The position numbers were made by a program, and so were the translations under genes. A DNA stretch of 64,000 nt from Parabacteroides faecis (GTDB taxonomy: Bacteria; Bacteroidota; Bacteroidia; Bacteroidales; Tannerellaceae): contig NZ_BMPB01000008.1 of NCBI RefSeq assembly GCF_014647375.1, positions 248,001 to 312,000 of the forward strand, read 5' to 3'. Position 1 is the stretch's first letter, and each line of letters opens with the position of its first letter. The notes beneath the pieces were generated by a model that was given only the letters and a program-made list of their open reading frames with translations, ran no database searches and was not told the DNA's origin. Below are positions 1-64,000 of the stretch, one piece after another.

Positions 1-519
1 GTATATGTCTGCAAATTTAAAGTTCATTCCTTTCTCAAATACCCGTGCCAGTTCTGAAAAATTCACAGGATTTCCAATCTTGTTTTTTACGGAGTGTGAA
101 TAAAATAAACCGCATATCAATTCCATTATATCAATCATATCAACATCATTAGATAAATACACATCAGGGTCAAAACTATTTTCTGTGTTTATCGGAAATA
201 AATCAGGGTTATCCAAGCGGAATTGTATCACCTTAAAAGTAGAATCTAATATACTTAATACCTTAATTATTAACAACCGGATTTCAAGCGAAGATTTATC
301 ATCCTCAACCTCTAGACGCATATTCAATTCTTTTACCTCTGCTACAGTGTAATTTATAGCAAAGCATAATAATATAATATTCTGTTCTTCCTGACAAAAC
401 AAAAGGAGTTGCCGTACAAAATCATCATAAGCCATTGATAATTCTATACGGTCAATCTCATTGCCATTAACAGAGCAAGAGAGTAGTTTGAATAACTTTG
501 TTTCTAAGAAACGTTTCAC
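1..519 (-). CDS. RteC-domain regulatory protein, C-terminus cut by window edge
   Basis: An open frame runs from a GTG at 519 to the window edge (173 codons, no stop reached). It is directly preceded by an in-frame TAA, so GTG is the only early start; the first in-frame ATG is about 30 codons later. The C-terminal part (IMELICGLFYSHSVKN, then FSELARVFEKGMNFKF) resembles the RteC domain of CTnDOT-type elements, where RteC activates excision genes. I infer a regulator of the mobile element that ends at tRNA-Lys. The GTG start is unusual for this phylum, and the family call rests on pattern memory only. Confidence 0.6.
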   Translation of the reverse strand, partial: MKRFLETKLFKLLSCSVNGNEIDRIELSMAYDDFVRQLLLFCQEEQNIILLCFAINYTVAEVKELNMRLEVEDDKSSLEIRLLIIKVLSILDSTFKVIQFRLDNPDLFPINTENSFDPDVYLSNDVDMIDIMELICGLFYSHSVKNKIGNPVNFSELARVFEKGMNFKFADIY

Positions 520-558
520 TTATACTTTAAATGGCTAGGTTACATATAATCATACATT

Positions 559-1362
559 TCACTTTTCTGCAACTATGAAAATTTCACTGCTTGATGTGAA
601 ATTGTTCTTACCGAGTAAATCTCTATAAATTGTTATTTTGCGGAATCCGACCTTTTCTAATAGGTCTGTTATTTCTTTCTCTGAATAATATCTTTCCCAA
701 ATAATAAAATGTTTGATTGTTCCTTCGACTACCAAGTTATGTTGATATGCAAATACTTTGTTCTTAGGATAATGGAATGTTTGGCTCAAAAGCAGATATT
801 TATTTTCATCCCAGAAACCACCGTGAGGTGCGTATTCCCAATTTTTACTTTCCCGTCTGTCACTAATTATCCTTTCCGAGAAAACATCAAAAATAAAAGT
901 TCCGCCATTAGTAAGAGAGTGATATATATTATCCAGTAATCGATCACGGTCACTATCGGAATGAGTTCCCATATCACAATAGATCATGGTTATAGTATCG
1001 TACTTGCCATTGGGGTAATTATTAATGTAGTCATTCAGAATGTATTTTATTCCATTCTGTTTTCTTTTAGCATACTCTATTGAAGACTTATTAAAGTCAA
1101 TGCCTGTTACAACATAATTTGCATCTGCAAAAAGTGAGGTATATAATCCCGGTCCACATCCCAAATCAAGTAAATGACTTTCAGGTTTTGAATGTTTAAG
1201 AACGAAATTTACTATTTTTAAGACAGATTCTTGTCTTCGGCTAGCTTCATCGGACTGGAAATCGAGATGTCTTTTTAATATTTGCTGCTGAATATAAGGA
1301 TCAGTCCAAATATTATGATTGGACTTTTCAAATAGAACTGGTTTTTTGTTGATGATTCTCAT
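559..1362 (-). CDS. class I SAM-dependent methyltransferase
   Basis: 267 aa. SAM-binding motif I is LLDLGCGPGLYTSLF near residue 65, followed by an acidic strand end (VVTGIDF) that should hold the ribose hydroxyls, and a motif resembling motif II/III (YDTITMIYCDMG). This is the usual Rossmann methyltransferase core with a C-terminal sheet. The substrate cannot be told. It lies in the AT-rich mobile element as a likely cargo gene. A TAnnTTTG-type -7 box (TATGTTTG, minus strand, 1428-1435) sits about 65 bases upstream of the ATG. Confidence 0.85.
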   Translation of the reverse strand: MRIINKKPVLFEKSNHNIWTDPYIQQQILKRHLDFQSDEASRRQESVLKIVNFVLKHSKPESHLLDLGCGPGLYTSLFADANYVVTGIDFNKSSIEYAKRKQNGIKYILNDYINNYPNGKYDTITMIYCDMGTHSDSDRDRLLDNIYHSLTNGGTFIFDVFSERIISDRRESKNWEYAPHGGFWDENKYLLLSQTFHYPKNKVFAYQHNLVVEGTIKHFIIWERYYSEKEITDLLEKVGFRKITIYRDLLGKNNFTSSSEIFIVAEK

Positions 1363-1851
1363 TTGTATTTTGAATATTTGTTATTATAAAAATCCCATAA
1401 TAGGATAAGAAATACAATTATCCGTTACAAACATAGAAATTTACGCACCTTTTTCGGGCTAAAAATAATATTGCTAAAACGTTAGGAAGTGATACGCAAA
1501 CAAGTAACAGAAAGGTTTTCTGCTACAACTAAAAGTTTGTATGGATAGAATATCCGCGTATCTACATATAGAGTGTATTGGTTCAGTGTGCTAAAATAGT
1601 GATTTCTATTTAAATAGCGATATATTTTAATGTTTTTCTGAAAATAAATTTGATGGGCAACTCTTTTTCACGAGTTCGATAAAATATTCTATGAATGAAA
1701 GAGAGTTATTTGCAGCAACGGAAAAACATAGCGGACTAAAGTAGTTCATACGTTCATTATTCGTTCTCTATTTAGGCTTTCTGTTTTGCAAAATACTAAA
1801 AGTTAGTAATATATTACAATATGTTATACTTGTCGCAAATAACTGCATAGT
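1363..1851. other. intergenic, 489 bp, AT-rich
   Basis: No convincing gene. It holds the probable -7 box of the methyltransferase (1428-1435, minus strand). A 17-codon ORF at 1691-1744 (+) begins MNERELFAATEKHSGLK and stops; it looks like the first codons of a gene whose remainder has been lost, but I cannot name it. Confidence 0.4.
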
Positions 1852-2340
1852 TTATTGAATAGTGCTTTCAACTAGTTCATGAATTTCTTTTATATGCAGA
1901 TGTAGATGATCTAAATAACCCTCTATCATTTCTTTTAGCGTAACTTTAGTTCCTTCATAATCACACCAATAATTATCTAATTTCGTTACATCTACAGAAT
2001 GAATAACCTGAATGATATGTAAATTATAGAATTTCCATAATTGGATTAAGTTAGCCCAATCTGCATTTTGATAATCTTGCAGAGCTATCCACAGATCATT
2101 GTCCTGACGATAATCGGGGAAAAAAAGTAGATCTTTGCTATATTGCAGACGAACCATTCGTTGATGATTGTTAGATGCCGAATCAATCAAATGACCGAGT
2201 ATCTGCTTGATAGTGCGATTCTGCCTGTTTCTTCTTTGTGTTATCACTTCTACAGGTAAGTCGTTTAACAACCTCTCTTCCGTTTCAACAACCTTTGCAA
2301 TTCCATCGGTTATATAGCTAAAATTAGTTCTTTGCATCAT
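1852..2340 (-). CDS. DinB-family (DinB_2/YfiT-like) protein
   Basis: 162 aa, a typical length for the DinB/YfiT four-helix bundle. Three metal-type histidine positions are visible: the His of LGHLIDSASNNHQR in helix 2, and the HLHLH cluster near the C-terminus (YLDHLHLHIKE). Family members are metal-dependent thiol transferases or proteins of unknown function; the substrate is unknown. A possible -7 box (TATTTTTG on the minus strand, 2363-2370) lies just upstream. Probably cargo of the mobile element. Confidence 0.75.
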   Translation of the reverse strand: MMQRTNFSYITDGIAKVVETEERLLNDLPVEVITQRRNRQNRTIKQILGHLIDSASNNHQRMVRLQYSKDLLFFPDYRQDNDLWIALQDYQNADWANLIQLWKFYNLHIIQVIHSVDVTKLDNYWCDYEGTKVTLKEMIEGYLDHLHLHIKEIHELVESTIQ

Positions 2341-2422
2341 GTTTCAGTTTTAAATTCTTCTGCAAAAATAAGGCTTTTGCCTATCGTTCACTTGTAAAAA
2401 ACTGACTTTATACAAATCGGAG

Positions 2423-3256
2423 CTATGCAAAACGATTGGATTTGATAACATTAAGCCTACAATCTTCGGAGAAGAATGTAGAATAAGGAGAATGGGAAGA
2501 TAAATATTGAGTTGGCGAACAACCTGAAAACTTCTTAAAGTCTTTTACCAAGTGAGAGGGGTCATAAAAGCCACAGGAATAAGTCAGATCTGCAATCTCT
2601 ATTCCCGGATTATTCTGTAATAGATACAGAACTCGCTGAAAACGGACTACTCTGTAATATTCTTTAGGGCTCATCCCTACATGGTTGGTGAATATTCTTT
2701 TAAACTGCCTATATCCTAAACAAGCACTTTCAGCAAGAGTATTCACCTCTATTTGCGGTTGATTGATTATTTGGCTGATAGAATTCTGTACCCTTTTGTG
2801 ATTATAATCTATATCAATCAGCCGCTTCATGAGAAAAAGTTCGATAAACTGAATACAAGTCTGAACGTTTCTTTCGCTGGAAATGAAATTTTTAAGATGG
2901 TTTAATTCTATATCCTCTAAATCTTCAATGTCTATGTAACGGTTATATAAGTCACTCATAGGGCATTGTATAAAGGGGTTTAAGCCTAAAGGATGAAATA
3001 TAATCGCAATCATATCAATATTACCCTTTGAAATTAAATTCCCATAAATGGAAAATTGTCCCCGAATAAAGTTCTTCGGTTGTAAACCTTTTGCGTGGAT
3101 GTTCAAGTTATCACCTCGGTGAAAAACAAGATGCATACAACCCGATGGAATAGTTTGAATCATCACAGGTTCTACTTCATCGGTTTTTAGCACCCAATAA
3201 TATTTAATATATTGGGAAAGTGATAGTGACGGATATAGAATTTCACTTTCTCTCAT
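2423..3256 (-). CDS. AraC-family transcriptional regulator
   Basis: 277 aa. The N-terminal ~150 residues form a small-molecule-type sensor domain starting YPSLSLSQYIKYYWVL, of the kind often annotated DUF6597. The C-terminal ~100 residues are a double helix-turn-helix of AraC type: LAESACLGYRQFKRIF for the first helix pair and IADLTYSCGFYDPSHLVKDFKKFSG for the second. The neighbouring DinB-fold gene lies in the same orientation 82 bp downstream and may be its target. Ligand unknown. Confidence 0.85.
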   Translation of the reverse strand: MRESEILYPSLSLSQYIKYYWVLKTDEVEPVMIQTIPSGCMHLVFHRGDNLNIHAKGLQPKNFIRGQFSIYGNLISKGNIDMIAIIFHPLGLNPFIQCPMSDLYNRYIDIEDLEDIELNHLKNFISSERNVQTCIQFIELFLMKRLIDIDYNHKRVQNSISQIINQPQIEVNTLAESACLGYRQFKRIFTNHVGMSPKEYYRVVRFQRVLYLLQNNPGIEIADLTYSCGFYDPSHLVKDFKKFSGCSPTQYLSSHSPYSTFFSEDCRLNVIKSNRFA

Positions 3257-3588
3257 TTCACATCTATGTTGTATGCTGAATATCTTGCCGTAAATATAAT
3301 GTTTAATCTCCGCATTACAATAATGTAACCAATTAAAACAGGCTATAGACTATGATGTAAGCTCATAACTAGTTTTTTGCGTCCTTTTATCTGTTTTTAT
3401 TAAGTGATTCTGATAGTGAGTTTACTATTTTAACTTCCGCAGATTCTTATATATACATTTAGGTAGTTAGACATTAGTAGCTTTATGCTACCACTTCCAG
3501 ACAGTTTGGAAAACGGCTCTTGATTCTTCTTTCATTTGCTGGTGAAATAGAATCAATACGTTTTATAAACCATTAAAAAATTAAATGT
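3257..3588. other. intergenic, 332 bp, divergent promoter region
   Basis: It separates the minus-strand AraC gene from the plus-strand HTH gene. A near-consensus -7 box (TACATTTA) lies at about 3456-3463 on the plus strand. No gene or long repeat was seen. Confidence 0.35.
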
Positions 3589-3903
3589 ATGGAAGTAGTA
3601 ACCATCGAAAAAAGAACATTCTCGTATGTCTGCGAGAAGTTCACGGAGTTTGCCAAACGGATAGAGAGTTTGTGCAACACTCATACTCAAAAAGTTGAAA
3701 ACTGGCTGGATAGTCAGGAAGTGTGCCTGTTGTTAGGTTTTAGTAAACGAACACTGCAATATTACCGAAGTAGTGGGCGACTGGCTTATTCTCAAATTGG
3801 GAGCAAGATTTATTATAAGTCTTCCGATATTGAAAGAATTATTGCAGACAGTGAAACACAAAACCAATCATCCAAACAAATCATGCCTCATGAAAAGAAC
3901 TAA
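3589..3903 (+). CDS. helix-turn-helix protein, Xis2/excisionase-like
   Basis: 104 aa. It begins MEVVTIEKRTFSYV, which is characteristic of the HTH_17 proteins of Bacteroides conjugative transposons. An N-terminal helix is followed by a MerR/excisionase-type winged helix: WLDSQEVCLLLGFSKRTLQYYRSSG, then LAYSQIGSKIYYKSSDIERII. It probably binds element DNA and takes part in excision or its control. The last codons overlap the start of the next gene by 14 bases, so the two are likely translated together. Confidence 0.8.
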   Translation: MEVVTIEKRTFSYVCEKFTEFAKRIESLCNTHTQKVENWLDSQEVCLLLGFSKRTLQYYRSSGRLAYSQIGSKIYYKSSDIERIIADSETQNQSSKQIMPHEKN

Positions 3904-4183
3904 AGAAGATTATCCGTCCTTCAACCTATTTTCCATTGTCGGCACATGGGAAAGCGTTAATCTGAATCCTACGGTTATCATCTACCGGAGCGACAAAGAT
4001 TATCTTCTCTCTATTATCTATGTATCGGAAACCACCAAACAGGCTTCACCTGCCACTTATGAAATACAGAAAGAAGGCAGCCTGTATTTTATCGCTCCTG
4101 TTCCTAAACGAATTTACATAGATTATGATCCAGTGAAAGATATACTTAATTTTTCATCATTGGGTGATTATCTGCGTAACTAA
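3890..4183 (+). CDS. DUF3876 domain protein
   Basis: 97 aa, starting at the ATG at 3890 (MKRTKEDYPSFNLF). A longer reading from 3773 would lie inside the previous gene and is rejected. The core (FSIVGTWESVNLNPTVIIYR, then YLLSIIYVSETTKQASPATYEI) matches DUF3876, found almost only between the paired HTH genes of Bacteroidales conjugative elements. Its function is unknown. Confidence 0.75.
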   Translation: MKRTKEDYPSFNLFSIVGTWESVNLNPTVIIYRSDKDYLLSIIYVSETTKQASPATYEIQKEGSLYFIAPVPKRIYIDYDPVKDILNFSSLGDYLRN

Positions 4184-4260
4184 TCAATCAACCAGCTAAT
4201 CATACAACTAATTAGCTATCAATCTTGAAATCAATATTTCAATAAAACAATCTTTCAATC

Positions 4261-4554
4261 ATGGAATTAATAAATAAAGATATACCGCAAGTCAAAGAGT
4301 TTTTTTCTTCGCTTGACTCAATGCTGAATGGCATTGAGACTATCGTAAAGCACTATAAACCCCACCTGAACGGAGAACGTTTTCTTTCCAATCATGAGGT
4401 TTCTAAAAAACTAAATGTCAGTTTACGAACTCTGCAAGAATGGCGAGATACGGGATTAATACCCTTCATTCAGATAAAGGGTAAAATCATCTATCGGCAA
4501 AATGAAATTGATAAACTGCTTCAAAAGCACTATTTTGAAAGCTGGAAGGAATAA
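4261..4554 (+). CDS. helix-turn-helix protein, second Xis-like factor
   Basis: 97 aa. N-terminal helical segment, then a winged HTH (FLSNHEVSKKLNVSLRTLQEWRDTG, with LIPFIQIKGKIIYRQNEIDKLL as the wing). It is similar in plan to the HTH protein at 3589-3903, and the pair with DUF3876 between them is a recurrent conjugative transposon arrangement (CTnDOT Xis2c/Xis2d type). Role inferred: recombination directionality or regulation of the integrase. Confidence 0.8.
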   Translation: MELINKDIPQVKEFFSSLDSMLNGIETIVKHYKPHLNGERFLSNHEVSKKLNVSLRTLQEWRDTGLIPFIQIKGKIIYRQNEIDKLLQKHYFESWKE

Positions 4555-4617
4555 CTAACTAAAGAGTATGATTTCCACTATCTTTAAGAGAAATCTCTTT
4601 TATTGAGGTGGAAATTA

Positions 4618-4625
4618 TACCTTTG
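4618..4625 (+). promoter_or_regulatory. -7 box of the acetyltransferase gene
   Basis: TACCTTTG fits the Bacteroidetes TAnnTTTG -7 element, 20 bases before the ATG at 4646. No clear TTG -33 element stands at the usual distance; a short inverted repeat (AAGAGAAATCTCTT) occupies that position instead. Confidence 0.5.
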
Positions 4626-4645
4626 CATCCCAAACATTTGTAATT

Positions 4646-5173
4646 ATGAAGTTTGTAATAGAATCCGGCACGCCTGCCGATATTGACGAGTTAGAAAAGC
4701 TATATGATGATTTGAATGATTATCTGGCAGCTACCACCAATTATCCCGGATGGATAAAAGGCATTTATCCTGTTCGTGAATGTGCAGTCGATGGAATACA
4801 GAATAATACTCTTTACGTTGTCAGGTATGACGAAAAGATTGTCGGTTCTATTATCTTAGACCACCAGCCAGAAGAAGCCTATAATAATGCAAGGTGGAAG
4901 GTCAATACAGACTACAGCCATATTTTTGTAATACGTACTTTTGTTGTGCATCCTTCATTCCTGAAAATGGGTATTGGTCGGGCTTTAATGGATTACTCAT
5001 TTGAATTGGCTCAACAATCAGGTGTAAAATCCATTCGATTGGATGTCTATGAAAAGAATCTTCCGGCTATCTCTCTATATGAGAAATGCGGTTTTGAATA
5101 TATTGATACCGTAGGCTTGGGATTAGGTAACTATGGGCTAGATTGGTTTAAGCTGTATGAGAAAGTTATTTAA
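4646..5173 (+). CDS. GNAT-family N-acetyltransferase
   Basis: 175 aa. The acetyl-CoA binding motif A is visible as FVVHPSFLKMGIGRALMDYS (Q/RxxGxG/A type), followed by motif B, VYEKNLPAISLYEKCGFEYI. The substrate cannot be assigned. It lies between the Xis-like genes and the integrase, so it is likely cargo of the element, with its own promoter. Confidence 0.85.
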   Translation: MKFVIESGTPADIDELEKLYDDLNDYLAATTNYPGWIKGIYPVRECAVDGIQNNTLYVVRYDEKIVGSIILDHQPEEAYNNARWKVNTDYSHIFVIRTFVVHPSFLKMGIGRALMDYSFELAQQSGVKSIRLDVYEKNLPAISLYEKCGFEYIDTVGLGLGNYGLDWFKLYEKVI

Positions 5174-5223
5174 GATACGACAGAACCGGAGAAAACTTTC
5201 CTCTTGTCACTCTCGAAAACATT

Positions 5224-5413
5224 GTTTTTCGGAATTCAATTTGAATCATTGACTTTTCCAGTGAAGTATTTAGTCTGTGCAAGTCTTTTTCTAAAAATAC
5301 GCTCGGAATGCAATGGAGAGGAAGATTTTTAGAAAAACCCGTAGGGCTTGGGCTTGAACAGTCTAAATACGGAACTTACCTTTGTCAATGCTTCATATTG
5401 AGTTCTGAAAAAC
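5224..5413. repeat. 190-bp imperfect palindrome beside the integrase
   Basis: Left arm 5224-5298 and right arm 5325-5413 are imperfect inverted repeats around a 26-base centre. Blocks that pair include TTTTTCTAAAAAT with ATTTTTAGAAAAA next to the centre, GTATTTAGtCTGTgCAAG with its two-mismatch complement, CATTGAC with GTCAATG, and GTTTTTC with GAAAAAC at the outer edge. A -7-like TACCTTTG lies at 5377-5384 on the plus strand. It could be a folded RNA or ssDNA site, a recombination site or a bidirectional terminator. It occupies nearly all of the gap between the acetyltransferase and the integrase. Confidence 0.7.
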
Positions 5414-5488
5414 TTACTTTAAAAGAAAAGGATTGAGAAAGTGAAATTCATTCTTCCCAATCTTTTTGCCATATTAGCTACTGCTTTT

Positions 5489-6709
5489 TTATATCGCCAA
5501 TTCCGACAAACAGCTATTAACTTTCTGCATATCCTTTAGAATATTCTGATCCAGCACCCGTGCATAGTGTTTCGTTACGCTGGTATCTGCATGGCCTAAC
5601 ATCTTAGCTACGTTTTCCATACTTACGCCATTCGCTAGGCATATAGAGGTGGCATAGGAGTGCCGGGCTGAATGTGTGCACAAATTTTTCTGTAATCCGC
5701 ATACATCTGCAATCTCTTTCAGGTAGCTGTTCATGCGTTGATTGCTCAATACTGGCAATAGTTTTCCGGTACACTCTGCCACATCCTTGTACTTGTCAAG
5801 AATAGAAGCTGCCACAGGTAACACAGGAATATTGCACATGATTTTTGTCTTTTGGCGGTTCTTCCTTATCCAAAGTTCCCCTTTGTTATCCCGTACCAAA
5901 TGTTCAGGTGATAAATCTTTTACATCGCTGAAAGCCAAGCCTGTAAAAATGCAAAAAACAAAAATATCCCGTACCTGCTCTACTCGCTTAATAGTAAACT
6001 CTTTGGCGAGAATGATTTTAATCTCGTCCATCGTCAGGAATTCAGGATCAGTTTCTTCTAGTTTAAAGCGATAGTAAGCGAATGGATCTTTTTTAATCCA
6101 ATCGTTTTCCAAAGCAATGCGGATAATTTTCTTCAGGTTCTTCAATCGGGTGATTGCGGAGTTCTGTGCACAGCCCTTTTCAATCTTTAAGAAAGCATCA
6201 AACTTAGAAATGAAATTCGCTTCCAAGTTATTTAGAGCAATATCTGAAAGCAGATATTCTTTTTTGATAAATTCCTCTAAATATCGGGTAGTGGTTTCAT
6301 ACCGCTGCACAGTCTTACTAACGAAGTCTTTGCCGATCAACCTACGGCTTTGCTCGTTATGTTCCCTGAATACCTGCAATAGTGTTTTGTTATCTTCTTC
6401 TACACCATAATATAACTTTCTCATAAGATCGACTGTGATAGTCTTGCCCGATGATTCTAGTTCCCTATAAATTTGGTGTATGCGTGAACGTGTGATTTCT
6501 AAGTAGTGGTTCAGTTCCACCGACATACGGTCTTTACCTTTTGAATTTTCTTTTGCCTGATTCCATAGGTTTACAGGACAGCTTCTTTTTACTAAAACAT
6601 CTACCATACAGCCGTTTACAGTAATTCTCATGCACACGGGTGCTTCTCCGTTCTTTAATAATCTGGCTTTCTTGATAAAGAATAGCACATTGAAGGTTTT
6701 TCTAGCCAT
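5489..6709 (-). CDS. tyrosine recombinase (CTnDOT-type integrase)
   Basis: 406 aa, a typical length for IntDOT-like integrases. An N-terminal arm-binding and SAM-like core-binding domain is followed by the catalytic domain. Catalytic residues visible are a lysine in the beta-hairpin (RQKTKI), H346 and R349 (HSARHSYAT), H373 (LGHAD) and the nucleophile Y382 (TKHYARV). The first catalytic arginine is replaced: the motif reads FTGLAFSDV, with alanine where phage integrases have arginine, as is known for the IntDOT group. It faces away from tRNA-Lys at the element end and should integrate and excise the element at the tRNA 3' end. Confidence 0.9.
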   Translation of the reverse strand: MARKTFNVLFFIKKARLLKNGEAPVCMRITVNGCMVDVLVKRSCPVNLWNQAKENSKGKDRMSVELNHYLEITRSRIHQIYRELESSGKTITVDLMRKLYYGVEEDNKTLLQVFREHNEQSRRLIGKDFVSKTVQRYETTTRYLEEFIKKEYLLSDIALNNLEANFISKFDAFLKIEKGCAQNSAITRLKNLKKIIRIALENDWIKKDPFAYYRFKLEETDPEFLTMDEIKIILAKEFTIKRVEQVRDIFVFCIFTGLAFSDVKDLSPEHLVRDNKGELWIRKNRQKTKIMCNIPVLPVAASILDKYKDVAECTGKLLPVLSNQRMNSYLKEIADVCGLQKNLCTHSARHSYATSICLANGVSMENVAKMLGHADTSVTKHYARVLDQNILKDMQKVNSCLSELAI

Positions 6710-6797
6710 TTTTACATCATTTTTAGAGTTACAAAACTATGTATTCTCTTCCAAAGTAGTGCTATGCAAAATACTATGAATCAGTGAGAAATAAGCT

Positions 6798-6840
6798 AAA
6801 TCGTGGGACTTTTTTCAGCCCGATTTATGTACCACGATTT
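6798..6840. repeat. inverted repeat between integrase and tRNA-Lys
   Basis: AAATCGTGG (6798-6806) and CCACGATTT (6832-6840) are exact 9-base inverted repeats in the presumed attachment region. They may be integrase arm or core-flanking sites; this is inferred only from position. Confidence 0.4.
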
Positions 6841-6894
6841 GCACACCAACAATATGCTTGAAATGTCTATTTTCTGCCACCTGCCAGAAAAAAG

Positions 6895-6927
6895 AAATCC
6901 CTGATAATGCTTGATTATCAGGGATTT
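6895..6927 (-). terminator. rho-independent terminator of tRNA-Lys
   Basis: A perfect hairpin with 13-bp arms (AAATCCCTGATAA) and a 7-base loop is followed on the minus strand by CTTTTTTCT. It lies 25 bp after the tRNA 3' end. If the attachment core is the tRNA 3' end, this terminator belongs to the inserted element. Confidence 0.85.
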
Positions 6928-6951
6928 GCTTGATTTTTCTTTTGTTTTCAG

Positions 6952-7024
6952 TGATCCGCCTGGGGTTCGAACCCAGGACCCCATCCTTAAAAGGGATGTG
7001 CTCTACCTGCTGAGCTAGCGAATC
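6952..7024 (-). tRNA. tRNA-Lys (TTT)
   Basis: 73 nt. The acceptor stem GATTCGC pairs with GCGGATC plus discriminator A; the D arm contains GCTCAGCAGGTAGAGC; the anticodon stem CATCC/GGATG encloses CTTTTAA with anticodon TTT; the T arm is CTGGG-TTCGAAC-CCCAG. CCA is not encoded. The 3' end faces the integrase gene, as expected for a tRNA used as an integration target. Confidence 0.97.
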
Positions 7025-7054
7025 ATCCTGTGCGTTACTTCTGTAATGCGGGTG

Positions 7055-7086
7055 CAAAGATAGAGGGTTGTTTTATATTATGCAAA
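7055..7086 (-). promoter_or_regulatory. promoter of tRNA-Lys
   Basis: On the minus strand a TTG (complement of 7083-7085) stands 20 bases before TATCTTTG (7055-7062), a good Bacteroidetes -33/-7 pair. Transcription would begin about 20 bases before the tRNA 5' end. Confidence 0.7.
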
Positions 7087-7337
7087 TATTCCAATAACTT
7101 TTTTACATAAATTTCTACCAAAAGTTCAGAACACACTGGCTTACTGCACATAACAGATACAATATTTTCACTCCGTCTTTTGGCACCACTCCAGATGTTT
7201 ACCATTTGCAAAAGCCTGACACCCTTTATCTGCCCTTCCGCCCAACCCAACAAAAAGCAGGAAACAGCCGAATCACGTCACTATGTGACTGCATCAGCAG
7301 ATACAAAAGAAAGATCATCGGGTATATAAGATATTAT

Positions 7338-7368
7338 TTTTGAATCTGAAGATATTTCCGTAAGTTTG
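7338..7368 (+). promoter_or_regulatory. promoter of ettA
   Basis: A TTTG element around 7339-7342 and TAAGTTTG at 7361-7368 are separated by 18 bases, matching TTTG-N19-TAnnTTTG. The ATG at 7405 lies about 30 bases after the likely start. The remaining ~270 bases back to the tRNA promoter hold nothing I can support. Confidence 0.6.
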
Positions 7369-7404
7369 TCCTGGAAAAAAATTAATAAACATACTTTAAT
7401 TAAT

Positions 7405-9093
7405 ATGGCAGACGATAAGAAAATTATTTTCTCGATGGTTGGCGTGAGTAAGACTTTCCCGCCCCAGAAACAAGTATTGAAGAATATTTATCTGTCTTTC
7501 TTCTATGGAGCCAAGATCGGTATTATCGGTTTGAACGGTTCCGGTAAGTCAACCTTGCTGAAGATCATCGCAGGCATTGAAAAAGAATACCAGGGAGAAG
7601 TGGTGTTTTCGCCCGGCTATTCGGTAGGTTACCTGGAACAGGACCCGAAACTGGAAGCTGGCAAGACTGTGAAAGAGATCGTACAGGAAGGTGTACAGGA
7701 TATTGTAGACACATTAAAAGAATACGAAGAAGTAAACGAAAAATTCGGTGATCCGGAAGTGCTGGATGATCCCGACAAGATGGATGCACTGATCACCCGT
7801 CAGGCAGAATTGCAGGACAAGATCGACGCAACCGATGCCTGGAACCTCGACAGCCGCCTGGAACGTGCGATGGATGCCCTCCGCTGCCCGCCCGAAGACC
7901 AGATAGTCGATACGCTGTCAGGAGGTGAACGCCGCCGTGTTGCCCTTTGCCGCCTGTTGCTTCAGCAGCCGGATGTGTTGCTGCTCGATGAGCCGACCAA
8001 CCACCTGGATGCCGAGTCGATCGACTGGCTGGAACAACACCTGCAGCAATATGCCGGTACGGTGATCTGCATCACACACGACCGTTACTTCCTCGACCAT
8101 GTGGCAGGCTGGATTCTGGAACTCGACCGTGGCGAAGGTATTCCCTGGAAAGGCAATTACTCTTCCTGGCTGGATCAGAAGACGAAGAAGATGGCTATGG
8201 AAGAAAAGCAGGTCAGCAAACGCCGCAAGACGCTGGAACGCGAGCTGGAATGGATCAACATGGCCCCTAAAGCCCGTCAGGCCAAAGGTAAGGCTCGTCT
8301 GAACTCGTACGAAGCGTTGCTGAACGAAGACCAGAAAGAACGCGAAGCCAAGCTGGAAATCTTTATCCCGAACGGTCCGCGTCTGGGTAATAAGGTGATC
8401 GAGGCACAACATGTAGCGAAGGCATTCGGTGAGAAACTGTTGTTCGACGACCTCAACTTCATGCTTCCTCCGAACGGTATCGTCGGTGTGATCGGTCCGA
8501 ACGGTGCCGGTAAGACAACGCTGTTCAAGATGATCATGGGCATGGAAAGCATCGACAAAGGTACATTCGAAGTGGGCGAAACCGTGAAAGTGGGTTATGC
8601 CGACCAGACACATAAAGATATCGATCCGAAAAAGACCGTTTTCCAGGTTGTTTCCGGAGGCCAGGAATTTATCCGCGTAGGAGGAAAAGAGATCAACTCG
8701 CGTGCTTACCTGTCACGGTTCAATTTTGCAGGTGCCGACCAGGAAAAACTTTGCGGTGTCCTGTCAGGTGGAGAACGCAATCGCCTGCATCTCGCCATTA
8801 CACTGAAGGCTGAAGCCAACGTGCTGCTGCTGGACGAACCGACCAACGATATCGACGTAAACACGCTGCGTGCACTGGAAGAAGGTTTGGAAAACTTTGC
8901 CGGATGTGCCGTTGTCGTTTCCCACGACCGTTGGTTCCTCGACCGTATCTGTACGCATATTCTGTCGTTCGAAGGCGATTCGAATGTGGTCTTCTATGAA
9001 GGAACGTATTCCGAATATGAAGAATACAAGCGCAAACAGGGCGGAGATACAGAGCCTAAACGCGTACGTTACCGTAAACTTATTGTTGATTAA
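7405..9093 (+). CDS. ettA: energy-dependent translational throttle ABC-F ATPase EttA
   Basis: 562 aa from the ATG at 7405 (MADDKKIIFSMVGVSKTF). An upstream TTG would overlap the promoter. Two ABC modules are present: Walker A GLNGSGKST with signature LSGGERRRVALCRLL and LLLDEPTNHLD, then IGPNGAGKTT with LSGGERNRLHLA and LLLDEPTNDID. The inter-domain linker and the EttA-type arm (GIPWKGNYSSWLDQK) are present, and there are no membrane segments. EttA binds the ribosomal E site and gates elongation according to ATP/ADP. The length matches the family (~555 aa). Confidence 0.93.
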   Translation: MADDKKIIFSMVGVSKTFPPQKQVLKNIYLSFFYGAKIGIIGLNGSGKSTLLKIIAGIEKEYQGEVVFSPGYSVGYLEQDPKLEAGKTVKEIVQEGVQDIVDTLKEYEEVNEKFGDPEVLDDPDKMDALITRQAELQDKIDATDAWNLDSRLERAMDALRCPPEDQIVDTLSGGERRRVALCRLLLQQPDVLLLDEPTNHLDAESIDWLEQHLQQYAGTVICITHDRYFLDHVAGWILELDRGEGIPWKGNYSSWLDQKTKKMAMEEKQVSKRRKTLERELEWINMAPKARQAKGKARLNSYEALLNEDQKEREAKLEIFIPNGPRLGNKVIEAQHVAKAFGEKLLFDDLNFMLPPNGIVGVIGPNGAGKTTLFKMIMGMESIDKGTFEVGETVKVGYADQTHKDIDPKKTVFQVVSGGQEFIRVGGKEINSRAYLSRFNFAGADQEKLCGVLSGGERNRLHLAITLKAEANVLLLDEPTNDIDVNTLRALEEGLENFAGCAVVVSHDRWFLDRICTHILSFEGDSNVVFYEGTYSEYEEYKRKQGGDTEPKRVRYRKLIVD

Positions 9094-9117
9094 TTACCAT
9101 ATAATTCATTTAGAACC

Positions 9118-9771
9118 ATGAAAAAAAGAATGCTCTGCATGGCGGCTATCGCTGCTGCTTTCCTCTGTTTCGGAAGCGATGCAAACGCACAGAAAACGAT
9201 CAAGTTGTTCAACGGGAAAGACCTTTCCAACTGGAACTTTGTCGTCGACAAAAATTCCGTTCCGGCCGAACAGGTTTATTCCGTAGGCGACGGCGTGATC
9301 AAGATCAAAGGACAGCCTTTCGGTTACATGTACACGAAAGAGAAATACGACAACTATAAGTTGCATGTGGAATGGCGTTGGCCGAATGGTGACCAGGGTG
9401 CGAACAGCGGTATTTTCCTGTTGATCGCCGAACCGAAGAATCCGTTCCCGAACGGCATCGAATGTAACCTGATGTTAGGCAGTGCCGGTGATTTCGTCCT
9501 GTTGGGCGGTTCCGACCTGGCACAGTATCAAGGCAAGCCCGGCGAACCTCGCCCTGGTTTCCCGGTAGTGAAAAAGAACGCTCCCAGCAGCGAGAAACCT
9601 GCCGGAGAGTGGAACGAAGCCAACATCTACGTGAAAGACGGTAAGATCAACGTCTACATCAACGGCGTTTACCAAAACACGGGATGGAACAAGCAGAAAG
9701 ACGGTTACATCGGCTTGCAGAGCGAAGGGAAAGAAGTGGAGTTCCGTAATGTGACGCTCACTCCCTGGTAA
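9118..9771 (+). CDS. secreted DUF1080 (3-keto-disaccharide hydrolase-like) protein
   Basis: 217 aa with a signal peptide (KRMLCMAAIAAAFLCFGSDANAQ). The body is a concanavalin-like DUF1080 fold: LFNGKDLSNWNFV near the start, GDQGANSGIFLL in the centre and GLQSEGKEVEFRNVTLTPW at the end. Family members act on glycans in the periplasm, and some hydrolyse 3-keto-glycosides. It follows ettA by 24 bp, perhaps on the same transcript. Confidence 0.85.
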   Translation: MKKRMLCMAAIAAAFLCFGSDANAQKTIKLFNGKDLSNWNFVVDKNSVPAEQVYSVGDGVIKIKGQPFGYMYTKEKYDNYKLHVEWRWPNGDQGANSGIFLLIAEPKNPFPNGIECNLMLGSAGDFVLLGGSDLAQYQGKPGEPRPGFPVVKKNAPSSEKPAGEWNEANIYVKDGKINVYINGVYQNTGWNKQKDGYIGLQSEGKEVEFRNVTLTPW

Positions 9772-9774
9772 TTT

Positions 9775-10293
9775 ATGGAATACATCATCAGACAAGAGAC
9801 GGAGCAAGATCACCCGGCTATCTACGACCTGATCCGGACGGCCTTCGAAACGGCGAAAGTCAGTGACGGAGATGAACAGGATTTCGCTGTCAATCTAAGG
9901 AATAACAGTAAATTATACATTCCCGAACTGGCGCTGGTAGCCGAAGAAGGTGGCAAGCTGATCGGTCATATCATGTTGACCAATACGTATATCACCCAAC
10001 CGGACGGCAGCCGGTTCGATGTCCTATTGGTTGCTCCGCTTTCGGTCGCCCTGGAATATCGAAGCAAGGGTATCGGCGGCGCACTTATGCGGGAAGGTCT
10101 GAAACTCGGCAAAGAGATGGGATATAAGGCGGCATTCCTGTGCGGCGATCCGAATTACTATTATCGGCTCGGTTTTAAGTCGATCGCTGATTTCGGACTG
10201 ACACACAAGAGCATTCCGGCGGAATATGTCATGGGATACGAGTTAGTCCCCGGCAGCCTGAAAGGGATTACAGGGGAAGTGCGGGTTGAATAA
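9775..10293 (+). CDS. GNAT-family N-acetyltransferase (YhbS-like)
   Basis: 172 aa, starting 3 bases after the DUF1080 stop. Motif A reads LSVALEYRSKGIGGALMREGLK (acetyl-CoA loop). Motif B, FLCGDPNYYYRLGFKSIADFGL, is typical of YhbS-type proteins. The start (YIIRQETEQDHPAIYDLIRTAF) fits this subfamily. The substrate is not known. Confidence 0.85.
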   Translation: MEYIIRQETEQDHPAIYDLIRTAFETAKVSDGDEQDFAVNLRNNSKLYIPELALVAEEGGKLIGHIMLTNTYITQPDGSRFDVLLVAPLSVALEYRSKGIGGALMREGLKLGKEMGYKAAFLCGDPNYYYRLGFKSIADFGLTHKSIPAEYVMGYELVPGSLKGITGEVRVE

Positions 10294-10320
10294 ACCATTC
10301 CGAATCAGTCTGAAAAAATA

Positions 10321-10353
10321 ACCGGCGGATCTTAGAGTTTAAGATCCGCCGGT
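10321..10353 (-). terminator. terminator between convergent genes
   Basis: Exact 14-bp arms (ACCGGCGGATCTTA) flank a 5-base loop. On the minus strand the hairpin is followed by TATTTTTTCAG, so it best serves the minus-strand peptidase-like gene that ends at 10383; it may also stop the plus-strand unit. Confidence 0.8.
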
Positions 10354-10382
10354 CAATAAAAGTAAAGCTGGTTTCTCAACCA

Positions 10383-12593
10383 TTATTTCTTATAAAACTT
10401 TCTGACTTCCGTTCCTTGTCCGGTTTGTACCATAAGAATATAATGTCCCGTTGGAATAGAAAGGTAAGTTGAATAAGCTGTTTGACTACCGATCGGATAT
10501 CTGCATACAGCCTGTCCATCATATCTGTAAACCATCAGGTTTGTCATTAATGCATTCGACTGCAAGGCAAGCAACCCGGATACAGGATCAAAAGTATATT
10601 CAAAACCAGTTGCCGGTTGTTCAATCGTTTCATTGGAAACGGTCAGAGAACCGTCCACCTTCAATGCAAACCAGCGCGTGCTTTCCTCAATATCGGTATA
10701 AAAAGGATACCACAGATCCCGTAAGCCCGACTGATAAGTAGCAACAACAACCAAAGTGTCACCAACAGTCCAGTCAAAACCACCCGTAAAGGAAACCTTC
10801 CGGCTTTCCCCTGCAGGTATATTCACCAGGTTATTTACTTCCCAGCTATATTCTTCGGTAGAAAGACCCGGCGCTGTGACCAGCAGACCGGCTGTTCCAT
10901 AATAATCCGCCTGCTGATTGTTATGGAAAGTGACCTCGAAGACTGCCGTATTATTATCCGCATCATAAGTGACCTTAACGGGATCGGCAGACAGTTTCCT
11001 TTCGGCTTTAGAAAGCGTAACGTTACCGTCCTTCACATCGACCACCACATAATCATACGGATGATTAGCCGTGCGGATCGGTTTCATCACAGACTCCCCG
11101 GCTTTGCAACCAACCACATAGATGTAATAAGTAGCCGTGCTGTCCGGCACATCGAAGGTAAAGGTATTGCCTTCGATAAGCTCTCCACGTTTGAAGTTAT
11201 CGATCAACTCCACGTTTGCCTCATAGTCTTCTCTCTGTACCTCGATTGCTTCGTCTTCCCTAAAAAGCTTGCTGAAAATGTAATAGTCGCCATCCGCACC
11301 GAAGTTAGACAAGGAAAAAGAAATCGGCAGATTATCGCCTAACTTAACCTGTCCGTTTCCTTCAATATCGATCGAACTGATCCCCAAAAGCGTTGCAGGC
11401 TCAGATGCCGCCGTCGGTTTCCGGATACCGGTGATTATCTGTTGATGCTCGTTCTGTGAATAAAAACCAATATTGATAGCACCTAACTCAAAATAACCGT
11501 CCCCGGCATATCCGGTTTTCAGATGGAAAAGATTATCCTTATTATATCCGTCGCAAACGAAAGACCAGCTATATCCCTGATTATTCTCGCCGCCCTCTCC
11601 CGAATAATAAACCGGACGCATAGCAGCCAGTTCAGTCTTCAACATAGTAGTCCACTCGTTTTCCGAGAAGAAAGCACGGTCATAAAGTTGCAGGTTCTTG
11701 TCGTACTGAAAATTCTCGACAAAGGCGTTCCATACATCTTCATTATCTGCTGTCGAACCATATTCATAATTGGTACGGGCAGCAATGCCACAATGAAAAA
11801 TCAACGTCGACACATCATCGATCTCACGATCGGAAGACTTTTCATTCAGTTCAACAGGCATTTCATCCCAATAGTACTTAGAACCCGTAAGAGTTCCCCC
11901 GAAACCATGGGAGCTGCCGGCATATTTATAGCTGATATGCCCTACTCCACCCGCCGGATATTTATGAAAAGACATGATCTGGGCCATTGCTACAGCAGCA
12001 GGACCGGCCTCACTCAGATAACCACCGATTTCAGGACAAGAGGCATTATAAGGATAACCTACCTCCCATTTGGCTTTGACCAGTGGGATCACTCTTTCCG
12101 GAAACTCAGAAGCATCCGTATCTGAACTACCGGCTTTCGTCCCTGCTGTTTGCGCAACAATTGCACCACTTCGCAAAGCCTTGACATAACGGGTGTACAT
12201 CATAAGAAAATTATTCATATTGCCGGACAAACCACCAGTCGGAAAAGAGCCGTTATCCGATATCCTCAAAAGTTGTTTCCCCTGGTCTTCACCGGAAACA
12301 ATTACAAATCCCCGATCGTCACCGACATTATAAATGTATAACAAAGCATCTTCGACAGCCGACGAACGTAATGAAGAAGCAGCCATAATAGCTTTCTCCG
12401 TTCCGATATATGCCAACTTGAAATCAGGAAAACCCTCGGATTTCAAACCCGAAGTATGCGCTTCTGAATAACGCTCCTGTGCAATCCGGAGCGATCCGGC
12501 CAAACCTATTGGATCTGCAGATAAAAGTTGTACGCCTAAGGCAAAGCAACCCAGCAATCCAAAACTCAACATGCGAAGTAAATGTTTCTTCAT
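10383..12593 (-). CDS. C10 (streptopain/PrtT-like) peptidase homologue lacking catalytic residues
   Basis: 736 aa from the ATG at 12593 (MKKHLLRMLSFGLLGCFALG, signal peptide); the frame is open further upstream but covers the promoter. The propeptide-like segment YNVGDDRGFVIVSGEDQG and the catalytic-domain landmarks YNASCPEIGG and AMAQIMSFHKYP identify family C10. The catalytic Cys position (GCVATAMAQ in active members) reads GPAAVAMAQ. The His position (GHAFVCDGY) reads YSWSFVCDGY. The NWGWGG motif reads KTGYAG. The C-terminus (LSIPTGHYILMVQTG, then EVRKFYKK) looks like a T9SS type A sorting domain. It is most likely a secreted pseudo-enzyme acting as a binder or inhibitor. Confidence 0.85.
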   Translation of the reverse strand: MKKHLLRMLSFGLLGCFALGVQLLSADPIGLAGSLRIAQERYSEAHTSGLKSEGFPDFKLAYIGTEKAIMAASSLRSSAVEDALLYIYNVGDDRGFVIVSGEDQGKQLLRISDNGSFPTGGLSGNMNNFLMMYTRYVKALRSGAIVAQTAGTKAGSSDTDASEFPERVIPLVKAKWEVGYPYNASCPEIGGYLSEAGPAAVAMAQIMSFHKYPAGGVGHISYKYAGSSHGFGGTLTGSKYYWDEMPVELNEKSSDREIDDVSTLIFHCGIAARTNYEYGSTADNEDVWNAFVENFQYDKNLQLYDRAFFSENEWTTMLKTELAAMRPVYYSGEGGENNQGYSWSFVCDGYNKDNLFHLKTGYAGDGYFELGAINIGFYSQNEHQQIITGIRKPTAASEPATLLGISSIDIEGNGQVKLGDNLPISFSLSNFGADGDYYIFSKLFREDEAIEVQREDYEANVELIDNFKRGELIEGNTFTFDVPDSTATYYIYVVGCKAGESVMKPIRTANHPYDYVVVDVKDGNVTLSKAERKLSADPVKVTYDADNNTAVFEVTFHNNQQADYYGTAGLLVTAPGLSTEEYSWEVNNLVNIPAGESRKVSFTGGFDWTVGDTLVVVATYQSGLRDLWYPFYTDIEESTRWFALKVDGSLTVSNETIEQPATGFEYTFDPVSGLLALQSNALMTNLMVYRYDGQAVCRYPIGSQTAYSTYLSIPTGHYILMVQTGQGTEVRKFYKK

Positions 12594-12618
12594 AAGCCTT
12601 TGATTTTTTGTATATCTA

Positions 12619-12648
12619 CAAATATAGGATAAAAATCTAACGTAACAA
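12619..12648 (-). promoter_or_regulatory. promoter of the C10 homologue
   Basis: On the minus strand TTG (12646-12648) is followed after 19 bases by TATATTTG (12619-12626), an excellent Bacteroidetes promoter, 26 bases before the ATG. This supports the start at 12593. Confidence 0.8.
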
Positions 12649-12699
12649 TTTAGCTTCTTCTTTGTTGTATCTAAATCAACAATAAAAACGAACGCCAAC

Positions 12700-14292
12700 A
12701 TGAGACTGTACAGATCATTATATCTTCTTCTGCTACTATTGGTTATGCATATAACGGGGCAGGCGCAATTGCAAAAGGTTATCAAGGATATTTTTTCGGC
12801 TGATGATATAACGACGGAGCATGCCGACTCTGACTCTATCGATTCGTCCGGGTTACAAAAATACGATGCAACTTTCAAGCTGAAAAGCGGACAGATACAG
12901 AAACTCGACTCGCTACGGAAAGAGTCGGTCGCCAAAGAGAAAGAGATGAAATATCACGACAGCTGGTGGCAGACGGGGAAACATATCCTTTATTTCGTAT
13001 TGGTATTGCTGGGGCAATTCCTGCTGTTCCGCCTATCTTCCTGGCTTTACAAGAAAGTGAAAAACCGTATCCAGCAGTTGAAAGACACCAAGCTGAAACC
13101 GATCTCCATACAGAATTATGAGATACTGGATACGCAGAAACAGGTCTCCCTGTTGATCTTTCTGGCGAATATCCTCCGCTATCTCCTATTGTTCATCCTG
13201 TTGGTTTTAACGATACCGATCCTTTTCTCCATCTTTCCGCAGACGAAGGAACTGGCGTATAAGATCGCCTATTATATCTGGAATCCCGTAAAAGATATCC
13301 TGGAAGGCATCCTCGGCTATATCCCTAATCTTTTCACGATCATCGTGATCTGCCTGGTTATAAAATACGTCATTAAGGGCATCCGGTATCTTGCCACGGA
13401 GATAGATGCGGGAAGATTGAAGATTAATGGTTTTTATTCGGACTGGGCGATGCCGACCTATCATATTATCCGGTTCCTGTTGTATGCTTTTATGATTGCG
13501 ATGATCTATCCTTATCTGCCGGGAGCCAATTCGGGCGTCTTTCAGGGAGTATCTGTTTTCGTCGGGTTGATCGTCTCGCTCGGTTCCAGCACGGTGATCG
13601 GGAATATTATTGCCGGGTTCGTAATTACCTATATGCGCGCCTTCAAGCAAGGCGACCGGATCAAATTGAACGATACAGTAGGTAACGTAATCGAAAAGAC
13701 CGCCTTCGTCACCCGTCTGCGCACCATCAAGAATGAGATCGTGACGATACCGAACTCCTTCATCATGTCATCACAAACAGTCAACTATACATCATCGGCA
13801 CGCACTTACGGGCTGATCATCCACTCGGAGGTAACGATCGGCTATGATACCCCCTGGCGCAAAGTGCATCAACTTCTGATAGATGCCGCCAAAACAACAC
13901 CCGGAGTGATGCCTGAACCGGCTCCCTTCGTTCTCGAAACGGCCCTGAGCGACTTCTATCCTGTCTACCAGATCAACGCATATATCCAGGAGGCGAACAA
14001 TATGACGACCGTCTACCTTTATCTGGAAGACGATTGTTGGTGCGCTTATGAGCGTTCGGCATACTATCTGGTAGCAAAGGATTTTCCGGTGACCCTCGCC
14101 AAAGAGGTTGTTTACGACGGTTGTGAAATCATCATGAAAGCCTCTTTCAACGTAGACCACATGCGTCTCCCTTTGATTCCCTCCGCCGTCTTGATAACTG
14201 TTGCCGACGACCGTCTCCTTTTCCAACTCGACAAACCCATCGACGGCTTCGTCAAATGGAAAAGGGCACAGATAGGTAGTCAGCCTGCTTAA
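12700..14292 (+). CDS. MscS-family mechanosensitive channel with exchanged C-terminus
   Basis: 530 aa. Signal-like N-terminus (LLLLLLVMHITGQAQ), several membrane helices (residues ~95-260), pore helix and MscS beta domain at about 288-375 (GSSTVIGNIIAGFVITYMR, then TIPNSFIMSSQTVNY). Residues 1-438 are a normal MscS protein up to YQINAYIQEANNMTTVY. The family continues with a helix such as SALHQNIQDYF and ends IEIMSPHY..., but here the last ~92 residues (LYLEDDCWCAYERSAYYL...) instead match the small hypothetical protein at 15077-15445. The genuine MscS tail lies on the other strand at 14289-14427. See the 14010-14427 entry. Confidence 0.85.
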   Translation: MRLYRSLYLLLLLLVMHITGQAQLQKVIKDIFSADDITTEHADSDSIDSSGLQKYDATFKLKSGQIQKLDSLRKESVAKEKEMKYHDSWWQTGKHILYFVLVLLGQFLLFRLSSWLYKKVKNRIQQLKDTKLKPISIQNYEILDTQKQVSLLIFLANILRYLLLFILLVLTIPILFSIFPQTKELAYKIAYYIWNPVKDILEGILGYIPNLFTIIVICLVIKYVIKGIRYLATEIDAGRLKINGFYSDWAMPTYHIIRFLLYAFMIAMIYPYLPGANSGVFQGVSVFVGLIVSLGSSTVIGNIIAGFVITYMRAFKQGDRIKLNDTVGNVIEKTAFVTRLRTIKNEIVTIPNSFIMSSQTVNYTSSARTYGLIIHSEVTIGYDTPWRKVHQLLIDAAKTTPGVMPEPAPFVLETALSDFYPVYQINAYIQEANNMTTVYLYLEDDCWCAYERSAYYLVAKDFPVTLAKEVVYDGCEIIMKASFNVDHMRLPLIPSAVLITVADDRLLFQLDKPIDGFVKWKRAQIGSQPA

Positions 14293-14427
14293 TTCGTTTT
14301 CGTCTCTTCTTTCTTGGGGATCGTAGAAGCATTGCCATTCCGGAACGCCGTGTAATGGGGCGACATGATCTCTACGCCTGCCTTATCGAAATAGTCCTGG
14401 ATATTCTGGTGAAGGGCCGAATAGACG
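14010..14427. other. inverted DNA segment exchanging two gene tails
   Basis: CGTCTA at 14010-14015 and its complement at 14422-14427 bound the segment. Reversing it in silico gives two normal-looking genes. On the plus strand MscS becomes ...ANNMTTVYSALHQNIQDYF... ending KKEETKTN. On the minus strand the small gene becomes MTQIIDIDLIYFNEVDNDKYVYLYLEDDCW..., colinear along its whole length with its paralogue at 15077-15445. Both frames hold across the joints. The stop codons of the two ORFs share the palindrome TTAA at 14289-14292. Homology at the breakpoints is only about 6 bp, and the window carries no recombinase next to it. Confidence 0.8.
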
Positions 14428-14486
14428 TATTTGTCGTTATCTACTTCGTTAAAATAAATCAAGTCTATGTCTATGATCTGTGTCAT
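14289..14486 (-). pseudogene. chimeric ORF: start of a small hypothetical gene fused to the MscS tail
   Basis: 65 codons. The first ~21 (MTQIIDIDLIYFNEVDNDKY) are colinear with the start of the hypothetical protein at 15077-15445. The rest (YSALHQNIQDYFDKAGVEIMS, then PHYTAFRNGNASTIP) is the conserved C-terminal helix and end of an MscS protein. As read it is probably non-functional; after inversion of 14010-14427 it would encode an intact protein of about 112 aa. The invertible promoter at 14681-14985 lies about 200 bp upstream and points away from it. Confidence 0.75.
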
Positions 14487-14680
14487 AAGTTGGTTGTTTT
14501 TCGAGAGATTGTTTGTGAAATTCGTACTATGTTCGTTTTTAGTAGAAAAACAGTACTATTTACCCTGATTTTATCACTTTTATCCGGTAATCGTTTTCCT
14601 GCTGCAAGAGCCATTGTATTCGTTAGGCTACGCAGAGGCTTGGTTTGGACGATTGCCAGGGGATAAAAGTGCTAGAATCA

Positions 14681-14985
14681 TAGTTCACGTAGAACTATGT
14701 TACGATAAGAGGACAGACTTTTTAAGATGATAAACAAGAGATTTTGTCGCATGCGACGTCGTATTTCGCAAAAATGAGGCAAAGTGTACATAAAAGCAGA
14801 ACGACCCCGGCAAAATTTTCAGATACTGAATGTGTACTGTACCTTATAAGGCTGGTGAAAAAAAGGTACAATCAGCGTCAGAAATGATTCTGGACAGGTC
14901 GTTATAAAATAACGCCTGAGGATCAAATCTTTTAAAATAAATATATATCTTTGAACACGGAAAAAAAATAGTTCTACGTGAACTA
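14681..14985. promoter_or_regulatory. invertible promoter A (OFF toward the leftward gene)
   Basis: Exact 18-bp inverted repeats, TAGTTCACGTAGAACTAT at 14681-14698 and its complement at 14968-14985, bound 269 bp. Each repeat has inner dyad symmetry (ATAGTTC-5-GAACTAT) with an asymmetric ACGTA centre, as expected for a site-specific recombinase. Inside, TATCTTTG (14946-14953) is a -7 box reading rightward. No leftward -7 box was found. In this orientation it drives no sense gene; if flipped it would read toward 14486 with a leader of about 215 bases. The 200 bp between 14487 and 14680 hold no other feature I can support. Confidence 0.8.
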
Positions 14986-15076
14986 AGTCCATTTTAAACA
15001 ATACTTTTCGTTCTCTTTTTACCCTTACTAAAAGAATACGTTCCTACAATTCCCCACGTCAAGTACGGGAGACAAA

Positions 15077-15445
15077 TTATGCAGGCATCCCGCTTAGTTG
15101 TTCACCCTTCCATTCAACGAAGCCGGTAATGGGTTTGTCAAGTTGAAAAAGCAGGCGGTCGTCGGCAACAGAACGGAGTACGGCGGAACGGCAGAGAGGG
15201 AGGCGCATTTGGTCGATGTTGAAGGAGGCCTTCATCAAAATTACTTCATAACCATCATGAACGACCTCGATATCCAGGCTCACCAGGAAATCCATCACGG
15301 CCAGGTAATAGGCCGAACGCTCGTATGCACACCAGGTATCGCCTTCCAGATAAAGGTGGACGTACCGATTGTTATCTACTTCGTTGAGTAAGATTAATTC
15401 TACGTCTGATGCTCGTTTCATAATGCTGAATATTTGTTGGTTCAT
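15077..15445 (-). CDS. hypothetical protein, paralogue of the rearranged gene at 14.0-14.5 kb
   Basis: 122 aa from 15445, or ~114 if the second ATG (MKRASDVELILLNEVDN) is used; the latter aligns with the start of the chimeric gene. Soluble, no signal peptide, no motif I recognise. Conserved features between the two copies are NEVDN, HLYLEGDTWCAYERSAYYL, MKASFN and SVADDRLLFQLDKPI. It is the last gene of the fimbrial transcription unit, 7 bp after the DUF3575 gene, so a role linked to the fimbriae or their switching is possible but unproven. Confidence 0.7.
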   Translation of the reverse strand: MNQQIFSIMKRASDVELILLNEVDNNRYVHLYLEGDTWCAYERSAYYLAVMDFLVSLDIEVVHDGYEVILMKASFNIDQMRLPLCRSAVLRSVADDRLLFQLDKPITGFVEWKGEQLSGMPA

Positions 15446-15452
15446 GATCGTC

Positions 15453-16112
15453 TTATTTTATAAAATAGATGAATGACAAGGCGGCTTTTGTGGGGCCGAA
15501 GTAATTTTTGGAGACAGACAGCGGAGTGCCGCAGGAAGCACAAGGATACTTGTCGTAATCGAGATGAAGCCAGCCGAGGCCGACAGTCGCTTCCATGCTC
15601 CAATGGGAAGACAGGTGCCACTGGTAACCGTAAGACAGGCCAACACTGTAAAGTTTGCCCTGATAACGGTGCGACTGCATGTTGTCGCTCAGGAAGCGGA
15701 TGCCGCCGATATTGTAATCGGCATACTGGGTGTTGAGACCGAAGAAATGACCGGCGAACTTTTCACGAAGCCAGTAACGGGCTTCAGGCTGGACCATCCA
15801 GTGTTTGAGACGCATGCCGTTGCCGAACTTCCAGGGGTTGTAGTTGGCGGAGATATCGAGAGTCCATTGCGGAGCGAGAGCCACTTCGATGCCGAGGTTG
15901 AGAGAGGTCGTAACATCGTAAAGGACATTCGTTTTTACCGCGAACTGAAGGGCGGGAACAACCGAAGATCCCTCACCGGAAACGTTCAAAGACTGTTGAC
16001 CGGCAATCGCCACTGTCTGACGGGCAGTAACGTCCGAAGGTTGCGGTTGCTGGCCGGAGACGGTCGGAATAATTAAAAGGAGCAGAAACAGGATAAATAT
16101 ATTTTTCTTCAT
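15453..16112 (-). CDS. DUF3575 outer-membrane protein of the fimbrial locus
   Basis: 219 aa. Signal peptide (KKNIFILFLLLLIIPTVSGQ), then an outer-membrane barrel-like body with the DUF3575 landmarks LQFAVKTNVLYDVTTSLNLG, NPWKFGNGMRLKHWMVQPEA and a late GYQWHLSSHWSMEATVGLG. DUF3575 proteins accompany Mfa/Fim-type fimbriae; the exact role is not established. A paralogue lies at 46042-46602 in the second fimbrial operon. Confidence 0.85.
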   Translation of the reverse strand: MKKNIFILFLLLLIIPTVSGQQPQPSDVTARQTVAIAGQQSLNVSGEGSSVVPALQFAVKTNVLYDVTTSLNLGIEVALAPQWTLDISANYNPWKFGNGMRLKHWMVQPEARYWLREKFAGHFFGLNTQYADYNIGGIRFLSDNMQSHRYQGKLYSVGLSYGYQWHLSSHWSMEATVGLGWLHLDYDKYPCASCGTPLSVSKNYFGPTKAALSFIYFIK

Positions 16113-16159
16113 CGTTTATTGTTTTATATTTTGTTTGTCGATATTCCTTGTTTGTCTGT

Positions 16160-16480
16160 TTATTCTTCGTTTGCGGGCTGCCCGTTACTATCGTCGGGAT
16201 CGGCTGCATTGTTGAGATATTCAAGGAGAAATTTACCCGGTTTGAATTTGACACTGTTGCGGGCGGCGATCATAAAAGGGGTGTTGCATCTGGGATTTCT
16301 GCCCGGACGACCCGTCTGCTTCCAAAGAGAGAAAGTACCGAAGCCCATTAACATCACGCTGTCTTCCTGCAATAAGGCCTTCCCTACTTCCTCTTCCCAT
16401 ATTTCCAGACAGGCAATAATCTCTTTCCTCTTCAAATGCGACCTGTCACGGATTATTTCTATTAACTCTGCACGATTCAT
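16160..16480 (-). CDS. HU-family DNA-binding protein
   Basis: 106 aa. HU/IHF fold: N-terminal helices (MNRAELIEIIRDRSHLKRKE), LMGFGTFSLWKQTGRPGRNP with the DNA-intercalating arm (RNPRCNTPFMIAARNSVKFKPG). It ends with a short acidic tail (ADPDDSNGQPANEE). It lies between the putative tip adhesin and DUF3575 genes in the fimbrial unit. It is probably an architectural protein, perhaps assisting the nearby inversion sites. Confidence 0.9.
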   Translation of the reverse strand: MNRAELIEIIRDRSHLKRKEIIACLEIWEEEVGKALLQEDSVMLMGFGTFSLWKQTGRPGRNPRCNTPFMIAARNSVKFKPGKFLLEYLNNAADPDDSNGQPANEE

Positions 16481-16492
16481 AAAGTATGCTGT

Positions 16493-19330
16493 TTATTTTT
16501 TAATATCCCTTACACAACGATAGCTTGCCTTAGAACCTGCTCTCCACATCGACATACTTCCTGCAATATCTGCGGAATACCCCAAATAGACCCTATCTGA
16601 ACTATTGTTATTCGTATTATTAGGAGAATATTTATTCTTTGTACAACTAAAGATAGTAGCAGCCCGGTCTATCGCTTCATTCTTTCTGTTAGAGGTAAGA
16701 ATAGCCAATTCACGTTGGTTCGGCAATCGCCAGCCCTCTCCTTTCGATGCACACGGATTTATTAAACTTATTTCCGCTGCAGTCAGGCTCGTTTTATTAA
16801 TATCCCCCACTTCAATACCATCAGATACGCGTGCTTCTTCATCGAAGTTAGTATGTCCGAAGGTCAAAGCATGAGAAACGCTTGCCCGTTTTGCTGTCGG
16901 ATTTAAATTATCAAAATAAAGATATTGGTAAGTGTATCCATCCGATAATGTCGTTTCACTATGAGTTGCCAAAGCTGCAGTCCCCCCTGTTACACTTCTC
17001 AAATTACGGATACAACGATAACGTTTAACAGTCCCTTTATATCCTCCAGCGCTATTAGCAAAAGCAGTCGAACCACCCTCACTAGCCAAAAAGACTCTCT
17101 GATCGACTTGCGTATCTGCCATACCAGCATATATATGAGCAGTACTACTTGCATAAATATCTCCATGATCGAATTTATTTCTATTAACCAGGGTTACTTC
17201 TTCTGGTAAAACGTCATCCCCAATGAGATACTCGGTGTACTGATTGATCGCAGGAAGATACCAACGTAATTCATCAGCATCAATTTGTCCATTACCATTC
17301 AAATCCCGATTTTTATTCAAACAGCCAAAATCTGCAAAATAAACCTTTTTATTTCCGTCAGGCCAAAGAGTATTCGTAGCAAAATTCAGATAACTAGCCC
17401 ATGAATACGCTTTTTGCTGACCATAAAATCCAGGAAAACTTTTTGATAAATTTCCCCACGTATTATAACGCCCTTGTGACAGACTGTTCGCCCATCCAAC
17501 TCTTTCTCCCAGATTAGTAGCAATCTTCATATTGGGATTTTCCTGTGTCCATTCCGTACCCCAACCATTCACGTCATTATTTTCCATTCTATCCATATCA
17601 TACATCGTACAGATCGAACGCTGTGAGAATGTATAGGCTGCCGTACTGATAGAACTATTGCTTGATGTCTCATTATTCTTTATATAATTGGTACAAATCT
17701 GAAGTATGCGGGGTTGTTGGTTGACGAAATCACTTAACTTCACTGCCCCATTATAATTACCATTACCATCGCCATAAAAATACTCATCGATGAAACAAGT
17801 ATAATATACAATATCATTATCATCTGTCAAATCGTCACAAGCGTTATATAAATCAGTCTTAAACCCATCAGCATTCAAAAGACTTTTATCATTTGCCGAA
17901 TATTTATATTTCATAAAATCAGTAGCAACATTTCCTTCTGTATTCCTTCTATAAGTAACCCAATTGACATCATCATCACCGGGATGGAAACTGTTTTTAG
18001 GTGTAGAAGCATAGATCAGAAACTTTTCTTTAAATCGTTCCAAAGTACAACCTGCAGCAGTTCCGTCCGGAGAATATTTCTCTCTCAATTCCCGAATCGT
18101 CTTTTTTGAGAAAGAAATGATCGTAGTTTCAAAATGCGCATCAAAAATTATAGCATTATCAGTTGACACGAGCATATCCCCATCACCTGACCAGTTTTCG
18201 CTATCTGTTTGAACTTCGACAATCAGGTCGTCTACACCTCTGACATTGACCGTATAAACGTAACGGTTGTTACGAAGGATTTTGTAATTGTTATAGTCCG
18301 TTGCACCTCCGGTACCCCAATCTCCCAGATGTATATAATAGGTAACATAAGCGGTAACTTCTCTACCGGAGATGTCACCATTTACTGATTGCTCAGTTGT
18401 TCCCGAAAAAGTACCTTTCAATATTACATAAGTCGAATTTTCCGGTGCATTATCAAAGTTCTCAGAGCTATCAGACATCTTTTCCCGTTCATCACGGGTA
18501 GAAGCACTACCTTTTGCTTCCTTCTTGCTTTCCATCATCAGGAAAGAGAACGTTTTTTTACCATCTTCCTCCACGAAGACAGAACTTTTATTTGTGTTAT
18601 CATATGACATTCCGCTACACTCACCATTCTGCTCCAAAACGAACGACCGTTGAGGGATATTTTTCACCTGCCAGCTATCGACAATAAAAGTAGCCCCCGG
18701 AGTATTGCTATAAACTTTGAACTTTACAGACGACATGATCCTTTTCAAATCGATAAATCCGGAATTTCCCGATCGATCGACCACCCCATTTTCCGTAATG
18801 CAGCAGGCTCCTTTTTCGGTACTCTCTGTATTTCCAATAAAATAACCGCTCATCAGAAACTGTCCGTCCAGTACGGATGTGTTGTTTTCCTCCAGTTCGA
18901 TACACAACTCATTCAAGCCTTCCAACGTATTCACATTTTCCAACTGGTATGTCAGATCACCAAACACGGAACTCTTATAATTTGCCACCGCATACACATA
19001 TCTATCTCCGGTAGTTGTTTTCAACGTGACAGCGCCCATAGTCAATGCGTCGGCATCAAAGAAAAATGTATTGTCTACTTTCACCATACTGCCGCCATCT
19101 CTTTTAAAGATCAGTACAGCTAACGATCTGACCTGATCGTTCTCACTGATATCCGAAACTCTTGTCTCGATCTTCACCGGATCGGAGGTTCCGAATGTCA
19201 GCGTTGTAGTAACGGGCAGACCTTCTTCTACGATAATTTTTTTCGGTCCGATCAACGTCTCGTCCGTACAGGAGACGAATAACAGGAAGCCTGCCAACAG
19301 GTTGCATATATTTTTTATTGAATGTATCAT
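16493..19330 (-). CDS. large DUF4906-type fimbrial lipoprotein, putative tip adhesin
   Basis: 945 aa. Lipoprotein signal with lipobox (LLAGFLLFVSC). The N-terminal ~400 residues follow the fimbrillin plan: Ig-like strands, VRSLAVLIFKRDGG, and ANYKSS in the middle. A DUF4906-like region follows. The C-terminal ~250 residues include DENGNGQ-type text (LNKNRDLNGNGQIDADELRWYL) and a FISUMP-like end (GWRLPNQRELAIL, YRCVRDIKK). Large two-part proteins of this kind are usually fimbrial tip or adhesin subunits. It lies 12 bp before the HU gene, in the P2 unit. Confidence 0.75.
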   Translation of the reverse strand: MIHSIKNICNLLAGFLLFVSCTDETLIGPKKIIVEEGLPVTTTLTFGTSDPVKIETRVSDISENDQVRSLAVLIFKRDGGSMVKVDNTFFFDADALTMGAVTLKTTTGDRYVYAVANYKSSVFGDLTYQLENVNTLEGLNELCIELEENNTSVLDGQFLMSGYFIGNTESTEKGACCITENGVVDRSGNSGFIDLKRIMSSVKFKVYSNTPGATFIVDSWQVKNIPQRSFVLEQNGECSGMSYDNTNKSSVFVEEDGKKTFSFLMMESKKEAKGSASTRDEREKMSDSSENFDNAPENSTYVILKGTFSGTTEQSVNGDISGREVTAYVTYYIHLGDWGTGGATDYNNYKILRNNRYVYTVNVRGVDDLIVEVQTDSENWSGDGDMLVSTDNAIIFDAHFETTIISFSKKTIRELREKYSPDGTAAGCTLERFKEKFLIYASTPKNSFHPGDDDVNWVTYRRNTEGNVATDFMKYKYSANDKSLLNADGFKTDLYNACDDLTDDNDIVYYTCFIDEYFYGDGNGNYNGAVKLSDFVNQQPRILQICTNYIKNNETSSNSSISTAAYTFSQRSICTMYDMDRMENNDVNGWGTEWTQENPNMKIATNLGERVGWANSLSQGRYNTWGNLSKSFPGFYGQQKAYSWASYLNFATNTLWPDGNKKVYFADFGCLNKNRDLNGNGQIDADELRWYLPAINQYTEYLIGDDVLPEEVTLVNRNKFDHGDIYASSTAHIYAGMADTQVDQRVFLASEGGSTAFANSAGGYKGTVKRYRCIRNLRSVTGGTAALATHSETTLSDGYTYQYLYFDNLNPTAKRASVSHALTFGHTNFDEEARVSDGIEVGDINKTSLTAAEISLINPCASKGEGWRLPNQRELAILTSNRKNEAIDRAATIFSCTKNKYSPNNTNNNSSDRVYLGYSADIAGSMSMWRAGSKASYRCVRDIKK

Positions 19331-19374
19331 AGTTTTTTCTTTTTATCGGATTATTGATGTAATACGAGAAAATA

Positions 19375-20331
19375 TTAATTGAAAGTGATTTCGTCCTGTG
19401 TGATAGTGTTGATCGCATGCAGTTGGTAAGACAATTCTACTTCGTACTTCACGCTTATCTTTGCCTCGACCTCGATGTTGTAAGATACACCGTTTTCAAG
19501 AACCGTCACCGGTTGTCCGTTGCTCAGGAACGGTACAGAGATAGTCTTTTCCACTTCCTTCGGTGTGCTACCGTCTCCTTTATCAATGGTGATTACAACA
19601 TTTACATCGATGTTTGCCGCTTCCGTTTTGGTAGTGCAATACCAGAATGAAGAAACACCACCATCATAACGAGCTGCGCCATCCACATGAGCATTAATTT
19701 CCGGTATGATTTTAGAGTCACGGGCAATCTTTGCGTCGTAGCGGGTTGCTACCATCGTTACAACAGTATTCGAACCTGCGCCTTCCGCTTTAGCTGACAG
19801 ATTTACTACGACACGGGCAGTCAGTTGTTTCAGTTCCACGGTAACAGTACTTGCACTTCCAGATAAAGTAACGCCTTTGGAAATTCCAACTTTCACCAAA
19901 CCAGGAACACAACCTACTGTCTGATCTACAAATTCGTTGTATGTATAAAGATTGTCGAACAATGTCCAATCGTTATTATGCTGATCGAGATTAGCGATCA
20001 CGACTACGTCTGCTTTTCCTTCTTTTGTGCTGATATTGTCGATCGTTACAGTTTCATCCGTAAAAGAAGATGCTTCTTTTGTGAAACCGATGCGTTCGCC
20101 GGATTTGGAGTCGAAAACAGCTATCATATAACTGTCGATAGCAAATTCGTTGACATCGTTGTCAGCCTTTGTATTGATTCCGTTCGATACCATACGTACA
20201 GATAAAGATGTTTCACTGTTACTGTTTACACTTGCGTCTGTCATATTGTTGTCGATACCTTCTATTTCAGAAGAACAAGCTGCGAATGACAGCACCATTA
20301 AAATTGCCAGAATGATATTTTTTGTGTTCAT
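19375..20331 (-). CDS. fimbrillin-family lipoprotein
   Basis: 318 aa. Lipobox LSFAAC. The order of strands (SLSVRMVSNGINTKADND, IDSYMIAVFDSKSGERIGF, ADVVVIANLD, LKQLTARVVVNLSAKAEG, GVSYNIEVEAKISVKYEVEL) is that of Mfa1/FimA-like major or shaft subunits. It is the first gene of the second transcription unit (P2), with its own promoter at 20379-20386. Confidence 0.8.
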   Translation of the reverse strand: MNTKNIILAILMVLSFAACSSEIEGIDNNMTDASVNSNSETSLSVRMVSNGINTKADNDVNEFAIDSYMIAVFDSKSGERIGFTKEASSFTDETVTIDNISTKEGKADVVVIANLDQHNNDWTLFDNLYTYNEFVDQTVGCVPGLVKVGISKGVTLSGSASTVTVELKQLTARVVVNLSAKAEGAGSNTVVTMVATRYDAKIARDSKIIPEINAHVDGAARYDGGVSSFWYCTTKTEAANIDVNVVITIDKGDGSTPKEVEKTISVPFLSNGQPVTVLENGVSYNIEVEAKISVKYEVELSYQLHAINTITQDEITFN

Positions 20332-20378
20332 AGGAATGTATATTTGCGATTTAAAATTTTACCCTTACGATTACAATG

Positions 20379-20446
20379 CAAATGTACAGCCTTGCCCGAT
20401 AGCCGAAGTGCGGCAAATATTTCAGGCTGGAGAGGTATTTTTTAAA
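20379..20446 (-). promoter_or_regulatory. fimbrial promoter P2 with two direct-repeat operators
   Basis: Minus-strand -7 box TACATTTG (20379-20386). No TTG -33 is present. Instead GGCAAATATTTC begins at 20412 and GGTATTTTTTAAA at 20434, 22 bp apart, the first one 26 bp beyond the -7 box. The same elements with the same distances occur at promoter P1 (28810-28877), which points to a shared activator, probably the kinase/AraC hybrid at 28928-30895. Confidence 0.65.
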
Positions 20447-20450
20447 GCCG

Positions 20451-20564
20451 TGAAATTGATAAATATACCCTATGAAAACGATAAATACACCTTGTAAAAA
20501 AGAGCTTTCCGGACTCCGAAAAACAATAGAAAAAATATATTCTCATGAAATTGATAAAAATACC
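20451..20564 (+). repeat. plus-oriented copies of the fimbrial operator motif
   Basis: TGAAATTGATAAATATACC (20451-20469) and TGAAATTGATAAAAATACC (20546-20564) differ at one base. GATAAATACACC (20480-20491) starts 22 bp after GATAAATATACC (20458-20469). The 12-mer GATAAATATACC is exactly the complement of 28843-28854 in promoter P1. Further degenerate copies lie at about 20612-20630. This fills the 315-bp gap upstream of the fimbrillin gene. Confidence 0.65.
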
Positions 20565-20646
20565 GCCGACTGATAATTTCCGATGTTTGCAACGAACGCC
20601 ACCTTTCGGTCGGTATTTATTAAAAGTACCCCACAGGATTGAAGGA

Positions 20647-21426
20647 TTATTCGATCTCCGGGCGGTCGTCACCACCTCCTCCGCTCGGTGCATCAGGTTC
20701 AATAGGGGCAGTAGGGTCACCCGAAACCGGAGGTACCGATTGTTTCAATACCTGCTGTTTGTAATGTACGATTTCCTGATTTTGCACCGCGATCAATGCT
20801 TTATAATCGGTATCCCCTTCGATAACGGCATACGCATTGATCAGTTTGACTACTTCCAGATAAACTTCATCCGTTACTTTACGTGCTTCCTTCAACGTAT
20901 ACTCCGGATTTGACAGCCGTTCATCGTTGCGGCTGGCAGTATAGGAACGTACGTAGCTGTTCGATTGTTTCAACTGGTTGATAAACGAACCGAGTGCCAG
21001 TTTTTGCACCTGGTCGGCATATTTATTTTCCATATCGTCGATAAAATTGATCAGGAGACCGGTTTCTTTGTCCAGTTGTGTCTTCACATTGATATTGTAG
21101 TCCTTGATTATCTGATTGATTTCGCGTGCGGCATTCTGAATCTCCGGATCAGAGACGGTGAGCTGTGCCTTCACGATACTTTTTATGCCGACATAGAGAG
21201 AGTCGCGGCGACGGTCGTACTCGACGATCTTGTCGGTATTGAGACTTTTACGGGAGATAGTCAATGCTTCGTCTTCGTGGTCGATGGCCTGTTTGTAACG
21301 GGTCAATACTTCGGCGACCTTATTTTTTACTTTCGTATCCGCTTCAATGCGGTTATAAAAGTCGGTGTTATAAAGAAAATGAGCCCCGTTGTTCATACGG
21401 GGCAAGCTGATTGTGCTTATTTCCAT
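20647..21426 (-). CDS. DUF6261-family protein with Gly-rich DRPEIE tail
   Basis: 259 aa, no signal peptide, mostly helical (MEISTISLPRMNNGAHFLYN at the start, then long alpha segments). The C-terminus is a Pro/Gly linker ending SGGGGDDRPEIE. The HU-like protein at 58968-59423 ends with an almost identical tail (GGGSDRPEIE) although the rest is unrelated. It lies between the two fimbrial transcription units, after a terminator-like hairpin (21562-21609). It may be an insertion into the locus; function unknown. Confidence 0.75.
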   Translation of the reverse strand: MEISTISLPRMNNGAHFLYNTDFYNRIEADTKVKNKVAEVLTRYKQAIDHEDEALTISRKSLNTDKIVEYDRRRDSLYVGIKSIVKAQLTVSDPEIQNAAREINQIIKDYNINVKTQLDKETGLLINFIDDMENKYADQVQKLALGSFINQLKQSNSYVRSYTASRNDERLSNPEYTLKEARKVTDEVYLEVVKLINAYAVIEGDTDYKALIAVQNQEIVHYKQQVLKQSVPPVSGDPTAPIEPDAPSGGGGDDRPEIE

Positions 21427-21561
21427 GATCTTCTGTTTTTATATGAATATTCTGTTTGTTTTATGTTTCTGATATTGCCCGGCAAGTGTGGAGACGGAAA
21501 CGTGCGTCAAACATCCCGCGCCATTGTGCTGAACGAAAAAACGATTGTTTTTTAATCCAAA

Positions 21562-21609
21562 CCGCCGGAAAGGAGGCCCTGACGGACGTTACTACCTCCC
21601 AACCGGCGG
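21562..21609 (-). terminator. hairpin ending the first fimbrial transcription unit
   Basis: On the minus strand CCGCCGG...GGGAGG pairs with CCTCC...CCGGCGG. The stem is GC-rich with an unpaired centre and is followed by TTTGGATTAAAAAACA. The tail is not a perfect U-run, so it may be a partial terminator. It lies 75 bp after the stop of the gene ending at 21684. Confidence 0.6.
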
Positions 21610-21683
21610 AACGGACATGGCTTGGCTCGTTTCCGGCACCAAACCTCCGAGGTGAAGAAATCGACGTGTGTCAATCTGCATTC

Positions 21684-22874
21684 TCAATTTACCTCTGTCT
21701 TCTGTGTTTCGACTTCCCAGTCGTCAGCACTAATCGTAGCCAAGGCTTTGGCATTCTCTCTGTATGTTTCATCACTGGAACCTCGTCCGGCAATCGTCGC
21801 ACTGATACGGATCACGTAGTTGCGAAGTACGCCGGAAAGGTTTTTACCTTGTGTATCTGTCATATTTTTAAGCCGAACAAAGAAATAACGATCCGACAAG
21901 ATCGGCGTGTCTTCGTCCTTATGGAGGATATCGCCTTTCAGGATGATCGTTGTAGGATTCACGCCTGTATTTTCGGTGACGTAGCATTGTATCTTAGGGG
22001 CATCGACCGGCGGATAACTGCTGTTTTCCGTCAGTATCGGGGCATCGGCTTCGGTAACAGATAACAAGTCGAGTGTGGATAAATATCCCTGGTCGTTTGT
22101 AGCGCGTCCATTCTTATAATCGCCTTCCTTCCATTCCACTTTATGCAGTGCGTCATCCACCAGGGCGGCGGCACTTTTCGCATCGACCACATAGATCCGT
22201 TTCAAACGAAAGCGGGCACCTTCGGTTTTCAGGTCGGCAGCATCCGCTTCGCGCCATTCCAGGTCGATATTTTCGATATCGATGCGGCTGGCGGTGCGAT
22301 AGACCGACACAGGATTGGTACTGTAAAAGGCATCGGCCGGAACATCTTTGAATGTTTCTGTCGACCCGATGTAGTTGTTGCCCGGTTTCAGTTTGGTGAG
22401 ATCTATAAAGTGGCTACACATCGGCTGGTTATCCACCCGAATATCTTCGAGCTTAATATACTGTTCCCTCAACTCTTTTATGTTTGTAAAGTTGGGCTTG
22501 CCGACATTGACGAGCACCGCATATATATACTTCGTATCGCTCTTGGCTGCAATACGTATCGTGTCGGGTGTAGCACCGCTGACATTCGCATAATCCACGT
22601 ATGCCGAAGCCAGCAGCGTGCTATCCTCCCGGAACACAGCGGCAAATATGTTGTTGATCTTGTCTTCGCCTTTCCTCATCAGATGATCTTCACCCGTTGC
22701 GCCTTTTGTCGTGCTTTTCGCGGCACTTTTCGTCAATATCGAGCCGGGGGCAACCGACAAGGTCAGTGTCGCATCCTGCGGAACGATCACTTCGGGCTCC
22801 TCCTCGCCGGGAGCGGAACAGGCGGCCAGCAATGCCGCCGCCAGTAGAAAGAATATACTTTTGATCGGTTTCAT
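21684..22874 (-). CDS. fimbrillin-like lipoprotein (minor subunit)
   Basis: 396 aa. Lipobox LLAAC. Strand order DATLTLSVAPGS, INNIFAAVFREDSTLLA, KYIYAVLVNVGK and YVIRISATIAGRGSS near the end are the repeated features of this locus. The segment TASRIDIENIDLEW matches TARVEMRNIE and TAARVYLNRLYL of its neighbours, showing common descent. Probably a minor pilus subunit. It is the last gene of the P1 unit. Confidence 0.78.
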   Translation of the reverse strand: MKPIKSIFFLLAAALLAACSAPGEEEPEVIVPQDATLTLSVAPGSILTKSAAKSTTKGATGEDHLMRKGEDKINNIFAAVFREDSTLLASAYVDYANVSGATPDTIRIAAKSDTKYIYAVLVNVGKPNFTNIKELREQYIKLEDIRVDNQPMCSHFIDLTKLKPGNNYIGSTETFKDVPADAFYSTNPVSVYRTASRIDIENIDLEWREADAADLKTEGARFRLKRIYVVDAKSAAALVDDALHKVEWKEGDYKNGRATNDQGYLSTLDLLSVTEADAPILTENSSYPPVDAPKIQCYVTENTGVNPTTIILKGDILHKDEDTPILSDRYFFVRLKNMTDTQGKNLSGVLRNYVIRISATIAGRGSSDETYRENAKALATISADDWEVETQKTEVN

Positions 22875-22885
22875 ATCTTTTTCTT

Positions 22886-24007
22886 TTATTTTATTTCTTC
22901 GGTTTGATGTACGGAGCCCCAGCCTGCCACTTCGACACGGACGTCGAGCGAGGCTTCGTCACTCTCGAAGCTGGTGCCTGAGAAGGTGACGTAGAGGCGG
23001 TAGATATAGTTTCGTTTCACATAATTGTGATCGTAGCCGTTCTGCACGCCGTTGCGGTTGACAGGCGACGTAAAGATGCGGGTCTGGTTCGTCTCCACCA
23101 AGGTAGCTTTGACGATCAATAGCGTCGGGGACGCATCGGACGAACTGTTCTCGAAAACGTAGTTGCTGTAAGCAGGCGACAACCAGGGGCTGTTGTCGCT
23201 GACCGTCCGGTTGAAGTCCGCCCCGAGATAATCTACCGGATGCGAACCCTCGGCAAAGGAGGAAGCCGCTTCGGAAGCACCTGCACCATAGACCAGGGCA
23301 GCATCGGCGGCTTCGGCTTCGACATCTCCCCAATCGGCTTCGCTGAAATAACGGGAGTTGCTTTTGACGTTGGCAAGCGTGATATGGTCGATACGCACGG
23401 TCTTGCCTTCGAGAGGCGTACCGGCGAAATTAGTTTCGATGTTGCGCATTTCCACACGGGCGGCAATGCGGGTGAGTTGCAAAGGGCTGGAGATATTATC
23501 CACGTTCGTACCTGAGGTGTAGCCGATCAGGTTGTCCTCCCCTTTCTCCAACGCCTGTGTCGAGCGGATCACCTGCGTACTGAAAGTGAGCGAGCTTTGC
23601 GACTGCGTGGCAAGCCCCGCCAGACGCGACTGCAATCCGGCGTAACTGCCTACCGTCCCGTCGAGGTCTGCAGGCACGTTCGCCAGTACGACAAGCAGGA
23701 TGCGTTCGGCACTGGTTTCTATATCGGTTATGGCGAGCATCGAAAGATCAGGATCGTCGTTACGCCGGTAGCCGATCAGGGTGGAACCGTCGCTGTTGAA
23801 GACGTAGGCGGACAGGTCGTGTATGTCGCTTTCACCGGGCAGCGCGTTCGGATCGTCGGTCGCCTTGCTTCCCGCCTGGCTGCGCAATTGCAGCCCGACG
23901 GAAAGACGCGCCTGTTCAAGCGGCGGAGTTACTGGTCCGTCGTCTTTTGCACAGGAGGCCAACAAAGTGGATACAGATACGAATAAAAATATTTTATGTA
24001 GGATCAT
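22886..24007 (-). CDS. fimbrillin-like lipoprotein (minor subunit)
   Basis: 373 aa. Lipobox TLLASC. Fimbrillin plan: LSVGLQLRSQAGSKATDD, IHDLSAYVFNSDGSTLIGY, LVVLANVPADLDG, RIAARVEMRNIETNF, HNYVKRNYIYRLYVTFSG near the C-terminus. Gap to the next gene is 11 bp, so they are co-transcribed. Higher GC than the flanking subunit at 24942-26117. Confidence 0.78.
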   Translation of the reverse strand: MILHKIFLFVSVSTLLASCAKDDGPVTPPLEQARLSVGLQLRSQAGSKATDDPNALPGESDIHDLSAYVFNSDGSTLIGYRRNDDPDLSMLAITDIETSAERILLVVLANVPADLDGTVGSYAGLQSRLAGLATQSQSSLTFSTQVIRSTQALEKGEDNLIGYTSGTNVDNISSPLQLTRIAARVEMRNIETNFAGTPLEGKTVRIDHITLANVKSNSRYFSEADWGDVEAEAADAALVYGAGASEAASSFAEGSHPVDYLGADFNRTVSDNSPWLSPAYSNYVFENSSSDASPTLLIVKATLVETNQTRIFTSPVNRNGVQNGYDHNYVKRNYIYRLYVTFSGTSFESDEASLDVRVEVAGWGSVHQTEEIK

Positions 24008-24034
24008 TGTCTGTTCGATTTAATGGGGATTGAT

Positions 24035-24940
24035 TTAAAATTCGATATGATCGTCTATGGTGCCCCAGGGACGGACGGTCTGCCGGACGGAAAGCAAGGC
24101 TCCGTTTTCGCCGAAGCGCAGGACAACATACAGGATACCGGCTTCGGGAGCGACCAGCGGATCACCGTCGTCATCGTGGGTGGCGATACCGAGCGTCTGA
24201 TTTTCGGCGGTCAGTTCGACGTTGATATTTTCACCGGCACACATGCGGTAGTTGGGCGCGAAATATTCGTTGTCGGCATCCCATCCGGCATCGGGATGGT
24301 AATAGACGCTATCGCCGGTCAGGTTACCCCGGTAGTCGAAGGCGTTCAACGTGCGGTTGACGTAGTAGTTGCAGTCGGCTTCACCGGGGACGGCGGAGGG
24401 GACGTTTTTTTGCAGGGCGTATTTGATATCCTGCGTCAGGATATTGACCTGCGAGAGTTTGGGGCGTACCACGATAGTATCGTCCGCCGCCAGGCCGCCC
24501 CCGGCTTTCGTCTGCACGAGGCGGCTGCCGTAAAAAAGGTCGTCGGGCTTTTGAGCCAGACCATCACGGCTTTTAAGTATCACCCTTAGTTCTTCTATCA
24601 ACTCGCTTTCCGTTACAGTCTGGTTGCCTCCGGCAACGTTCCCCCAGGCTATCACATGCAGATTACGGTCTTCCGGATAATTCAGTCTTATTTCCTGATG
24701 GTCGTGTATCTGGGCTTCCGTCATACGGACGGTTTCCAGATACTCGTACCCTTCATCGAAAACATAGAGGGAGGCATCGTTAAGCGCGCTTGCGGTGACG
24801 TCGTCGCCTTTGGCGTTCTCCGCTTTCAGTGTCAGCTTGTAGCAGGGGGCCATATCTTCGTGGATACAACCGGTCAGGGTAAGGGTGGCGGCACATACGG
24901 CGGCAACCAGCCATCTATGGATATGATCGATCTGTTTCAT
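24035..24940 (-). CDS. FimB/Mfa2-family fimbrial anchor lipoprotein
   Basis: 301 aa. Lipobox TLTGC followed by IHEDMAPCYKLTLKAEN. The motifs ASLYVFDEGYEYLETVRM, NLHVIAWGN and GDPLVAPEAGILYVVLRFG are typical of the FimB/Mfa2 (DUF5119-like) family, whose members cap and anchor the pilus in the outer membrane. It is separated from the gene upstream by one base. The identification is more specific than for the neighbouring subunits. Confidence 0.85.
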   Translation of the reverse strand: MKQIDHIHRWLVAAVCAATLTLTGCIHEDMAPCYKLTLKAENAKGDDVTASALNDASLYVFDEGYEYLETVRMTEAQIHDHQEIRLNYPEDRNLHVIAWGNVAGGNQTVTESELIEELRVILKSRDGLAQKPDDLFYGSRLVQTKAGGGLAADDTIVVRPKLSQVNILTQDIKYALQKNVPSAVPGEADCNYYVNRTLNAFDYRGNLTGDSVYYHPDAGWDADNEYFAPNYRMCAGENINVELTAENQTLGIATHDDDGDPLVAPEAGILYVVLRFGENGALLSVRQTVRPWGTIDDHIEF

Positions 24941-24941
24941 A

Positions 24942-26117
24942 TTATAATTCGAAATCTTCGTCTATGGTTATTTTGTCTAAATCCTTACCGTCCCAGCTTT
25001 GGATCTTGAGGATAGCGGATAGGTCGGTATTCTCCTGATTGACTCCCGGGGCGTATGAACCTTTACCGGTGATGTGTGCAGATAGCTTGTAAACGGTATT
25101 CGGCTTTACGCCTTTTTCCAGTTTGACGCGGTAATAGCGATCTGAAAGGACAGTCTTATTGTTCACGCTGTCATAAAGATCTCCTGTTATATAAAGGATT
25201 ACGGGAGCAGCGTCGTCTTTAGTCTGAGAATTGGTGGTGACATAGAAATTTGCATGTTTTAAATCAATCACATTTTCATTCTCACCGAAGTAACTTGTCC
25301 CCATTCCTTCATCCATAAAATCGTAAAAGGGTATTACCGACTTATTTACATTTCCTTTGGCAATATCTCCTCCTTCTACTATCAACCCGAGGTCTTCTAT
25401 ACCACAGTAATATTTATCTTCGACACATTCTATCGGATGCGTTGCAACTCCTTCCGGCAGCCAGGTCGATGTATCGAACAGGTAAGTCCGCTGACGCACA
25501 TTTGCAACGAATACACGTTTTATTTTGAATTTAAGACCTGAAATAGATTTAAGATCGGGATCCTTCCAGTTGAAGGAAAGTTCACTTAGTTCGATTCTGG
25601 ATACAACACGTTTTACCTTTGCCGTAATGGTCGTCTCTTTGTTATCGATCGTTATATCTTCGTCTACGTAACTCATAGGAAACCCAAATTCCGACGCCAA
25701 AATCATATCGTCAGGCTGAAAGAAATCAGCAGATATATAATCATAATAGTCTGTTGCTTTAAAAGAAGATATTTCGACCGTATTCGCCATCACAAGCATT
25801 CTATATGTTCCGGTTTTCAGGTTGATAGGTTCCGATGTGTATTCATATTTATCAATATAACCCTTAAATTCAGTCAAACAATATCCATGCCCGACTACTT
25901 CATTATTCTGCTTATCGATAAAAACAATTGTCATATTCCGGATCACATTTTCCATGGAGGATAAGAATGCTTTAGTTGCGGCAATCCCATCCACCGACAC
26001 CGAGACTGTGACAGATGCGTCCTCTCCACCCAGGGTCGGGGATGGTTCTTCTTCGTGTGAGCAGGCTGCTAGCAACAGGCTAGATAAGAGCGTGATATAT
26101 AATTTAAAATGTTTCAT
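24942..26117 (-). CDS. fimbrillin-like lipoprotein (minor subunit)
   Basis: 391 aa. Lipobox LLLAAC followed by SHEEEPSPTLGGED. SVTVSVSVDGIAATKAF, IRNMTIVFIDKQNN, YRMLVMANTVEI, KRVVSRIELSELSFNW and PNTVYKLSAHITGKGSY are the fimbrillin core elements. More AT-rich than its neighbours, hinting at a different origin or a variable subunit. Confidence 0.78.
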   Translation of the reverse strand: MKHFKLYITLLSSLLLAACSHEEEPSPTLGGEDASVTVSVSVDGIAATKAFLSSMENVIRNMTIVFIDKQNNEVVGHGYCLTEFKGYIDKYEYTSEPINLKTGTYRMLVMANTVEISSFKATDYYDYISADFFQPDDMILASEFGFPMSYVDEDITIDNKETTITAKVKRVVSRIELSELSFNWKDPDLKSISGLKFKIKRVFVANVRQRTYLFDTSTWLPEGVATHPIECVEDKYYCGIEDLGLIVEGGDIAKGNVNKSVIPFYDFMDEGMGTSYFGENENVIDLKHANFYVTTNSQTKDDAAPVILYITGDLYDSVNNKTVLSDRYYRVKLEKGVKPNTVYKLSAHITGKGSYAPGVNQENTDLSAILKIQSWDGKDLDKITIDEDFEL

Positions 26118-26150
26118 GTCTGTATTGTATTATCTAACTTATTTTCGGAA

Positions 26151-27299
26151 TTAATCGATCGAAGGATTCTCCACGACTTCGCCCCAGGCCTGCACCGCGA
26201 TCTTGCTTGTCAGGGTGGCATCGAAGTCGAACGGGTTGTTTGAACCGGGGCCTTTAATCACGACGTCAATCGAGTAGATCACGTTTCGGCGGATATACCG
26301 GTGTTCCGTCACGTTGTCGATCGTATCGTGCTGACGGTTCACAACGACCGGGTAATAAGTGTTTTTCACTTCCTGCATTTTCCCGTTCTTGTCTTTGAAA
26401 CGGTAGCTGCCACGAATGATCAGCATGGTATGCCATTCTTCCTCCTGCATGTTTTCAAAAACAGTGTAGGTGTTGGCGGCACAATTAGCGATCAGCGCGG
26501 TTTCGTCTTCCGGACCGCGGTAGTCGTAGAGATAGGCGGTACGCAGAGCGTCTGATAGTGCGGCGATGCCATCTACTTTGCAGATGCTGTCGAGATCGGC
26601 TTCTTCGCCCGACAGGAAAAGGTCGGGTTGGGTACGATCGGTGACTTCCACTGTACCCCAGTTTTGCTCGCTGATATAATGGGAGGTACTTTTTACGTTT
26701 GCCATAAAGACGGATTCGAGTTTGAAGGCGGTTTCATCGGCGTATTCGTCCACCGGACGTAGATAGAGTCGGTTGAGATAAACGCGGGCAGCCGTACGAT
26801 AGACGGTCACCGGGGATACGCTGATCTGGTTGGCACCTGCTGTCTGCATACCGATGGTGTTCTTACCGGGTTTCAACAGGTAGGTTTGTACTCCCGAACT
26901 CATGGCGGGGTTTGTTTCTTGATTTTCCAGTTGTTGGGTAAGGGCCAGATACTGGTCCAGTGAGGTTAAACCGTCGAATGTACCAACAGGAGCGTTGGCA
27001 ACGACAAGCATGCGGATGGAACCGGCTTTCAGCGGTCCGAGGTCTTCCACCGTATTCGTTCGGGTGACTTCGCTGGCGACGATCAATTTGTCCGTGTTCT
27101 CGCCGGAGGTTCCGAATACAGCTACGTAGAGACGTTCGACCGATGCGTCTCCGTCGGCTTTCGTCCCGATCTGCGGGATCGTTATGCGCAATGAAAGCGA
27201 ACCGTCTCCGCTCCCATCGATCTCCTTGTCGCCGTCGTGGGAACAGGATAGAAAAGCGAGAAACAGAAATACATTGTAAAATAAAACCCTAATGTTCAT
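26151..27299 (-). CDS. fimbrillin-like lipoprotein (minor subunit)
   Basis: 382 aa. Lipobox AFLSC. Core strands GSLSLRITIPQIGTKADGD, VERLYVAVFGTSGEN, IRMLVVANAPVG, YRTAARVYLNRLYLRP and RRNVIYSIDVVIKGPGS match the other subunits. A 31-base hairpin (27350-27380) separates it from the first gene, so it may be expressed at a lower level than that gene. Confidence 0.78.
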   Translation of the reverse strand: MNIRVLFYNVFLFLAFLSCSHDGDKEIDGSGDGSLSLRITIPQIGTKADGDASVERLYVAVFGTSGENTDKLIVASEVTRTNTVEDLGPLKAGSIRMLVVANAPVGTFDGLTSLDQYLALTQQLENQETNPAMSSGVQTYLLKPGKNTIGMQTAGANQISVSPVTVYRTAARVYLNRLYLRPVDEYADETAFKLESVFMANVKSTSHYISEQNWGTVEVTDRTQPDLFLSGEEADLDSICKVDGIAALSDALRTAYLYDYRGPEDETALIANCAANTYTVFENMQEEEWHTMLIIRGSYRFKDKNGKMQEVKNTYYPVVVNRQHDTIDNVTEHRYIRRNVIYSIDVVIKGPGSNNPFDFDATLTSKIAVQAWGEVVENPSID

Positions 27300-27349
27300 A
27301 TATTAATTGTTTTATTATCGTCTTAACCGGAAAGTTTTTTTGGTAATAA

Positions 27350-27380
27350 GATCGACCAGGGAAGTCCTCCCCGATCGATC
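27350..27380 (-). promoter_or_regulatory. strong intra-operon hairpin after the first fimbrillin gene
   Basis: On the minus strand GATCGATCGGGGA pairs with TCCCTGGTCGATC (13 pairs, two of them G-T) around a GGACT loop. No U-run follows (TTATTACCAAAAAAA), so it is more likely an attenuator or an RNA-stability and processing element than a full terminator. Such an arrangement would give excess of the first subunit. Confidence 0.6.
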
Positions 27381-27424
27381 CGTCTAACATCTATTAGATT
27401 TATTGAGCGTAAGTGATATGATTG

Positions 27425-28687
27425 TTAGTCGATATCTGGATCAAGGTTTACTTCGCCCCAGTTTACAACTTCAAATTTAGCTGACAAGCTGGATCCTGTG
27501 CTTTCAGGAGTAATTGTACCGGTACCCGGGCCTGTGATAGTCGGGCTGATTATGTATTTAACATTACGAAGTACACCATAATGTGCAGGGAAATTTTTGC
27601 CTGTTGTAGCATCAAGGTTGGTATTGTTGATAGGAACAGTCCAATAAGCATTTTCCGATTTTACTTTTGAACCCGTCGATGTCTTATATTCATAATCTCC
27701 CTTAATTACCAGAAGAGTTGCTTTATTATCATCTTTAGTCGCAGTGATCGCTGCGTTGGCTGCATTGTCATAAACGAAGAGCTCAACTTTATCAGCATCA
27801 GCAGTAAGAGATAAATCGACAACACTGCCATTATATGAGAGAGTTTTTGATGCATATTCTTTAAGATAAGGACTTCCCGATTGCGGGTCAGAAGCAAATC
27901 CCGACAAATTATCAGTAGCATTATTAACTACCGTACACCACGGTTTCTGTGCAGATAAAAGAGCTACGGCATTATCTGACAAACCTCCGACTCTTACACT
28001 GTTACGTACATTTGCTACAAAAACAGATTTCAAAGTAAACGTCACTTCATCGCCTTTACCAAAACCTTCGCGAGGACTAACTGTAATCTTGGGTACTTCC
28101 ACTCTTGCTACATTACGATAAAGTGCAATATTGTCGCTTCCTACAAGCATATCATTAGTTGTATTATCAACATCAGATGCAGTCTTCGCAAATACATTCC
28201 GGCCTTTCTTCAACGTTATATCATGAACCTGGCTTGACATCAATAAATCAGCACCGGTAGGATCCATAGCAGTGTCATCAATTTTTCCGAGAAAACCTTC
28301 CAGTGTGTTTAAACCCTGAAACATATCACCTCTCGGATTGGCAATGACCAAAATACTTACAGCTCCTGATTTTGCGGAAATACAGGCAGTAGTGTCACTT
28401 ACATTTGTTTTCACCTGATAATCGATCAATGCTCCTTCTGCCATAGCAGTGCCCATTGCACCTTTGTTGAATACTGCAATACCTATTTTAGAAATGGTGT
28501 TGTACGTGGCATCATCCGCTTTGGTACTCTTTAACCCGGAACCTCCATCCCCTACTGTATTGAACATTGCTGTCAGTGTAGCATCCATTTCTAATGCAGG
28601 ATCCGGAATGTTAGGATCGTCATCGTTCGAACATGCGCTGAATGCGCAAGCAACCATAGTTGCATAAAGTAAATTCTGTAATTTCAT
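27425..28687 (-). CDS. Mfa1/FimA-like fimbrillin, probable major subunit
   Basis: 420 aa. Lipobox AFSAC with SNDDDPNIPDP after it. Core elements: LKSTKADDATYNTISKIGIA, VFNKGAMGTAM, VSILVIANPRGDMF, LYRNVARVEVPKITV and VLRNVKYIISPTITGPGTG. It is first in the operon, with a conserved promoter upstream and a hairpin downstream, as expected for the shaft subunit. AT-rich and rich in Ala/Thr/Asn, unlike the GC-rich subunits after it. Confidence 0.82.
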   Translation of the reverse strand: MKLQNLLYATMVACAFSACSNDDDPNIPDPALEMDATLTAMFNTVGDGGSGLKSTKADDATYNTISKIGIAVFNKGAMGTAMAEGALIDYQVKTNVSDTTACISAKSGAVSILVIANPRGDMFQGLNTLEGFLGKIDDTAMDPTGADLLMSSQVHDITLKKGRNVFAKTASDVDNTTNDMLVGSDNIALYRNVARVEVPKITVSPREGFGKGDEVTFTLKSVFVANVRNSVRVGGLSDNAVALLSAQKPWCTVVNNATDNLSGFASDPQSGSPYLKEYASKTLSYNGSVVDLSLTADADKVELFVYDNAANAAITATKDDNKATLLVIKGDYEYKTSTGSKVKSENAYWTVPINNTNLDATTGKNFPAHYGVLRNVKYIISPTITGPGTGTITPESTGSSLSAKFEVVNWGEVNLDPDID

Positions 28688-28809
28688 AACTTAATTTATT
28701 TAAAAGTGATATACTATTTTACACCTATACTTAATCTAAAATCTTTTCATTTCACTTCTTTTCGCTTGAGAGACTAAGTATCTTTTCATATCGTTTCTTG
28801 TTGACAATG

Positions 28810-28877
28810 CAAATGTAGAGAAGCTGTTTCTGACCGCTTGTCGGTATATTTATCACCGATGTACGGTAATTTTTAAA
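28810..28877 (-). promoter_or_regulatory. fimbrial promoter P1 with two direct-repeat operators
   Basis: Minus-strand -7 box TACATTTG (28810-28817), no TTG -33. GGTATATTTATC starts at 28843, 26 bp past the -7 box, and GGTAATTTTTAAA at 28865, 22 bp further. P2 (20379-20446) shows the same layout. The -33 is replaced by operator sequence, as expected for an activator-dependent promoter. The leader to the ATG is about 115 bases. Confidence 0.65.
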
Positions 28878-28927
28878 TGATAAAAATTCCTCTGTTTATC
28901 TGCACCTTTTTTAATGAATACCATGTT

Positions 28928-30895
28928 TTACACCCGCACCGGCTGACCGAACTGCGAAGGGTTGACACCATATTGTTCGATAAATCGCTTGCGGAAAGTC
29001 GCCATATCGTTAAAGCCGACCATCTCGCAGACTTCGATAATCGAATATTTCTGTTGCAGGATCAGTTCGGCGGCACGTTTGATACGGACACCGCGCGTTA
29101 ATTCGAGGATGCTGCAATTGGAGAAGGCTTTCACTTTGCGGTAAAGCGTCGGAATGCTCATGCTCATTTCGTCTGCGAGGTATTTCGCATCGAAACAAGG
29201 GTCGTCCAAATGATCTTCAATTGTCTTCATGATTTTATCCATAAAAGCATTCCCCGCCACTTCGATCTCGTTGAGCGGAGCAGGCATGACGAGCGGACCG
29301 CCGCCCGAAAGTTCCGAAGGCTGGGTGTAGAATTCTTTCATCTGTTCGCGGCGTTTGATCTGGCTCATCAGTTTGCTGCGCAGTATTTCGAGGTCGAAAG
29401 GCTTGGTGATATAATCGTCCGCACCCGCTTCGATACCAGCTATCACGTCTTCGTTCTCCACTTTGGCAGTCAACATGATAACAACGGTCTGACAGGTGGC
29501 GGGGTTGGTCTTGATCTCACGGCAGGCGGTGAAGCCATCCTTTACAGGCATCATAACGTCGCAAAGGATAGCATCCGGACGTTCTTTCTTCGCCATCTCG
29601 ACACCTTCGCCGCCGTCGCGGGCTTCCACGATGCGGTATTCCTTATTCAAGGCATGGCGGAGAAACCAGCGTATCTGGTCGCTGTCGTCGATCACCAGCA
29701 GTTTCTTACCCGTCTCTTTCTTCTGGGGAATGAGTTGCACGAAGCCGGAAATCTCTTCTTTCTGGATTTCATTAAGCTTGACAAGGCTGGCATCGGGTTC
29801 GACAAACTCGACCGGGAGGTCCATCAGTGCATGTTTACCCAACGGCCCCATCACAGTGCAACAGGTTCCCTCCTGCCCGGGAAGCGTCTCCAACATAAAT
29901 TCGGCACGAACCGACTCGGCCATATCGCGGATCTGCTTCAATCCGATACGGGTGTTCTCCTGCTCGTTCAGGCCGTCGTCCTGGATGCTTACGGCACCAT
30001 AGGCGATACCGTCCTTTTTGACAACAAAGATGTTGACGGTTATCTTTCCGTACATAAAAGTATTTTTCAGGGAGTTCGACAGAAGGGTTCGCAGGGCATA
30101 CTCCATCTTCCGGCGGTCGATCATCATCCATAAGACAGGGGTTTGCGTGTTGATCTTGAAGTCGATATTGTTCATGGCGATCCAATCGACAAAGAGGTCG
30201 CACATCTGCTTCGTGATTTCGACGAGGTCGTAACGGGCGAGACGCATATGGTTTGCCACATCGTCGCCGTGGCGGATATCCTGCAACTGGTACATCATAT
30301 CCTGCAAGGCGAGGGTATTACGGTAGGCGGAAAGAACCTGGGTAGACACGAGCCTGTCGAGTTCGCGGTTCTGTACTAACTGACTCAAATAGCCTAATAT
30401 CAGCGACAAAGGTGTTCGCATCTCATGTACTGCTTCAACAAAAAATGAGTTGTGAATCTTCTCTAGTTCGGCAGCCTTATTGAGGGCTTCCTGGTATTTG
30501 GCTTCCTGTTCGATAGTCCAGTTGTCCGTTTCTTTGATCTTGTTTACCATGAGTTGCTGCATTTCCCGGTTACGCACAGTCAGGGTGTCGACGGATTGTT
30601 TCAACTCTTCGTTCTCGGCACGGAGGTCGGGGTATGGCACAGGGACGGATGGCGGAATCTGGGCGGAGGTTGGTTTCTGTTCCTGCTTATCACCGATCTT
30701 CTGTTTGAGGATGCGGTACAGGAGGATCGAGATACCACACATTATCAGTAACAGGAGGATGAGAATGCAAAGGAGATAGCTCGTCTCATCCGGCGAGGCT
30801 GCCTCGCTTTCATTTGCGGCCATCAGAGAGGCTGCATTCCCTGTCAGGATAGCTCCTGCGGGCAAAAACTTTTGAAGTAGATCAATCTTTTCCAT
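28928..30895 (-). CDS. membrane hybrid histidine kinase / response regulator / AraC fusion
   Basis: 655 aa. Signal-anchor and one TM (41-62), coiled coil (~90-150), HisKA with H157 (FFVEAVHEMRTPLSLI), ATPase-like region (N box LLSNSLKNT at ~271), receiver domain with D446 (ILCDVMMP) and K498, AraC HTH at ~545-655. It has no periplasmic sensor domain. The ATPase part is short: the G1 box reads DDGLN rather than DxGxG and the lid is missing, so kinase activity is doubtful. It lies directly upstream of the fimbrial operon and is the best candidate for the activator of P1 and P2. It has no promoter of its own in the present orientation of invertible element B. Confidence 0.85.
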   Translation of the reverse strand: MEKIDLLQKFLPAGAILTGNAASLMAANESEAASPDETSYLLCILILLLLIMCGISILLYRILKQKIGDKQEQKPTSAQIPPSVPVPYPDLRAENEELKQSVDTLTVRNREMQQLMVNKIKETDNWTIEQEAKYQEALNKAAELEKIHNSFFVEAVHEMRTPLSLILGYLSQLVQNRELDRLVSTQVLSAYRNTLALQDMMYQLQDIRHGDDVANHMRLARYDLVEITKQMCDLFVDWIAMNNIDFKINTQTPVLWMMIDRRKMEYALRTLLSNSLKNTFMYGKITVNIFVVKKDGIAYGAVSIQDDGLNEQENTRIGLKQIRDMAESVRAEFMLETLPGQEGTCCTVMGPLGKHALMDLPVEFVEPDASLVKLNEIQKEEISGFVQLIPQKKETGKKLLVIDDSDQIRWFLRHALNKEYRIVEARDGGEGVEMAKKERPDAILCDVMMPVKDGFTACREIKTNPATCQTVVIMLTAKVENEDVIAGIEAGADDYITKPFDLEILRSKLMSQIKRREQMKEFYTQPSELSGGGPLVMPAPLNEIEVAGNAFMDKIMKTIEDHLDDPCFDAKYLADEMSMSIPTLYRKVKAFSNCSILELTRGVRIKRAAELILQQKYSIIEVCEMVGFNDMATFRKRFIEQYGVNPSQFGQPVRV

Positions 30896-31093
30896 TGTAT
30901 CAGGTGTTTATTTTGTTGTTTTATAGGATACCTCCTGCTGTTTCCGGTCTTTTAGTAGAAGTTGGGTAGCATTTTGAAGTGTGTTTTTTCGGTTTTGCGC
31001 AAAAAACAGGTCGTTGCAGCAATACTTTGAAATACTTATTACCCATACAATCATACGTTTACAGACTGTTGAAATTTACAGGAGTGATATGCA

Positions 31094-31396
31094 TAGTCCA
31101 TACAGAACTATGGCTCAATTAGATAAACACGTTTTTTGAAATGAAAAACATATCAAAACATCTGACGCCAATTGGGAAAACATCAAAAAACAGTGAAAGT
31201 ATAGAAGGAGTTTACGCAGAATGGCAGGCATATCCAAACCTTCGGTTGGTACCGTGCTCTATTTCACCCGCAGAAGTAAAAAAGAAGAGAAAAAAGAAAA
31301 ACGTATAATTCCTTTATAAAATAAGGGCTCAGTCGTAACCATATCAAATAATTTCCTACCTTTGAAGCCGTGATAAATATAGTTCTGTATGGACTA
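31094..31396. promoter_or_regulatory. invertible promoter B (OFF toward the fimbrial regulator)
   Basis: Exact 18-bp inverted repeats, TAGTCCATACAGAACTAT at 31094-31111 and its complement at 31379-31396, enclose 267 bp. TACCTTTG at 31357-31364 is a -7 box reading rightward, where only a minus-strand gene (HU) lies. No leftward -7 box was found between the element and the regulator start at 30895. Flipping would place the promoter about 220 bases upstream of that start. The 200 bp between 30896 and 31093 hold nothing else I can support. Confidence 0.8.
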
Positions 31397-31433
31397 AGGT
31401 TGCTTTTATCCATCCCGCTTCACCGGAAACAAA

Positions 31434-31721
31434 TCATTTTCTTTTCCTTTTATTAATCTTATCGATCAACTCTCTGCTGGGCTTCAGACGTATGGTGTCA
31501 CGCGACTCAAACATCATGGATTCCCCTGTTTGTGGATTTCGCACGGTCCGAGGTCTCTGTGATAACAGAAAGATCCTCCCGAAACCGTGAAAAGTTACTT
31601 TTTCATCTGTAAGCAGCCCTTCGACCATAATCGACACAACTGTATCCACACAAACACGACTATCCACTAAACTCATACTCATTTTCTCCGCCAGCTTTCT
31701 GGCAACTAAGTTTCTATTCAT
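31434..31721 (-). CDS. HU-family DNA-binding protein
   Basis: 95 aa. It has MNRNLVARKLAEKMSMSLVDS (helical start), VTFHGFGRIFLLSQRPRTVRN and the DNA-binding arm RNPQTGESMMFESRDTIRLKPS, ending in a basic tail (DKINKRKRK). Standard HU length. It lies 38 bp from the right repeat of invertible promoter B. Confidence 0.92.
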   Translation of the reverse strand: MNRNLVARKLAEKMSMSLVDSRVCVDTVVSIMVEGLLTDEKVTFHGFGRIFLLSQRPRTVRNPQTGESMMFESRDTIRLKPSRELIDKINKRKRK

Positions 31722-31917
31722 CCCTATTACTTATCAAAATACACACAATACATTATCGCTACAAAGTTCGGACTTTCAATCCATCTTCGCAATCGCAATA
31801 TTTTTCTAAATATGTTCTATTTTTTCTGTGAAGGGGGAAATTATAGGGAAATTGGGAAAAGGAAGGTTTGATTTTGGTGAAAAGAGCGTTTCTATATTCA
31901 AGTGATAATTATCAATA

Positions 31918-32313
31918 TTACTTACTAATCAAATCATGTATTGTTTTTACAAAATCTTCTGTCCGGGGTTGTAGTTCCATGACAGCTTCTTTATCGTAAT
32001 TCAGAAAGTCTTCATAATCGGCTGCACTTCTCTTTGCAAACAATATGGTGTAAAACTTTCCGAAGTCTTTAGGCAATACACCTGTATTAATAAAATGTTT
32101 TCCAAACATTTGACGGACACCTTCATGTGTTTTCACTCCATCTATCATCTGATGAAGTAATAAAGCACTTACAGAATAAAAGCATGCGTAGTACATCCGG
32201 TTTACAGCTGTATTATAAAAGCCATTATTAATATGGCTATCTATCTCCTTTAGTAATGCTTCGGCTGCTTCCATGCGATACTGGATGATTTCATTCCTCA
32301 GTTCTTCATTCAT
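31918..32313 (-). CDS. HEPN-domain toxin (HepT-like)
   Basis: 131 aa from the ATG at 32313 (MNEELRNEIIQYRMEAAEAL), which overlaps the partner's stop by 4 bases; longer readings run into the partner. Helical HEPN fold with AVNRMYYACFYSVSALL and an R-x5-H ribonuclease-type motif (RQMFGKH). HEPN/MNT pairs act as toxin-antitoxin systems in which the nucleotidyltransferase AMPylates and silences the RNase. The function is inferred from the pair. Confidence 0.8.
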   Translation of the reverse strand: MNEELRNEIIQYRMEAAEALLKEIDSHINNGFYNTAVNRMYYACFYSVSALLLHQMIDGVKTHEGVRQMFGKHFINTGVLPKDFGKFYTILFAKRSAADYEDFLNYDKEAVMELQPRTEDFVKTIHDLISK

Positions 32314-32618
32314 AAGGCGACCCCTTCCTTCATTACATTCAGATAAAAAGGTGTAATACGTTCGCCCCATTTCTTCAACGTTTCAAAAAAGGGATTGATC
32401 TGTACGCCTGATTGAAGTTCTATTTCATAGATCGGTTCGATAATACGCATCTGATCCTCCAGAGAAATACGCTCCTTATCAACCAATATAAGTAAGTCTA
32501 TATCACTATCAGACCGTGCGTCGCCACGTGCTTCACTGCCATAAAGAATTGCAGTAGCATCGGGAGCCACCTGTTTTAATACTTTCTTTATTGCTTTTAC
32601 TATTTCCGGACGTTTCAT
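32310..32618 (-). CDS. MNT-type minimal nucleotidyltransferase antitoxin (MntA-like)
   Basis: 102 aa. The nucleotidyltransferase motif GS-x10-DxD is visible (GSEARGDARSDSDIDLLIL). It precedes the HEPN gene with an ATGA overlap, the usual order in MntA/HepT modules. Probably a defence or stabilising toxin-antitoxin pair. Confidence 0.85.
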   Translation of the reverse strand: MKRPEIVKAIKKVLKQVAPDATAILYGSEARGDARSDSDIDLLILVDKERISLEDQMRIIEPIYEIELQSGVQINPFFETLKKWGERITPFYLNVMKEGVAL

Positions 32619-32696
32619 AAACCTGATATTATATCATACAACAATCACAAAGGTAACATAAAGCAAACAAAAAGAGAACATAAAGCGAATAAAAAA

Positions 32697-32727
32697 GCCT
32701 GTCCCCTTCGCAAATCCGGGAACAGGC
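32697..32727 (-). terminator. terminator of dnaB
   Basis: On the minus strand GCCTGTTCCCGG...GGGGACAGGC forms a hairpin, followed by TTTTTTATTCG. It lies 25 bp after the dnaB stop. Confidence 0.8.
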
Positions 32728-32752
32728 CGCACATGATCTTATCCTCGATTGA

Positions 32753-34282
32753 TCAGAACGGAACCTCGCTGCTACTGCCCTGGTTCAGGAAATCTGCACC
32801 GGCAGGCGGTATCGGAGGTAACGGATCCTCACTGTTCATATTCGATGAGAACTCGCGCACGGCTACATCCTCATCTATATTCATAAACTTCGCATAATCG
32901 CCTTTAAACCGCAGACGCACATCACCTGTCGCACCGTTACGATGCTTGGCGATAATGATCTCTGCCAGGCCGACCAGCGAGTTACCACGCTCATCTTCCG
33001 TGATCTTATAATATTCCGGACGGTGGATAAAGCAAACCATATCCGCATCCTGCTCGATCGCTCCCGATTCACGAAGGTCGGCCAACTGCGGACGCTTTCC
33101 TTCGGCTCCCTGACGGCTTTCCACACCACGGTTCAACTGCGACAGTGCGATGATCGGTATGTTCAACTCCTTCGCCAACCCTTTCAATGAACGGGAGATC
33201 GTACTTACCTCCTGCTCACGGCTACCGAAACTCATACCACTCGCATTCATCAGCTGAAGGTAGTCGATGATGATACATCGTACCCCATGCTCACGCACCA
33301 GACGGCGAGCCTTGGTACGCAACTCAAACACCGAAAGACTCGGCGTATCATCCACATAGATAGGTGCATCATACAACTCCTTGATCTTGAAGTCCAGCTG
33401 CTCCCACTCATAACTTTCCAAACGTCCGCTCTTGATCTTCTCGCCCGGGATCTCACATACGTTTACGATCAGACGGTTTACCAACTGGACGTTACTCATT
33501 TCAAGCGAGAACAAAGCAACCGGCACATTATGATTCACCGCCATATTCTTCGCCATGGAAAGTACGAACGCCGTCTTACCCATCGCAGGACGGGCAGCGA
33601 TAATGATCAAGTCGGAATTCTGCCATCCCGAAGTGATCTTATCCAGCGCATCGAAACCGGTACGCGTACCGCTCAGACCTTCCTTCTGGTTCGCCGCTTT
33701 CTGCAACAAATCCATCGCATCCTTGATAACGGGATTGATCTGGGTTACGTCCTTCTTTACATTTCGCTGAGATATCTCAAACAGTTTACCTTCCGCTTCC
33801 TGCATCAGGTCTTCCACGTCGATCGTTTCGTCAAAAGCCTTTCCCTGGATCATCGCAGTGAAAGAGATCAACTCTCTCGCCAGGTATTTCTGGGCGATGA
33901 TACGGGCATGATATTCGATATGCGCGCTACTGGCAACCTTGCTGGTCAGCTGCGAGATATAAAACGGTCCGCCCACCTGATCCAGTTCGCCGCGCTTCCT
34001 CAGCTGCTCCGTCACCGTCAGCATGTCGACCGGCCGCTGGCTGGCTGCCAGATCCACAATAGCTGCATAGATCATCTCGTGCGACTTTTCGTAAAAGCAT
34101 TCCGGCTTCAAGATCTCACTGATGATCGAATAAGCATCTTTTTCAAGCATCAAGGCACCTAAAACGGCCTCTTCCAACTCACGAGCCTGTGGCTGCAGAC
34201 GTCCCATATCAGACACTACAACAGGTTTTTGTTTCCCCTTTCCGGAGTTTCCTCTTCCGGTATTTTTAGTTCCTTCTGCCAT
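32753..34282 (-). CDS. dnaB: replicative DNA helicase DnaB
   Basis: 509 aa, a full-length DnaB. The N-terminal domain starts QARELEEAVLGALMLEKDAY. The RecA-like C-terminal domain has Walker A (AARPAMGKTAF), LFSLEMSNVQLVNRL, Walker B (CIIIDYLQLM), FGSREQEVSTISRSLKGLAKE and IFxHR-type text (CFIHRPEYY). It is the chromosomal replicative helicase. A second, shorter DnaB-like gene is at 56048-57385. Confidence 0.95.
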   Translation of the reverse strand: MAEGTKNTGRGNSGKGKQKPVVVSDMGRLQPQARELEEAVLGALMLEKDAYSIISEILKPECFYEKSHEMIYAAIVDLAASQRPVDMLTVTEQLRKRGELDQVGGPFYISQLTSKVASSAHIEYHARIIAQKYLARELISFTAMIQGKAFDETIDVEDLMQEAEGKLFEISQRNVKKDVTQINPVIKDAMDLLQKAANQKEGLSGTRTGFDALDKITSGWQNSDLIIIAARPAMGKTAFVLSMAKNMAVNHNVPVALFSLEMSNVQLVNRLIVNVCEIPGEKIKSGRLESYEWEQLDFKIKELYDAPIYVDDTPSLSVFELRTKARRLVREHGVRCIIIDYLQLMNASGMSFGSREQEVSTISRSLKGLAKELNIPIIALSQLNRGVESRQGAEGKRPQLADLRESGAIEQDADMVCFIHRPEYYKITEDERGNSLVGLAEIIIAKHRNGATGDVRLRFKGDYAKFMNIDEDVAVREFSSNMNSEDPLPPIPPAGADFLNQGSSSEVPF

Positions 34283-34323
34283 TCTCTTTAGTAATTTTCG
34301 AATGCCAAAAATACGATTTTTAT

Positions 34324-34352
34324 TTGGTATTCATTCCTTTTTTCTACCTTTG
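34324..34352 (+). promoter_or_regulatory. promoter of the corA leader transcript
   Basis: TTG (34324-34326), an 18-base spacer and TACCTTTG (34345-34352). It would start transcription near 34359, giving a leader of about 120 bases before corA. Confidence 0.7.
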
Positions 34353-34378
34353 CAGCCGTAAAAAGTAATTAACTAATT

Positions 34379-34423
34379 ATGGACGACAGTATTCCGCGAG
34401 AAACATTAACAAGTAAAAATTAG
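34379..34423 (+). CDS. 14-codon leader peptide upstream of corA
   Basis: ATG to TAG, encoding MDDSIPRETLTSKN. It begins about 20 bases into the predicted transcript and stops exactly at the foot of an 11-bp hairpin. The acidic MDD start followed by a proline resembles nascent chains known to destabilise ribosomes at low Mg2+ (such as MgtL of enteric bacteria). I infer a possible Mg2+-responsive leader; no homologue is known to me. Confidence 0.45.
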   Translation: MDDSIPRETLTSKN

Positions 34424-34453
34424 CGGACGGAGGTTTCTTATTACCTCTGTTCG
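34424..34453 (+). promoter_or_regulatory. leader hairpin between the uORF and corA
   Basis: CGGACGGAGGT (34424-34434) pairs over all 11 positions (two G-T) with ACCTCTGTTCG (34443-34453) around an 8-base loop. It starts at the base after the uORF stop. AAAGGAGG at 34465-34472, a strong Shine-Dalgarno rarely seen in this phylum, precedes the corA ATG by 5 bases. Confidence 0.6.
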
Positions 34454-34477
34454 TATCAACAACGAAAGGAGGCAATA

Positions 34478-35404
34478 ATGAGATCGTTTCTTTATTGTGA
34501 AGCCGGCTTTGTGGAAAAAGACAAGTGGCTTCCCGACTGCTGGGTAAATGTAGAATGCCCTACCCCCGAAGATATCCAATACCTTTTAAACCAATTTCAC
34601 GTACCCCAATCATTCTTGAGCGATATCGAAGATACCGACGAACGTCCGCGTATCGAGTATGAAGGGAACTGGTTGCTGACAATCCTGCGTATCCCGGTAC
34701 AGAGCACCGAAAGCGGTATTCCTTTTACAACTGTCCCGATCGGCATCATCACGAATAACGAGATCATTATCTCCGTCTGTTATCATAAGACGGAGTTATT
34801 GCCCGATTTCATTCGTTACAGCCGGCGTAAGGAGCTCGTCGTACGTCATAAATACGACCTGATCCTGCGACTGATCCATTCGTCTGCCGTCTGGTTCCTG
34901 AAATATCTGAAACAGATCAACAACGAAGTGGCACGTGCCGAAAAAGCGTTGGAGAAAAGTATCCGTAACGAAGACCTGCTGCGGTTGATGAAGCTGGAGA
35001 AAAGTATGGTTTATTTCAATACGTCCATCCGTGGAAATGAAGTGATGCTCTCGAAGCTGCAAAGTATTTTCCAGGAGCCGATGTATATGGATGCCGAACT
35101 GGTGGAAGATGTGGAAACCGAATTGAAGCAGGCGCATCTCACAGTGAACATCTACAGCGATATCCTTACCGGAACGATGGATGCCTTCGCCTCCATCATC
35201 TCCAACAATGTGAACACCATCATGAAACGCATGACCTCCATATCGATCATCCTGATGGTTCCGACACTGATAGCCAGCTTCTACGGCATGAATGTGATCA
35301 ACTATGTAGAAGAACTACCGCACGGATTTGTCGTGATCGTACTCTTTTCCATCACCTTGTCGGCACTGGCATTCTTCATCTTCAGGAGGATCAAGTGGTT
35401 CTGA
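34478..35404 (+). CDS. corA: CorA-family divalent cation (Mg2+) transporter
   Basis: 308 aa. Soluble N-terminal alpha/beta funnel domain, long stalk helix (~190-250), two C-terminal membrane helices. The pore motif GMN is present (SFYGMNVINYVEELPHGF), followed by the last helix and a short basic end (FRRIKWF). A Mg2+ channel in the inner membrane; other divalent cations are possible. It has an uncommon leader (uORF plus hairpin). Confidence 0.9.
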   Translation: MRSFLYCEAGFVEKDKWLPDCWVNVECPTPEDIQYLLNQFHVPQSFLSDIEDTDERPRIEYEGNWLLTILRIPVQSTESGIPFTTVPIGIITNNEIIISVCYHKTELLPDFIRYSRRKELVVRHKYDLILRLIHSSAVWFLKYLKQINNEVARAEKALEKSIRNEDLLRLMKLEKSMVYFNTSIRGNEVMLSKLQSIFQEPMYMDAELVEDVETELKQAHLTVNIYSDILTGTMDAFASIISNNVNTIMKRMTSISIILMVPTLIASFYGMNVINYVEELPHGFVVIVLFSITLSALAFFIFRRIKWF

Positions 35405-35429
35405 TACATCTCCATCACAGATAAGATTA

Positions 35430-35460
35430 GGGGCTGCAGTAAGATATATACTACAGCCCC
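35430..35460. terminator. terminator between corA and the efflux operon
   Basis: GGGGCTG and CAGCCCC with an inner AGTA/TACT pairing and a 7-base loop, followed on the plus strand by GTTTCATTTGTTTG. It lies between convergent genes and probably serves both. Confidence 0.7.
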
Positions 35461-35488
35461 GTTTCATTTGTTTGACAGAAAAAGATAT

Positions 35489-36664
35489 TTAATGCTCCTT
35501 TGCCACATATATGCAAAGGAGAGAACATACGGCACAGACAACAAAGACGATCCCCGTCGAATGCATCAGGTTTCCCATGCCGACCAAAGGAGAAACAACC
35601 CCGCCGAAAGCGAAAGAAACCGATCCCAGCAATGCAGACGCACTCCCCGAATACATCCGTCCCTTATCCATAGCCAGTGTCGTGGAAGAAGTGAAGCAAA
35701 GCCCCAACGAAAAAAGAATGCAAAGCATAAACACCTCATACACCCAGAAACTGCATCCGGCAAACAAAGCAACCATCTCACACACGGAAAAAACCAGTAA
35801 CCCGATACTCCCGGCAAGCGTCCCGTTCTCCACCCGCTTAAATTTCACAGCCAACGCAGCTGCTATCACCACCGCCAGCGCATTAACCCCGAAACAGATA
35901 CTGAAATCGAGCGGTGTAAACCCATAATGTTCCTGCATAATGAACGGTGCAGAAGCAATATTGGCAAAGAGTGCAGCCTGGGCGAACCCAAGCTGCAACA
36001 TGTACCCCATGTAAGGACGGTTTCCAAATAAAGGTTTGAAGTTCCGGAAAGCATGTAGAAAACTGGATGAAACACGCCTTTCACGGGGTAATGACTCCTG
36101 ATAATAAAAAGCTGCGAATAAAATCAGCGTGCCGATCAATAGCAAAACGCCGAAAATACCTTTCCAACCGGCTATCCCCGTCATTGCACCACCAACGACC
36201 GGTGCGAGTACGGGTGCCACCCCATTGATCGAACCGATAACCGCCAACATCTTCGCCAGTTCATGCCCTTCGAACATATCCGTAGAAACAGAACGCGAAA
36301 TAACAATCCCTCCCGACGCAGCAATGCCTTGCAGTAACCGGAAAGCAACGAACTGATATATATCGGATGAATATATACACCAGAAAGTAGCTACGATAAA
36401 GAGCAGAAGCGACCACAACAACACGATCTTCCGCCCGTATTTATCGCTCAAAGGACCAAAAAACAACTGCCCTACCGCCAACCCGATCATACAGGATGTC
36501 AGACTCAGCTGCACCATCGACGAAGAGGTTCCGAACCATTCGGCCATCGACGGAAAAGACGGCAGATACATATCGGTAGCGAACGGCCCGAAAGCCGTCA
36601 GCATACCGAGGAATAATAACAAGAAAACTTTATAGTTTATTCTATTTTGAACCAGGACTCTCAT
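35489..36664 (-). CDS. Bcr/CflA-type MFS multidrug efflux transporter
   Basis: 391 aa from the ATG at 36664, which overlaps the stop of the outer-membrane factor gene by 4 bases; the frame is open from a TTG at 36670. Twelve membrane helices expected. The signature FATDMYLPSFPSM in TM1, FGPLSDKYGRKIVLL and RLLQGIAASGGIVISRSVS match drug:H+ antiporters of the Bcr/CflA group. It is the fourth gene of an RND efflux operon, an uncommon arrangement. Confidence 0.88.
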   Translation of the reverse strand: MRVLVQNRINYKVFLLLFLGMLTAFGPFATDMYLPSFPSMAEWFGTSSSMVQLSLTSCMIGLAVGQLFFGPLSDKYGRKIVLLWSLLLFIVATFWCIYSSDIYQFVAFRLLQGIAASGGIVISRSVSTDMFEGHELAKMLAVIGSINGVAPVLAPVVGGAMTGIAGWKGIFGVLLLIGTLILFAAFYYQESLPRERRVSSSFLHAFRNFKPLFGNRPYMGYMLQLGFAQAALFANIASAPFIMQEHYGFTPLDFSICFGVNALAVVIAAALAVKFKRVENGTLAGSIGLLVFSVCEMVALFAGCSFWVYEVFMLCILFSLGLCFTSSTTLAMDKGRMYSGSASALLGSVSFAFGGVVSPLVGMGNLMHSTGIVFVVCAVCSLLCIYVAKEH

Positions 36665-38031
36665 TCGCAACCTCCTCCTAACGCATTATATAGACTAACA
36701 ACAGATTGTAACTGTGAAAAACGATCGGAAACCATATTCAGACGGGCACTCAACAGCGACTGCCGTGCGGTAAGCAACTCCAGATAAGTTGCATTCCCTG
36801 TCCGGTACAGCGATTCGGATGTTTGTACCGTACGTTCCAACTCTTTGCATTGCCGTTGATGGCTGTCGAGTGTCCGCTTCACCGATTCTACGGCATACAG
36901 CGCATTATTCACCTCCTGCCCGGCATCCAGCAAAGCCTGTTTATAATTAAGCTGCGCGATCTGTTCTTCATCTTTCGATACACGAAGATTCGAGATCAGC
37001 TTCCCCCTATTGAATATAGGCTGTGTCAGCGAACCGATAGCCGATAGTATCCATCCGCCGGGATTTGTCACTACCTGCCCCAACGAATTGGTCCAGCCCA
37101 CACTTCCCGTCAGTGTCAGATTCGGATAAAAGGCAGCCCGAGACTGGTTCGTGGCATAGTAAGCATTCGCCAGTTCCATTTCAGCCTGTACCACATCCGG
37201 ACGTTTGGACAACAAGCGGAGAGGAACACCGGCATTAACCTCCTCCGGCAAGGTCTGTTCCGCCAGCGTACTCCGGGAGATGGATTGCGAAGTCATCCCT
37301 AACAGCGTACAAAGCGTATTCTCTGCCTCACGCTGCTGTCTCAATAAGTCGTTATGAGTAGCTTCCAGCTCACACAGACTGGCACGCGCCTGTGTTACGG
37401 CATTCTCCGTCTCCTCGCCTACCCGTAGCTTTGCCTCCATAGTCCGCACCTGCTCATTCCAGATATCGAGCGTAGACTGGCTGATCCCGATCTGCTCATC
37501 CAACATCAACAAAGAATAGTAATTGTTGGCGACAGTCGCGATCAGTTCCGAACGAACCGCCTGCCGGTAAGCCTCCTGCTGTAAAAGAGTGGCCTGTGTC
37601 CCCTTCTTCGCATTACGCAGGCTACCGAACAGGTCGACTTCCCAACTGGCCTGCAAAGGCAACTCATACGTTTTCACACTCTTCGCTCCGTCCGTACGGC
37701 TGATAGTCCCTTGCGGCGACAAGGTCAGCGACGGAAGGAAAGAAAGACGGGCAGCCATCAACTGAGCTTTTGCCTCATCCACCCGCAGGAAAGCAACCTG
37801 CATATCCGTATTGTTCTCCAATCCGTAACGGATCAGGTTTTGCAATAACGAATCCTGAAACATCTCTTCCCAGGGAAGATCCCCCAGCGTCAGGGAATCT
37901 TCCCCGACAGCCGGGTTATCACGGTACAGGCTGTCGACCGGCAGATTGTCCGGCCGGTGATAATTCCGGTAAACCGAACAACTGCTCAGCAAAGCCGTAC
38001 ATATTATAATACTATATATGATCTTTTTCAT
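36661..38031 (-). CDS. outer-membrane efflux factor (OprM/NodT family)
   Basis: 456 aa. Lipobox LLSSC (SVYRNYHRPDNLPVDSLY follows). The internal twofold repeat of TolC-like proteins is visible: LIRYGLENNTDMQVAFLRVDEA and VANNYYSLLMLDEQIGISQ in half one, LLSKRPDVVQAEMELANAYY and QPIFNRGKLISNLR in half two. It is the exit duct for the RND pump encoded upstream and overlaps that gene's stop by 4 bases. Confidence 0.92.
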   Translation of the reverse strand: MKKIIYSIIICTALLSSCSVYRNYHRPDNLPVDSLYRDNPAVGEDSLTLGDLPWEEMFQDSLLQNLIRYGLENNTDMQVAFLRVDEAKAQLMAARLSFLPSLTLSPQGTISRTDGAKSVKTYELPLQASWEVDLFGSLRNAKKGTQATLLQQEAYRQAVRSELIATVANNYYSLLMLDEQIGISQSTLDIWNEQVRTMEAKLRVGEETENAVTQARASLCELEATHNDLLRQQREAENTLCTLLGMTSQSISRSTLAEQTLPEEVNAGVPLRLLSKRPDVVQAEMELANAYYATNQSRAAFYPNLTLTGSVGWTNSLGQVVTNPGGWILSAIGSLTQPIFNRGKLISNLRVSKDEEQIAQLNYKQALLDAGQEVNNALYAVESVKRTLDSHQRQCKELERTVQTSESLYRTGNATYLELLTARQSLLSARLNMVSDRFSQLQSVVSLYNALGGGCE

Positions 38032-41000
38032 TTTCTATCTTCTTTTCGTTTACCCATCACCCGCTCTTCAATATATTGGAATACGATAAAGAAAGCAGGC
38101 GTCACAAATAATAAAGCAACGGTTCCGATAACCATCCCTCCGACCGTTCCCACACCCAGCGAACGGTTACCATTGGCCCCCACACCCGAAGCAACCATCA
38201 GCGGTAACAAACCGAACACCATCGTCAACGCCGTCATAAGGATCGGACGCAGGCGGACAGAAGCTGCAGCCATCGCCGCCTGTGTCAACGACATACCGGC
38301 CTGACGGCGTTCCGTAGCATATTCCGTCAACAAAATAGCCGTCTTTGAAAGTAATCCGATCAGCATGATCAACCCCGTTTGCAGATAAATATTATTCTCT
38401 ATCCCCCACATCCGGGCAAACAGGAAACTACCCATCAAGCCGAAAGGAACGGATAAGATGACAGCCATCGGAATAAACAAACTCTCATACAGGGCACAAA
38501 GTATCAGGTAAATGAACAGGATACATACCCCGTAAATAATCACCGTATCATGCGAGTTCGCCATCTGTTCCTCTTCCCGCGTCATACCGGAAAATTCATA
38601 ACCATAACCAGTCGGCAATGTCTGGGCAGCCACTTCCGATACCGCATTGATCACATCACCCGAACTATATCCTTCGGCAGGCATCCCCTGTACATTGATG
38701 GATGAAAACATATTGAACCGTGTCAGCGACTCCGCCCCATATGTCTTGGTCAGTTTTACGAACTGGCTTACCGGAGCCATCCCATCGGTCGTCTTCACAA
38801 AGATATTGTTCAACGACTGCATATCTTTACGGTAATCGGACGGTGCCTGTACGATCACCCGGTATATCTTCGTAAAACGGTTGAAGTTAGAGGCATAAAT
38901 ACTCCCGAAATACCCGGACAACACCGATAATACCTGATCGGTCGATGTCCCTGCACGCTGGCATTGTGCCTCGTCTACATCCACCCGGTACTGTGGGAAG
39001 TTCTCACTGAAAGAGGTATAAGCCATCTGCACCTCCGGACGTTTATTCAGTGCTTCCAGAAAATCATTAGTCACATTGCTCAACGCCTCGATCCCTTTTC
39101 CCGAACGATCCTGCAGATAAAGCTCGAAACTGTTTCCCGTACCATATCCGGAAATCATCGGCGGGGAAAAGACAAATAGTTTCGCATTCTTGATATGTGC
39201 CGTACGTTTATAGATCTCGGCGGAAACAGCATCCACACTGTTCTCTTCACCCTGACGTTCATCCCAATGTTTCAACTTGATGATAAACATTCCGTGCGAA
39301 GCCCCGCTACCCGATCCCATACCGAAACCGGCTACCTTATTGAAATTGTCTATCTGGGGCAGATCCTTCAACTCTTTTTCCACCTCGTCCATGATACTAG
39401 CCGTTTCCGCCAGCGTACTTCCGGCAGGCGCATCCAGGCTGACAAAGATAGAACCTGTATCTTCCGAAGGAACCAACCCCGTCTTGGTAGTACTCATCAG
39501 ATAAAAAAGTGCAACGACAGCAATCCCCCAGGCACCCCAGGCCATCCATTTCCGCTTAACGAAGAACTTAACGCCACTCTTATATTTAAGAACCAGTTGT
39601 TTGAAAGCCGAATCGAAAGCCAAACGGAAACGGGTGGAAAACTCCGGCTTCTTACCATCCACCAGTATCTCGTTCGGTCGCAGGATCAGTGCACAGAGTG
39701 CCGGTGAAAGCGTCAACGCATTGATAGCCGAAATACCTACGGCAACGGCCATGGTTATACCGAACTGGGTATAAAACACCCCGGAAGTCCCTCCCATAAA
39801 AGAAACAGGGATAAACACCGCCATGAATACCAGTGTAGAAGTAACGATTGCAGAAGAGATGCCGCTCATCGCATCCACCGACGCTTTGTAAGGCGAACGA
39901 TACCCTTCATCGAACCGCACCTGCACCGCTTCCACCACGATAATGGCATCGTCCACAATCGTACCGATGGCAAGTACCAGCGCAAACAAGGTCAATAGGT
40001 TAATGGTAAATCCCGCAATATACAGGACGGCAAACGTACCGATCAGCGACACGAAGATACTGATGGTAGGGATCAGCGTAGAACGCGGATTCTGCAAAAA
40101 GACATACACCACCAGCACCACCAGGATAATCGCCTCCAGCAAGGTCTTTATCACCTCGTTGATGGAAGCGTCGAGGAAGTTCTTGGTACTCATCAGTTCC
40201 ACCACTTCCACATCTTCCGGCAGGCTTCCTTTCAGTTCTTCCAGATACTTATCTATTTCCTGGATGATTTCATTCGCATTCGTACCGGCGGTCTGGTTGA
40301 TCATACAGGTACTTCCCGGCGCACCGTTCACCGTACCGGTATAGGAATAGCTTTGCGCTCCCAGCTCCACCGTGGCAATATCTTTCAGGCGAAGTACACG
40401 CCCGTCGTCATAAGCACGGATCACGATCTCCTCGAACTCCTGCTCCTTTTCCAACCGTCCGCGATATTTCAGCGTATATTGATAGACATTCTTGGAGTCC
40501 TCGCCGATAGCCCCCGTGGAGGCTTCTATATTCTGGCTGGAAAGTGCTGTTTCCACATCGCTCGGTTCCAGTTCGTACTGCGCCATCACATCCGGCTTCA
40601 ACCAGATACGCATCGCATAGTCCCCTCCCATCACATTCACTTCACCGACACCGGAGATACGTTGTATCTGGGGTTTCACATTAATGCTCAGGTAATTGGT
40701 CAGGAAGGTCTCGTCGTATGTACCGTTCGGACTGTACAAACCGAAAATCTTCAGCATACTGCTCTGCCGCTTCATCGTTGTCACACCGACTTTGGTCACC
40801 TCTGCCGGTAACAGGGATGTGGCGGTAGATACTTTATTCTGTACATTCACGGCAGCCATATCCGCATCGCTACCCTGTTTAAAATAAACCGTGATCTCCG
40901 CGCTACCGGTATTGCTGGCGGTAGAAGTCATATAGGTCATATTCTCCACCCCGTTGATCGCCTCTTCCAGCGGGACGATCACACTCTTCTGTACTGCTTC

Positions 41001-41165
41001 CGCATTAGCTCCGCTATAAGTGGTAGACACACGGATCGTAGGCGGTGCGATGTCCGGATACTGTTCCACAGACAAAGCATACAGCCCGATCAATCCGGCC
41101 ACCGTGATAACGACCGAAATAACCATCGATAAAATCGGCCGGTCTATAAATTGTTGTAGTTTCAT
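38028..41165 (-). CDS. RND multidrug efflux permease (AcrB/HAE1 type)
   Basis: 1045 aa, typical AcrB length. MKLQQFIDRPILSMVISVVI at TM1, the porter domain with VQKSVIVPLEEAINGVENM, and in TM4 the proton-relay pair in LVLAIGTIVDDAIIVVEAVQ. The GxxG-rich C-terminal half is intact, with FVTPAFFIVFQYIEERV at the end. Proton-driven tripartite export of drugs or toxic molecules in the inner membrane. Confidence 0.95.
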   Translation of the reverse strand: MKLQQFIDRPILSMVISVVITVAGLIGLYALSVEQYPDIAPPTIRVSTTYSGANAEAVQKSVIVPLEEAINGVENMTYMTSTASNTGSAEITVYFKQGSDADMAAVNVQNKVSTATSLLPAEVTKVGVTTMKRQSSMLKIFGLYSPNGTYDETFLTNYLSINVKPQIQRISGVGEVNVMGGDYAMRIWLKPDVMAQYELEPSDVETALSSQNIEASTGAIGEDSKNVYQYTLKYRGRLEKEQEFEEIVIRAYDDGRVLRLKDIATVELGAQSYSYTGTVNGAPGSTCMINQTAGTNANEIIQEIDKYLEELKGSLPEDVEVVELMSTKNFLDASINEVIKTLLEAIILVVLVVYVFLQNPRSTLIPTISIFVSLIGTFAVLYIAGFTINLLTLFALVLAIGTIVDDAIIVVEAVQVRFDEGYRSPYKASVDAMSGISSAIVTSTLVFMAVFIPVSFMGGTSGVFYTQFGITMAVAVGISAINALTLSPALCALILRPNEILVDGKKPEFSTRFRLAFDSAFKQLVLKYKSGVKFFVKRKWMAWGAWGIAVVALFYLMSTTKTGLVPSEDTGSIFVSLDAPAGSTLAETASIMDEVEKELKDLPQIDNFNKVAGFGMGSGSGASHGMFIIKLKHWDERQGEENSVDAVSAEIYKRTAHIKNAKLFVFSPPMISGYGTGNSFELYLQDRSGKGIEALSNVTNDFLEALNKRPEVQMAYTSFSENFPQYRVDVDEAQCQRAGTSTDQVLSVLSGYFGSIYASNFNRFTKIYRVIVQAPSDYRKDMQSLNNIFVKTTDGMAPVSQFVKLTKTYGAESLTRFNMFSSINVQGMPAEGYSSGDVINAVSEVAAQTLPTGYGYEFSGMTREEEQMANSHDTVIIYGVCILFIYLILCALYESLFIPMAVILSVPFGLMGSFLFARMWGIENNIYLQTGLIMLIGLLSKTAILLTEYATERRQAGMSLTQAAMAAASVRLRPILMTALTMVFGLLPLMVASGVGANGNRSLGVGTVGGMVIGTVALLFVTPAFFIVFQYIEERVMGKRKEDRK

Positions 41166-41167
41166 AG

Positions 41168-42280
41168 TCAGTTCTCCTCTGTTTTAGTACCCGACACGAC
41201 TGTACCGTCTTTCAACAAGCCGGCACCTTCCGATACGATCACGTCACCGGCCTTCAGTCCGTCCTCCACAATATACTCTTTACCGTCATTGACCTCAAAC
41301 ACCCGGATAGGTGTCGACACCGCTTTACCGTCCACCACCTTATAAGCGAAAATACGGTTCTGTATCTCGTAAGTACCGCCCTGAGGAATCACGATACATT
41401 CCTCCCGATCGTAAGGCACGATCACATTGGCCGAACCTCCGCTCATCAGACGCTTTCCCTCATTGCCGAATACCGCACGCATACTGACAGTCCCGGTCGT
41501 CTTGTCTATAATCCCGCTGATCACATCCACTTTTCCCTTCTGCTCATAGACCGTTCCGTCATTCAGCTCCAGAGAAACTTCCGGGAACGACTCCAACGCC
41601 TTATCCAGCGAACCATATTGGGCGGTCAGTGAAAGAACCTGTTTTTCCGTCAGCGAAAAATAAACATACATATCCGAATTGTCCGATACACGGATCAAGG
41701 GATCGGTCATCGAAGCACTCACCAGCGCCCCGATACGGTAAGAGGTCATACCGGCAAACCCATCCACCGGACTCTTCACCAGCGTATAAGACAAATTATT
41801 CTCCGCATCCCGCTTTTCCGCCTGTGCCTGAAGCAAAGCAGCCTTGGCACTCTTATAAGAATTTTGTGCCGTACGAAGTTCGAAATCGGAAATCACACGA
41901 TCCTCATACAGCAACTGTTTTCCTTCCAGCGTCTGTTTGGCAGTTGCCTCATTCGCCTCTGCCGTAGCCACAGCCGCTTCCGCCTTCTGCAAGGCGGCTT
42001 CATAGGGAACCTGATCGATCACGAACAATACTTGTCCCTTTTGGACATGTGCCCCTTCTTCCACACACACCTGTGTGATCGTTCCTGAAACCTGCGGACG
42101 AACTTCCACATCCTGCTTTCCTTCTATCACTGCCGAATATTTGACAGACAACTGCCTGTTCTCCGGCTTCAAGGTCAATAAAGGGTAATTTTCACCTTCA
42201 ACCTGTTGTTGCTCCTGTTGTTTACAAGCCACAAACAGCAGCAAACCTAAACCAATCGTAATAACACTTCTTGCCTTCAT
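41168..42280 (-). CDS. RND efflux periplasmic adaptor (MFP)
   Basis: 370 aa from the ATG at 42280 (MKARSVITIGLGLLLFVAC, lipobox FVAC); the earlier reading from 42355 crosses the promoter. Lipoyl-like halves VEVRPQVSGTITQVCVEEGA and YTLVKSPVDGFAGMTSYRIG flank a helical hairpin (~100-170), followed by the beta-barrel and membrane-proximal domains. First gene of the operon, 2 bp before the permease. Confidence 0.92.
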   Translation of the reverse strand: MKARSVITIGLGLLLFVACKQQEQQQVEGENYPLLTLKPENRQLSVKYSAVIEGKQDVEVRPQVSGTITQVCVEEGAHVQKGQVLFVIDQVPYEAALQKAEAAVATAEANEATAKQTLEGKQLLYEDRVISDFELRTAQNSYKSAKAALLQAQAEKRDAENNLSYTLVKSPVDGFAGMTSYRIGALVSASMTDPLIRVSDNSDMYVYFSLTEKQVLSLTAQYGSLDKALESFPEVSLELNDGTVYEQKGKVDVISGIIDKTTGTVSMRAVFGNEGKRLMSGGSANVIVPYDREECIVIPQGGTYEIQNRIFAYKVVDGKAVSTPIRVFEVNDGKEYIVEDGLKAGDVIVSEGAGLLKDGTVVSGTKTEEN

Positions 42281-42306
42281 TTTCTTGCATTTGTTTTTCT
42301 CGAAGG

Positions 42307-42436
42307 CAAAAATAGAAGCTATCCTACAAGCGTCATTTGTACAATCCGCTCTCATATTTGTCCATTTTGCCCATCATTATATATTATTAGCAAAACGTTT
42401 GTCTATTTAGCGCATAGATTTGCTCATTTTAGACAT
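42307..42436. promoter_or_regulatory. divergent control region of the efflux operon with phased direct repeats
   Basis: A minus-strand -7 box TATTTTTG (42307-42314) serves the efflux operon; no TTG -33 stands at the right distance. Plus-strand direct repeats start at 42357 (TTTGTCCATTTTGCCCAT), 42398 (TTTGTCTATTTAGCGCAT) and 42419 (TTTGCTCATTTTAGACAT), with a weaker one at 42336. The starts are 21 bp apart, with one step left out (about 42378). This is the pattern of an AraC-type regulator bound on one helix face. TACATTCG near 42444 may be the -7 box of the AraC gene. Confidence 0.65.
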
Positions 42437-42466
42437 GATATAATTACATTCGCGAAAAAAACAGCC

Positions 42467-43354
42467 ATGAATCCACTAAGCCTGGAAGAACTATTCCCGA
42501 TGTTTCCGCCTGCCTGTGTTTTAACCGACAGGGTGTTATTGGTTCCTTCATCCGAATTCGGACGGTTAAAGGAGCATTATATCGAACGTACCCGTGCCTT
42601 CATCCTGGTATGCAAAGGTTGCCTGGTACTGCAACTCAATGGAAGACGCTACGAAATGAGGGAACATACACTCCTGGATATGCTGGACGGGATCACCATC
42701 CAGATTCTCAATACCAGCACGGATATAAGAGCTTACTGCCTGTTCATCAACTACAAGTTTGCCAGTGAATCCCTGAAGAACCTGAAGCCCGGACCACTGA
42801 CTTATATGTTGGACATCATGGACGCTCCCATCCTCTCTTTCTCTCCCGAAGAGAACCATATTCTGGAAAACCAAATGCTTCTGCTCCAAGACTGCCTCCG
42901 GAATACAGACAACTATTACCGGACAGAGCTGGCCAGGACTTACTTCAAAAGTTTAATGCTGGAGCTGGGCAACCTGCTTTTCAAACACAGAGCACCAGCA
43001 GATGAGACCCCTTCCACGATCGAAAAGAAAGAACTGGTCATGCTGGATTTCATGAAACTGGTATGGCAGCACTTCAAGACAGAGCACAATGTGGATTTCT
43101 ATGCCGACAAACTCTGTATCTCGACCAAACACCTCTCACGAATCATCAAAGACCAAATGGGAAAGACACCTCATGCCGTCATCTCCGAAGAAATCTTCCA
43201 CATGGCTATGACCCTATTGGAAGACGACAGAATCCCGGTTCGCCAGATCGCAGAAATACTGCATTTTTCAGACCAGGCGGCTTTTTGTAAATTCTTCAAG
43301 AAATACAAGGACATATCACCGATGGCCTATAGAAAAAAAATAGCCACGGAATAA
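42467..43354 (+). CDS. AraC-family regulator of the efflux operon
   Basis: 295 aa. N-terminal cupin-like sensor (ERTRAFILVCKGCLVLQLNGR), linker of acidic helices (~120-190), C-terminal AraC HTH: NVDFYADKLCISTKHLSRIIKD and VRQIAEILHFSDQAAFCKFFKKYK. Divergent from the RND operon with 186 bp between, which contains phased repeats. It probably activates or represses the pump; ligand unknown. Confidence 0.88.
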   Translation: MNPLSLEELFPMFPPACVLTDRVLLVPSSEFGRLKEHYIERTRAFILVCKGCLVLQLNGRRYEMREHTLLDMLDGITIQILNTSTDIRAYCLFINYKFASESLKNLKPGPLTYMLDIMDAPILSFSPEENHILENQMLLLQDCLRNTDNYYRTELARTYFKSLMLELGNLLFKHRAPADETPSTIEKKELVMLDFMKLVWQHFKTEHNVDFYADKLCISTKHLSRIIKDQMGKTPHAVISEEIFHMAMTLLEDDRIPVRQIAEILHFSDQAAFCKFFKKYKDISPMAYRKKIATE

Positions 43355-43364
43355 ACCGTGGCTA
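43341..43364 (-). terminator. terminator of the second fimbrial operon
   Basis: TAGCCACGG and CCGTGGCTA pair perfectly around AATAAA. On the minus strand eight T follow. The hairpin overlaps the last codons and stop of the plus-strand AraC gene, so it is coding and regulatory at once. Confidence 0.85.
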
Positions 43365-43416
43365 CCTGGCCTGTTTTCATAGAAACAATCACTGTCTCCT
43401 GAACAACAATATATAC

Positions 43417-44985
43417 TTATTTAAGGGTTGCGCCTCCGTCTCCTCCCTGATTCCGGACAATCCAGGGTAACACATTAAAATCCATTTTCAGATAAGCTTC
43501 ATATTCATCCGGTTTTTCCGGATCGATCTCCGGAGTTCCCGTGCCGAGTCCAGAGATATTGGTCACCAGCAAACGATAAATATTGTTGCGTACGATCGCA
43601 AACTCCATGACTCCCATCTCATTCTCCTTATTATTATCCAGATGTCTGATCCAGTAATTGTAATAGCAATAATAGCTCGCCACTTCCGGATCTTTCCGGT
43701 AACGTTTCACAAACACTTTTGCCAGTTCTTCATCGGTCGATCCTTCCGTAATACCATCCAGTTTGAATCCGGCATCTTTCATAGCCTGGATACTGGTATA
43801 AAATTTATAATTCGCATAATAGATAACATCAGGTCTCGCATCGGTCGTCTCCTTATTCTCTCCCCAAAGAGTCTCAGGTGTAAAACTGGCCTTAAACCGC
43901 ACTCCGGTGGAATAAGCATTCAACTGGTTCGTTTTAAACATACAGTTTTCAAGACAGTAAAAACCATGGTACGAATTAACCGGTACAGACTGCCAGTTTT
44001 CAGCAACCGTCTTCAATGGATAAGCATAATATCCGTCCGTATTATCGAAATCGGTAGCCCCATCTATCGTTTTCGAGAAGAAATAAGGATCGATCACATA
44101 CCCGTTAACAGGATTTATCTCCCCGAAATTTCCGTTTGTAATGGTATAGGAAGAAGGAGCCCGGTTTGCAGTCAGGACTGCTGTATGACGGAAGGTGTAA
44201 AACCAACGGCTTAAGTTGATATACTGGAATCCGGACAGGCTGATGGAAACATATTTATCGCCATCGCCGGTCGTCAGATCGTATTTCTCTTTCGACTGTC
44301 CGACCAATACCTTAGCCATAGCCCGCTCCAGGTTTATAGTTATGATAGTAGGATCTTCCGACGGTAAAATCTCACGTACAGTCACTTTCAAATTCGAATC
44401 CGTAGTACCCTCATACAAACCGCTATTGTCGGCACGCCCTGACATCAATAAAGTACCATCCTCGGTCAAAACCCCGAAGCCGTCTTTATAAGTGGATCTG
44501 TCCACCAGGTTGATAAACTCATTCTCCGTATTGAAAGAACCTGTCACATCCCCGTTGGCAACCGTAAAAATATCATACGTACCCGGATCTATCAAAACCC
44601 TGTTAGCCGTGTACTTTACGATATGTTCACTCTGGTTTCCGGAAGAAGCATTTTCCGAAACCTGTGGTCCTGCCGTACGGGTTATATTCTCCAACGAGAT
44701 CTTTTTATATAAAGCCTTCGTATCCGAATTGAACAGATAAACGGTAAGCGACTTTACATTATACTCATTGGCAGTACCGGTTTCATAAATACCCGAAGTT
44801 TCCGCCTCGCCGGCTTTGGTCGTAGAACTGTTAGGAACGACAAAAGCGAACCGGACATTTCCTTCTCCCTCGTCTACAAAGCCGGAATTATCTTCCGGTA
44901 ATACATCTGCATCGTTAATACATCCCGACAAGCCCAATACCAGGCATAACAGTCCTGCTGATTTTACAAAAAAGTTGTTTTTCAT
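43417..44985 (-). CDS. Mfa1-like fimbrillin of the second fimbrial operon
   Basis: 522 aa. Lipobox LGLSGC. Fimbrillin features are VRFAFVVPNSSTTKAGEA, VKSLTVYLFNSDTKALY, YDIFTVANGDVTG and INLERAMAKVLVGQS; the C-terminal Mfa1-type part has EFAIVRNNIYRLLVTNISGLG and YLKMDFNVLPWIVR. Probable shaft subunit of a second pilus. It is third in the operon after DUF3575 and DUF3868. No FimB/Mfa2-like anchor gene follows here. Confidence 0.82.
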   Translation of the reverse strand: MKNNFFVKSAGLLCLVLGLSGCINDADVLPEDNSGFVDEGEGNVRFAFVVPNSSTTKAGEAETSGIYETGTANEYNVKSLTVYLFNSDTKALYKKISLENITRTAGPQVSENASSGNQSEHIVKYTANRVLIDPGTYDIFTVANGDVTGSFNTENEFINLVDRSTYKDGFGVLTEDGTLLMSGRADNSGLYEGTTDSNLKVTVREILPSEDPTIITINLERAMAKVLVGQSKEKYDLTTGDGDKYVSISLSGFQYINLSRWFYTFRHTAVLTANRAPSSYTITNGNFGEINPVNGYVIDPYFFSKTIDGATDFDNTDGYYAYPLKTVAENWQSVPVNSYHGFYCLENCMFKTNQLNAYSTGVRFKASFTPETLWGENKETTDARPDVIYYANYKFYTSIQAMKDAGFKLDGITEGSTDEELAKVFVKRYRKDPEVASYYCYYNYWIRHLDNNKENEMGVMEFAIVRNNIYRLLVTNISGLGTGTPEIDPEKPDEYEAYLKMDFNVLPWIVRNQGGDGGATLK

Positions 44986-45017
44986 ATGATAAAAGCACTT
45001 AGTAAATAATTATACAT

Positions 45018-46028
45018 TCAATGACGTTTATTATTCTCAAAAAATACGGCCAAATTCATACCGGCCTCTTCCGATCCTTCCGCTTTTGCCGCTTTCAGCA
45101 AACGAATGCCTTCATACAGATTCCCGGTCATCAACTCGTACACCCCTTTGCAATTTTTATAAGCCAGGGTTTCATGGGGTGCCATCCGCAGATACTCCCC
45201 GGCTGCCTGCCAGTTGCCCTGCTCGATAGCAGCCGCTGCCGCATTCAGATTGGCTACCGGATGAGCCGGGTAAATCTTTACACTCGTTTCTATTATCTGA
45301 TAAAATTTCCCCGGTTCATTTTTATAGCTCAACGCCACCATATACAACTCGCGTAAAGAAAGCATCTGGGGATTCATTTCCGCCACCACCCTGGCCTCTT
45401 CCAGGTTAAAATTCAATTCTTTCTGATTCCGTACATCGGTCGCATCACTTTCCGGAGAAATGTATGAAGCCTTTAACCCGGATACTTCCGAAACCTTCGT
45501 CGAAAGCGTAACATCATTGGTTACAGCCACTCTCTTTACCTCCGGTGACCTACCCGATTCTTTCAGACCGATCGTTTCCTGGACAATTTCCCCGGAAGAA
45601 GCCAGCCTGTTTACCTTCAAAAACAGTTCCGGCATACGCATCCAATTTTCGGAAGCAACAGAAGTATTATAGATCACTTCACAAGGGTATTCTCCTGACA
45701 GCTCCCTGACAAGAAAATAGTTCTCCCCTTCAATACCTTTTCGTTTATTCAATACACGGTTCCGTTCATATATGCGATGTCTTTTTTTACCGTTCAGCAA
45801 GACAGGCGCAAGTTCTTTTTCCTGCCTGTTCTCTTTTATCACCGGAATAATGGTAAGTGATTCGTCAGATGTGAAATCATGGGTATTGACAATACATTTC
45901 ACCGATACCATCAACGAATCACCTTTCACAAAACATGACTGCGATTTTATCTCCACATCAATATCCTTTGCATATAAGGAATTGCAAATAAAAAATAAGC
46001 TCAACAACACGAGCGGATTGATTTTCAT
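45018..46028 (-). CDS. DUF3868 domain protein of the second fimbrial operon
   Basis: 336 aa. Signal peptide (PLVLLSLFFICNSLYA). DUF3868 landmarks DIDVEIKSQSCFVKGDSLMV and KKRHRIYERNRVL; the C-terminal third has TPR-like helices (HPVANLNAAAAAIEQGNWQA, LLKAAKAEGSEEAGMNLAVF). Such genes usually stand between DUF3575 and fimbrillin genes. Periplasmic or outer-membrane assembly role inferred. Confidence 0.8.
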   Translation of the reverse strand: MKINPLVLLSLFFICNSLYAKDIDVEIKSQSCFVKGDSLMVSVKCIVNTHDFTSDESLTIIPVIKENRQEKELAPVLLNGKKRHRIYERNRVLNKRKGIEGENYFLVRELSGEYPCEVIYNTSVASENWMRMPELFLKVNRLASSGEIVQETIGLKESGRSPEVKRVAVTNDVTLSTKVSEVSGLKASYISPESDATDVRNQKELNFNLEEARVVAEMNPQMLSLRELYMVALSYKNEPGKFYQIIETSVKIYPAHPVANLNAAAAAIEQGNWQAAGEYLRMAPHETLAYKNCKGVYELMTGNLYEGIRLLKAAKAEGSEEAGMNLAVFFENNKRH

Positions 46029-46041
46029 ATTTATTGTTTTT

Positions 46042-46602
46042 TTATTGTATAAAGTAAATTAGAGATATGCCTATTTGTGTCGGTCCCACATAATTGGTAT
46101 GTGCCTTTTCTATGCGGGGAGTTCCTTTTTCCTGCCCGTATTTATCATAACTCAGATAAGCATACCCTAAAGCAATACTAGCTTCCAGGTTCCATAGCGG
46201 ACTTATCATCCATTGGTATCCGTAAGAAATTCCGGCACCGACCAGATTTCCCTGAAAACGATAATCTGACAATATTCCTCCCCAATTAAAACGCGCATAA
46301 TGGGCCTGTATACCTACAAAACTTCCCTGAAAAACTTCACCAAACCATCTTCTGAACTCCGGTTGTATAAGCAGATGTTTCATCTTCTTGTTATCAGCAA
46401 AAGTCCACGGGTTATAACTGATAATAGAAGTGAATGAATAGGCATCTTTACATTTTATTTCTCCCCCGATATTCAAAGACGACGTCAAATCATAAAGTAC
46501 ATTTGTTTTCACTGCTATATTCTGACAGTTCAATTTAGATAAAGAACTGATAATCATTATTATAAAAATCAGACTCTTAGGACTATAAAGCCTGATAAAC
46601 AT
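46042..46602 (-). CDS. DUF3575 protein of the second fimbrial operon
   Basis: 186 aa from the ATG at 46602 (MFIRLYSPKSLIFIIMIISS as signal peptide); the frame is open to 46671 and the ATG at 46614 is also possible. VKTNVLYDLTSSLNIGGEI, YNPWTFADNKKMKHLLIQPE and GYQWMISPLWNLEASIALGY match its paralogue at 15453-16112. First gene behind invertible promoter C. Confidence 0.83.
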   Translation of the reverse strand: MFIRLYSPKSLIFIIMIISSLSKLNCQNIAVKTNVLYDLTSSLNIGGEIKCKDAYSFTSIISYNPWTFADNKKMKHLLIQPEFRRWFGEVFQGSFVGIQAHYARFNWGGILSDYRFQGNLVGAGISYGYQWMISPLWNLEASIALGYAYLSYDKYGQEKGTPRIEKAHTNYVGPTQIGISLIYFIQ

Positions 46603-46730
46603 CTTACGATACATTATCATAATAACACCAAAAACAATTATACAATTACTTTTATATCGCATATCAGACATTATAACAAACTATTAATACTATATTGGAT
46701 TATTCTATTTTCATTTTAATAAAAAAAATA

Positions 46731-46939
46731 ATGACTAAAATAAATGAACGTTTTTTCTAGTCATTATTCTGAGACGAAAATTCAAGATAATATGATTATT
46801 GCAACTTCTTGAAAAACTACATATATCTATCTGTAATTCAGTAAAATAAAAAGATAAAAAACGCTTTGTTTTTCATTTAATATAAAATATATTTGCACCA
46901 AATAAATGACTAGAAAAAACGTTCGTTTATTTTAGTCAT
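46731..46939. promoter_or_regulatory. invertible promoter C (OFF toward the second fimbrial operon)
   Basis: 35-bp inverted repeats at 46731-46765 and 46905-46939 differ at one base; each starts ATGACTAAAATAAA and contains GAACGTTTTTTCTAGTCATT. Between them TTG (46866-46868), 19 bases and TATATTTG (46888-46895) form an excellent promoter reading rightward, away from the fimbrial operon on the left and antisense to the HU and capsule genes. Flipping would put the -7 box near 46775-46782, about 170 bases before the DUF3575 start. Confidence 0.88.
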
Positions 46940-46971
46940 CACATCGGATCTTTATGAATTCAGCATAAAAA

Positions 46972-47022
46972 AACTCTGTATTTTCCGACTTTAATTGAAA
47001 TAATATCGGAAAATACAGAGTT
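46972..47022 (-). terminator. terminator at the end of the capsule-export operon
   Basis: Perfect 17-bp arms (AACTCTGTATTTTCCGA) and a 17-base loop, followed by TTTTTTATGC on the minus strand. It lies 32 bp after the HU stop and shields the invertible promoter from read-through. Confidence 0.85.
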
Positions 47023-47053
47023 AAATATTCAACTGGACGAAAGCTTAAAGCAG

Positions 47054-47341
47054 CTATTCTTCCTCTTTATTCAGTTTTCTGACCAGGTCATCCGCAGCAC
47101 GAAATTTCACGGTACTTCTGGGTGCAAGCATCAGGGGTTCCATTGTTTGCGGATTCCTGACCGGACGAGGTTTCTGAAACATTGGAGAAAAAACCCCAAG
47201 GCCCCCTATCCTTACTTTATTTTCTGATTTCACTTCTTCAAATACAGTATTAATAAATGTATTCAAAACATTCCGTACAGCACTTTGCGTATACCCCGTC
47301 TTTTCTGCGATAGAGTATATCAATTCTCTTTTGTTCATCAT
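47054..47341 (-). CDS. HU-family DNA-binding protein
   Basis: 95 aa. MNKRELIYSIAEKTGYTQSAV (after a first Met), VRIGGLGVFSPMFQKPRP and the arm RNPQTMEPLMLAPRSTVKFRA, ending DDLVRKLNKEEE. Last gene of the capsule-export unit, 12 bp after CpsB, and 115 bp from the right repeat of invertible promoter C. Confidence 0.92.
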   Translation of the reverse strand: MMNKRELIYSIAEKTGYTQSAVRNVLNTFINTVFEEVKSENKVRIGGLGVFSPMFQKPRPVRNPQTMEPLMLAPRSTVKFRAADDLVRKLNKEEE

Positions 47342-47353
47342 ATTTTTACAGTT

Positions 47354-48109
47354 TTAAATTTTTTGTTCTTCCAACGATCCGCTGTTCCAAAGCGAATCGT
47401 TATTATTAAATAGTTTGTAGATTTGTTTCATCTGACTTCCCGACAAGTAGAGTTTTTTCAGGCCTTTTTCATAATCGGCCAGCCGGTGAAAATCCGACCC
47501 CACATAATCATAATATTCTTTATTCAACAAAACCCGGGCAACCGACCGGGCTTGCTTTCCATACAGTCCGGCCAACGAGAACAAATTCAACTGAAACTTA
47601 TATCCTTTGTCTTTCAGAAAATAATAATCATCCTGCGTCATATACTGATACAGTTCCGGATGAGCGATAACAGGCCTATACCCTTCCAGCATAAGATCGA
47701 ATAAAAAAGTCAGGAATTTCTCGGGTGCCGATAAGCGGGAAGTCTCCACCAATATCTGCTTACCGGGGAAAGTCAATACTTTTCCCCTCTTACGGGCATC
47801 AAAACCATTATCCAGCATATATTCGGCAGCCAGACATAATTCAATATCCGCAGGGCAACACTCTTTCAGAATGGAATATTTTGCCTGTAAAAGTTCTAAC
47901 GAATTATTCGTACATTCTTCCGCAATATGAGGAGTAAGGAAGATTCGCTTTACCCCTACCTCCCTCATCCTATCCAATGCAGCCATCGAGTCCATTAAGG
48001 ACTCCGCTCCCCCGTCCACATTGGGAAGCAGATGTGCATGCACATCCGTCATTCCCTCAAGCAATGTGGTATAAAGAATATTTCTCTTCGGTATAATCCA
48101 GGTCAACAT
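47354..48109 (-). CDS. CpsB/CapC-type PHP protein-tyrosine phosphatase
   Basis: 251 aa. The PHP metal motif is MTDVHAHLLPNVDGGAESL near residue 20, with LTPHIAEE and the late SDFHRLADYEKGL completing the metal site. Family members dephosphorylate the BY-kinase encoded upstream (48118-50484) and so control capsule chain length. Gap of 8 bp to wzc. Confidence 0.88.
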   Translation of the reverse strand: MLTWIIPKRNILYTTLLEGMTDVHAHLLPNVDGGAESLMDSMAALDRMREVGVKRIFLTPHIAEECTNNSLELLQAKYSILKECCPADIELCLAAEYMLDNGFDARKRGKVLTFPGKQILVETSRLSAPEKFLTFLFDLMLEGYRPVIAHPELYQYMTQDDYYFLKDKGYKFQLNLFSLAGLYGKQARSVARVLLNKEYYDYVGSDFHRLADYEKGLKKLYLSGSQMKQIYKLFNNNDSLWNSGSLEEQKI

Positions 48110-48117
48110 AACGGAAA

Positions 48118-50484
48118 TTATTTTGATTTTTTCTTTTCATTCCCGTAACCGTAGCCATAACCATAGCCGTATCCGTAACCATAGCCGTAACCATAGCCCG
48201 AATGGTTATAGCGTACGCCGTTCAGGATCAAACTCATATTCCTGAACTTATCCTGTTTATACAGCTTCTCCAGTTCCGGAAGCTGGCGGCGGTCCATCAA
48301 ACCGGCACGCAGGATATAAATGGTCAGGTCAGCTACGCGATTCACAATAGCCGCATCGGCAACCAGACCTGCAGGCACATTATCCAGAATGATATAGTCA
48401 TACCGTTTCTTCAGCTCTTCGATCAAAGTATCCAAACGGGTACTCAACAAAAGCTCGGAAGGATTGGGAGGAACAGGGCCCGTATGGATAATATCCAGAT
48501 TCTTCGCAATTTCCTCTTTTCCTATGATTACATCTACATCATCCACTTTTCCGGATAAATAGTTTGTAACTCCCATGTTAGTGCTAGCACTAACATGGCT
48601 GCTAAGGGTACCCTTACGAATATCGAGATCGATCAGTATCACCTTTTTGCTGGTCAAAGCAAAGCTCATCGCCAGATTCATCGACACAAATGTCTTACCG
48701 GCATTCGGATTGAAAGAAGTAAACATCACCACTTTCATATCCTTTGCTTTCACACGCATGAAATCCATATTCGTACGAACAATGCGGAACGCCTCCGAAA
48801 TACTGTCGCGCCCGTTTTCACGCACGACTATTTCATCTTTATTCTTCTTGTCACGCAAAGGGATCTCTCCCAGGAACGGAATCGATACGGCATCTTCCAC
48901 ATCTTTACGTGTACGCACGGTTGTATTCATAACTATCCGCAGCCAGATAATACCTGCCGGAATAGCCAACCCCAATACCATAGCCGCCAGTAAAATCATC
49001 ATCGACTTGGGAGCCACCGGACTCCGGCTACCCTGGGCTGCATCGATCACACGGGCATTACTTTCCGTGATCGCCTGCGATAAGGCATTCTCTTCCCGCT
49101 TATTCAGCAGGTAGAGATACAGCTCTTCCTTGATCTTCTGCTGGCGTTCGACCGACAGCACATACTTCTGTTGTGTCGGTACAGCCGAGATACGGCGTGT
49201 CGTTTGTACCTCCCGCTCCTTGATATTCTTTATCTTGATATTCAGACCGACAATCAGGTTGTCAACCGCCCGGATTATGGTCTGTTTCATCGCATTCAGC
49301 GAATTGTTCAGATCCATAACCACCGGGTTCTTATTACTACTGTTGCTGATCAGTTTGTCACGTTTCAGCAACAGGTTGTTGTACTCGCTGATCTGTCCCT
49401 CGATATTCACATCCGCGATGCCGGTATTAGCCGGTATCAGGTCGGCACTTTTATGAGGGTCCGTGAGGTAATCGCGTATATATTTGGCAAGCGTCCTCTG
49501 GTTTTCCAACCCCAGTCCTTCTTTACTGTACTGACTGCTTTCCTGCAGGTACATGCCTGTCTCGGAGCTGATATCCGTTAACCGGTTTTCCCGTTTATAC
49601 GTTTCGATATCGGCATCCACGCTTCCCAACTCCTTTTCAATAATGATCAGACGCTCATTGATGAAATTGGATGTATTCACCGTTACCTGGTTCTTGTCGT
49701 TTATCGCATCCTCATTGTAAACAGCGATCAACATATTCAGGATATCCTCCGCACGCGGGATAGACACATCCTGCAAGGTCAGGTTAATGATCGTAGCCGT
49801 TTTACTGGCCAATACCACTTGCAGGGCATTGCTGTAATTCAATGCGACATCTTCCCGGTTCTTCTTCCCGACAACGACAGACTTTCCGAAATATTTATCC
49901 GAATAATACAAGGTCGGAGTTACCACCAGCTTGCCGGCAGGCGTTGCCACCGTATCGTTCAACACGACCTTCTGCATTTTCCCCTCGGCCATAGAGAAAT
50001 CCGACAGCAGCACTTCTTTTTCCGACAAAGGCGTCACTACCAATGAAAACGCCTGCGTCGCCTCCGCCTCCGGGAACTGTACGGCTACAGGCGACTGCGT
50101 ATACAACTCAACCGTACGCAACCCGTCCTTCTCCGTATAGCTGACATCCAGATTCAGACGCTCGGAAACAATATTCATCAAACGTTTCGATTTGAAAACC
50201 AACACCTCGTTATCCACGTTGCTTTTTACATTGAACATATTCAGTTCTTCAAAAGCCGCCGATTCACTAAGACCACCCCCTTTGGTATTATCCTTGATCA
50301 GCACGGAAGCCGTACGTGTATACACCTTCGGCGCCCATTTCAGATACAGGAACGCCACCCCGCAACAAAACAGGGTGGACAACAGGAACCAGTACCAGTT
50401 AGCCAGGACTATATGGAAAAGGTCGTTCAGATTCAGTTCGTTTTCTTTTTCACGTAAATAAGTAGTTTCTTGTTCAGAATTCAT
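48118..50484 (-). CDS. Wzc-type polysaccharide co-polymerase and tyrosine autokinase
   Basis: 788 aa. Wzz-type N-terminal domain with TM1 (WYWFLLSTLFCCGVAFLYL), long periplasmic coiled coil, TM2 (MMILLAAMVLGLAIPAGI), cytoplasmic BY-kinase with Walker A (FNPNAGKTFVS), Walker A' (VILIDLDIRKG) and Walker B (YDYIILDNVP). The C-terminus is a run of eight Tyr-Gly repeats then NEKKKSK, the autophosphorylated tyrosine cluster. The repeats are encoded by a tandem 6-base array (about 48135-48200), which could slip in length. Confidence 0.93.
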   Translation of the reverse strand: MNSEQETTYLREKENELNLNDLFHIVLANWYWFLLSTLFCCGVAFLYLKWAPKVYTRTASVLIKDNTKGGGLSESAAFEELNMFNVKSNVDNEVLVFKSKRLMNIVSERLNLDVSYTEKDGLRTVELYTQSPVAVQFPEAEATQAFSLVVTPLSEKEVLLSDFSMAEGKMQKVVLNDTVATPAGKLVVTPTLYYSDKYFGKSVVVGKKNREDVALNYSNALQVVLASKTATIINLTLQDVSIPRAEDILNMLIAVYNEDAINDKNQVTVNTSNFINERLIIIEKELGSVDADIETYKRENRLTDISSETGMYLQESSQYSKEGLGLENQRTLAKYIRDYLTDPHKSADLIPANTGIADVNIEGQISEYNNLLLKRDKLISNSSNKNPVVMDLNNSLNAMKQTIIRAVDNLIVGLNIKIKNIKEREVQTTRRISAVPTQQKYVLSVERQQKIKEELYLYLLNKREENALSQAITESNARVIDAAQGSRSPVAPKSMMILLAAMVLGLAIPAGIIWLRIVMNTTVRTRKDVEDAVSIPFLGEIPLRDKKNKDEIVVRENGRDSISEAFRIVRTNMDFMRVKAKDMKVVMFTSFNPNAGKTFVSMNLAMSFALTSKKVILIDLDIRKGTLSSHVSASTNMGVTNYLSGKVDDVDVIIGKEEIAKNLDIIHTGPVPPNPSELLLSTRLDTLIEELKKRYDYIILDNVPAGLVADAAIVNRVADLTIYILRAGLMDRRQLPELEKLYKQDKFRNMSLILNGVRYNHSGYGYGYGYGYGYGYGYGYGNEKKKSK
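48573..48598. repeat. perfect 26-bp palindrome inside wzc
   Basis: The sequence reads the same on both strands over 26 bases with centre GCTAGC (CCATGTTAGTGC and its complement). It codes for SHVSASTNMG in the kinase domain, between Walker A' and Walker B. It is far longer than expected by chance for a window of this size. Confidence 0.85.
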
Positions 50485-50496
50485 TAGATTATCCGA

Positions 50497-51279
50497 TTAT
50501 TTAAAGATTAATACCGCGATCGTCGTCAGCAACGATATGACAGAAACCCAGACTCCGATCGAGTTATTCTGGTTAATGCTGCTCTGACCTGATTTCGCTT
50601 TATTCGGTTCTACATAGACAATATCGTTCTGTTGCAGGTAATAGCAGGGAGAATTAAAAATATCAGCCGACCGAAGATCATGGAAAAGGATCGTACGTTT
50701 CCCGTTATTTTCACGGATAACACCTACCCGGTCGCGACGGCCGTAGATAGTCAGGTCGCCTGCCATACTCAATGCTTCCAGCAATGTGATACGGTCGCCG
50801 GAGATAGTGAAACTACCCGGACGGCCCACTTCGCCCATCACCGAAACTTTAAAGTTCAGGAACTGTACCGTTACGATCGGATCTTTGATCAGGTCGCCTT
50901 CGATCAGTTTGCTCTTTACCAGCTCCGTCAACTGCATGCGGGTCAACCCTTCCACATGGATCTTCCCCAGGATCGGAAAATCTATATCTCCGTTCGTATC
51001 CACCAGATAACCTAAAACACGTTGCTGTCCGCCATTATTCGATCCCAACTGATAAGTCACCATCGGCATATTAAAAGGCAACGCCAGCTCCGGATCACGG
51101 CTGTTTACCATGATAGCCAGCAGGTCGTCGCTATGAATAATCACTTCATATTTCTGTTCGATCTCCTGCTGTTTCAATGGGATAACATCCTGTAGATAGA
51201 TAATTTTCTTGGTTGAAGTGCAGGCGGAAAAAAACACCGCCATACACATCACCAGATAAGTCACATATTGTATCTTCAT
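50497..51279 (-). CDS. Wza-type polysaccharide export lipoprotein
   Basis: 260 aa from the ATG at 51279 (MKIQYVTYLVMCMAVFFSAC, lipobox FSAC); the longer frame from 51333 overlaps the upstream gene. Poly-export domain (EVIIHSDDLLAIMVNSRDPE), SLBB domain (VMGEVGRPGSFTISGDRITL) and a C-terminal membrane helix (VSVISLLTTIAVLIFK). It is the outer-membrane exit of the capsule, partner of Wzc. Confidence 0.92.
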   Translation of the reverse strand: MKIQYVTYLVMCMAVFFSACTSTKKIIYLQDVIPLKQQEIEQKYEVIIHSDDLLAIMVNSRDPELALPFNMPMVTYQLGSNNGGQQRVLGYLVDTNGDIDFPILGKIHVEGLTRMQLTELVKSKLIEGDLIKDPIVTVQFLNFKVSVMGEVGRPGSFTISGDRITLLEALSMAGDLTIYGRRDRVGVIRENNGKRTILFHDLRSADIFNSPCYYLQQNDIVYVEPNKAKSGQSSINQNNSIGVWVSVISLLTTIAVLIFK

Positions 51280-51301
51280 ACTTTTCTTCTTTTCCGGATA
51301 T

Positions 51302-52537
51302 TTACTCGCCTGAACCACCGGAATGACTTCCATGACTCGCCCCTTTCTCAGTTGTCACTACCAGGTCGACTCCCTCATATTTCACAACCGGAATGGTCAG
51401 CGCTACAGTCTGTCCTCCGAATACGACCGGAAAACCAAATACCGTAGTAGTGGTCTTTTCAATCATGGAAACAGTCGCTTTCATATCCCCGCTTACTCTG
51501 GCATCACGTTTCAATGTCATCTCACCGACACTCTGAGTTCCTCCCAGCAATGAAGCCAATGAACTTTCGACAGCACCGGATAAAGCTGTAACATCACTAT
51601 CACTCAAGCCTGCCAATTGTTTCTTCAGCAGGTCGCTCGTAGTTCCGTCGATCTTCCAACCCAAGTGGAATGTCACATCGATCGCCTGTTCTTTTGAATC
51701 CATATTTCCCAGATTATCAATCACAACCGATGCCAGATCTTCAGTTTTAGATGTTCCCTTTTGTGATGAACAAGGCACTCCGAACGAGTGATTTGAAAAT
51801 CCGTCGATCGTGGTCATATAATATCCATTTCCATTGTAATCGGCAGTACCGGTTTCATTCCACACGCCGTTCTTCTCCACATAATGCCTTACATCAGCAA
51901 AATAAACGCTGTTACTTGCCGGATTCTTCATCCGCAGAATAACAGGCTTCTCAAAAGTCTGACCGTCCGGTTCACAACTAACAGTAGAGAGGCTGGCACG
52001 AACGGTACCTGCCTGAGACTTTTTAGCACCTTCCTTATAAGCCGTCACAGTTATATCCGTTGCCGTTTTAACCGCACCGGCCGGAAATTCCAGTTCCACC
52101 ATTTGCCGTTTAGCCTCTATCACTGTACTTCCGGCATCCGGAGTAACGGTAACAGGCTGATTTTTTTCCTCCAGTTCCTGCACCAGCGATACGACACTCT
52201 GCTTCTTGGCATCAGACGGGAAGCTGGCTTCTGCCGTAACGGTCACATACCCGCTCTTCTCAAAAGTGACAACGTAATCATTTTTCGATGTCATCTCCAA
52301 CTGGAAAGTACCGTCGGCGGCCGTCGTTGCTTCCGAGTTCGATGCAGTTACTTTTACACCCTCCAAAGCATTATTTCCAACCATCACTTTTCCGGCAATG
52401 TAATAGACCTCCGCATCCAACGGATTTTCCACAATGACGGGAGTCGGTTCATCTTTCTTACAGGAGCTAAGTCCTACACCTACTGTTGCAGCAAGACATA
52501 TAGCCATGCCCGCAACCAAATGCTTGTTCATTTTCAT
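51302..52537 (-). CDS. lipoprotein with carboxypeptidase-like regulatory domain
   Basis: 411 aa. Lipobox GLSSC (KKDEPTPVIVENPL after it). Residues ~45-115 are an Ig-like CarboxypepD_reg fold (YYIAGKVMVGNNALEGVKV). The middle resembles a ZU5-like strand set (VELEFPAGAVKTATDITVTA), as in surface proteins. The C-terminus is a Gly/His/Ser stretch (GASHGSHSGGSGE). Function unknown; its place between Wza and YjbH suggests a capsule-export accessory. Confidence 0.7.
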   Translation of the reverse strand: MKMNKHLVAGMAICLAATVGVGLSSCKKDEPTPVIVENPLDAEVYYIAGKVMVGNNALEGVKVTASNSEATTAADGTFQLEMTSKNDYVVTFEKSGYVTVTAEASFPSDAKKQSVVSLVQELEEKNQPVTVTPDAGSTVIEAKRQMVELEFPAGAVKTATDITVTAYKEGAKKSQAGTVRASLSTVSCEPDGQTFEKPVILRMKNPASNSVYFADVRHYVEKNGVWNETGTADYNGNGYYMTTIDGFSNHSFGVPCSSQKGTSKTEDLASVVIDNLGNMDSKEQAIDVTFHLGWKIDGTTSDLLKKQLAGLSDSDVTALSGAVESSLASLLGGTQSVGEMTLKRDARVSGDMKATVSMIEKTTTTVFGFPVVFGGQTVALTIPVVKYEGVDLVVTTEKGASHGSHSGGSGE

Positions 52538-52574
52538 TTTGTCTTCTTTTTTGTTAAAAAAATATTTCTTGATA

Positions 52575-53807
52575 TTATTTGGATTGTTCTGCCAGGATCA
52601 CCAGGTTATCCTTGATAAAGTCAGGATTGTAGTAAGTGCGGTTTCTGTTTTCATCCGGACGTGTCTCGTAAGAACGTCCCAGCCTGCGTGATGTATACCG
52701 GGGCCCCGACTGCGCTTCATACTGCCAGTCAAAATATTCCGGCAAACGCACCCGGACAGCCCGGTGCTTGCTACGTTTTTTCCGGGGCAGAGGAATAGCA
52801 AAGTGAAATCCACCGTTCACCTCCCCTTCGGAATACATGGCAAACAAACCGACTGTTATCTCTCCGAAATGACGGCTGCAATCACCACGCACTCCATAAT
52901 CGCCATAGATATACCGATGCGCCGATAAGTCGAACCGCAAATTATAATACGGCTCGTTATAGCGCACCAATACCGAGCCGTTTACCCGTCTCCATTGTGT
53001 CACCTCCCATCTACCGCCGTAAAAAGTGGATGCTCCCGTCAAGCCGCCGCTCAAGCCGAAAGCCCAACGGTCGGAATTTGTATGATACAACAGGTTCAGG
53101 TCCACCCCGATCCGGTCCTGATTAAAATTGCCTACACTCAATGTCGCAAACACATTTTTCGGTAACCGTATCTCCTGACGTACCACCAGCATCCCTGCAC
53201 GGATATAATCCATTTCTCCTACCAGATTATTCCAGACCGGAAATATCACCTGCCCGGTAAAAGAGGCACCTTTCCATAAACCGATCTCTACAGCCGGTGC
53301 TATATCGAGTACGGCTCCGTATATTTTATCCAGCCAGGAATTTTGCAATCTGACCTGGGGATACAATACCAGATCCACTTTCCCTGCCGAACGGTTTACC
53401 GCTTTCGTCCCTTTCAAAGCCTTCATAACCTCATCCGTATCGTAACTTATCGCCAGTCCCTTCATCACGGCCGCCAGTGACAAACGCCCCTGCCGGTAAG
53501 CAGAGACAAACTCCCGGTCCAGCGACACCCTGATTTGAGGAATCCCGTTTTCCAATACGGCCAGTTGTATGTTTTCATCTGCAATATCCGGTTCATCCAA
53601 TAAAGTCCGGATCACCTCAAACAATCCGCGATAAGTACCCCGGTAAACATTATCCTCATAAGCAATACACACCCCACCAGCCTGTACCGCCACTTTTACG
53701 TTTTCCATCCCCAGGTCGACAAGCGCCTCCTTTACTGTCGCCTTTCCTTTCCAACCAAACAGACAGCCCAGGAGAAATAAAAAAAGTATACGATATATCT
53801 TCAACAT
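52575..53807 (-). CDS. YjbH-like protein, C-terminal half
   Basis: 410 aa from the ATG at 53807 (MLKIYRILFLFLLGCLFGWK, signal peptide). It matches the later part of YjbH/DUF940 exopolysaccharide proteins: VKEALVDLGMENVKVAVQAG, then barrel strands VDLVLYPQVRLQNSW and PEYFDWQYEAQ near the end. In proteobacteria YjbH is one ~700-aa protein; here the N-terminal part is the separate gene upstream (53827-54555). Both carry their own signal peptides. Confidence 0.7.
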   Translation of the reverse strand: MLKIYRILFLFLLGCLFGWKGKATVKEALVDLGMENVKVAVQAGGVCIAYEDNVYRGTYRGLFEVIRTLLDEPDIADENIQLAVLENGIPQIRVSLDREFVSAYRQGRLSLAAVMKGLAISYDTDEVMKALKGTKAVNRSAGKVDLVLYPQVRLQNSWLDKIYGAVLDIAPAVEIGLWKGASFTGQVIFPVWNNLVGEMDYIRAGMLVVRQEIRLPKNVFATLSVGNFNQDRIGVDLNLLYHTNSDRWAFGLSGGLTGASTFYGGRWEVTQWRRVNGSVLVRYNEPYYNLRFDLSAHRYIYGDYGVRGDCSRHFGEITVGLFAMYSEGEVNGGFHFAIPLPRKKRSKHRAVRVRLPEYFDWQYEAQSGPRYTSRRLGRSYETRPDENRNRTYYNPDFIKDNLVILAEQSK

Positions 53808-53826
53808 CCGACTGTAACGATTTAAG

Positions 53827-54555
53827 TCATTTCCAGCATCTGAACTCATACCGTATCCCGGCAGAGAGAGCTTTGAAATCATAGCAGAAAGCGTGTAGGG
53901 ATAAATGATTGAAAAACCGTGCAGCAGCCCCTACACTCACTGCCTCCGTATCATATTCGACCATCAGTACGACAGGTTTCAGAAAAGCCGGACGATAGCT
54001 TACTCCTCCAAAAACGCCCTTATGGTAAGCATCTTTACGGAACGGGATATTACCTCCCAAAGAAAGCCCCAGATCATGGCCGCCGAATAACAGATGTTTC
54101 GTTCCAACAACATATACGGACGAGAAAAAACGGTTGCCTTTGACTTTCGCAAACATATTCAGTTCGCTGCTCGTAAAGGCATCATTCGATCCCAGAACGA
54201 TTGCCGGATGCCACTTCCCCTCTTTCAGGGGGCGAAGACGCAATGAGACGGAACGGTCCTGTTGCCATTTATTCCCGTTTTCAAATTCTCCGTGAAGTAA
54301 AGTACAACGGTATGCAACCTCCAGGAACGGCAGGAAAGTCATATTGACAAAATAGTTTCCGGTATCATAGTCCCAGTAGCCGGGTGTCATCGCTTCGGGC
54401 AGGAAATTAGCTCCTCCCATAAAAGTTCCGTCTGCTTGCATATCCGCAGTCGGAATCGTCTGCAACCCGGTCATGCCCAGCGAATACTGGGCATTCAATG
54501 ACGAAGCGACCGGTAACATGCAGACCACAAAAAAGAATTTCAAAAAATAGTTCAT
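53827..54555 (-). CDS. YjbH-like protein, N-terminal half
   Basis: 242 aa. Signal peptide (FFFVVCMLPVASSLNA). YSLGMTGLQTIPTADMQADGT, then GTKHLLFGGHDLGLSLGGNIP and MVEYDTEAVSVGAAARFFNH are the YjbH N-terminal barrel features. It ends GIRYEFRCWK. Outer-membrane protein of unknown mechanism linked to exopolysaccharide export. Gap of 19 bp to the C-terminal half. Confidence 0.75.
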   Translation of the reverse strand: MNYFLKFFFVVCMLPVASSLNAQYSLGMTGLQTIPTADMQADGTFMGGANFLPEAMTPGYWDYDTGNYFVNMTFLPFLEVAYRCTLLHGEFENGNKWQQDRSVSLRLRPLKEGKWHPAIVLGSNDAFTSSELNMFAKVKGNRFFSSVYVVGTKHLLFGGHDLGLSLGGNIPFRKDAYHKGVFGGVSYRPAFLKPVVLMVEYDTEAVSVGAAARFFNHLSLHAFCYDFKALSAGIRYEFRCWK

Positions 54556-54562
54556 TTGATTT

Positions 54563-54576
54563 ATCTGTCGACAGAT
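54563..54576. repeat. 14-bp perfect palindrome before the YjbH-like genes
   Basis: ATCTGTCGACAGAT stands 7 bases upstream of the ATG at 54555 in a 39-bp gap. It could be an operator or an RNA hairpin at the ribosome-binding region. Confidence 0.5.
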
Positions 54577-54594
54577 ATTTCTTTCATCCTAAAA

Positions 54595-54867
54595 TCAGGG
54601 TTCGCCCAGAACTTCCACAATATACCCCACCTGGCGCGGTGTCAGAATGCGTTGCGTACGGTTCCATCCCGTCTTTCCCAGGCTACGGAGTAATCCGGCA
54701 TTTGCCGTCACCCATACCTTCAACCGACGTGAGGCTGCCGCAGGAGTCAGATCCGGACTATACAATATCCCCAGTTCCATCCAGGTAAAACTGCGGTTCT
54801 TCCACATCCTTTCCTCCTCATCTTCCCCGGCGGTCTTTATCCTGCTTTTTCTATCGTCCTTCTTCAT
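54595..54867 (-). CDS. DUF4248 domain protein
   Basis: 90 aa from the ATG at 54867, overlapping the primase stop by 4 bases; a longer frame from 55098 lies inside the primase. FTWMELGILYSPDLTPAAAS, LKVWVTANAGLLRSL and KTGWNRTQRILTPRQVGYIV followed by VLGEP define DUF4248. Common beside HU, primase and VirE-type genes at Bacteroidales capsule loci; function unknown. Confidence 0.8.
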   Translation of the reverse strand: MKKDDRKSRIKTAGEDEEERMWKNRSFTWMELGILYSPDLTPAAASRRLKVWVTANAGLLRSLGKTGWNRTQRILTPRQVGYIVEVLGEP

Positions 54868-56051
54868 ACCCACCTCCAGTCCATCGTGGCCGGACGTCTC
54901 TCCCTCTGCGACAGACCGGTCAGGTAAGCCATTCCGACATTCAGGCAACGAAGTGCCTCCATCCGTTTCGCCGTGTCGGTGATGGCAGACAACAGCAGTA
55001 TCCCTTCCCGGATACGTCCCAGTAATAAAGCCTCTTCCGAAGAGGCCCCCTGCATGAGTCTTTCCCGCAGATACCTTGTAAACCTTTCTTTTCCCCAAAG
55101 CCTGAACAACGAGTCCGGGTCTTGCCCTTCCGGCAGTTCCATCCTATACACCCGGAGATCTTGCATACCCAGCTGGCAAACCGCCTTTTCAGCAGCCTTT
55201 CTTCCTGCTGCGTCCGCATCCAGCATCACGACCACCCGCGAGGTGTATTTCTTCAACAAGGCAATATGCCCGTCGCACAAAGCCGTTCCGCAAAGCGCCA
55301 CCGTATTCCTGAATCCGGCTGCGTGCATCGCCAGCACATCTTTGTATCCTTCCACCAGAATGGCAAACTGTTTTTCACGAATCATTTTCCGGGCCATATC
55401 CAAGCCGTAAAGTATCTCGTTTTTACGATAAAGTCCGCTGGTCGGCGAGTTGATATATTTAGGGATATCCGGATTTTCGGTCAGACGGCGTGCTCCGAAC
55501 CCGACCAACTGCCCCTCCTCATTCCGGATGGGAAACACCAGCCGGTTACGCATTGCCTTCCATTCTTCAGGAACCATCGCCGGTGAAGTCCCAACCCCGA
55601 AATCGAGCCAGGTCGGTGTCAGGTCCGAATCCCCTGAAGCGGCAGGAAGGAGAGACGAAAGAAACTGAAGATTTTTTTCAATTGAAATTTGAGAATCGAG
55701 ATTTGAAAATTTGTCTGTTTCACATACCGGCTTTGTCAATTTGACTTCGGGTTTGACCTCAGATTTCATTTTCGACTTTCCATTTTCAATTTTCAATTTA
55801 TCTATTGCCTCTCCGAACGATATCCCTTCTATCTTCTGTAAAAAACTGATTACGTCCCCTTTCTCTCCACAGGCAAAACAGATGAAACACTGCTTCTCCG
55901 GATTTACCGCCAAAGAAGGGTGACGATCTTTATGGAACGGGCAACACCCCAACAGGCTTCTCCCCTTCTGCGTCAGCTGTACATACCGCCCGATGATTTC
56001 TTCGATCGGCGGTGCAGACTGTTTTATATTGTTTATTTCCCATTGCGTCAT
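54864..56051 (-). CDS. DnaG-like primase with CHC2 zinc finger (phage-type)
   Basis: 395 aa. CHC2 zinc finger: CCPFHKDRHPSL and CFICFACGEKGDVISFLQ. Linker (~88-135) rich in Lys/Glu (KLKIENGKSKMKSEVKPEVK), then the DnaG core (RNRLVFPIRNEEGQLVGFGA), TOPRIM (ILVEGYKDVLAMHAAG, VVVMLDADAAGRKA). It lacks the long helicase-binding C-terminus of chromosomal DnaG (~600 aa). Overlaps the helicase stop by 4 bases. Confidence 0.87.
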   Translation of the reverse strand: MTQWEINNIKQSAPPIEEIIGRYVQLTQKGRSLLGCCPFHKDRHPSLAVNPEKQCFICFACGEKGDVISFLQKIEGISFGEAIDKLKIENGKSKMKSEVKPEVKLTKPVCETDKFSNLDSQISIEKNLQFLSSLLPAASGDSDLTPTWLDFGVGTSPAMVPEEWKAMRNRLVFPIRNEEGQLVGFGARRLTENPDIPKYINSPTSGLYRKNEILYGLDMARKMIREKQFAILVEGYKDVLAMHAAGFRNTVALCGTALCDGHIALLKKYTSRVVVMLDADAAGRKAAEKAVCQLGMQDLRVYRMELPEGQDPDSLFRLWGKERFTRYLRERLMQGASSEEALLLGRIREGILLLSAITDTAKRMEALRCLNVGMAYLTGLSQRERRPATMDWRWV

Positions 56052-57385
56052 GATGCAGGAGTATTACGATAGTTCGTGATCTTCGTATAAGATTCGTTGT
56101 AACGGTAACGGGCAATTCCTGTTGCCCCGTTCCTGTTTTTCACGATATAAAGTTTGCCTACTCCCACCAGGCTCTCCCCTGTCCGTTCGTCCCGTATAAT
56201 CCCATGCTTTTCCGGACGATAGACAAAAATTACACAATCCGCCACCTGCTCGATCGTACCCGAATCCCTCAGGTCGCTCATCACCGGGACATGTGCCTTA
56301 TCCGGTCTCGTCTCGCAGGCACGGTTCATCTGCGAAACAAGCAAAACCGGACAATCAGCCTCCAGTGACAGCTGTTTCAAGGCAGTCACATTACGTCCTA
56401 CCACCTGATCCAGTGTTTCATTCTTCTGGCGGACCGACGACAACAGATGCAGATAATCGATCACCACCAGGTCGCACTCGCCCGCCTTACTCTTCAGCAT
56501 CACCTTGGCTCGGATATCGCCGACCGTACAGCAAGGCGTGTAATCGATATACAACGGTAGCTTATCCAACTTCTTTCCTGCTTCCGCCAGCATCTCCAGT
56601 TCCTGTTGCGTCAATCCGGAAATACGCAGATGATCGGCATCCACATCGGTCATGCCAGCCAGGATACGGTTCAACAGTTGCAAGTCCGACATTTCCAGGC
56701 TGAACAGGCAGACATGCTTTCCGGCACGTGCCGCATTGACAGCGATATGAAGTGCCACCGCCGTTTTCCCGTCGCTGGGACGGCCGCCCAAAACGATCAC
56801 CTCCCCACGATGCAAACCGCCCGTGACATAATCAAGTTCCTCCATCCCGCTCAATATCCGGGTGACATCCTCGGAAGCATTCATCCGTTTCCGGTGCCAT
56901 TCCACAGCCTTTGCCGACAGTTCTCCCACCGTCTGCATCGGTTCCCCGTCGGCCGTATTCCGCCGGATATCCATCAACGACTGTTCCGCCTCCGCGATCA
57001 GCTCATCGGGCACGGCATCGAACTGTCCCGATTTAAAATTCAGCATAACGAACAATTGTCCCAGCAGACGCAGTTTATACCGGCGTTTCACCTCATCGGC
57101 ATACAGGCTTACATTCTCTCCGGTACGGACATTCAGCATGGCCGGGAGGATGAAAGAAAGCCCGTTCAGTTCTTTCCACTGTGCCTCGTCCTGGCGACGC
57201 ATTTCAGTCTCGACCGTCATCATATCCGGCCGCACACCCCGGTTGTACAAATCCATGATAACCCCGTAAACAAAGCTCAGCGACTTATCTTCAAACATCT
57301 CTTTACGCAAGGAAGAAGCTACCAGCATCGGAGCTTCCGCCGAGGTCAGCAGGCAACAGATCAACGTTTTCTCGACATCCATCAT
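56048..57385 (-). CDS. DnaB-like helicase, second copy (phage-type)
   Basis: 445 aa. DnaB N-terminal domain (VEKTLICCLLTSAEAPMLV) and RecA core: Walker A (GGRPSDGKTAVA), LFSLEMSDLQLLNRILAG, Walker B (DLVVIDYLHLL), CVIFVYRPEKHG. About 65 aa shorter than the chromosomal DnaB at 32753-34282. Together with the primase and the HTH gene it forms a compact replication cassette with 4-base overlaps. Confidence 0.88.
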   Translation of the reverse strand: MMDVEKTLICCLLTSAEAPMLVASSLRKEMFEDKSLSFVYGVIMDLYNRGVRPDMMTVETEMRRQDEAQWKELNGLSFILPAMLNVRTGENVSLYADEVKRRYKLRLLGQLFVMLNFKSGQFDAVPDELIAEAEQSLMDIRRNTADGEPMQTVGELSAKAVEWHRKRMNASEDVTRILSGMEELDYVTGGLHRGEVIVLGGRPSDGKTAVALHIAVNAARAGKHVCLFSLEMSDLQLLNRILAGMTDVDADHLRISGLTQQELEMLAEAGKKLDKLPLYIDYTPCCTVGDIRAKVMLKSKAGECDLVVIDYLHLLSSVRQKNETLDQVVGRNVTALKQLSLEADCPVLLVSQMNRACETRPDKAHVPVMSDLRDSGTIEQVADCVIFVYRPEKHGIIRDERTGESLVGVGKLYIVKNRNGATGIARYRYNESYTKITNYRNTPAS

Positions 57386-57882
57386 ACGTCACTCCTTTCC
57401 TGTCGGTTACCGGCATCCTGCATACTGCGTCCCCCCATTTTCCGCTCGATATCGGCCAATGTGCAAGACGGCTCAGATTCCCGTTGCTGCGTGTCCGTTT
57501 CCAATTCGTAACCGGAAAAATAGTCGTAGCCACAAATACCGATACGTGTTCCTCCGGTCACGGCATTGATTACGATCAGATGATCAATAGCCAGTAATTT
57601 CAAATAATAGCCGACCGACCCGATACTGATACAAGTCAATTCCGACAATTCATGATAGGTTCCCATATACTCCCCCCGGCGGCAAATATGCCGGTACTTT
57701 CCTAAAATCACCGTCCCGTCGACATAAAAAGCTCTGATAATCAAAGTGACGTACATTTTTGCCAGATCGCGTTCTTTTTTTATCGGACAAGTTAACTTGT
57801 TCAAGATCTTTCTCGGCAACCTGATAAAAGCCTTTCCCAGTAACGTTGCAACCTGGGCATAGTTTCTCTGCTCTCTGTTCAT
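57382..57882 (-). CDS. winged-HTH protein of the replication cassette
   Basis: 166 aa. Basic N-terminus (AFIRLPRKILNKLTCPIKKE), central HTH (YHELSELTCISIGSVGYYLK), hydrophilic tail. It may be an initiator or helicase loader of DnaD/phage O type; I do not recognise the family. It overlaps the helicase start by 4 bases. Confidence 0.6.
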   Translation of the reverse strand: MNREQRNYAQVATLLGKAFIRLPRKILNKLTCPIKKERDLAKMYVTLIIRAFYVDGTVILGKYRHICRRGEYMGTYHELSELTCISIGSVGYYLKLLAIDHLIVINAVTGGTRIGICGYDYFSGYELETDTQQRESEPSCTLADIERKMGGRSMQDAGNRQERSDV

Positions 57883-58184
57883 TGTGTTTGGTTTAACTAA
57901 AATTAGTATTTGCGTCCTTATGTGCGCTCTATTCGCAAAAACAATTGAATAACATCAGATCATATCAGGTTTATATTTGCTCTCTATTTAGCTTTTATGC
58001 GTTCCTCTTTAATATAAAAAGAAGTATTTCTTATATAAAGATTTTATAATAGGAGGTTTTTCAATTTTTTTTCAGAATAAGACCGTTCTCCAACGCTTTA
58101 AAACAAAGGTACACAGTGCTTTTCTGATATAAAAAACTGTTTTTCACGTATTTATTACAACCCAACAGACTATACATCAACAGG
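57883..58184. other. intergenic, 302 bp, very AT-rich
   Basis: No gene. TATATTTG at about 57973-57980 (+) fits a -7 box but has no -33 partner. The promoter of the HTH gene was not found. Confidence 0.35.
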
Positions 58185-58717
58185 TTAGTTATTAAAAATT
58201 CCGTTCTTTCTCTTCGGTTCGAGCTTCATTTCCTGTCTTATCTGGTCATGTATATGCAGATAATCCTCATGTGCATTCTTCAGAATGCTGCAGATGTACG
58301 ATTTTTCAAAGTCGGTTTGAAAGATCATGTAGATATAATCCGCCAGTTCCTCATACGAACAATCACCGAACATCCCGCTTCTGACCATCCCCGACAAATA
58401 TTCGATAAACAACTTCGGTTCCTTCACCCTGATCCGTTCCAGGTCGAGGGGACCGGTATCGTAATGGCAGTAACTGTATATCACCTTGCGGTACTGTTTG
58501 AAAAACGACCTGGCCAGGTCGTCCCATGTCCTTTTCTCCCTGATCTTCGGGTCTCCCAGCAAAAATGCCAGTAAAAAGATATCCGGTATCTCATTTTCCT
58601 GTTCGTCGATCGATTTTTTCAGCAAGGGGAATGACAGATGTTTACCTGCTATTCCTCGTATCCTTTTTTTAAAAGGCTGATTCCTTTTTGTAGATCTTGT
58701 CTGTTAAATAAATCCAT
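58185..58717 (-). pseudogene. hypothetical gene with a -1 frameshift at a slippery site
   Basis: The ATG at 58717 opens a 22-codon frame (MDLFNRQDLQKGISLLKKGYEE, stop at 58649). The long frame that ends at 58185 (RTWDDLARSFFKQYRKVIYS and further, about 146 aa after the first TTG) has no ATG start. The two frames join by a -1 shift at the in-frame heptamer U-UUA-AAA, within TTTTAAAAAAAG (58663-58674). The joined product is about 173 aa, helical, no known motif. It could be programmed frameshifting, a decayed gene or a homopolymer sequencing error. Confidence 0.6.
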
Positions 58718-58761
58718 AAGTCTATACTTTTTTATGTCTCCGTATAGTCTGTCCGGATTGT

Positions 58762-58821
58762 AAAACATATACCTTTTGTCTTCAAAACATATATGTTTTA
58801 ACAACGAAACATACCTGTTTT
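58762..58821. promoter_or_regulatory. operator array: three palindromes at 22-bp spacing
   Basis: AAAACATATACCTTTT (58762-58777), AAAACATATATGTTTT (58784-58799, a perfect palindrome) and GAAACATACCTGTTTT (58806-58821) start exactly 22 bp apart. They lie between the divergent replication cassette and the HU/GH73 genes. Two copies of CTATCTGTCT follow at 58854-58863 and 58874-58883, and a TACCTTTA box at about 58905 may be the promoter of the HU-like gene. Probably binding sites of a dimeric regulator. Confidence 0.7.
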
Positions 58822-58967
58822 GAATGTAAATATTTAACTGTTTTTATCTGACCCTATCTGTCTCTACCGGCATCTATCTGTCTGCGTGTTTTCGGGCTGC
58901 CGTACCTTTATAATGTTATCGATAACCAACAATTAATTTCAAGTATCAACCCTAATTTTTAAAATCT

Positions 58968-59423
58968 ATGCCATTAAAGTACAGACTTGTCAAACGCAAA
59001 GACATGAGTAAAGATGCAGCAGAAGGAGCCGAGCTCTACTACGCGCAGACCAGCATCAGTAAAAAGGTCGATCTGAACCGCATCTGCAGCCGCATCAGCA
59101 AATACAGTACCGCCAGCCGTGGCGATATCCTGCTGGTCCTGGACGGTTTGATCACCGTCATGAACGAATCCCTTGCCGACGGCGAATCGATCCATCTGGG
59201 CGATTTCGGTAGTTTCCGTATGGTTGCCGGCAGCAAAGGTTCCAGCACCGAAAAGGATTTCAATTCTTCGTTGTTCAATCGTGCTCATATCGTATTTTAT
59301 CCGGGTACCATGCTGATGGATATTGTCCGCGACGCTTCTTACGAGAAGTGGGTCATTCCGGGCAGCGATTCAGGCTCCGGTTCAGGTTCGGGCGGCGGTA
59401 GCGACCGTCCGGAGATTGAGTAA
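58968..59423 (+). CDS. HU-like DNA-binding protein with Gly-rich DRPEIE tail
   Basis: 151 aa. The HU-like core has no N-terminal extension removed: PLKYRLVKRKDMSKDAAEG, ICSRISKYSTASRGDILLVL, SIHLGDFGSFRMVAGSKGS and FNRAHIVFYPG. This is the larger HU subfamily found beside amidase/muramidase genes in Bacteroidetes. The C-terminus is a Ser/Gly linker ending GGGSDRPEIE, shared with the DUF6261 protein at 20647-21426. Confidence 0.82.
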   Translation: MPLKYRLVKRKDMSKDAAEGAELYYAQTSISKKVDLNRICSRISKYSTASRGDILLVLDGLITVMNESLADGESIHLGDFGSFRMVAGSKGSSTEKDFNSSLFNRAHIVFYPGTMLMDIVRDASYEKWVIPGSDSGSGSGSGGGSDRPEIE

Positions 59424-59483
59424 AAGAATCAACCAATTTGCCAATGTGGCAATTAAGATTGCAATAATTGGTATTCCCATTGG

Positions 59484-59515
59484 CATATTGGCATATTGGC
59501 ACATTGACACATTGA
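59484..59515. repeat. short tandem repeat, four 8-bp units
   Basis: CATATTGG twice then CACATTGA twice, in the 113-bp gap between the HU-like and GH73 genes. Low-complexity spacer sequence that could vary in copy number. Confidence 0.6.
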
Positions 59516-59536
59516 CAAATAATTTCATTATCGATT

Positions 59537-59998
59537 ATGACAAAACTAGATTTTATCAAACAGTATCTTCCCCTCGCCCAAAAGGCGGCAGAGCGGTTCG
59601 GAATGAACCCGGTCATCATCCTGGCTCAATCCGCCATCGAGACCGGTTGGGGCGAAAGTGCGCTGTGCAGAGAGCATAACAACTTTTTCGGCATCACCGC
59701 TTATGGCCGTCCCAACCCTTTCTGGGAAGGAGACCGTACCGACCTGTCTGCCAACGACGGCCGTCCGTGTCTGTGGTTCCGCAGTTACCTCACTCCGGAA
59801 GCCAGTTTTCTCGATTTCGCCCGTCTGATCCACTCGGCCTATCCTGTGGCCGCGACTCTCACCTTCCACCCTTCCGCCTATGCCAAAGAGATTGCTTACA
59901 GCAAATATATCAGCGAAGTGAACGGCGATAACCGTGCGGCTTACCAGCGCATGTTGGTGGCGGTCAGCCGGTCGATAGAGCGATTGAAGGTAAATTAA
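59537..59998 (+). CDS. GH73 glucosaminidase (peptidoglycan hydrolase), phage-endolysin-like
   Basis: 153 aa, a single catalytic domain without signal peptide. FIKQYLPLAQKAAERFGMNP, then the catalytic glutamate in QSAIETGWGES, NNFFGITAYG and the closing helices (YAKEIAYSKYISEVNGDNRA). The lack of a signal peptide is typical of phage lysins that need a holin. Second gene of the HU-like unit. Confidence 0.85.
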   Translation: MTKLDFIKQYLPLAQKAAERFGMNPVIILAQSAIETGWGESALCREHNNFFGITAYGRPNPFWEGDRTDLSANDGRPCLWFRSYLTPEASFLDFARLIHSAYPVAATLTFHPSAYAKEIAYSKYISEVNGDNRAAYQRMLVAVSRSIERLKVN

Positions 59999-60031
59999 TT
60001 TTCAATTCTCAATTTATAATTTTCAATTTCC

Positions 60032-60358
60032 ATGAATGTCCTTGAAACAATTCTCAACTTCCTCACCGATCTTGCCCGGATCATCTTCCCCCGCAAGCGA
60101 AAACCGGCAGCCGGTGACTGCCCCTGTTCTCATCCTCTGCCTGCTCCTCCTGAGCCTCCTCTCCCTCCTGATGAGGGAGACGGAAGTGACCCTGACCTGC
60201 ATCGGGGCGATTCTCTCGCTCTCACCCAAGGGGACTGGGGAAACCGCAGAGATGGGAAGAAGAACCTCCCGCCCGGAGCCGACTGGCTCGGAATGTCAGG
60301 ATATAGCCTGATGCTGATGGGCGGGGTCGGGTGTCTTTATAAATGGTTTATTGCGTAA
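60032..60358 (+). CDS. hypothetical small membrane-anchored protein
   Basis: 108 aa. Amphipathic start (MNVLETILNFLTDLARIIFP), Pro-rich middle, C-terminal membrane helix (GYSLMLMGGVGCLYKWFIA). It follows the GH73 gene by 33 bp, in the place where phage-like clusters carry holin or spanin genes, so a holin-type role is possible. A second frame (60036-60311) contains a Leu-rich stretch and cannot be fully excluded. Confidence 0.45.
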   Translation: MNVLETILNFLTDLARIIFPRKRKPAAGDCPCSHPLPAPPEPPLPPDEGDGSDPDLHRGDSLALTQGDWGNRRDGKKNLPPGADWLGMSGYSLMLMGGVGCLYKWFIA

Positions 60359-60370
60359 GCGATATAAAAA

Positions 60371-60410
60371 GAGGGAGTGCACTGCCGATATGAGGAAGGT
60401 ACTCCCTTCT
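60371..60410. terminator. terminator between convergent units
   Basis: GGGAGT and ACTCCC with flanking purine/pyrimidine runs and a long loop; TTCTTATTCTC follows on the plus strand. Moderate quality. Confidence 0.5.
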
Positions 60411-60417
60411 TATTCTC

Positions 60418-60813
60418 TTACTTCAACAAATCGTTTTCCCTCAACGGAGTATAGGGGCCGTCTTTTACTTCAAACAACACAGAGCCGCTATCCAACACCT
60501 CCAATGTATGCCATTGATTAGCCGGAATATGTACACCAAAACTTCCTACCAAAGGATCCAACAGGGTCGATTCTGTTTCTTCTTTTTTATCATTATAAAA
60601 CATCACCCGAATCTTCCCACGCAACAGCAAATAAGTCTCTGCCGTATGCGGATGGCGATGAATCGGTAAAATAGTCCCCGGCTCCAACGCATTCAGCAAA
60701 CGCTGGGCTTTGGCATCCAAAGAATCATGAAAATTACAGTTCATACGCAAGCGGGGAGATTCCTGGGCTTGCTTCGTCACTTCATTTAATAAGGTTGAAT
60801 TAATTAGTTGCAT
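60418..60813 (-). CDS. wbuC: WbuC-family cupin
   Basis: 131 aa. Cupin metal motif HRHPHTAETYLLLRGKIRVM, and second motif GVHIPANQWHTLEVL. The N-terminal RLRMNCNFHDSLDAKAQRLL is typical of WbuC, which accompanies fnlABC in E. coli O26-type gene clusters. Its exact reaction is not known to me. Gap of 10 bp to fnlC. Confidence 0.85.
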   Translation of the reverse strand: MQLINSTLLNEVTKQAQESPRLRMNCNFHDSLDAKAQRLLNALEPGTILPIHRHPHTAETYLLLRGKIRVMFYNDKKEETESTLLDPLVGSFGVHIPANQWHTLEVLDSGSVLFEVKDGPYTPLRENDLLK

Positions 60814-60823
60814 GACTTTTGTT

Positions 60824-61966
60824 TCAATATTTTTTCCAAACCATTTTATTCACGATTCCGGTATAGCTCTGGATCAGCTTGACTACCTTCACCGAAACAT
60901 TCTCATCCACGTAGTCGGGAACGGGGATTCCCAAAGCGCCATCTTTATTCATCTCGACAGCCACATCCACCGCCTGCAACACCTGTTCTGTTGTAATACC
61001 AGCTAAGATGAAATTTCCCTTATCCAATGCTTCCGGACGCTCCGTACTCGTACGGATACATACCGCAGGAATAGGATTGCCGACAGACAAGAAGAAACTG
61101 CTTTCCTCGGGAAGCGTACCCGAATCGGATACCACTGCAAAGGCATTCATCTGAAGATGATTGTAATCGTGAAACCCCAGTGGTTCATGCTGTATCACAC
61201 GCGGATCGAATTTGAAACCACGTTGTTCTATGTATTTCCTGGAACGGGGATGGCAGGAATAAAGAATGGGCATGGCATATTTCTCTGCCATCGCATTTAC
61301 CGCATTCATCAGGTTGAAGAAGTTTACTTCCGTATCGATATTCTCCTCCCTGTGGGCAGACAATAAGATATACTTTCCTTTCTTCAATCCCAGACGTTCC
61401 AGTACATCACTTGCTTTGATCTGTTCCAGGTTATTATGTAATACCTCTGCCATCGGCGAACCGACTACATAAGTACGTTCTCTCGGTGTACCGGCAGCAT
61501 TCAGATACCGGCGCGCATGTTCTGAATAACACATATTGACATCGGCCGTCACATCCACGATACGACGGTTAGTTTCTTCCGGCAAACATTCGTCGAAACA
61601 ACGGTTACCTGCCTCCATATGAAAGATAGGAATATGCAAACGCTTCGCACCGATAACAGACAGGCAGGAGTTCGTATCTCCCAAGACAAGCACGGCATCA
61701 GGCTTCACCTCCGCCATCAGTTTATACGATTTGGCAATGATATTCCCGATCGTTTCTCCCAGATCCGCACCTACGGCGTCCAGATAATAGTTAGGAGCAC
61801 GAAGTCCCAAATCATCAAAGAATACCTGGTTCAATGTATAATCGTAATTTTGTCCGGTATGGACTAAGATCTGATCGAAGTACTGATCGCATCGTTTTAT
61901 CACCGCTGCCAAACGGATGATTTCCGGACGGGTACCGATGATGGTCATTAATTTCAGTTTATTCAT
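60824..61966 (-). CDS. fnlC: FnlC/WbjD-type UDP-sugar 2-epimerase
   Basis: 380 aa, WecB fold. IIGTRPEIIRLAAVIKRCDQ, LVLGDTNSCLSVI, PIFHMEAGNRCFDE, LLSAHREENID and VVSDSGTLPEESSF are the non-hydrolysing epimerase motifs. The SDSGTLPEES form and the neighbours fnlB and wbuC favour the final step to UDP-L-FucNAc (UDP-L-PneNAc 2-epimerase), not UDP-GlcNAc epimerase; WecB activity remains possible. Confidence 0.8.
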   Translation of the reverse strand: MNKLKLMTIIGTRPEIIRLAAVIKRCDQYFDQILVHTGQNYDYTLNQVFFDDLGLRAPNYYLDAVGADLGETIGNIIAKSYKLMAEVKPDAVLVLGDTNSCLSVIGAKRLHIPIFHMEAGNRCFDECLPEETNRRIVDVTADVNMCYSEHARRYLNAAGTPRERTYVVGSPMAEVLHNNLEQIKASDVLERLGLKKGKYILLSAHREENIDTEVNFFNLMNAVNAMAEKYAMPILYSCHPRSRKYIEQRGFKFDPRVIQHEPLGFHDYNHLQMNAFAVVSDSGTLPEESSFFLSVGNPIPAVCIRTSTERPEALDKGNFILAGITTEQVLQAVDVAVEMNKDGALGIPVPDYVDENVSVKVVKLIQSYTGIVNKMVWKKY

Positions 61967-62002
61967 TTCTCTTCAAATGGATTATGGAAGAGATTGATTT
62001 TC

Positions 62003-62323
62003 TTAGAATAACAAAGATAGAAGTTCTCTTAAATGTTCCAAGTCCTGCCTGGTATCTTTTACCAAAGCTATATAGAGAAAATCCTCTTGTATAAAATAGT
62101 AGACTTTACTTTTTTTGTTGACAACTATAAAACGGTATTGATGGTTTTCATCAGATAAATCCGGATCGACTTTACCCATATATGGATTAAATGTCAATAG
62201 GTCGACTTGCTTTCTAATCATTTGCCATACTTTACGGGCAGAAGCATCCCCCGTTCTCAGTCTGATATAATAGAGTGTTTCAGCAAAACTTTTTTCAGCC
62301 GGAGATGTCCAAATTACATCCAT
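62003..62323 (-). CDS. RelE/ParE-family toxin
   Basis: 106 aa. VIWTSPAEKSFAETLYYIRL, RTGDASARKVWQMIRKQVDL and YRFIVVNKKSKVYYFIQED show the RelE/ParE fold. It overlaps the upstream antitoxin by 10 bases. The module sits between fnlB and fnlC. Confidence 0.83.
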   Translation of the reverse strand: MDVIWTSPAEKSFAETLYYIRLRTGDASARKVWQMIRKQVDLLTFNPYMGKVDPDLSDENHQYRFIVVNKKSKVYYFIQEDFLYIALVKDTRQDLEHLRELLSLLF

Positions 62324-62565
62324 CCCATCTCCTTCCCCAACCGTTCCATCACCTCTTCAGTAGAATGAAATTCACCACGCTTATGAGCTTTAACCGCATA
62401 ATCGGCCGAAGCATCCAACATTTCCTTTAAAATAAGCGTTTCTGAATTTCCTTTTGAAGCCAATTCTTTAACATACTTATAAACTTCAGATAACTTTTCT
62501 TGATCCAAGTTTATAAGCTCTTTAAAAATATCGACTCTCAATGTATCTACACTAAAGGTATTCAT
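62314..62565 (-). CDS. antitoxin partner of the RelE/ParE toxin
   Basis: 83 aa. Helical, starts MNTFSVDTLRVDIFKELINL and ends HSTEEVMERLGKEMGWM, a tail often seen on Bacteroidetes antitoxins of this type. The overlap and order (antitoxin first) support the call. The DNA-binding type is unclear. Confidence 0.7.
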   Translation of the reverse strand: MNTFSVDTLRVDIFKELINLDQEKLSEVYKYVKELASKGNSETLILKEMLDASADYAVKAHKRGEFHSTEEVMERLGKEMGWM

Positions 62566-62644
62566 ATCGTTTTATATTTGTAGTTCCTTTTTACAAAAGT
62601 AGTAAATCATTTAGAATAATCATTCTCTCTTCTTTATTTAACAT

Positions 62645-63793
62645 TTACACCTCTTCAAAATAAGTATCCGGCCGGGTTGGGTCGAAAGGTTCGTTGGCCC
62701 ACATAAAAGTCACCAGTTCTTCCGTATCGGAAAGATTAATGATGTTATGCGTATAACCGGGAATCATTTCCACGACCTCTATCTTTTCCCCGCTGACCTC
62801 AAAATCGATCACTTCATCCGTTCCGATCTTACGAAGCCGGATCAAGCCATGACCGCTCACCACCACGAATTTCTCATTCTTGGTATGATGCCAGTGCTGA
62901 CCTTTCATTACCCCCGGTTTGGAGATATTGACTGAAAACTGTCCCCGGTCAGGCGTACGGATAATCTCCGTAAAACTACCACGATCATCTGTTTTCATCT
63001 GTACCGGATAGCTGAATTTCTCTTTCGGCAGATAAGACAGATAGGTCGAATACAACTTCTTCGTGAAAGGATCACCCAAATCAGGTACACTTAAATTATC
63101 TGGCATTTCCTTAAAAGAATAAAGCAGGTCAACAATACCTCCCAACGTGATCGTATGAACCACAGGAACGGCACAAAAGTCTCCCTCGTGATGTTCCCCA
63201 CCCGACAAAGCAGCAATCAGTTCATCCACCACATCATCCACATACACCAGGTTCATAACCACACTCGAATCATTCACCCGGATAGGCAGATCATTGGCTA
63301 TATTGTTACAGAAAGTAGCGACAGCACTGTTATAGTTTGGTCTGCACCATTTTCCGAACACATTCGGGAAACGATAAACCAGGACTTTCGCTCCGGTTTC
63401 TTTTGCATACTCGAATAATAAGTTCTCTCCCGCCCTCTTCGATTCACCATACGGATTATCCAAGGCCGCCTGCGTAGACGAAGAGATCATTACAGGACAA
63501 GTATTGTTATACTTTTTCAATGTTTCCTGCAAAGTAGATGCAAAGCCAAAGTTACCTTTCATAAATTCCGATTGATCTTTCGGACGGTTCACACCCGCCA
63601 GGTTAAAGACGAAATCGGCATTCTTGCAATAGACATCCAACTCAGCCGGATCGCTGTCAATATCATATTCGAAAACCTTTAGTTCAGTTCCCGAAACAGG
63701 GTAATTCCGTGCTTTCCCCGACTGGATATTATGGAGTTGGGAAACAAGATTTCGACCGACGAATCCTTTAGCACCGGTAACTAATATATTCAT
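62645..63793 (-). CDS. fnlB: FnlB/WbjC-type bifunctional sugar reductase with cupin domain
   Basis: 382 aa. Rossmann motif NILVTGAKGFVGRNLVSQL, catalytic YGESK (Y-x3-K), then a C-terminal cupin-like domain with GQHWHHTKNEKFVVVSGHG. This two-part structure is that of the second enzyme of UDP-L-FucNAc synthesis, which epimerises and reduces the 4-keto intermediate. Upstream neighbour: fnlA. Confidence 0.85.
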   Translation of the reverse strand: MNILVTGAKGFVGRNLVSQLHNIQSGKARNYPVSGTELKVFEYDIDSDPAELDVYCKNADFVFNLAGVNRPKDQSEFMKGNFGFASTLQETLKKYNNTCPVMISSSTQAALDNPYGESKRAGENLLFEYAKETGAKVLVYRFPNVFGKWCRPNYNSAVATFCNNIANDLPIRVNDSSVVMNLVYVDDVVDELIAALSGGEHHEGDFCAVPVVHTITLGGIVDLLYSFKEMPDNLSVPDLGDPFTKKLYSTYLSYLPKEKFSYPVQMKTDDRGSFTEIIRTPDRGQFSVNISKPGVMKGQHWHHTKNEKFVVVSGHGLIRLRKIGTDEVIDFEVSGEKIEVVEMIPGYTHNIINLSDTEELVTFMWANEPFDPTRPDTYFEEV

Positions 63794-63835
63794 TACATTA
63801 AAATTTTAAGTTTGGAGGCTTGACATGAAGCTAAT

Positions 63836-64000
63836 TTATTCGCTTCTGATTTCTCTTGGTTTTGCCCGTTCAATCAGTCCTAGATCTTCCTGAATAAAAC
63901 GTAAGCGGAGTAATAGTTTTTTCATACCTTCCACATCCAGACGTGTGGTATTATGGCTATGATAATCTTCTATCTTAGACAGACATTCGCTACCTTCGGT
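63836..64000 (-). CDS. fnlA: FnlA/WbjB-type dehydratase/epimerase, C-terminal end only
   Basis: The last 54 codons of a gene that extends past the window. DYHSHNTTRLDVEGMKKLLL and RFIQEDLGLIERA match the end of FnlA/CapE (UDP-GlcNAc 5-inverting 4,6-dehydratase). Gap of 42 bp to fnlB, so the order fnlA-fnlB-(TA)-fnlC-wbuC is kept. Confidence 0.8.
   Translation of the reverse strand, partial: TEGSECLSKIEDYHSHNTTRLDVEGMKKLLLRLRFIQEDLGLIERAKPREIRSE

Follow-up and report, generated by a model that had tools for sequence, protein, structure and literature searches.

Coding inversions that provide alternative in-frame C-termini are known from the intragenic or gene-intersecting invertons (Chanin et al. 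2024, as cited in PMC11868660; PMC11892184). The inverted repeats of invertons are given as 10-40 nt long (PMC11892184) or as typically 10-20 nt with mismatches allowed (PMC5903667), and 952 of 1837 invertons in one survey intersect a gene, those of the Bacteroidota being mainly intergenic (PMC11892184). A study of yeast (PMC8604942) describes template switching between short imperfect inverted repeats, which homogenises the arms and inverts the spacer, also in coding DNA; its search was set to arms of 7 bp or more and to spacers no longer than 70 bp, and most of the 7-bp cases did not exceed random simulations. The locus described here, in a window of 64,000 nucleotides of Parabacteroides faecis (the whole stretch of DNA analysed, from contig NZ_BMPB01000008.1), shares with the intragenic invertons the coding inversion and the alternative in-frame C-termini, but it has a repeat of 6 bp, no match to the one recombinase site tested, and one orientation in the assembly. 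With the template-switch events (PMC8604942 and work cited there) it shares short end repeats, an inverted spacer, equalised arms and a location in coding DNA, although in those events few codons change, whereas here two genes exchange tails and one arm base is equalised; the arms of 6 bp and the spacer of 406 bp also count against the fit. No title or opening of an abstract, among the matches listed in a literature search, mentions this locus or an MscS inversion.

The rearranged segment is 418 bp long, with CGTCTA at its left end and TAGACG at its right end, and lies across the 3' ends of an MscS gene and a small gene (Table 1). The MscS part of the plus-strand ORF runs to a Val438-Tyr439 junction, beyond which the reading frame continues into the displaced tail of the small gene, whose protein identity is 98% to the small gene of a related genome (G038) and 71% to the nearby paralogue. 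Reversing the segment in a script restores a 482-aa MscS protein and a 113-aa small protein, both open, the restored small protein being 67% identical to the paralogue over their alignment. The preliminary description had proposed such an exchange of tails, had pointed to the paralogue as confirmation of the repaired small protein, and had noted that the two stop codons share TTAA; its coordinates and geometry prove correct, and so does the TTAA shared by the stops.

Table 1. Features of the inverted segment and its surroundings (positions within the window).
Feature	Position	Strand	Description
Inverted 418-bp segment	14010..14427		Opposite-strand BLAST alignment of G038 and P. gordonii (G009), and of P. 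goldsteinii (G013) for the MscS-tail part; breaks at the repeats
Left breakpoint repeat CGTCTA	14010..14015	+	CATCTA at the MscS junction of G038, G013 and G009
Right breakpoint repeat, CGTCTA on the minus strand	14422..14427	-	Small-gene junction; CGTCTA in G038, CGTTTA in G009
Chimeric MscS ORF	12700..14292	+	530 aa; MscS residues 1-439, then 91 aa of small-protein tail
Chimeric short ORF	14289..14486	-	65 aa; 22 aa of small-protein head, then the last 43 aa of native MscS
Displaced small-gene tail, now the end of the MscS ORF	14017..14292	+	91 codons and stop
TTAA common to the overlapping stop codons of both ORFs	14289..14292		From the sequence
Intact paralogue of the small protein	15077..15445	-	122 aa; adjoins DUF3575, HU and FimA-like genes
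Inverton site TAGTTC-ACGTA-GAACTA, left member	14681..14697	+	Separate from the 418-bp inversion
Inverton site TAGTTC-TACGT-GAACTA, right member	14969..14985	-	Inverted orientation

A search of 39 genomes of the genus, the genome under study (G000) included, gave some match to the locus in 13. Besides G000 itself, G038, P. goldsteinii (G013) and P. gordonii (G009) match the entire MscS part with DNA identities of 78-97%, and the other matching genomes have partial matches only, mostly at 68-74%. All three of these relatives have the native MscS tail; the complete small gene lies convergent with the intact MscS gene in G038 and P. gordonii, and is absent at this locus in P. goldsteinii. In the alignment with G038 the changes of strand coincide exactly with the repeats (query 1-1316, 1311-1726 and 1723-2289). 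Because the relatives are unflipped and the alignments change strand at these repeats, the inversion is more than a chance reading, and the arrangement in the window is derived relative to the three other genomes, the native orientation being known from other species with one genome per species compared.

Wider sampling gives the same picture. Of 139 MscS loci found, the best 80 were taken, among them the P. goldsteinii and P. gordonii loci L034 and L035; a motif test on the best-matching ORF per locus shows the native tail at 76 of them, and the foreign tail is at none. The four loci missing the motif are one in which the ORF ends early (L068), two with divergent native-type tails in which NIQD is still present (L102 and L111), and one at a contig end (L113). 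That the foreign tail is a known MscS tail was rejected on the same count of zero in these 80, and locus L076, a candidate carrier from its match to residues 34-530, has a native tail. The locus is single in the assembly, where no second copy in the other orientation was found, and a search for the junction in viral contigs gave no matches. When the 398,732 bases of contig 8 of G000 were compared with 400,000 bases of G038, segment 14010-14427 was the sole micro-inversion candidate; long matches (at least 300 bp, >85%) covered 42,863 bases, too few for a rate. In the long matches passing this >85% filter, some blocks are 85% identical and others up to 99%, a hint that parts of the region have recently been exchanged.

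The breakpoint repeat is confined to 6 bp, with the 30 bases on either side matching at 20 of 60 positions where chance gives about 15. The end pairs are CGTCTA/CGTCTA in the window, CATCTA/CGTCTA in G038 and CATCTA/CGTTTA in P. gordonii, such that the ends are identical here and one base apart in G038, and the repeat, being imperfect in both relatives that carry the whole locus, is not conserved among them. The difference from G038 falls at base 14011, which is G in the window and A in three of three relatives (ATC to GTC, Ile to Val). Since the changes unique to the window over the MscS alignment number 16, or about 1% per site, an unrelated substitution at this base is possible but would not be the first guess; the argument from homogenised arms was made after seeing the data and concerns one base. 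Inverted repeats of 6 bp that pair the two genes number 142 in G038, and for 81 of these the codon phases are equal, so that the 6-bp repeat alone is at chance level and the in-frame swap is unremarkable. Longer inverted repeats, 16 of 8 bp and three of 9 bp, also exist between the genes in G038, and the event thus did not use the longest repeat. Both fusions are in frame together in these convergent genes because the codon phases of the breakpoints agree.

The genome has a large inverton-site family of its own. The motif AGTTC-N5-GAACTA has 85 strand-wise matches in G000 (1 for the backward control), corresponding to 54 distinct places by manual count of the list, symmetric sites counting on both strands; three relatives have 48-53 matches each, with backward controls of 0-2 per genome. 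As read from the site list, G000 has 17 pairs of inverted sites with a common core, spaced by 142-593 bp, and the pairs seem to have their own 5-bp cores. Four matches are found in the window, compared with 0.08 expected, and one pair (14681-14985) starts about 250 bp past the inverted segment. A TAnnTTTG motif at 14946, which we take to be the Bacteroidales -7 box, points in the plus direction, away from the minus-strand small gene, and as judged from the sequence that gene might be OFF as sequenced; the element is in the same orientation in G038. A second inverton-like pair (31094-31110 and 31380-31396), with one mismatch per site, lies on the other side of the minus-strand fimbrial locus and has a TAnnTTTG motif at 31357 within it, also pointing in the plus direction. 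In this window, then, Bacteroidales invertible promoters (14681-14985 and 31094-31396) accompany the inverted segment, one pair near it, but these elements are intergenic with 17-bp two-armed sites and a promoter-like motif, and the ends of the 418-bp segment do not match them: compared with AGTTC-N5-GAACT, the one site family tested, both ends agree at 5 of 10 arm bases, a level usual for stretches of the window picked at random.

An imperfect palindrome at 14566-14680 lies in a 181-nt stretch with good folding as DNA (z -4.2). Of six genomes searched, G000 and G038 alone have the palindrome, and a search of 13900-15100 with Rfam gave no matches. Similarity to G038 stops at 14988, 3 bp after the inverton repeat; the fimbrial locus at 15000-32700 is missing at this place in G038, where the DnaB-like gene (32753-34282 in the window) comes within about 1.6 kb of the small gene. 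On the other side, the gene at 10383-12593, peptidase-like by reading of its sequence, survives in G038 as no more than two remnants, of about 55 bp, in the space separating its neighbours.

The small protein belongs to a family of 113-126 aa with a WCAYERSAYYL motif in the six members read. Two members had no matches in Pfam or NCBIfam; in PHROGs one of two had none and the other a single match (E 0.22), and the best match among solved structures had E 0.059. Of the 39 genomes of the genus 14 have relatives at E of 0.001 or less, as have 20 of the 124 genomes of the family; at E <1e-15 the numbers are 11 and 16. Neighbourhoods were examined at the 15 of 32 fetched loci with strong full-length matches. 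Eleven of the 15, genome G004 included, adjoin a homologue of a G004 protein of 463 aa, which resembles the window protein at 45018-46028 (presumably DUF3868-like), three adjoin DUF3575 or HU homologues, and one (G038) adjoins none of the proteins tested. Members sit mostly next to genes of fimbrial type, and the small gene is probably the last gene of fimbrial loci.

In the chimeric MscS protein the beta domain is intact, the 530-aa ORF matching MS_channel_2nd (PF00924) over positions 1-67 of 68, but the C-terminal domain MS_channel_3rd (PF21082), complete in the intact G038 orthologue (profile 5-88 of 88, 50.9 bits), is incomplete (profile 4-70 of 88, 28.7 bits; both Pfam). Residues 205-461 of an intact orthologue correspond to residues 25-272 of E. 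coli MscS (2vv5), which would place the junction near E. coli residue 249, assuming the offset seen where the match ends. Relative to other MscS-family channels the C-terminal domain is thus cut near this estimated position and followed by an unrelated tail. Deletion of residues 266-286 from E. coli MscS makes recovery from inactivation defective and protection against osmotic downshock partial, the channel still protecting when overexpressed (PMC4440785). By analogy, the larger loss and foreign tail here are likely to be worse than that deletion, and the inversion likely destroys or impairs this MscS, along with this copy of the small protein. Five PF00924 genes are present in each of the four genomes searched (its own, G038, G009 and G013), and the four other MscS-family genes and the intact small-gene paralogue could cushion the loss.

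We interpret the locus as a single and probably recent 418-bp micro-inversion in this lineage, with a template switch as the likeliest route and with impairment of this MscS as its likely consequence, and assign this reading a probability of roughly 0.77. The exchange would have taken place between two near-identical 6-bp inverted repeats inside two convergent genes with overlapping stop codons, the replicating polymerase jumping to the other strand at one arm, copying the spacer backwards and then jumping back, which would leave the spacer inverted and one arm copied into the other; the repeats would by chance have been in the same codon phase, leaving both fusions open. A precise inversion of the spacer between short inverted repeats is present here, and the arms are more alike than in the ancestor, by the single A to G change at 14011, which could instead be an ordinary earlier substitution. 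Given the lack of any stop or frameshift, the event is probably recent. Against this reading it can be said that both frames are open and the moved pieces little decayed, a picture that a very young event, a reversible switch and useful fusions would each give. The nonsynonymous to synonymous changes unique to the window (MscS head 3:10, MscS tail 2:1, small-gene head 1:2, small-gene tail 0:3) or to G038 (1:8, 0:0, 1:0 and 2:1 in the same order) are not numerous enough to reveal either relaxed or maintained selection. Homologous recombination of the small gene with its paralogue was considered and rejected, as the 73-74% inverted similarity (arms I1 and I2) covers the displaced tail and not the breakpoint pair, and in the reversed arrangement the two small genes share orientation. 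A one-time rearrangement, listed in the preliminary description as an alternative, is the account that fits best, with an arrangement derived relative to three relatives and an unconserved repeat of 6 bp.

The same description had suggested a switch, in which a recombinase would reversibly flip 14010-14427, alternating the MscS C-terminus and toggling the small fimbria-associated protein. Its underlying inversion and tail exchange are borne out by the orthologues of the three relatives, whereas the switch itself we consider unsupported and very unlikely: the repeat is below the published inverton lengths and is not conserved in G038 or P. gordonii, the flanks are unrelated and lack the genome's inverton site, the fusion is without the end of a conserved C-terminal domain, and its tail occurs at none of the 80 MscS loci. 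These outweigh what speaks for reversibility, namely the two open in-frame fusions, breakpoint repeats that are identical here and not in the two relatives, as repeated strand exchange would make them, the abundance of invertible-element sites in the genome, the commonness of gene-intersecting invertons, and a tyrosine recombinase gene at 5489-6709, 7.3 kb from the segment near a tRNA-Lys and with no observed tie to the CGTCTA ends. The site family, with one pair so close to the segment, could also be taken to implicate a resident site-specific recombinase in a one-time off-target flip in place of a replication error, and a G at each end could result if strands were exchanged over a mismatched core and the product then replicated; the random-like match of those ends to the site makes this very unlikely, and such a recombinase error would be a less likely route than a template switch. 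An artefact of assembly or library, with the cells carrying the native orientation, would agree with the 33-contig draft state of the assembly and with the native MscS end in three orthologues, but the junctions at the two ends are exact and reciprocal, an assembler is not misled by a repeat as short as 6 bp, and a simple mis-join of native sequence would not produce the G at 14011 unless the strain already had it, and we regard this explanation as very unlikely.

The locus illustrates how a single small inversion can yield a pair of in-frame fusion proteins, since where convergent genes have overlapping stops an inversion is tolerated whenever its breakpoints share codon phase. A coding inversion found in a single assembly does not on its own amount to a phase switch, and comparison with relatives, the length of the repeat and the genome's own inverton site help to separate an accident from a switch. 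If the segment were reversible, inverton crossover sites would extend to lengths shorter than those usual for the repeats; as it stands, this is a real inversion of an ordinary kind, with more the look of a chance accident than of a working switch.
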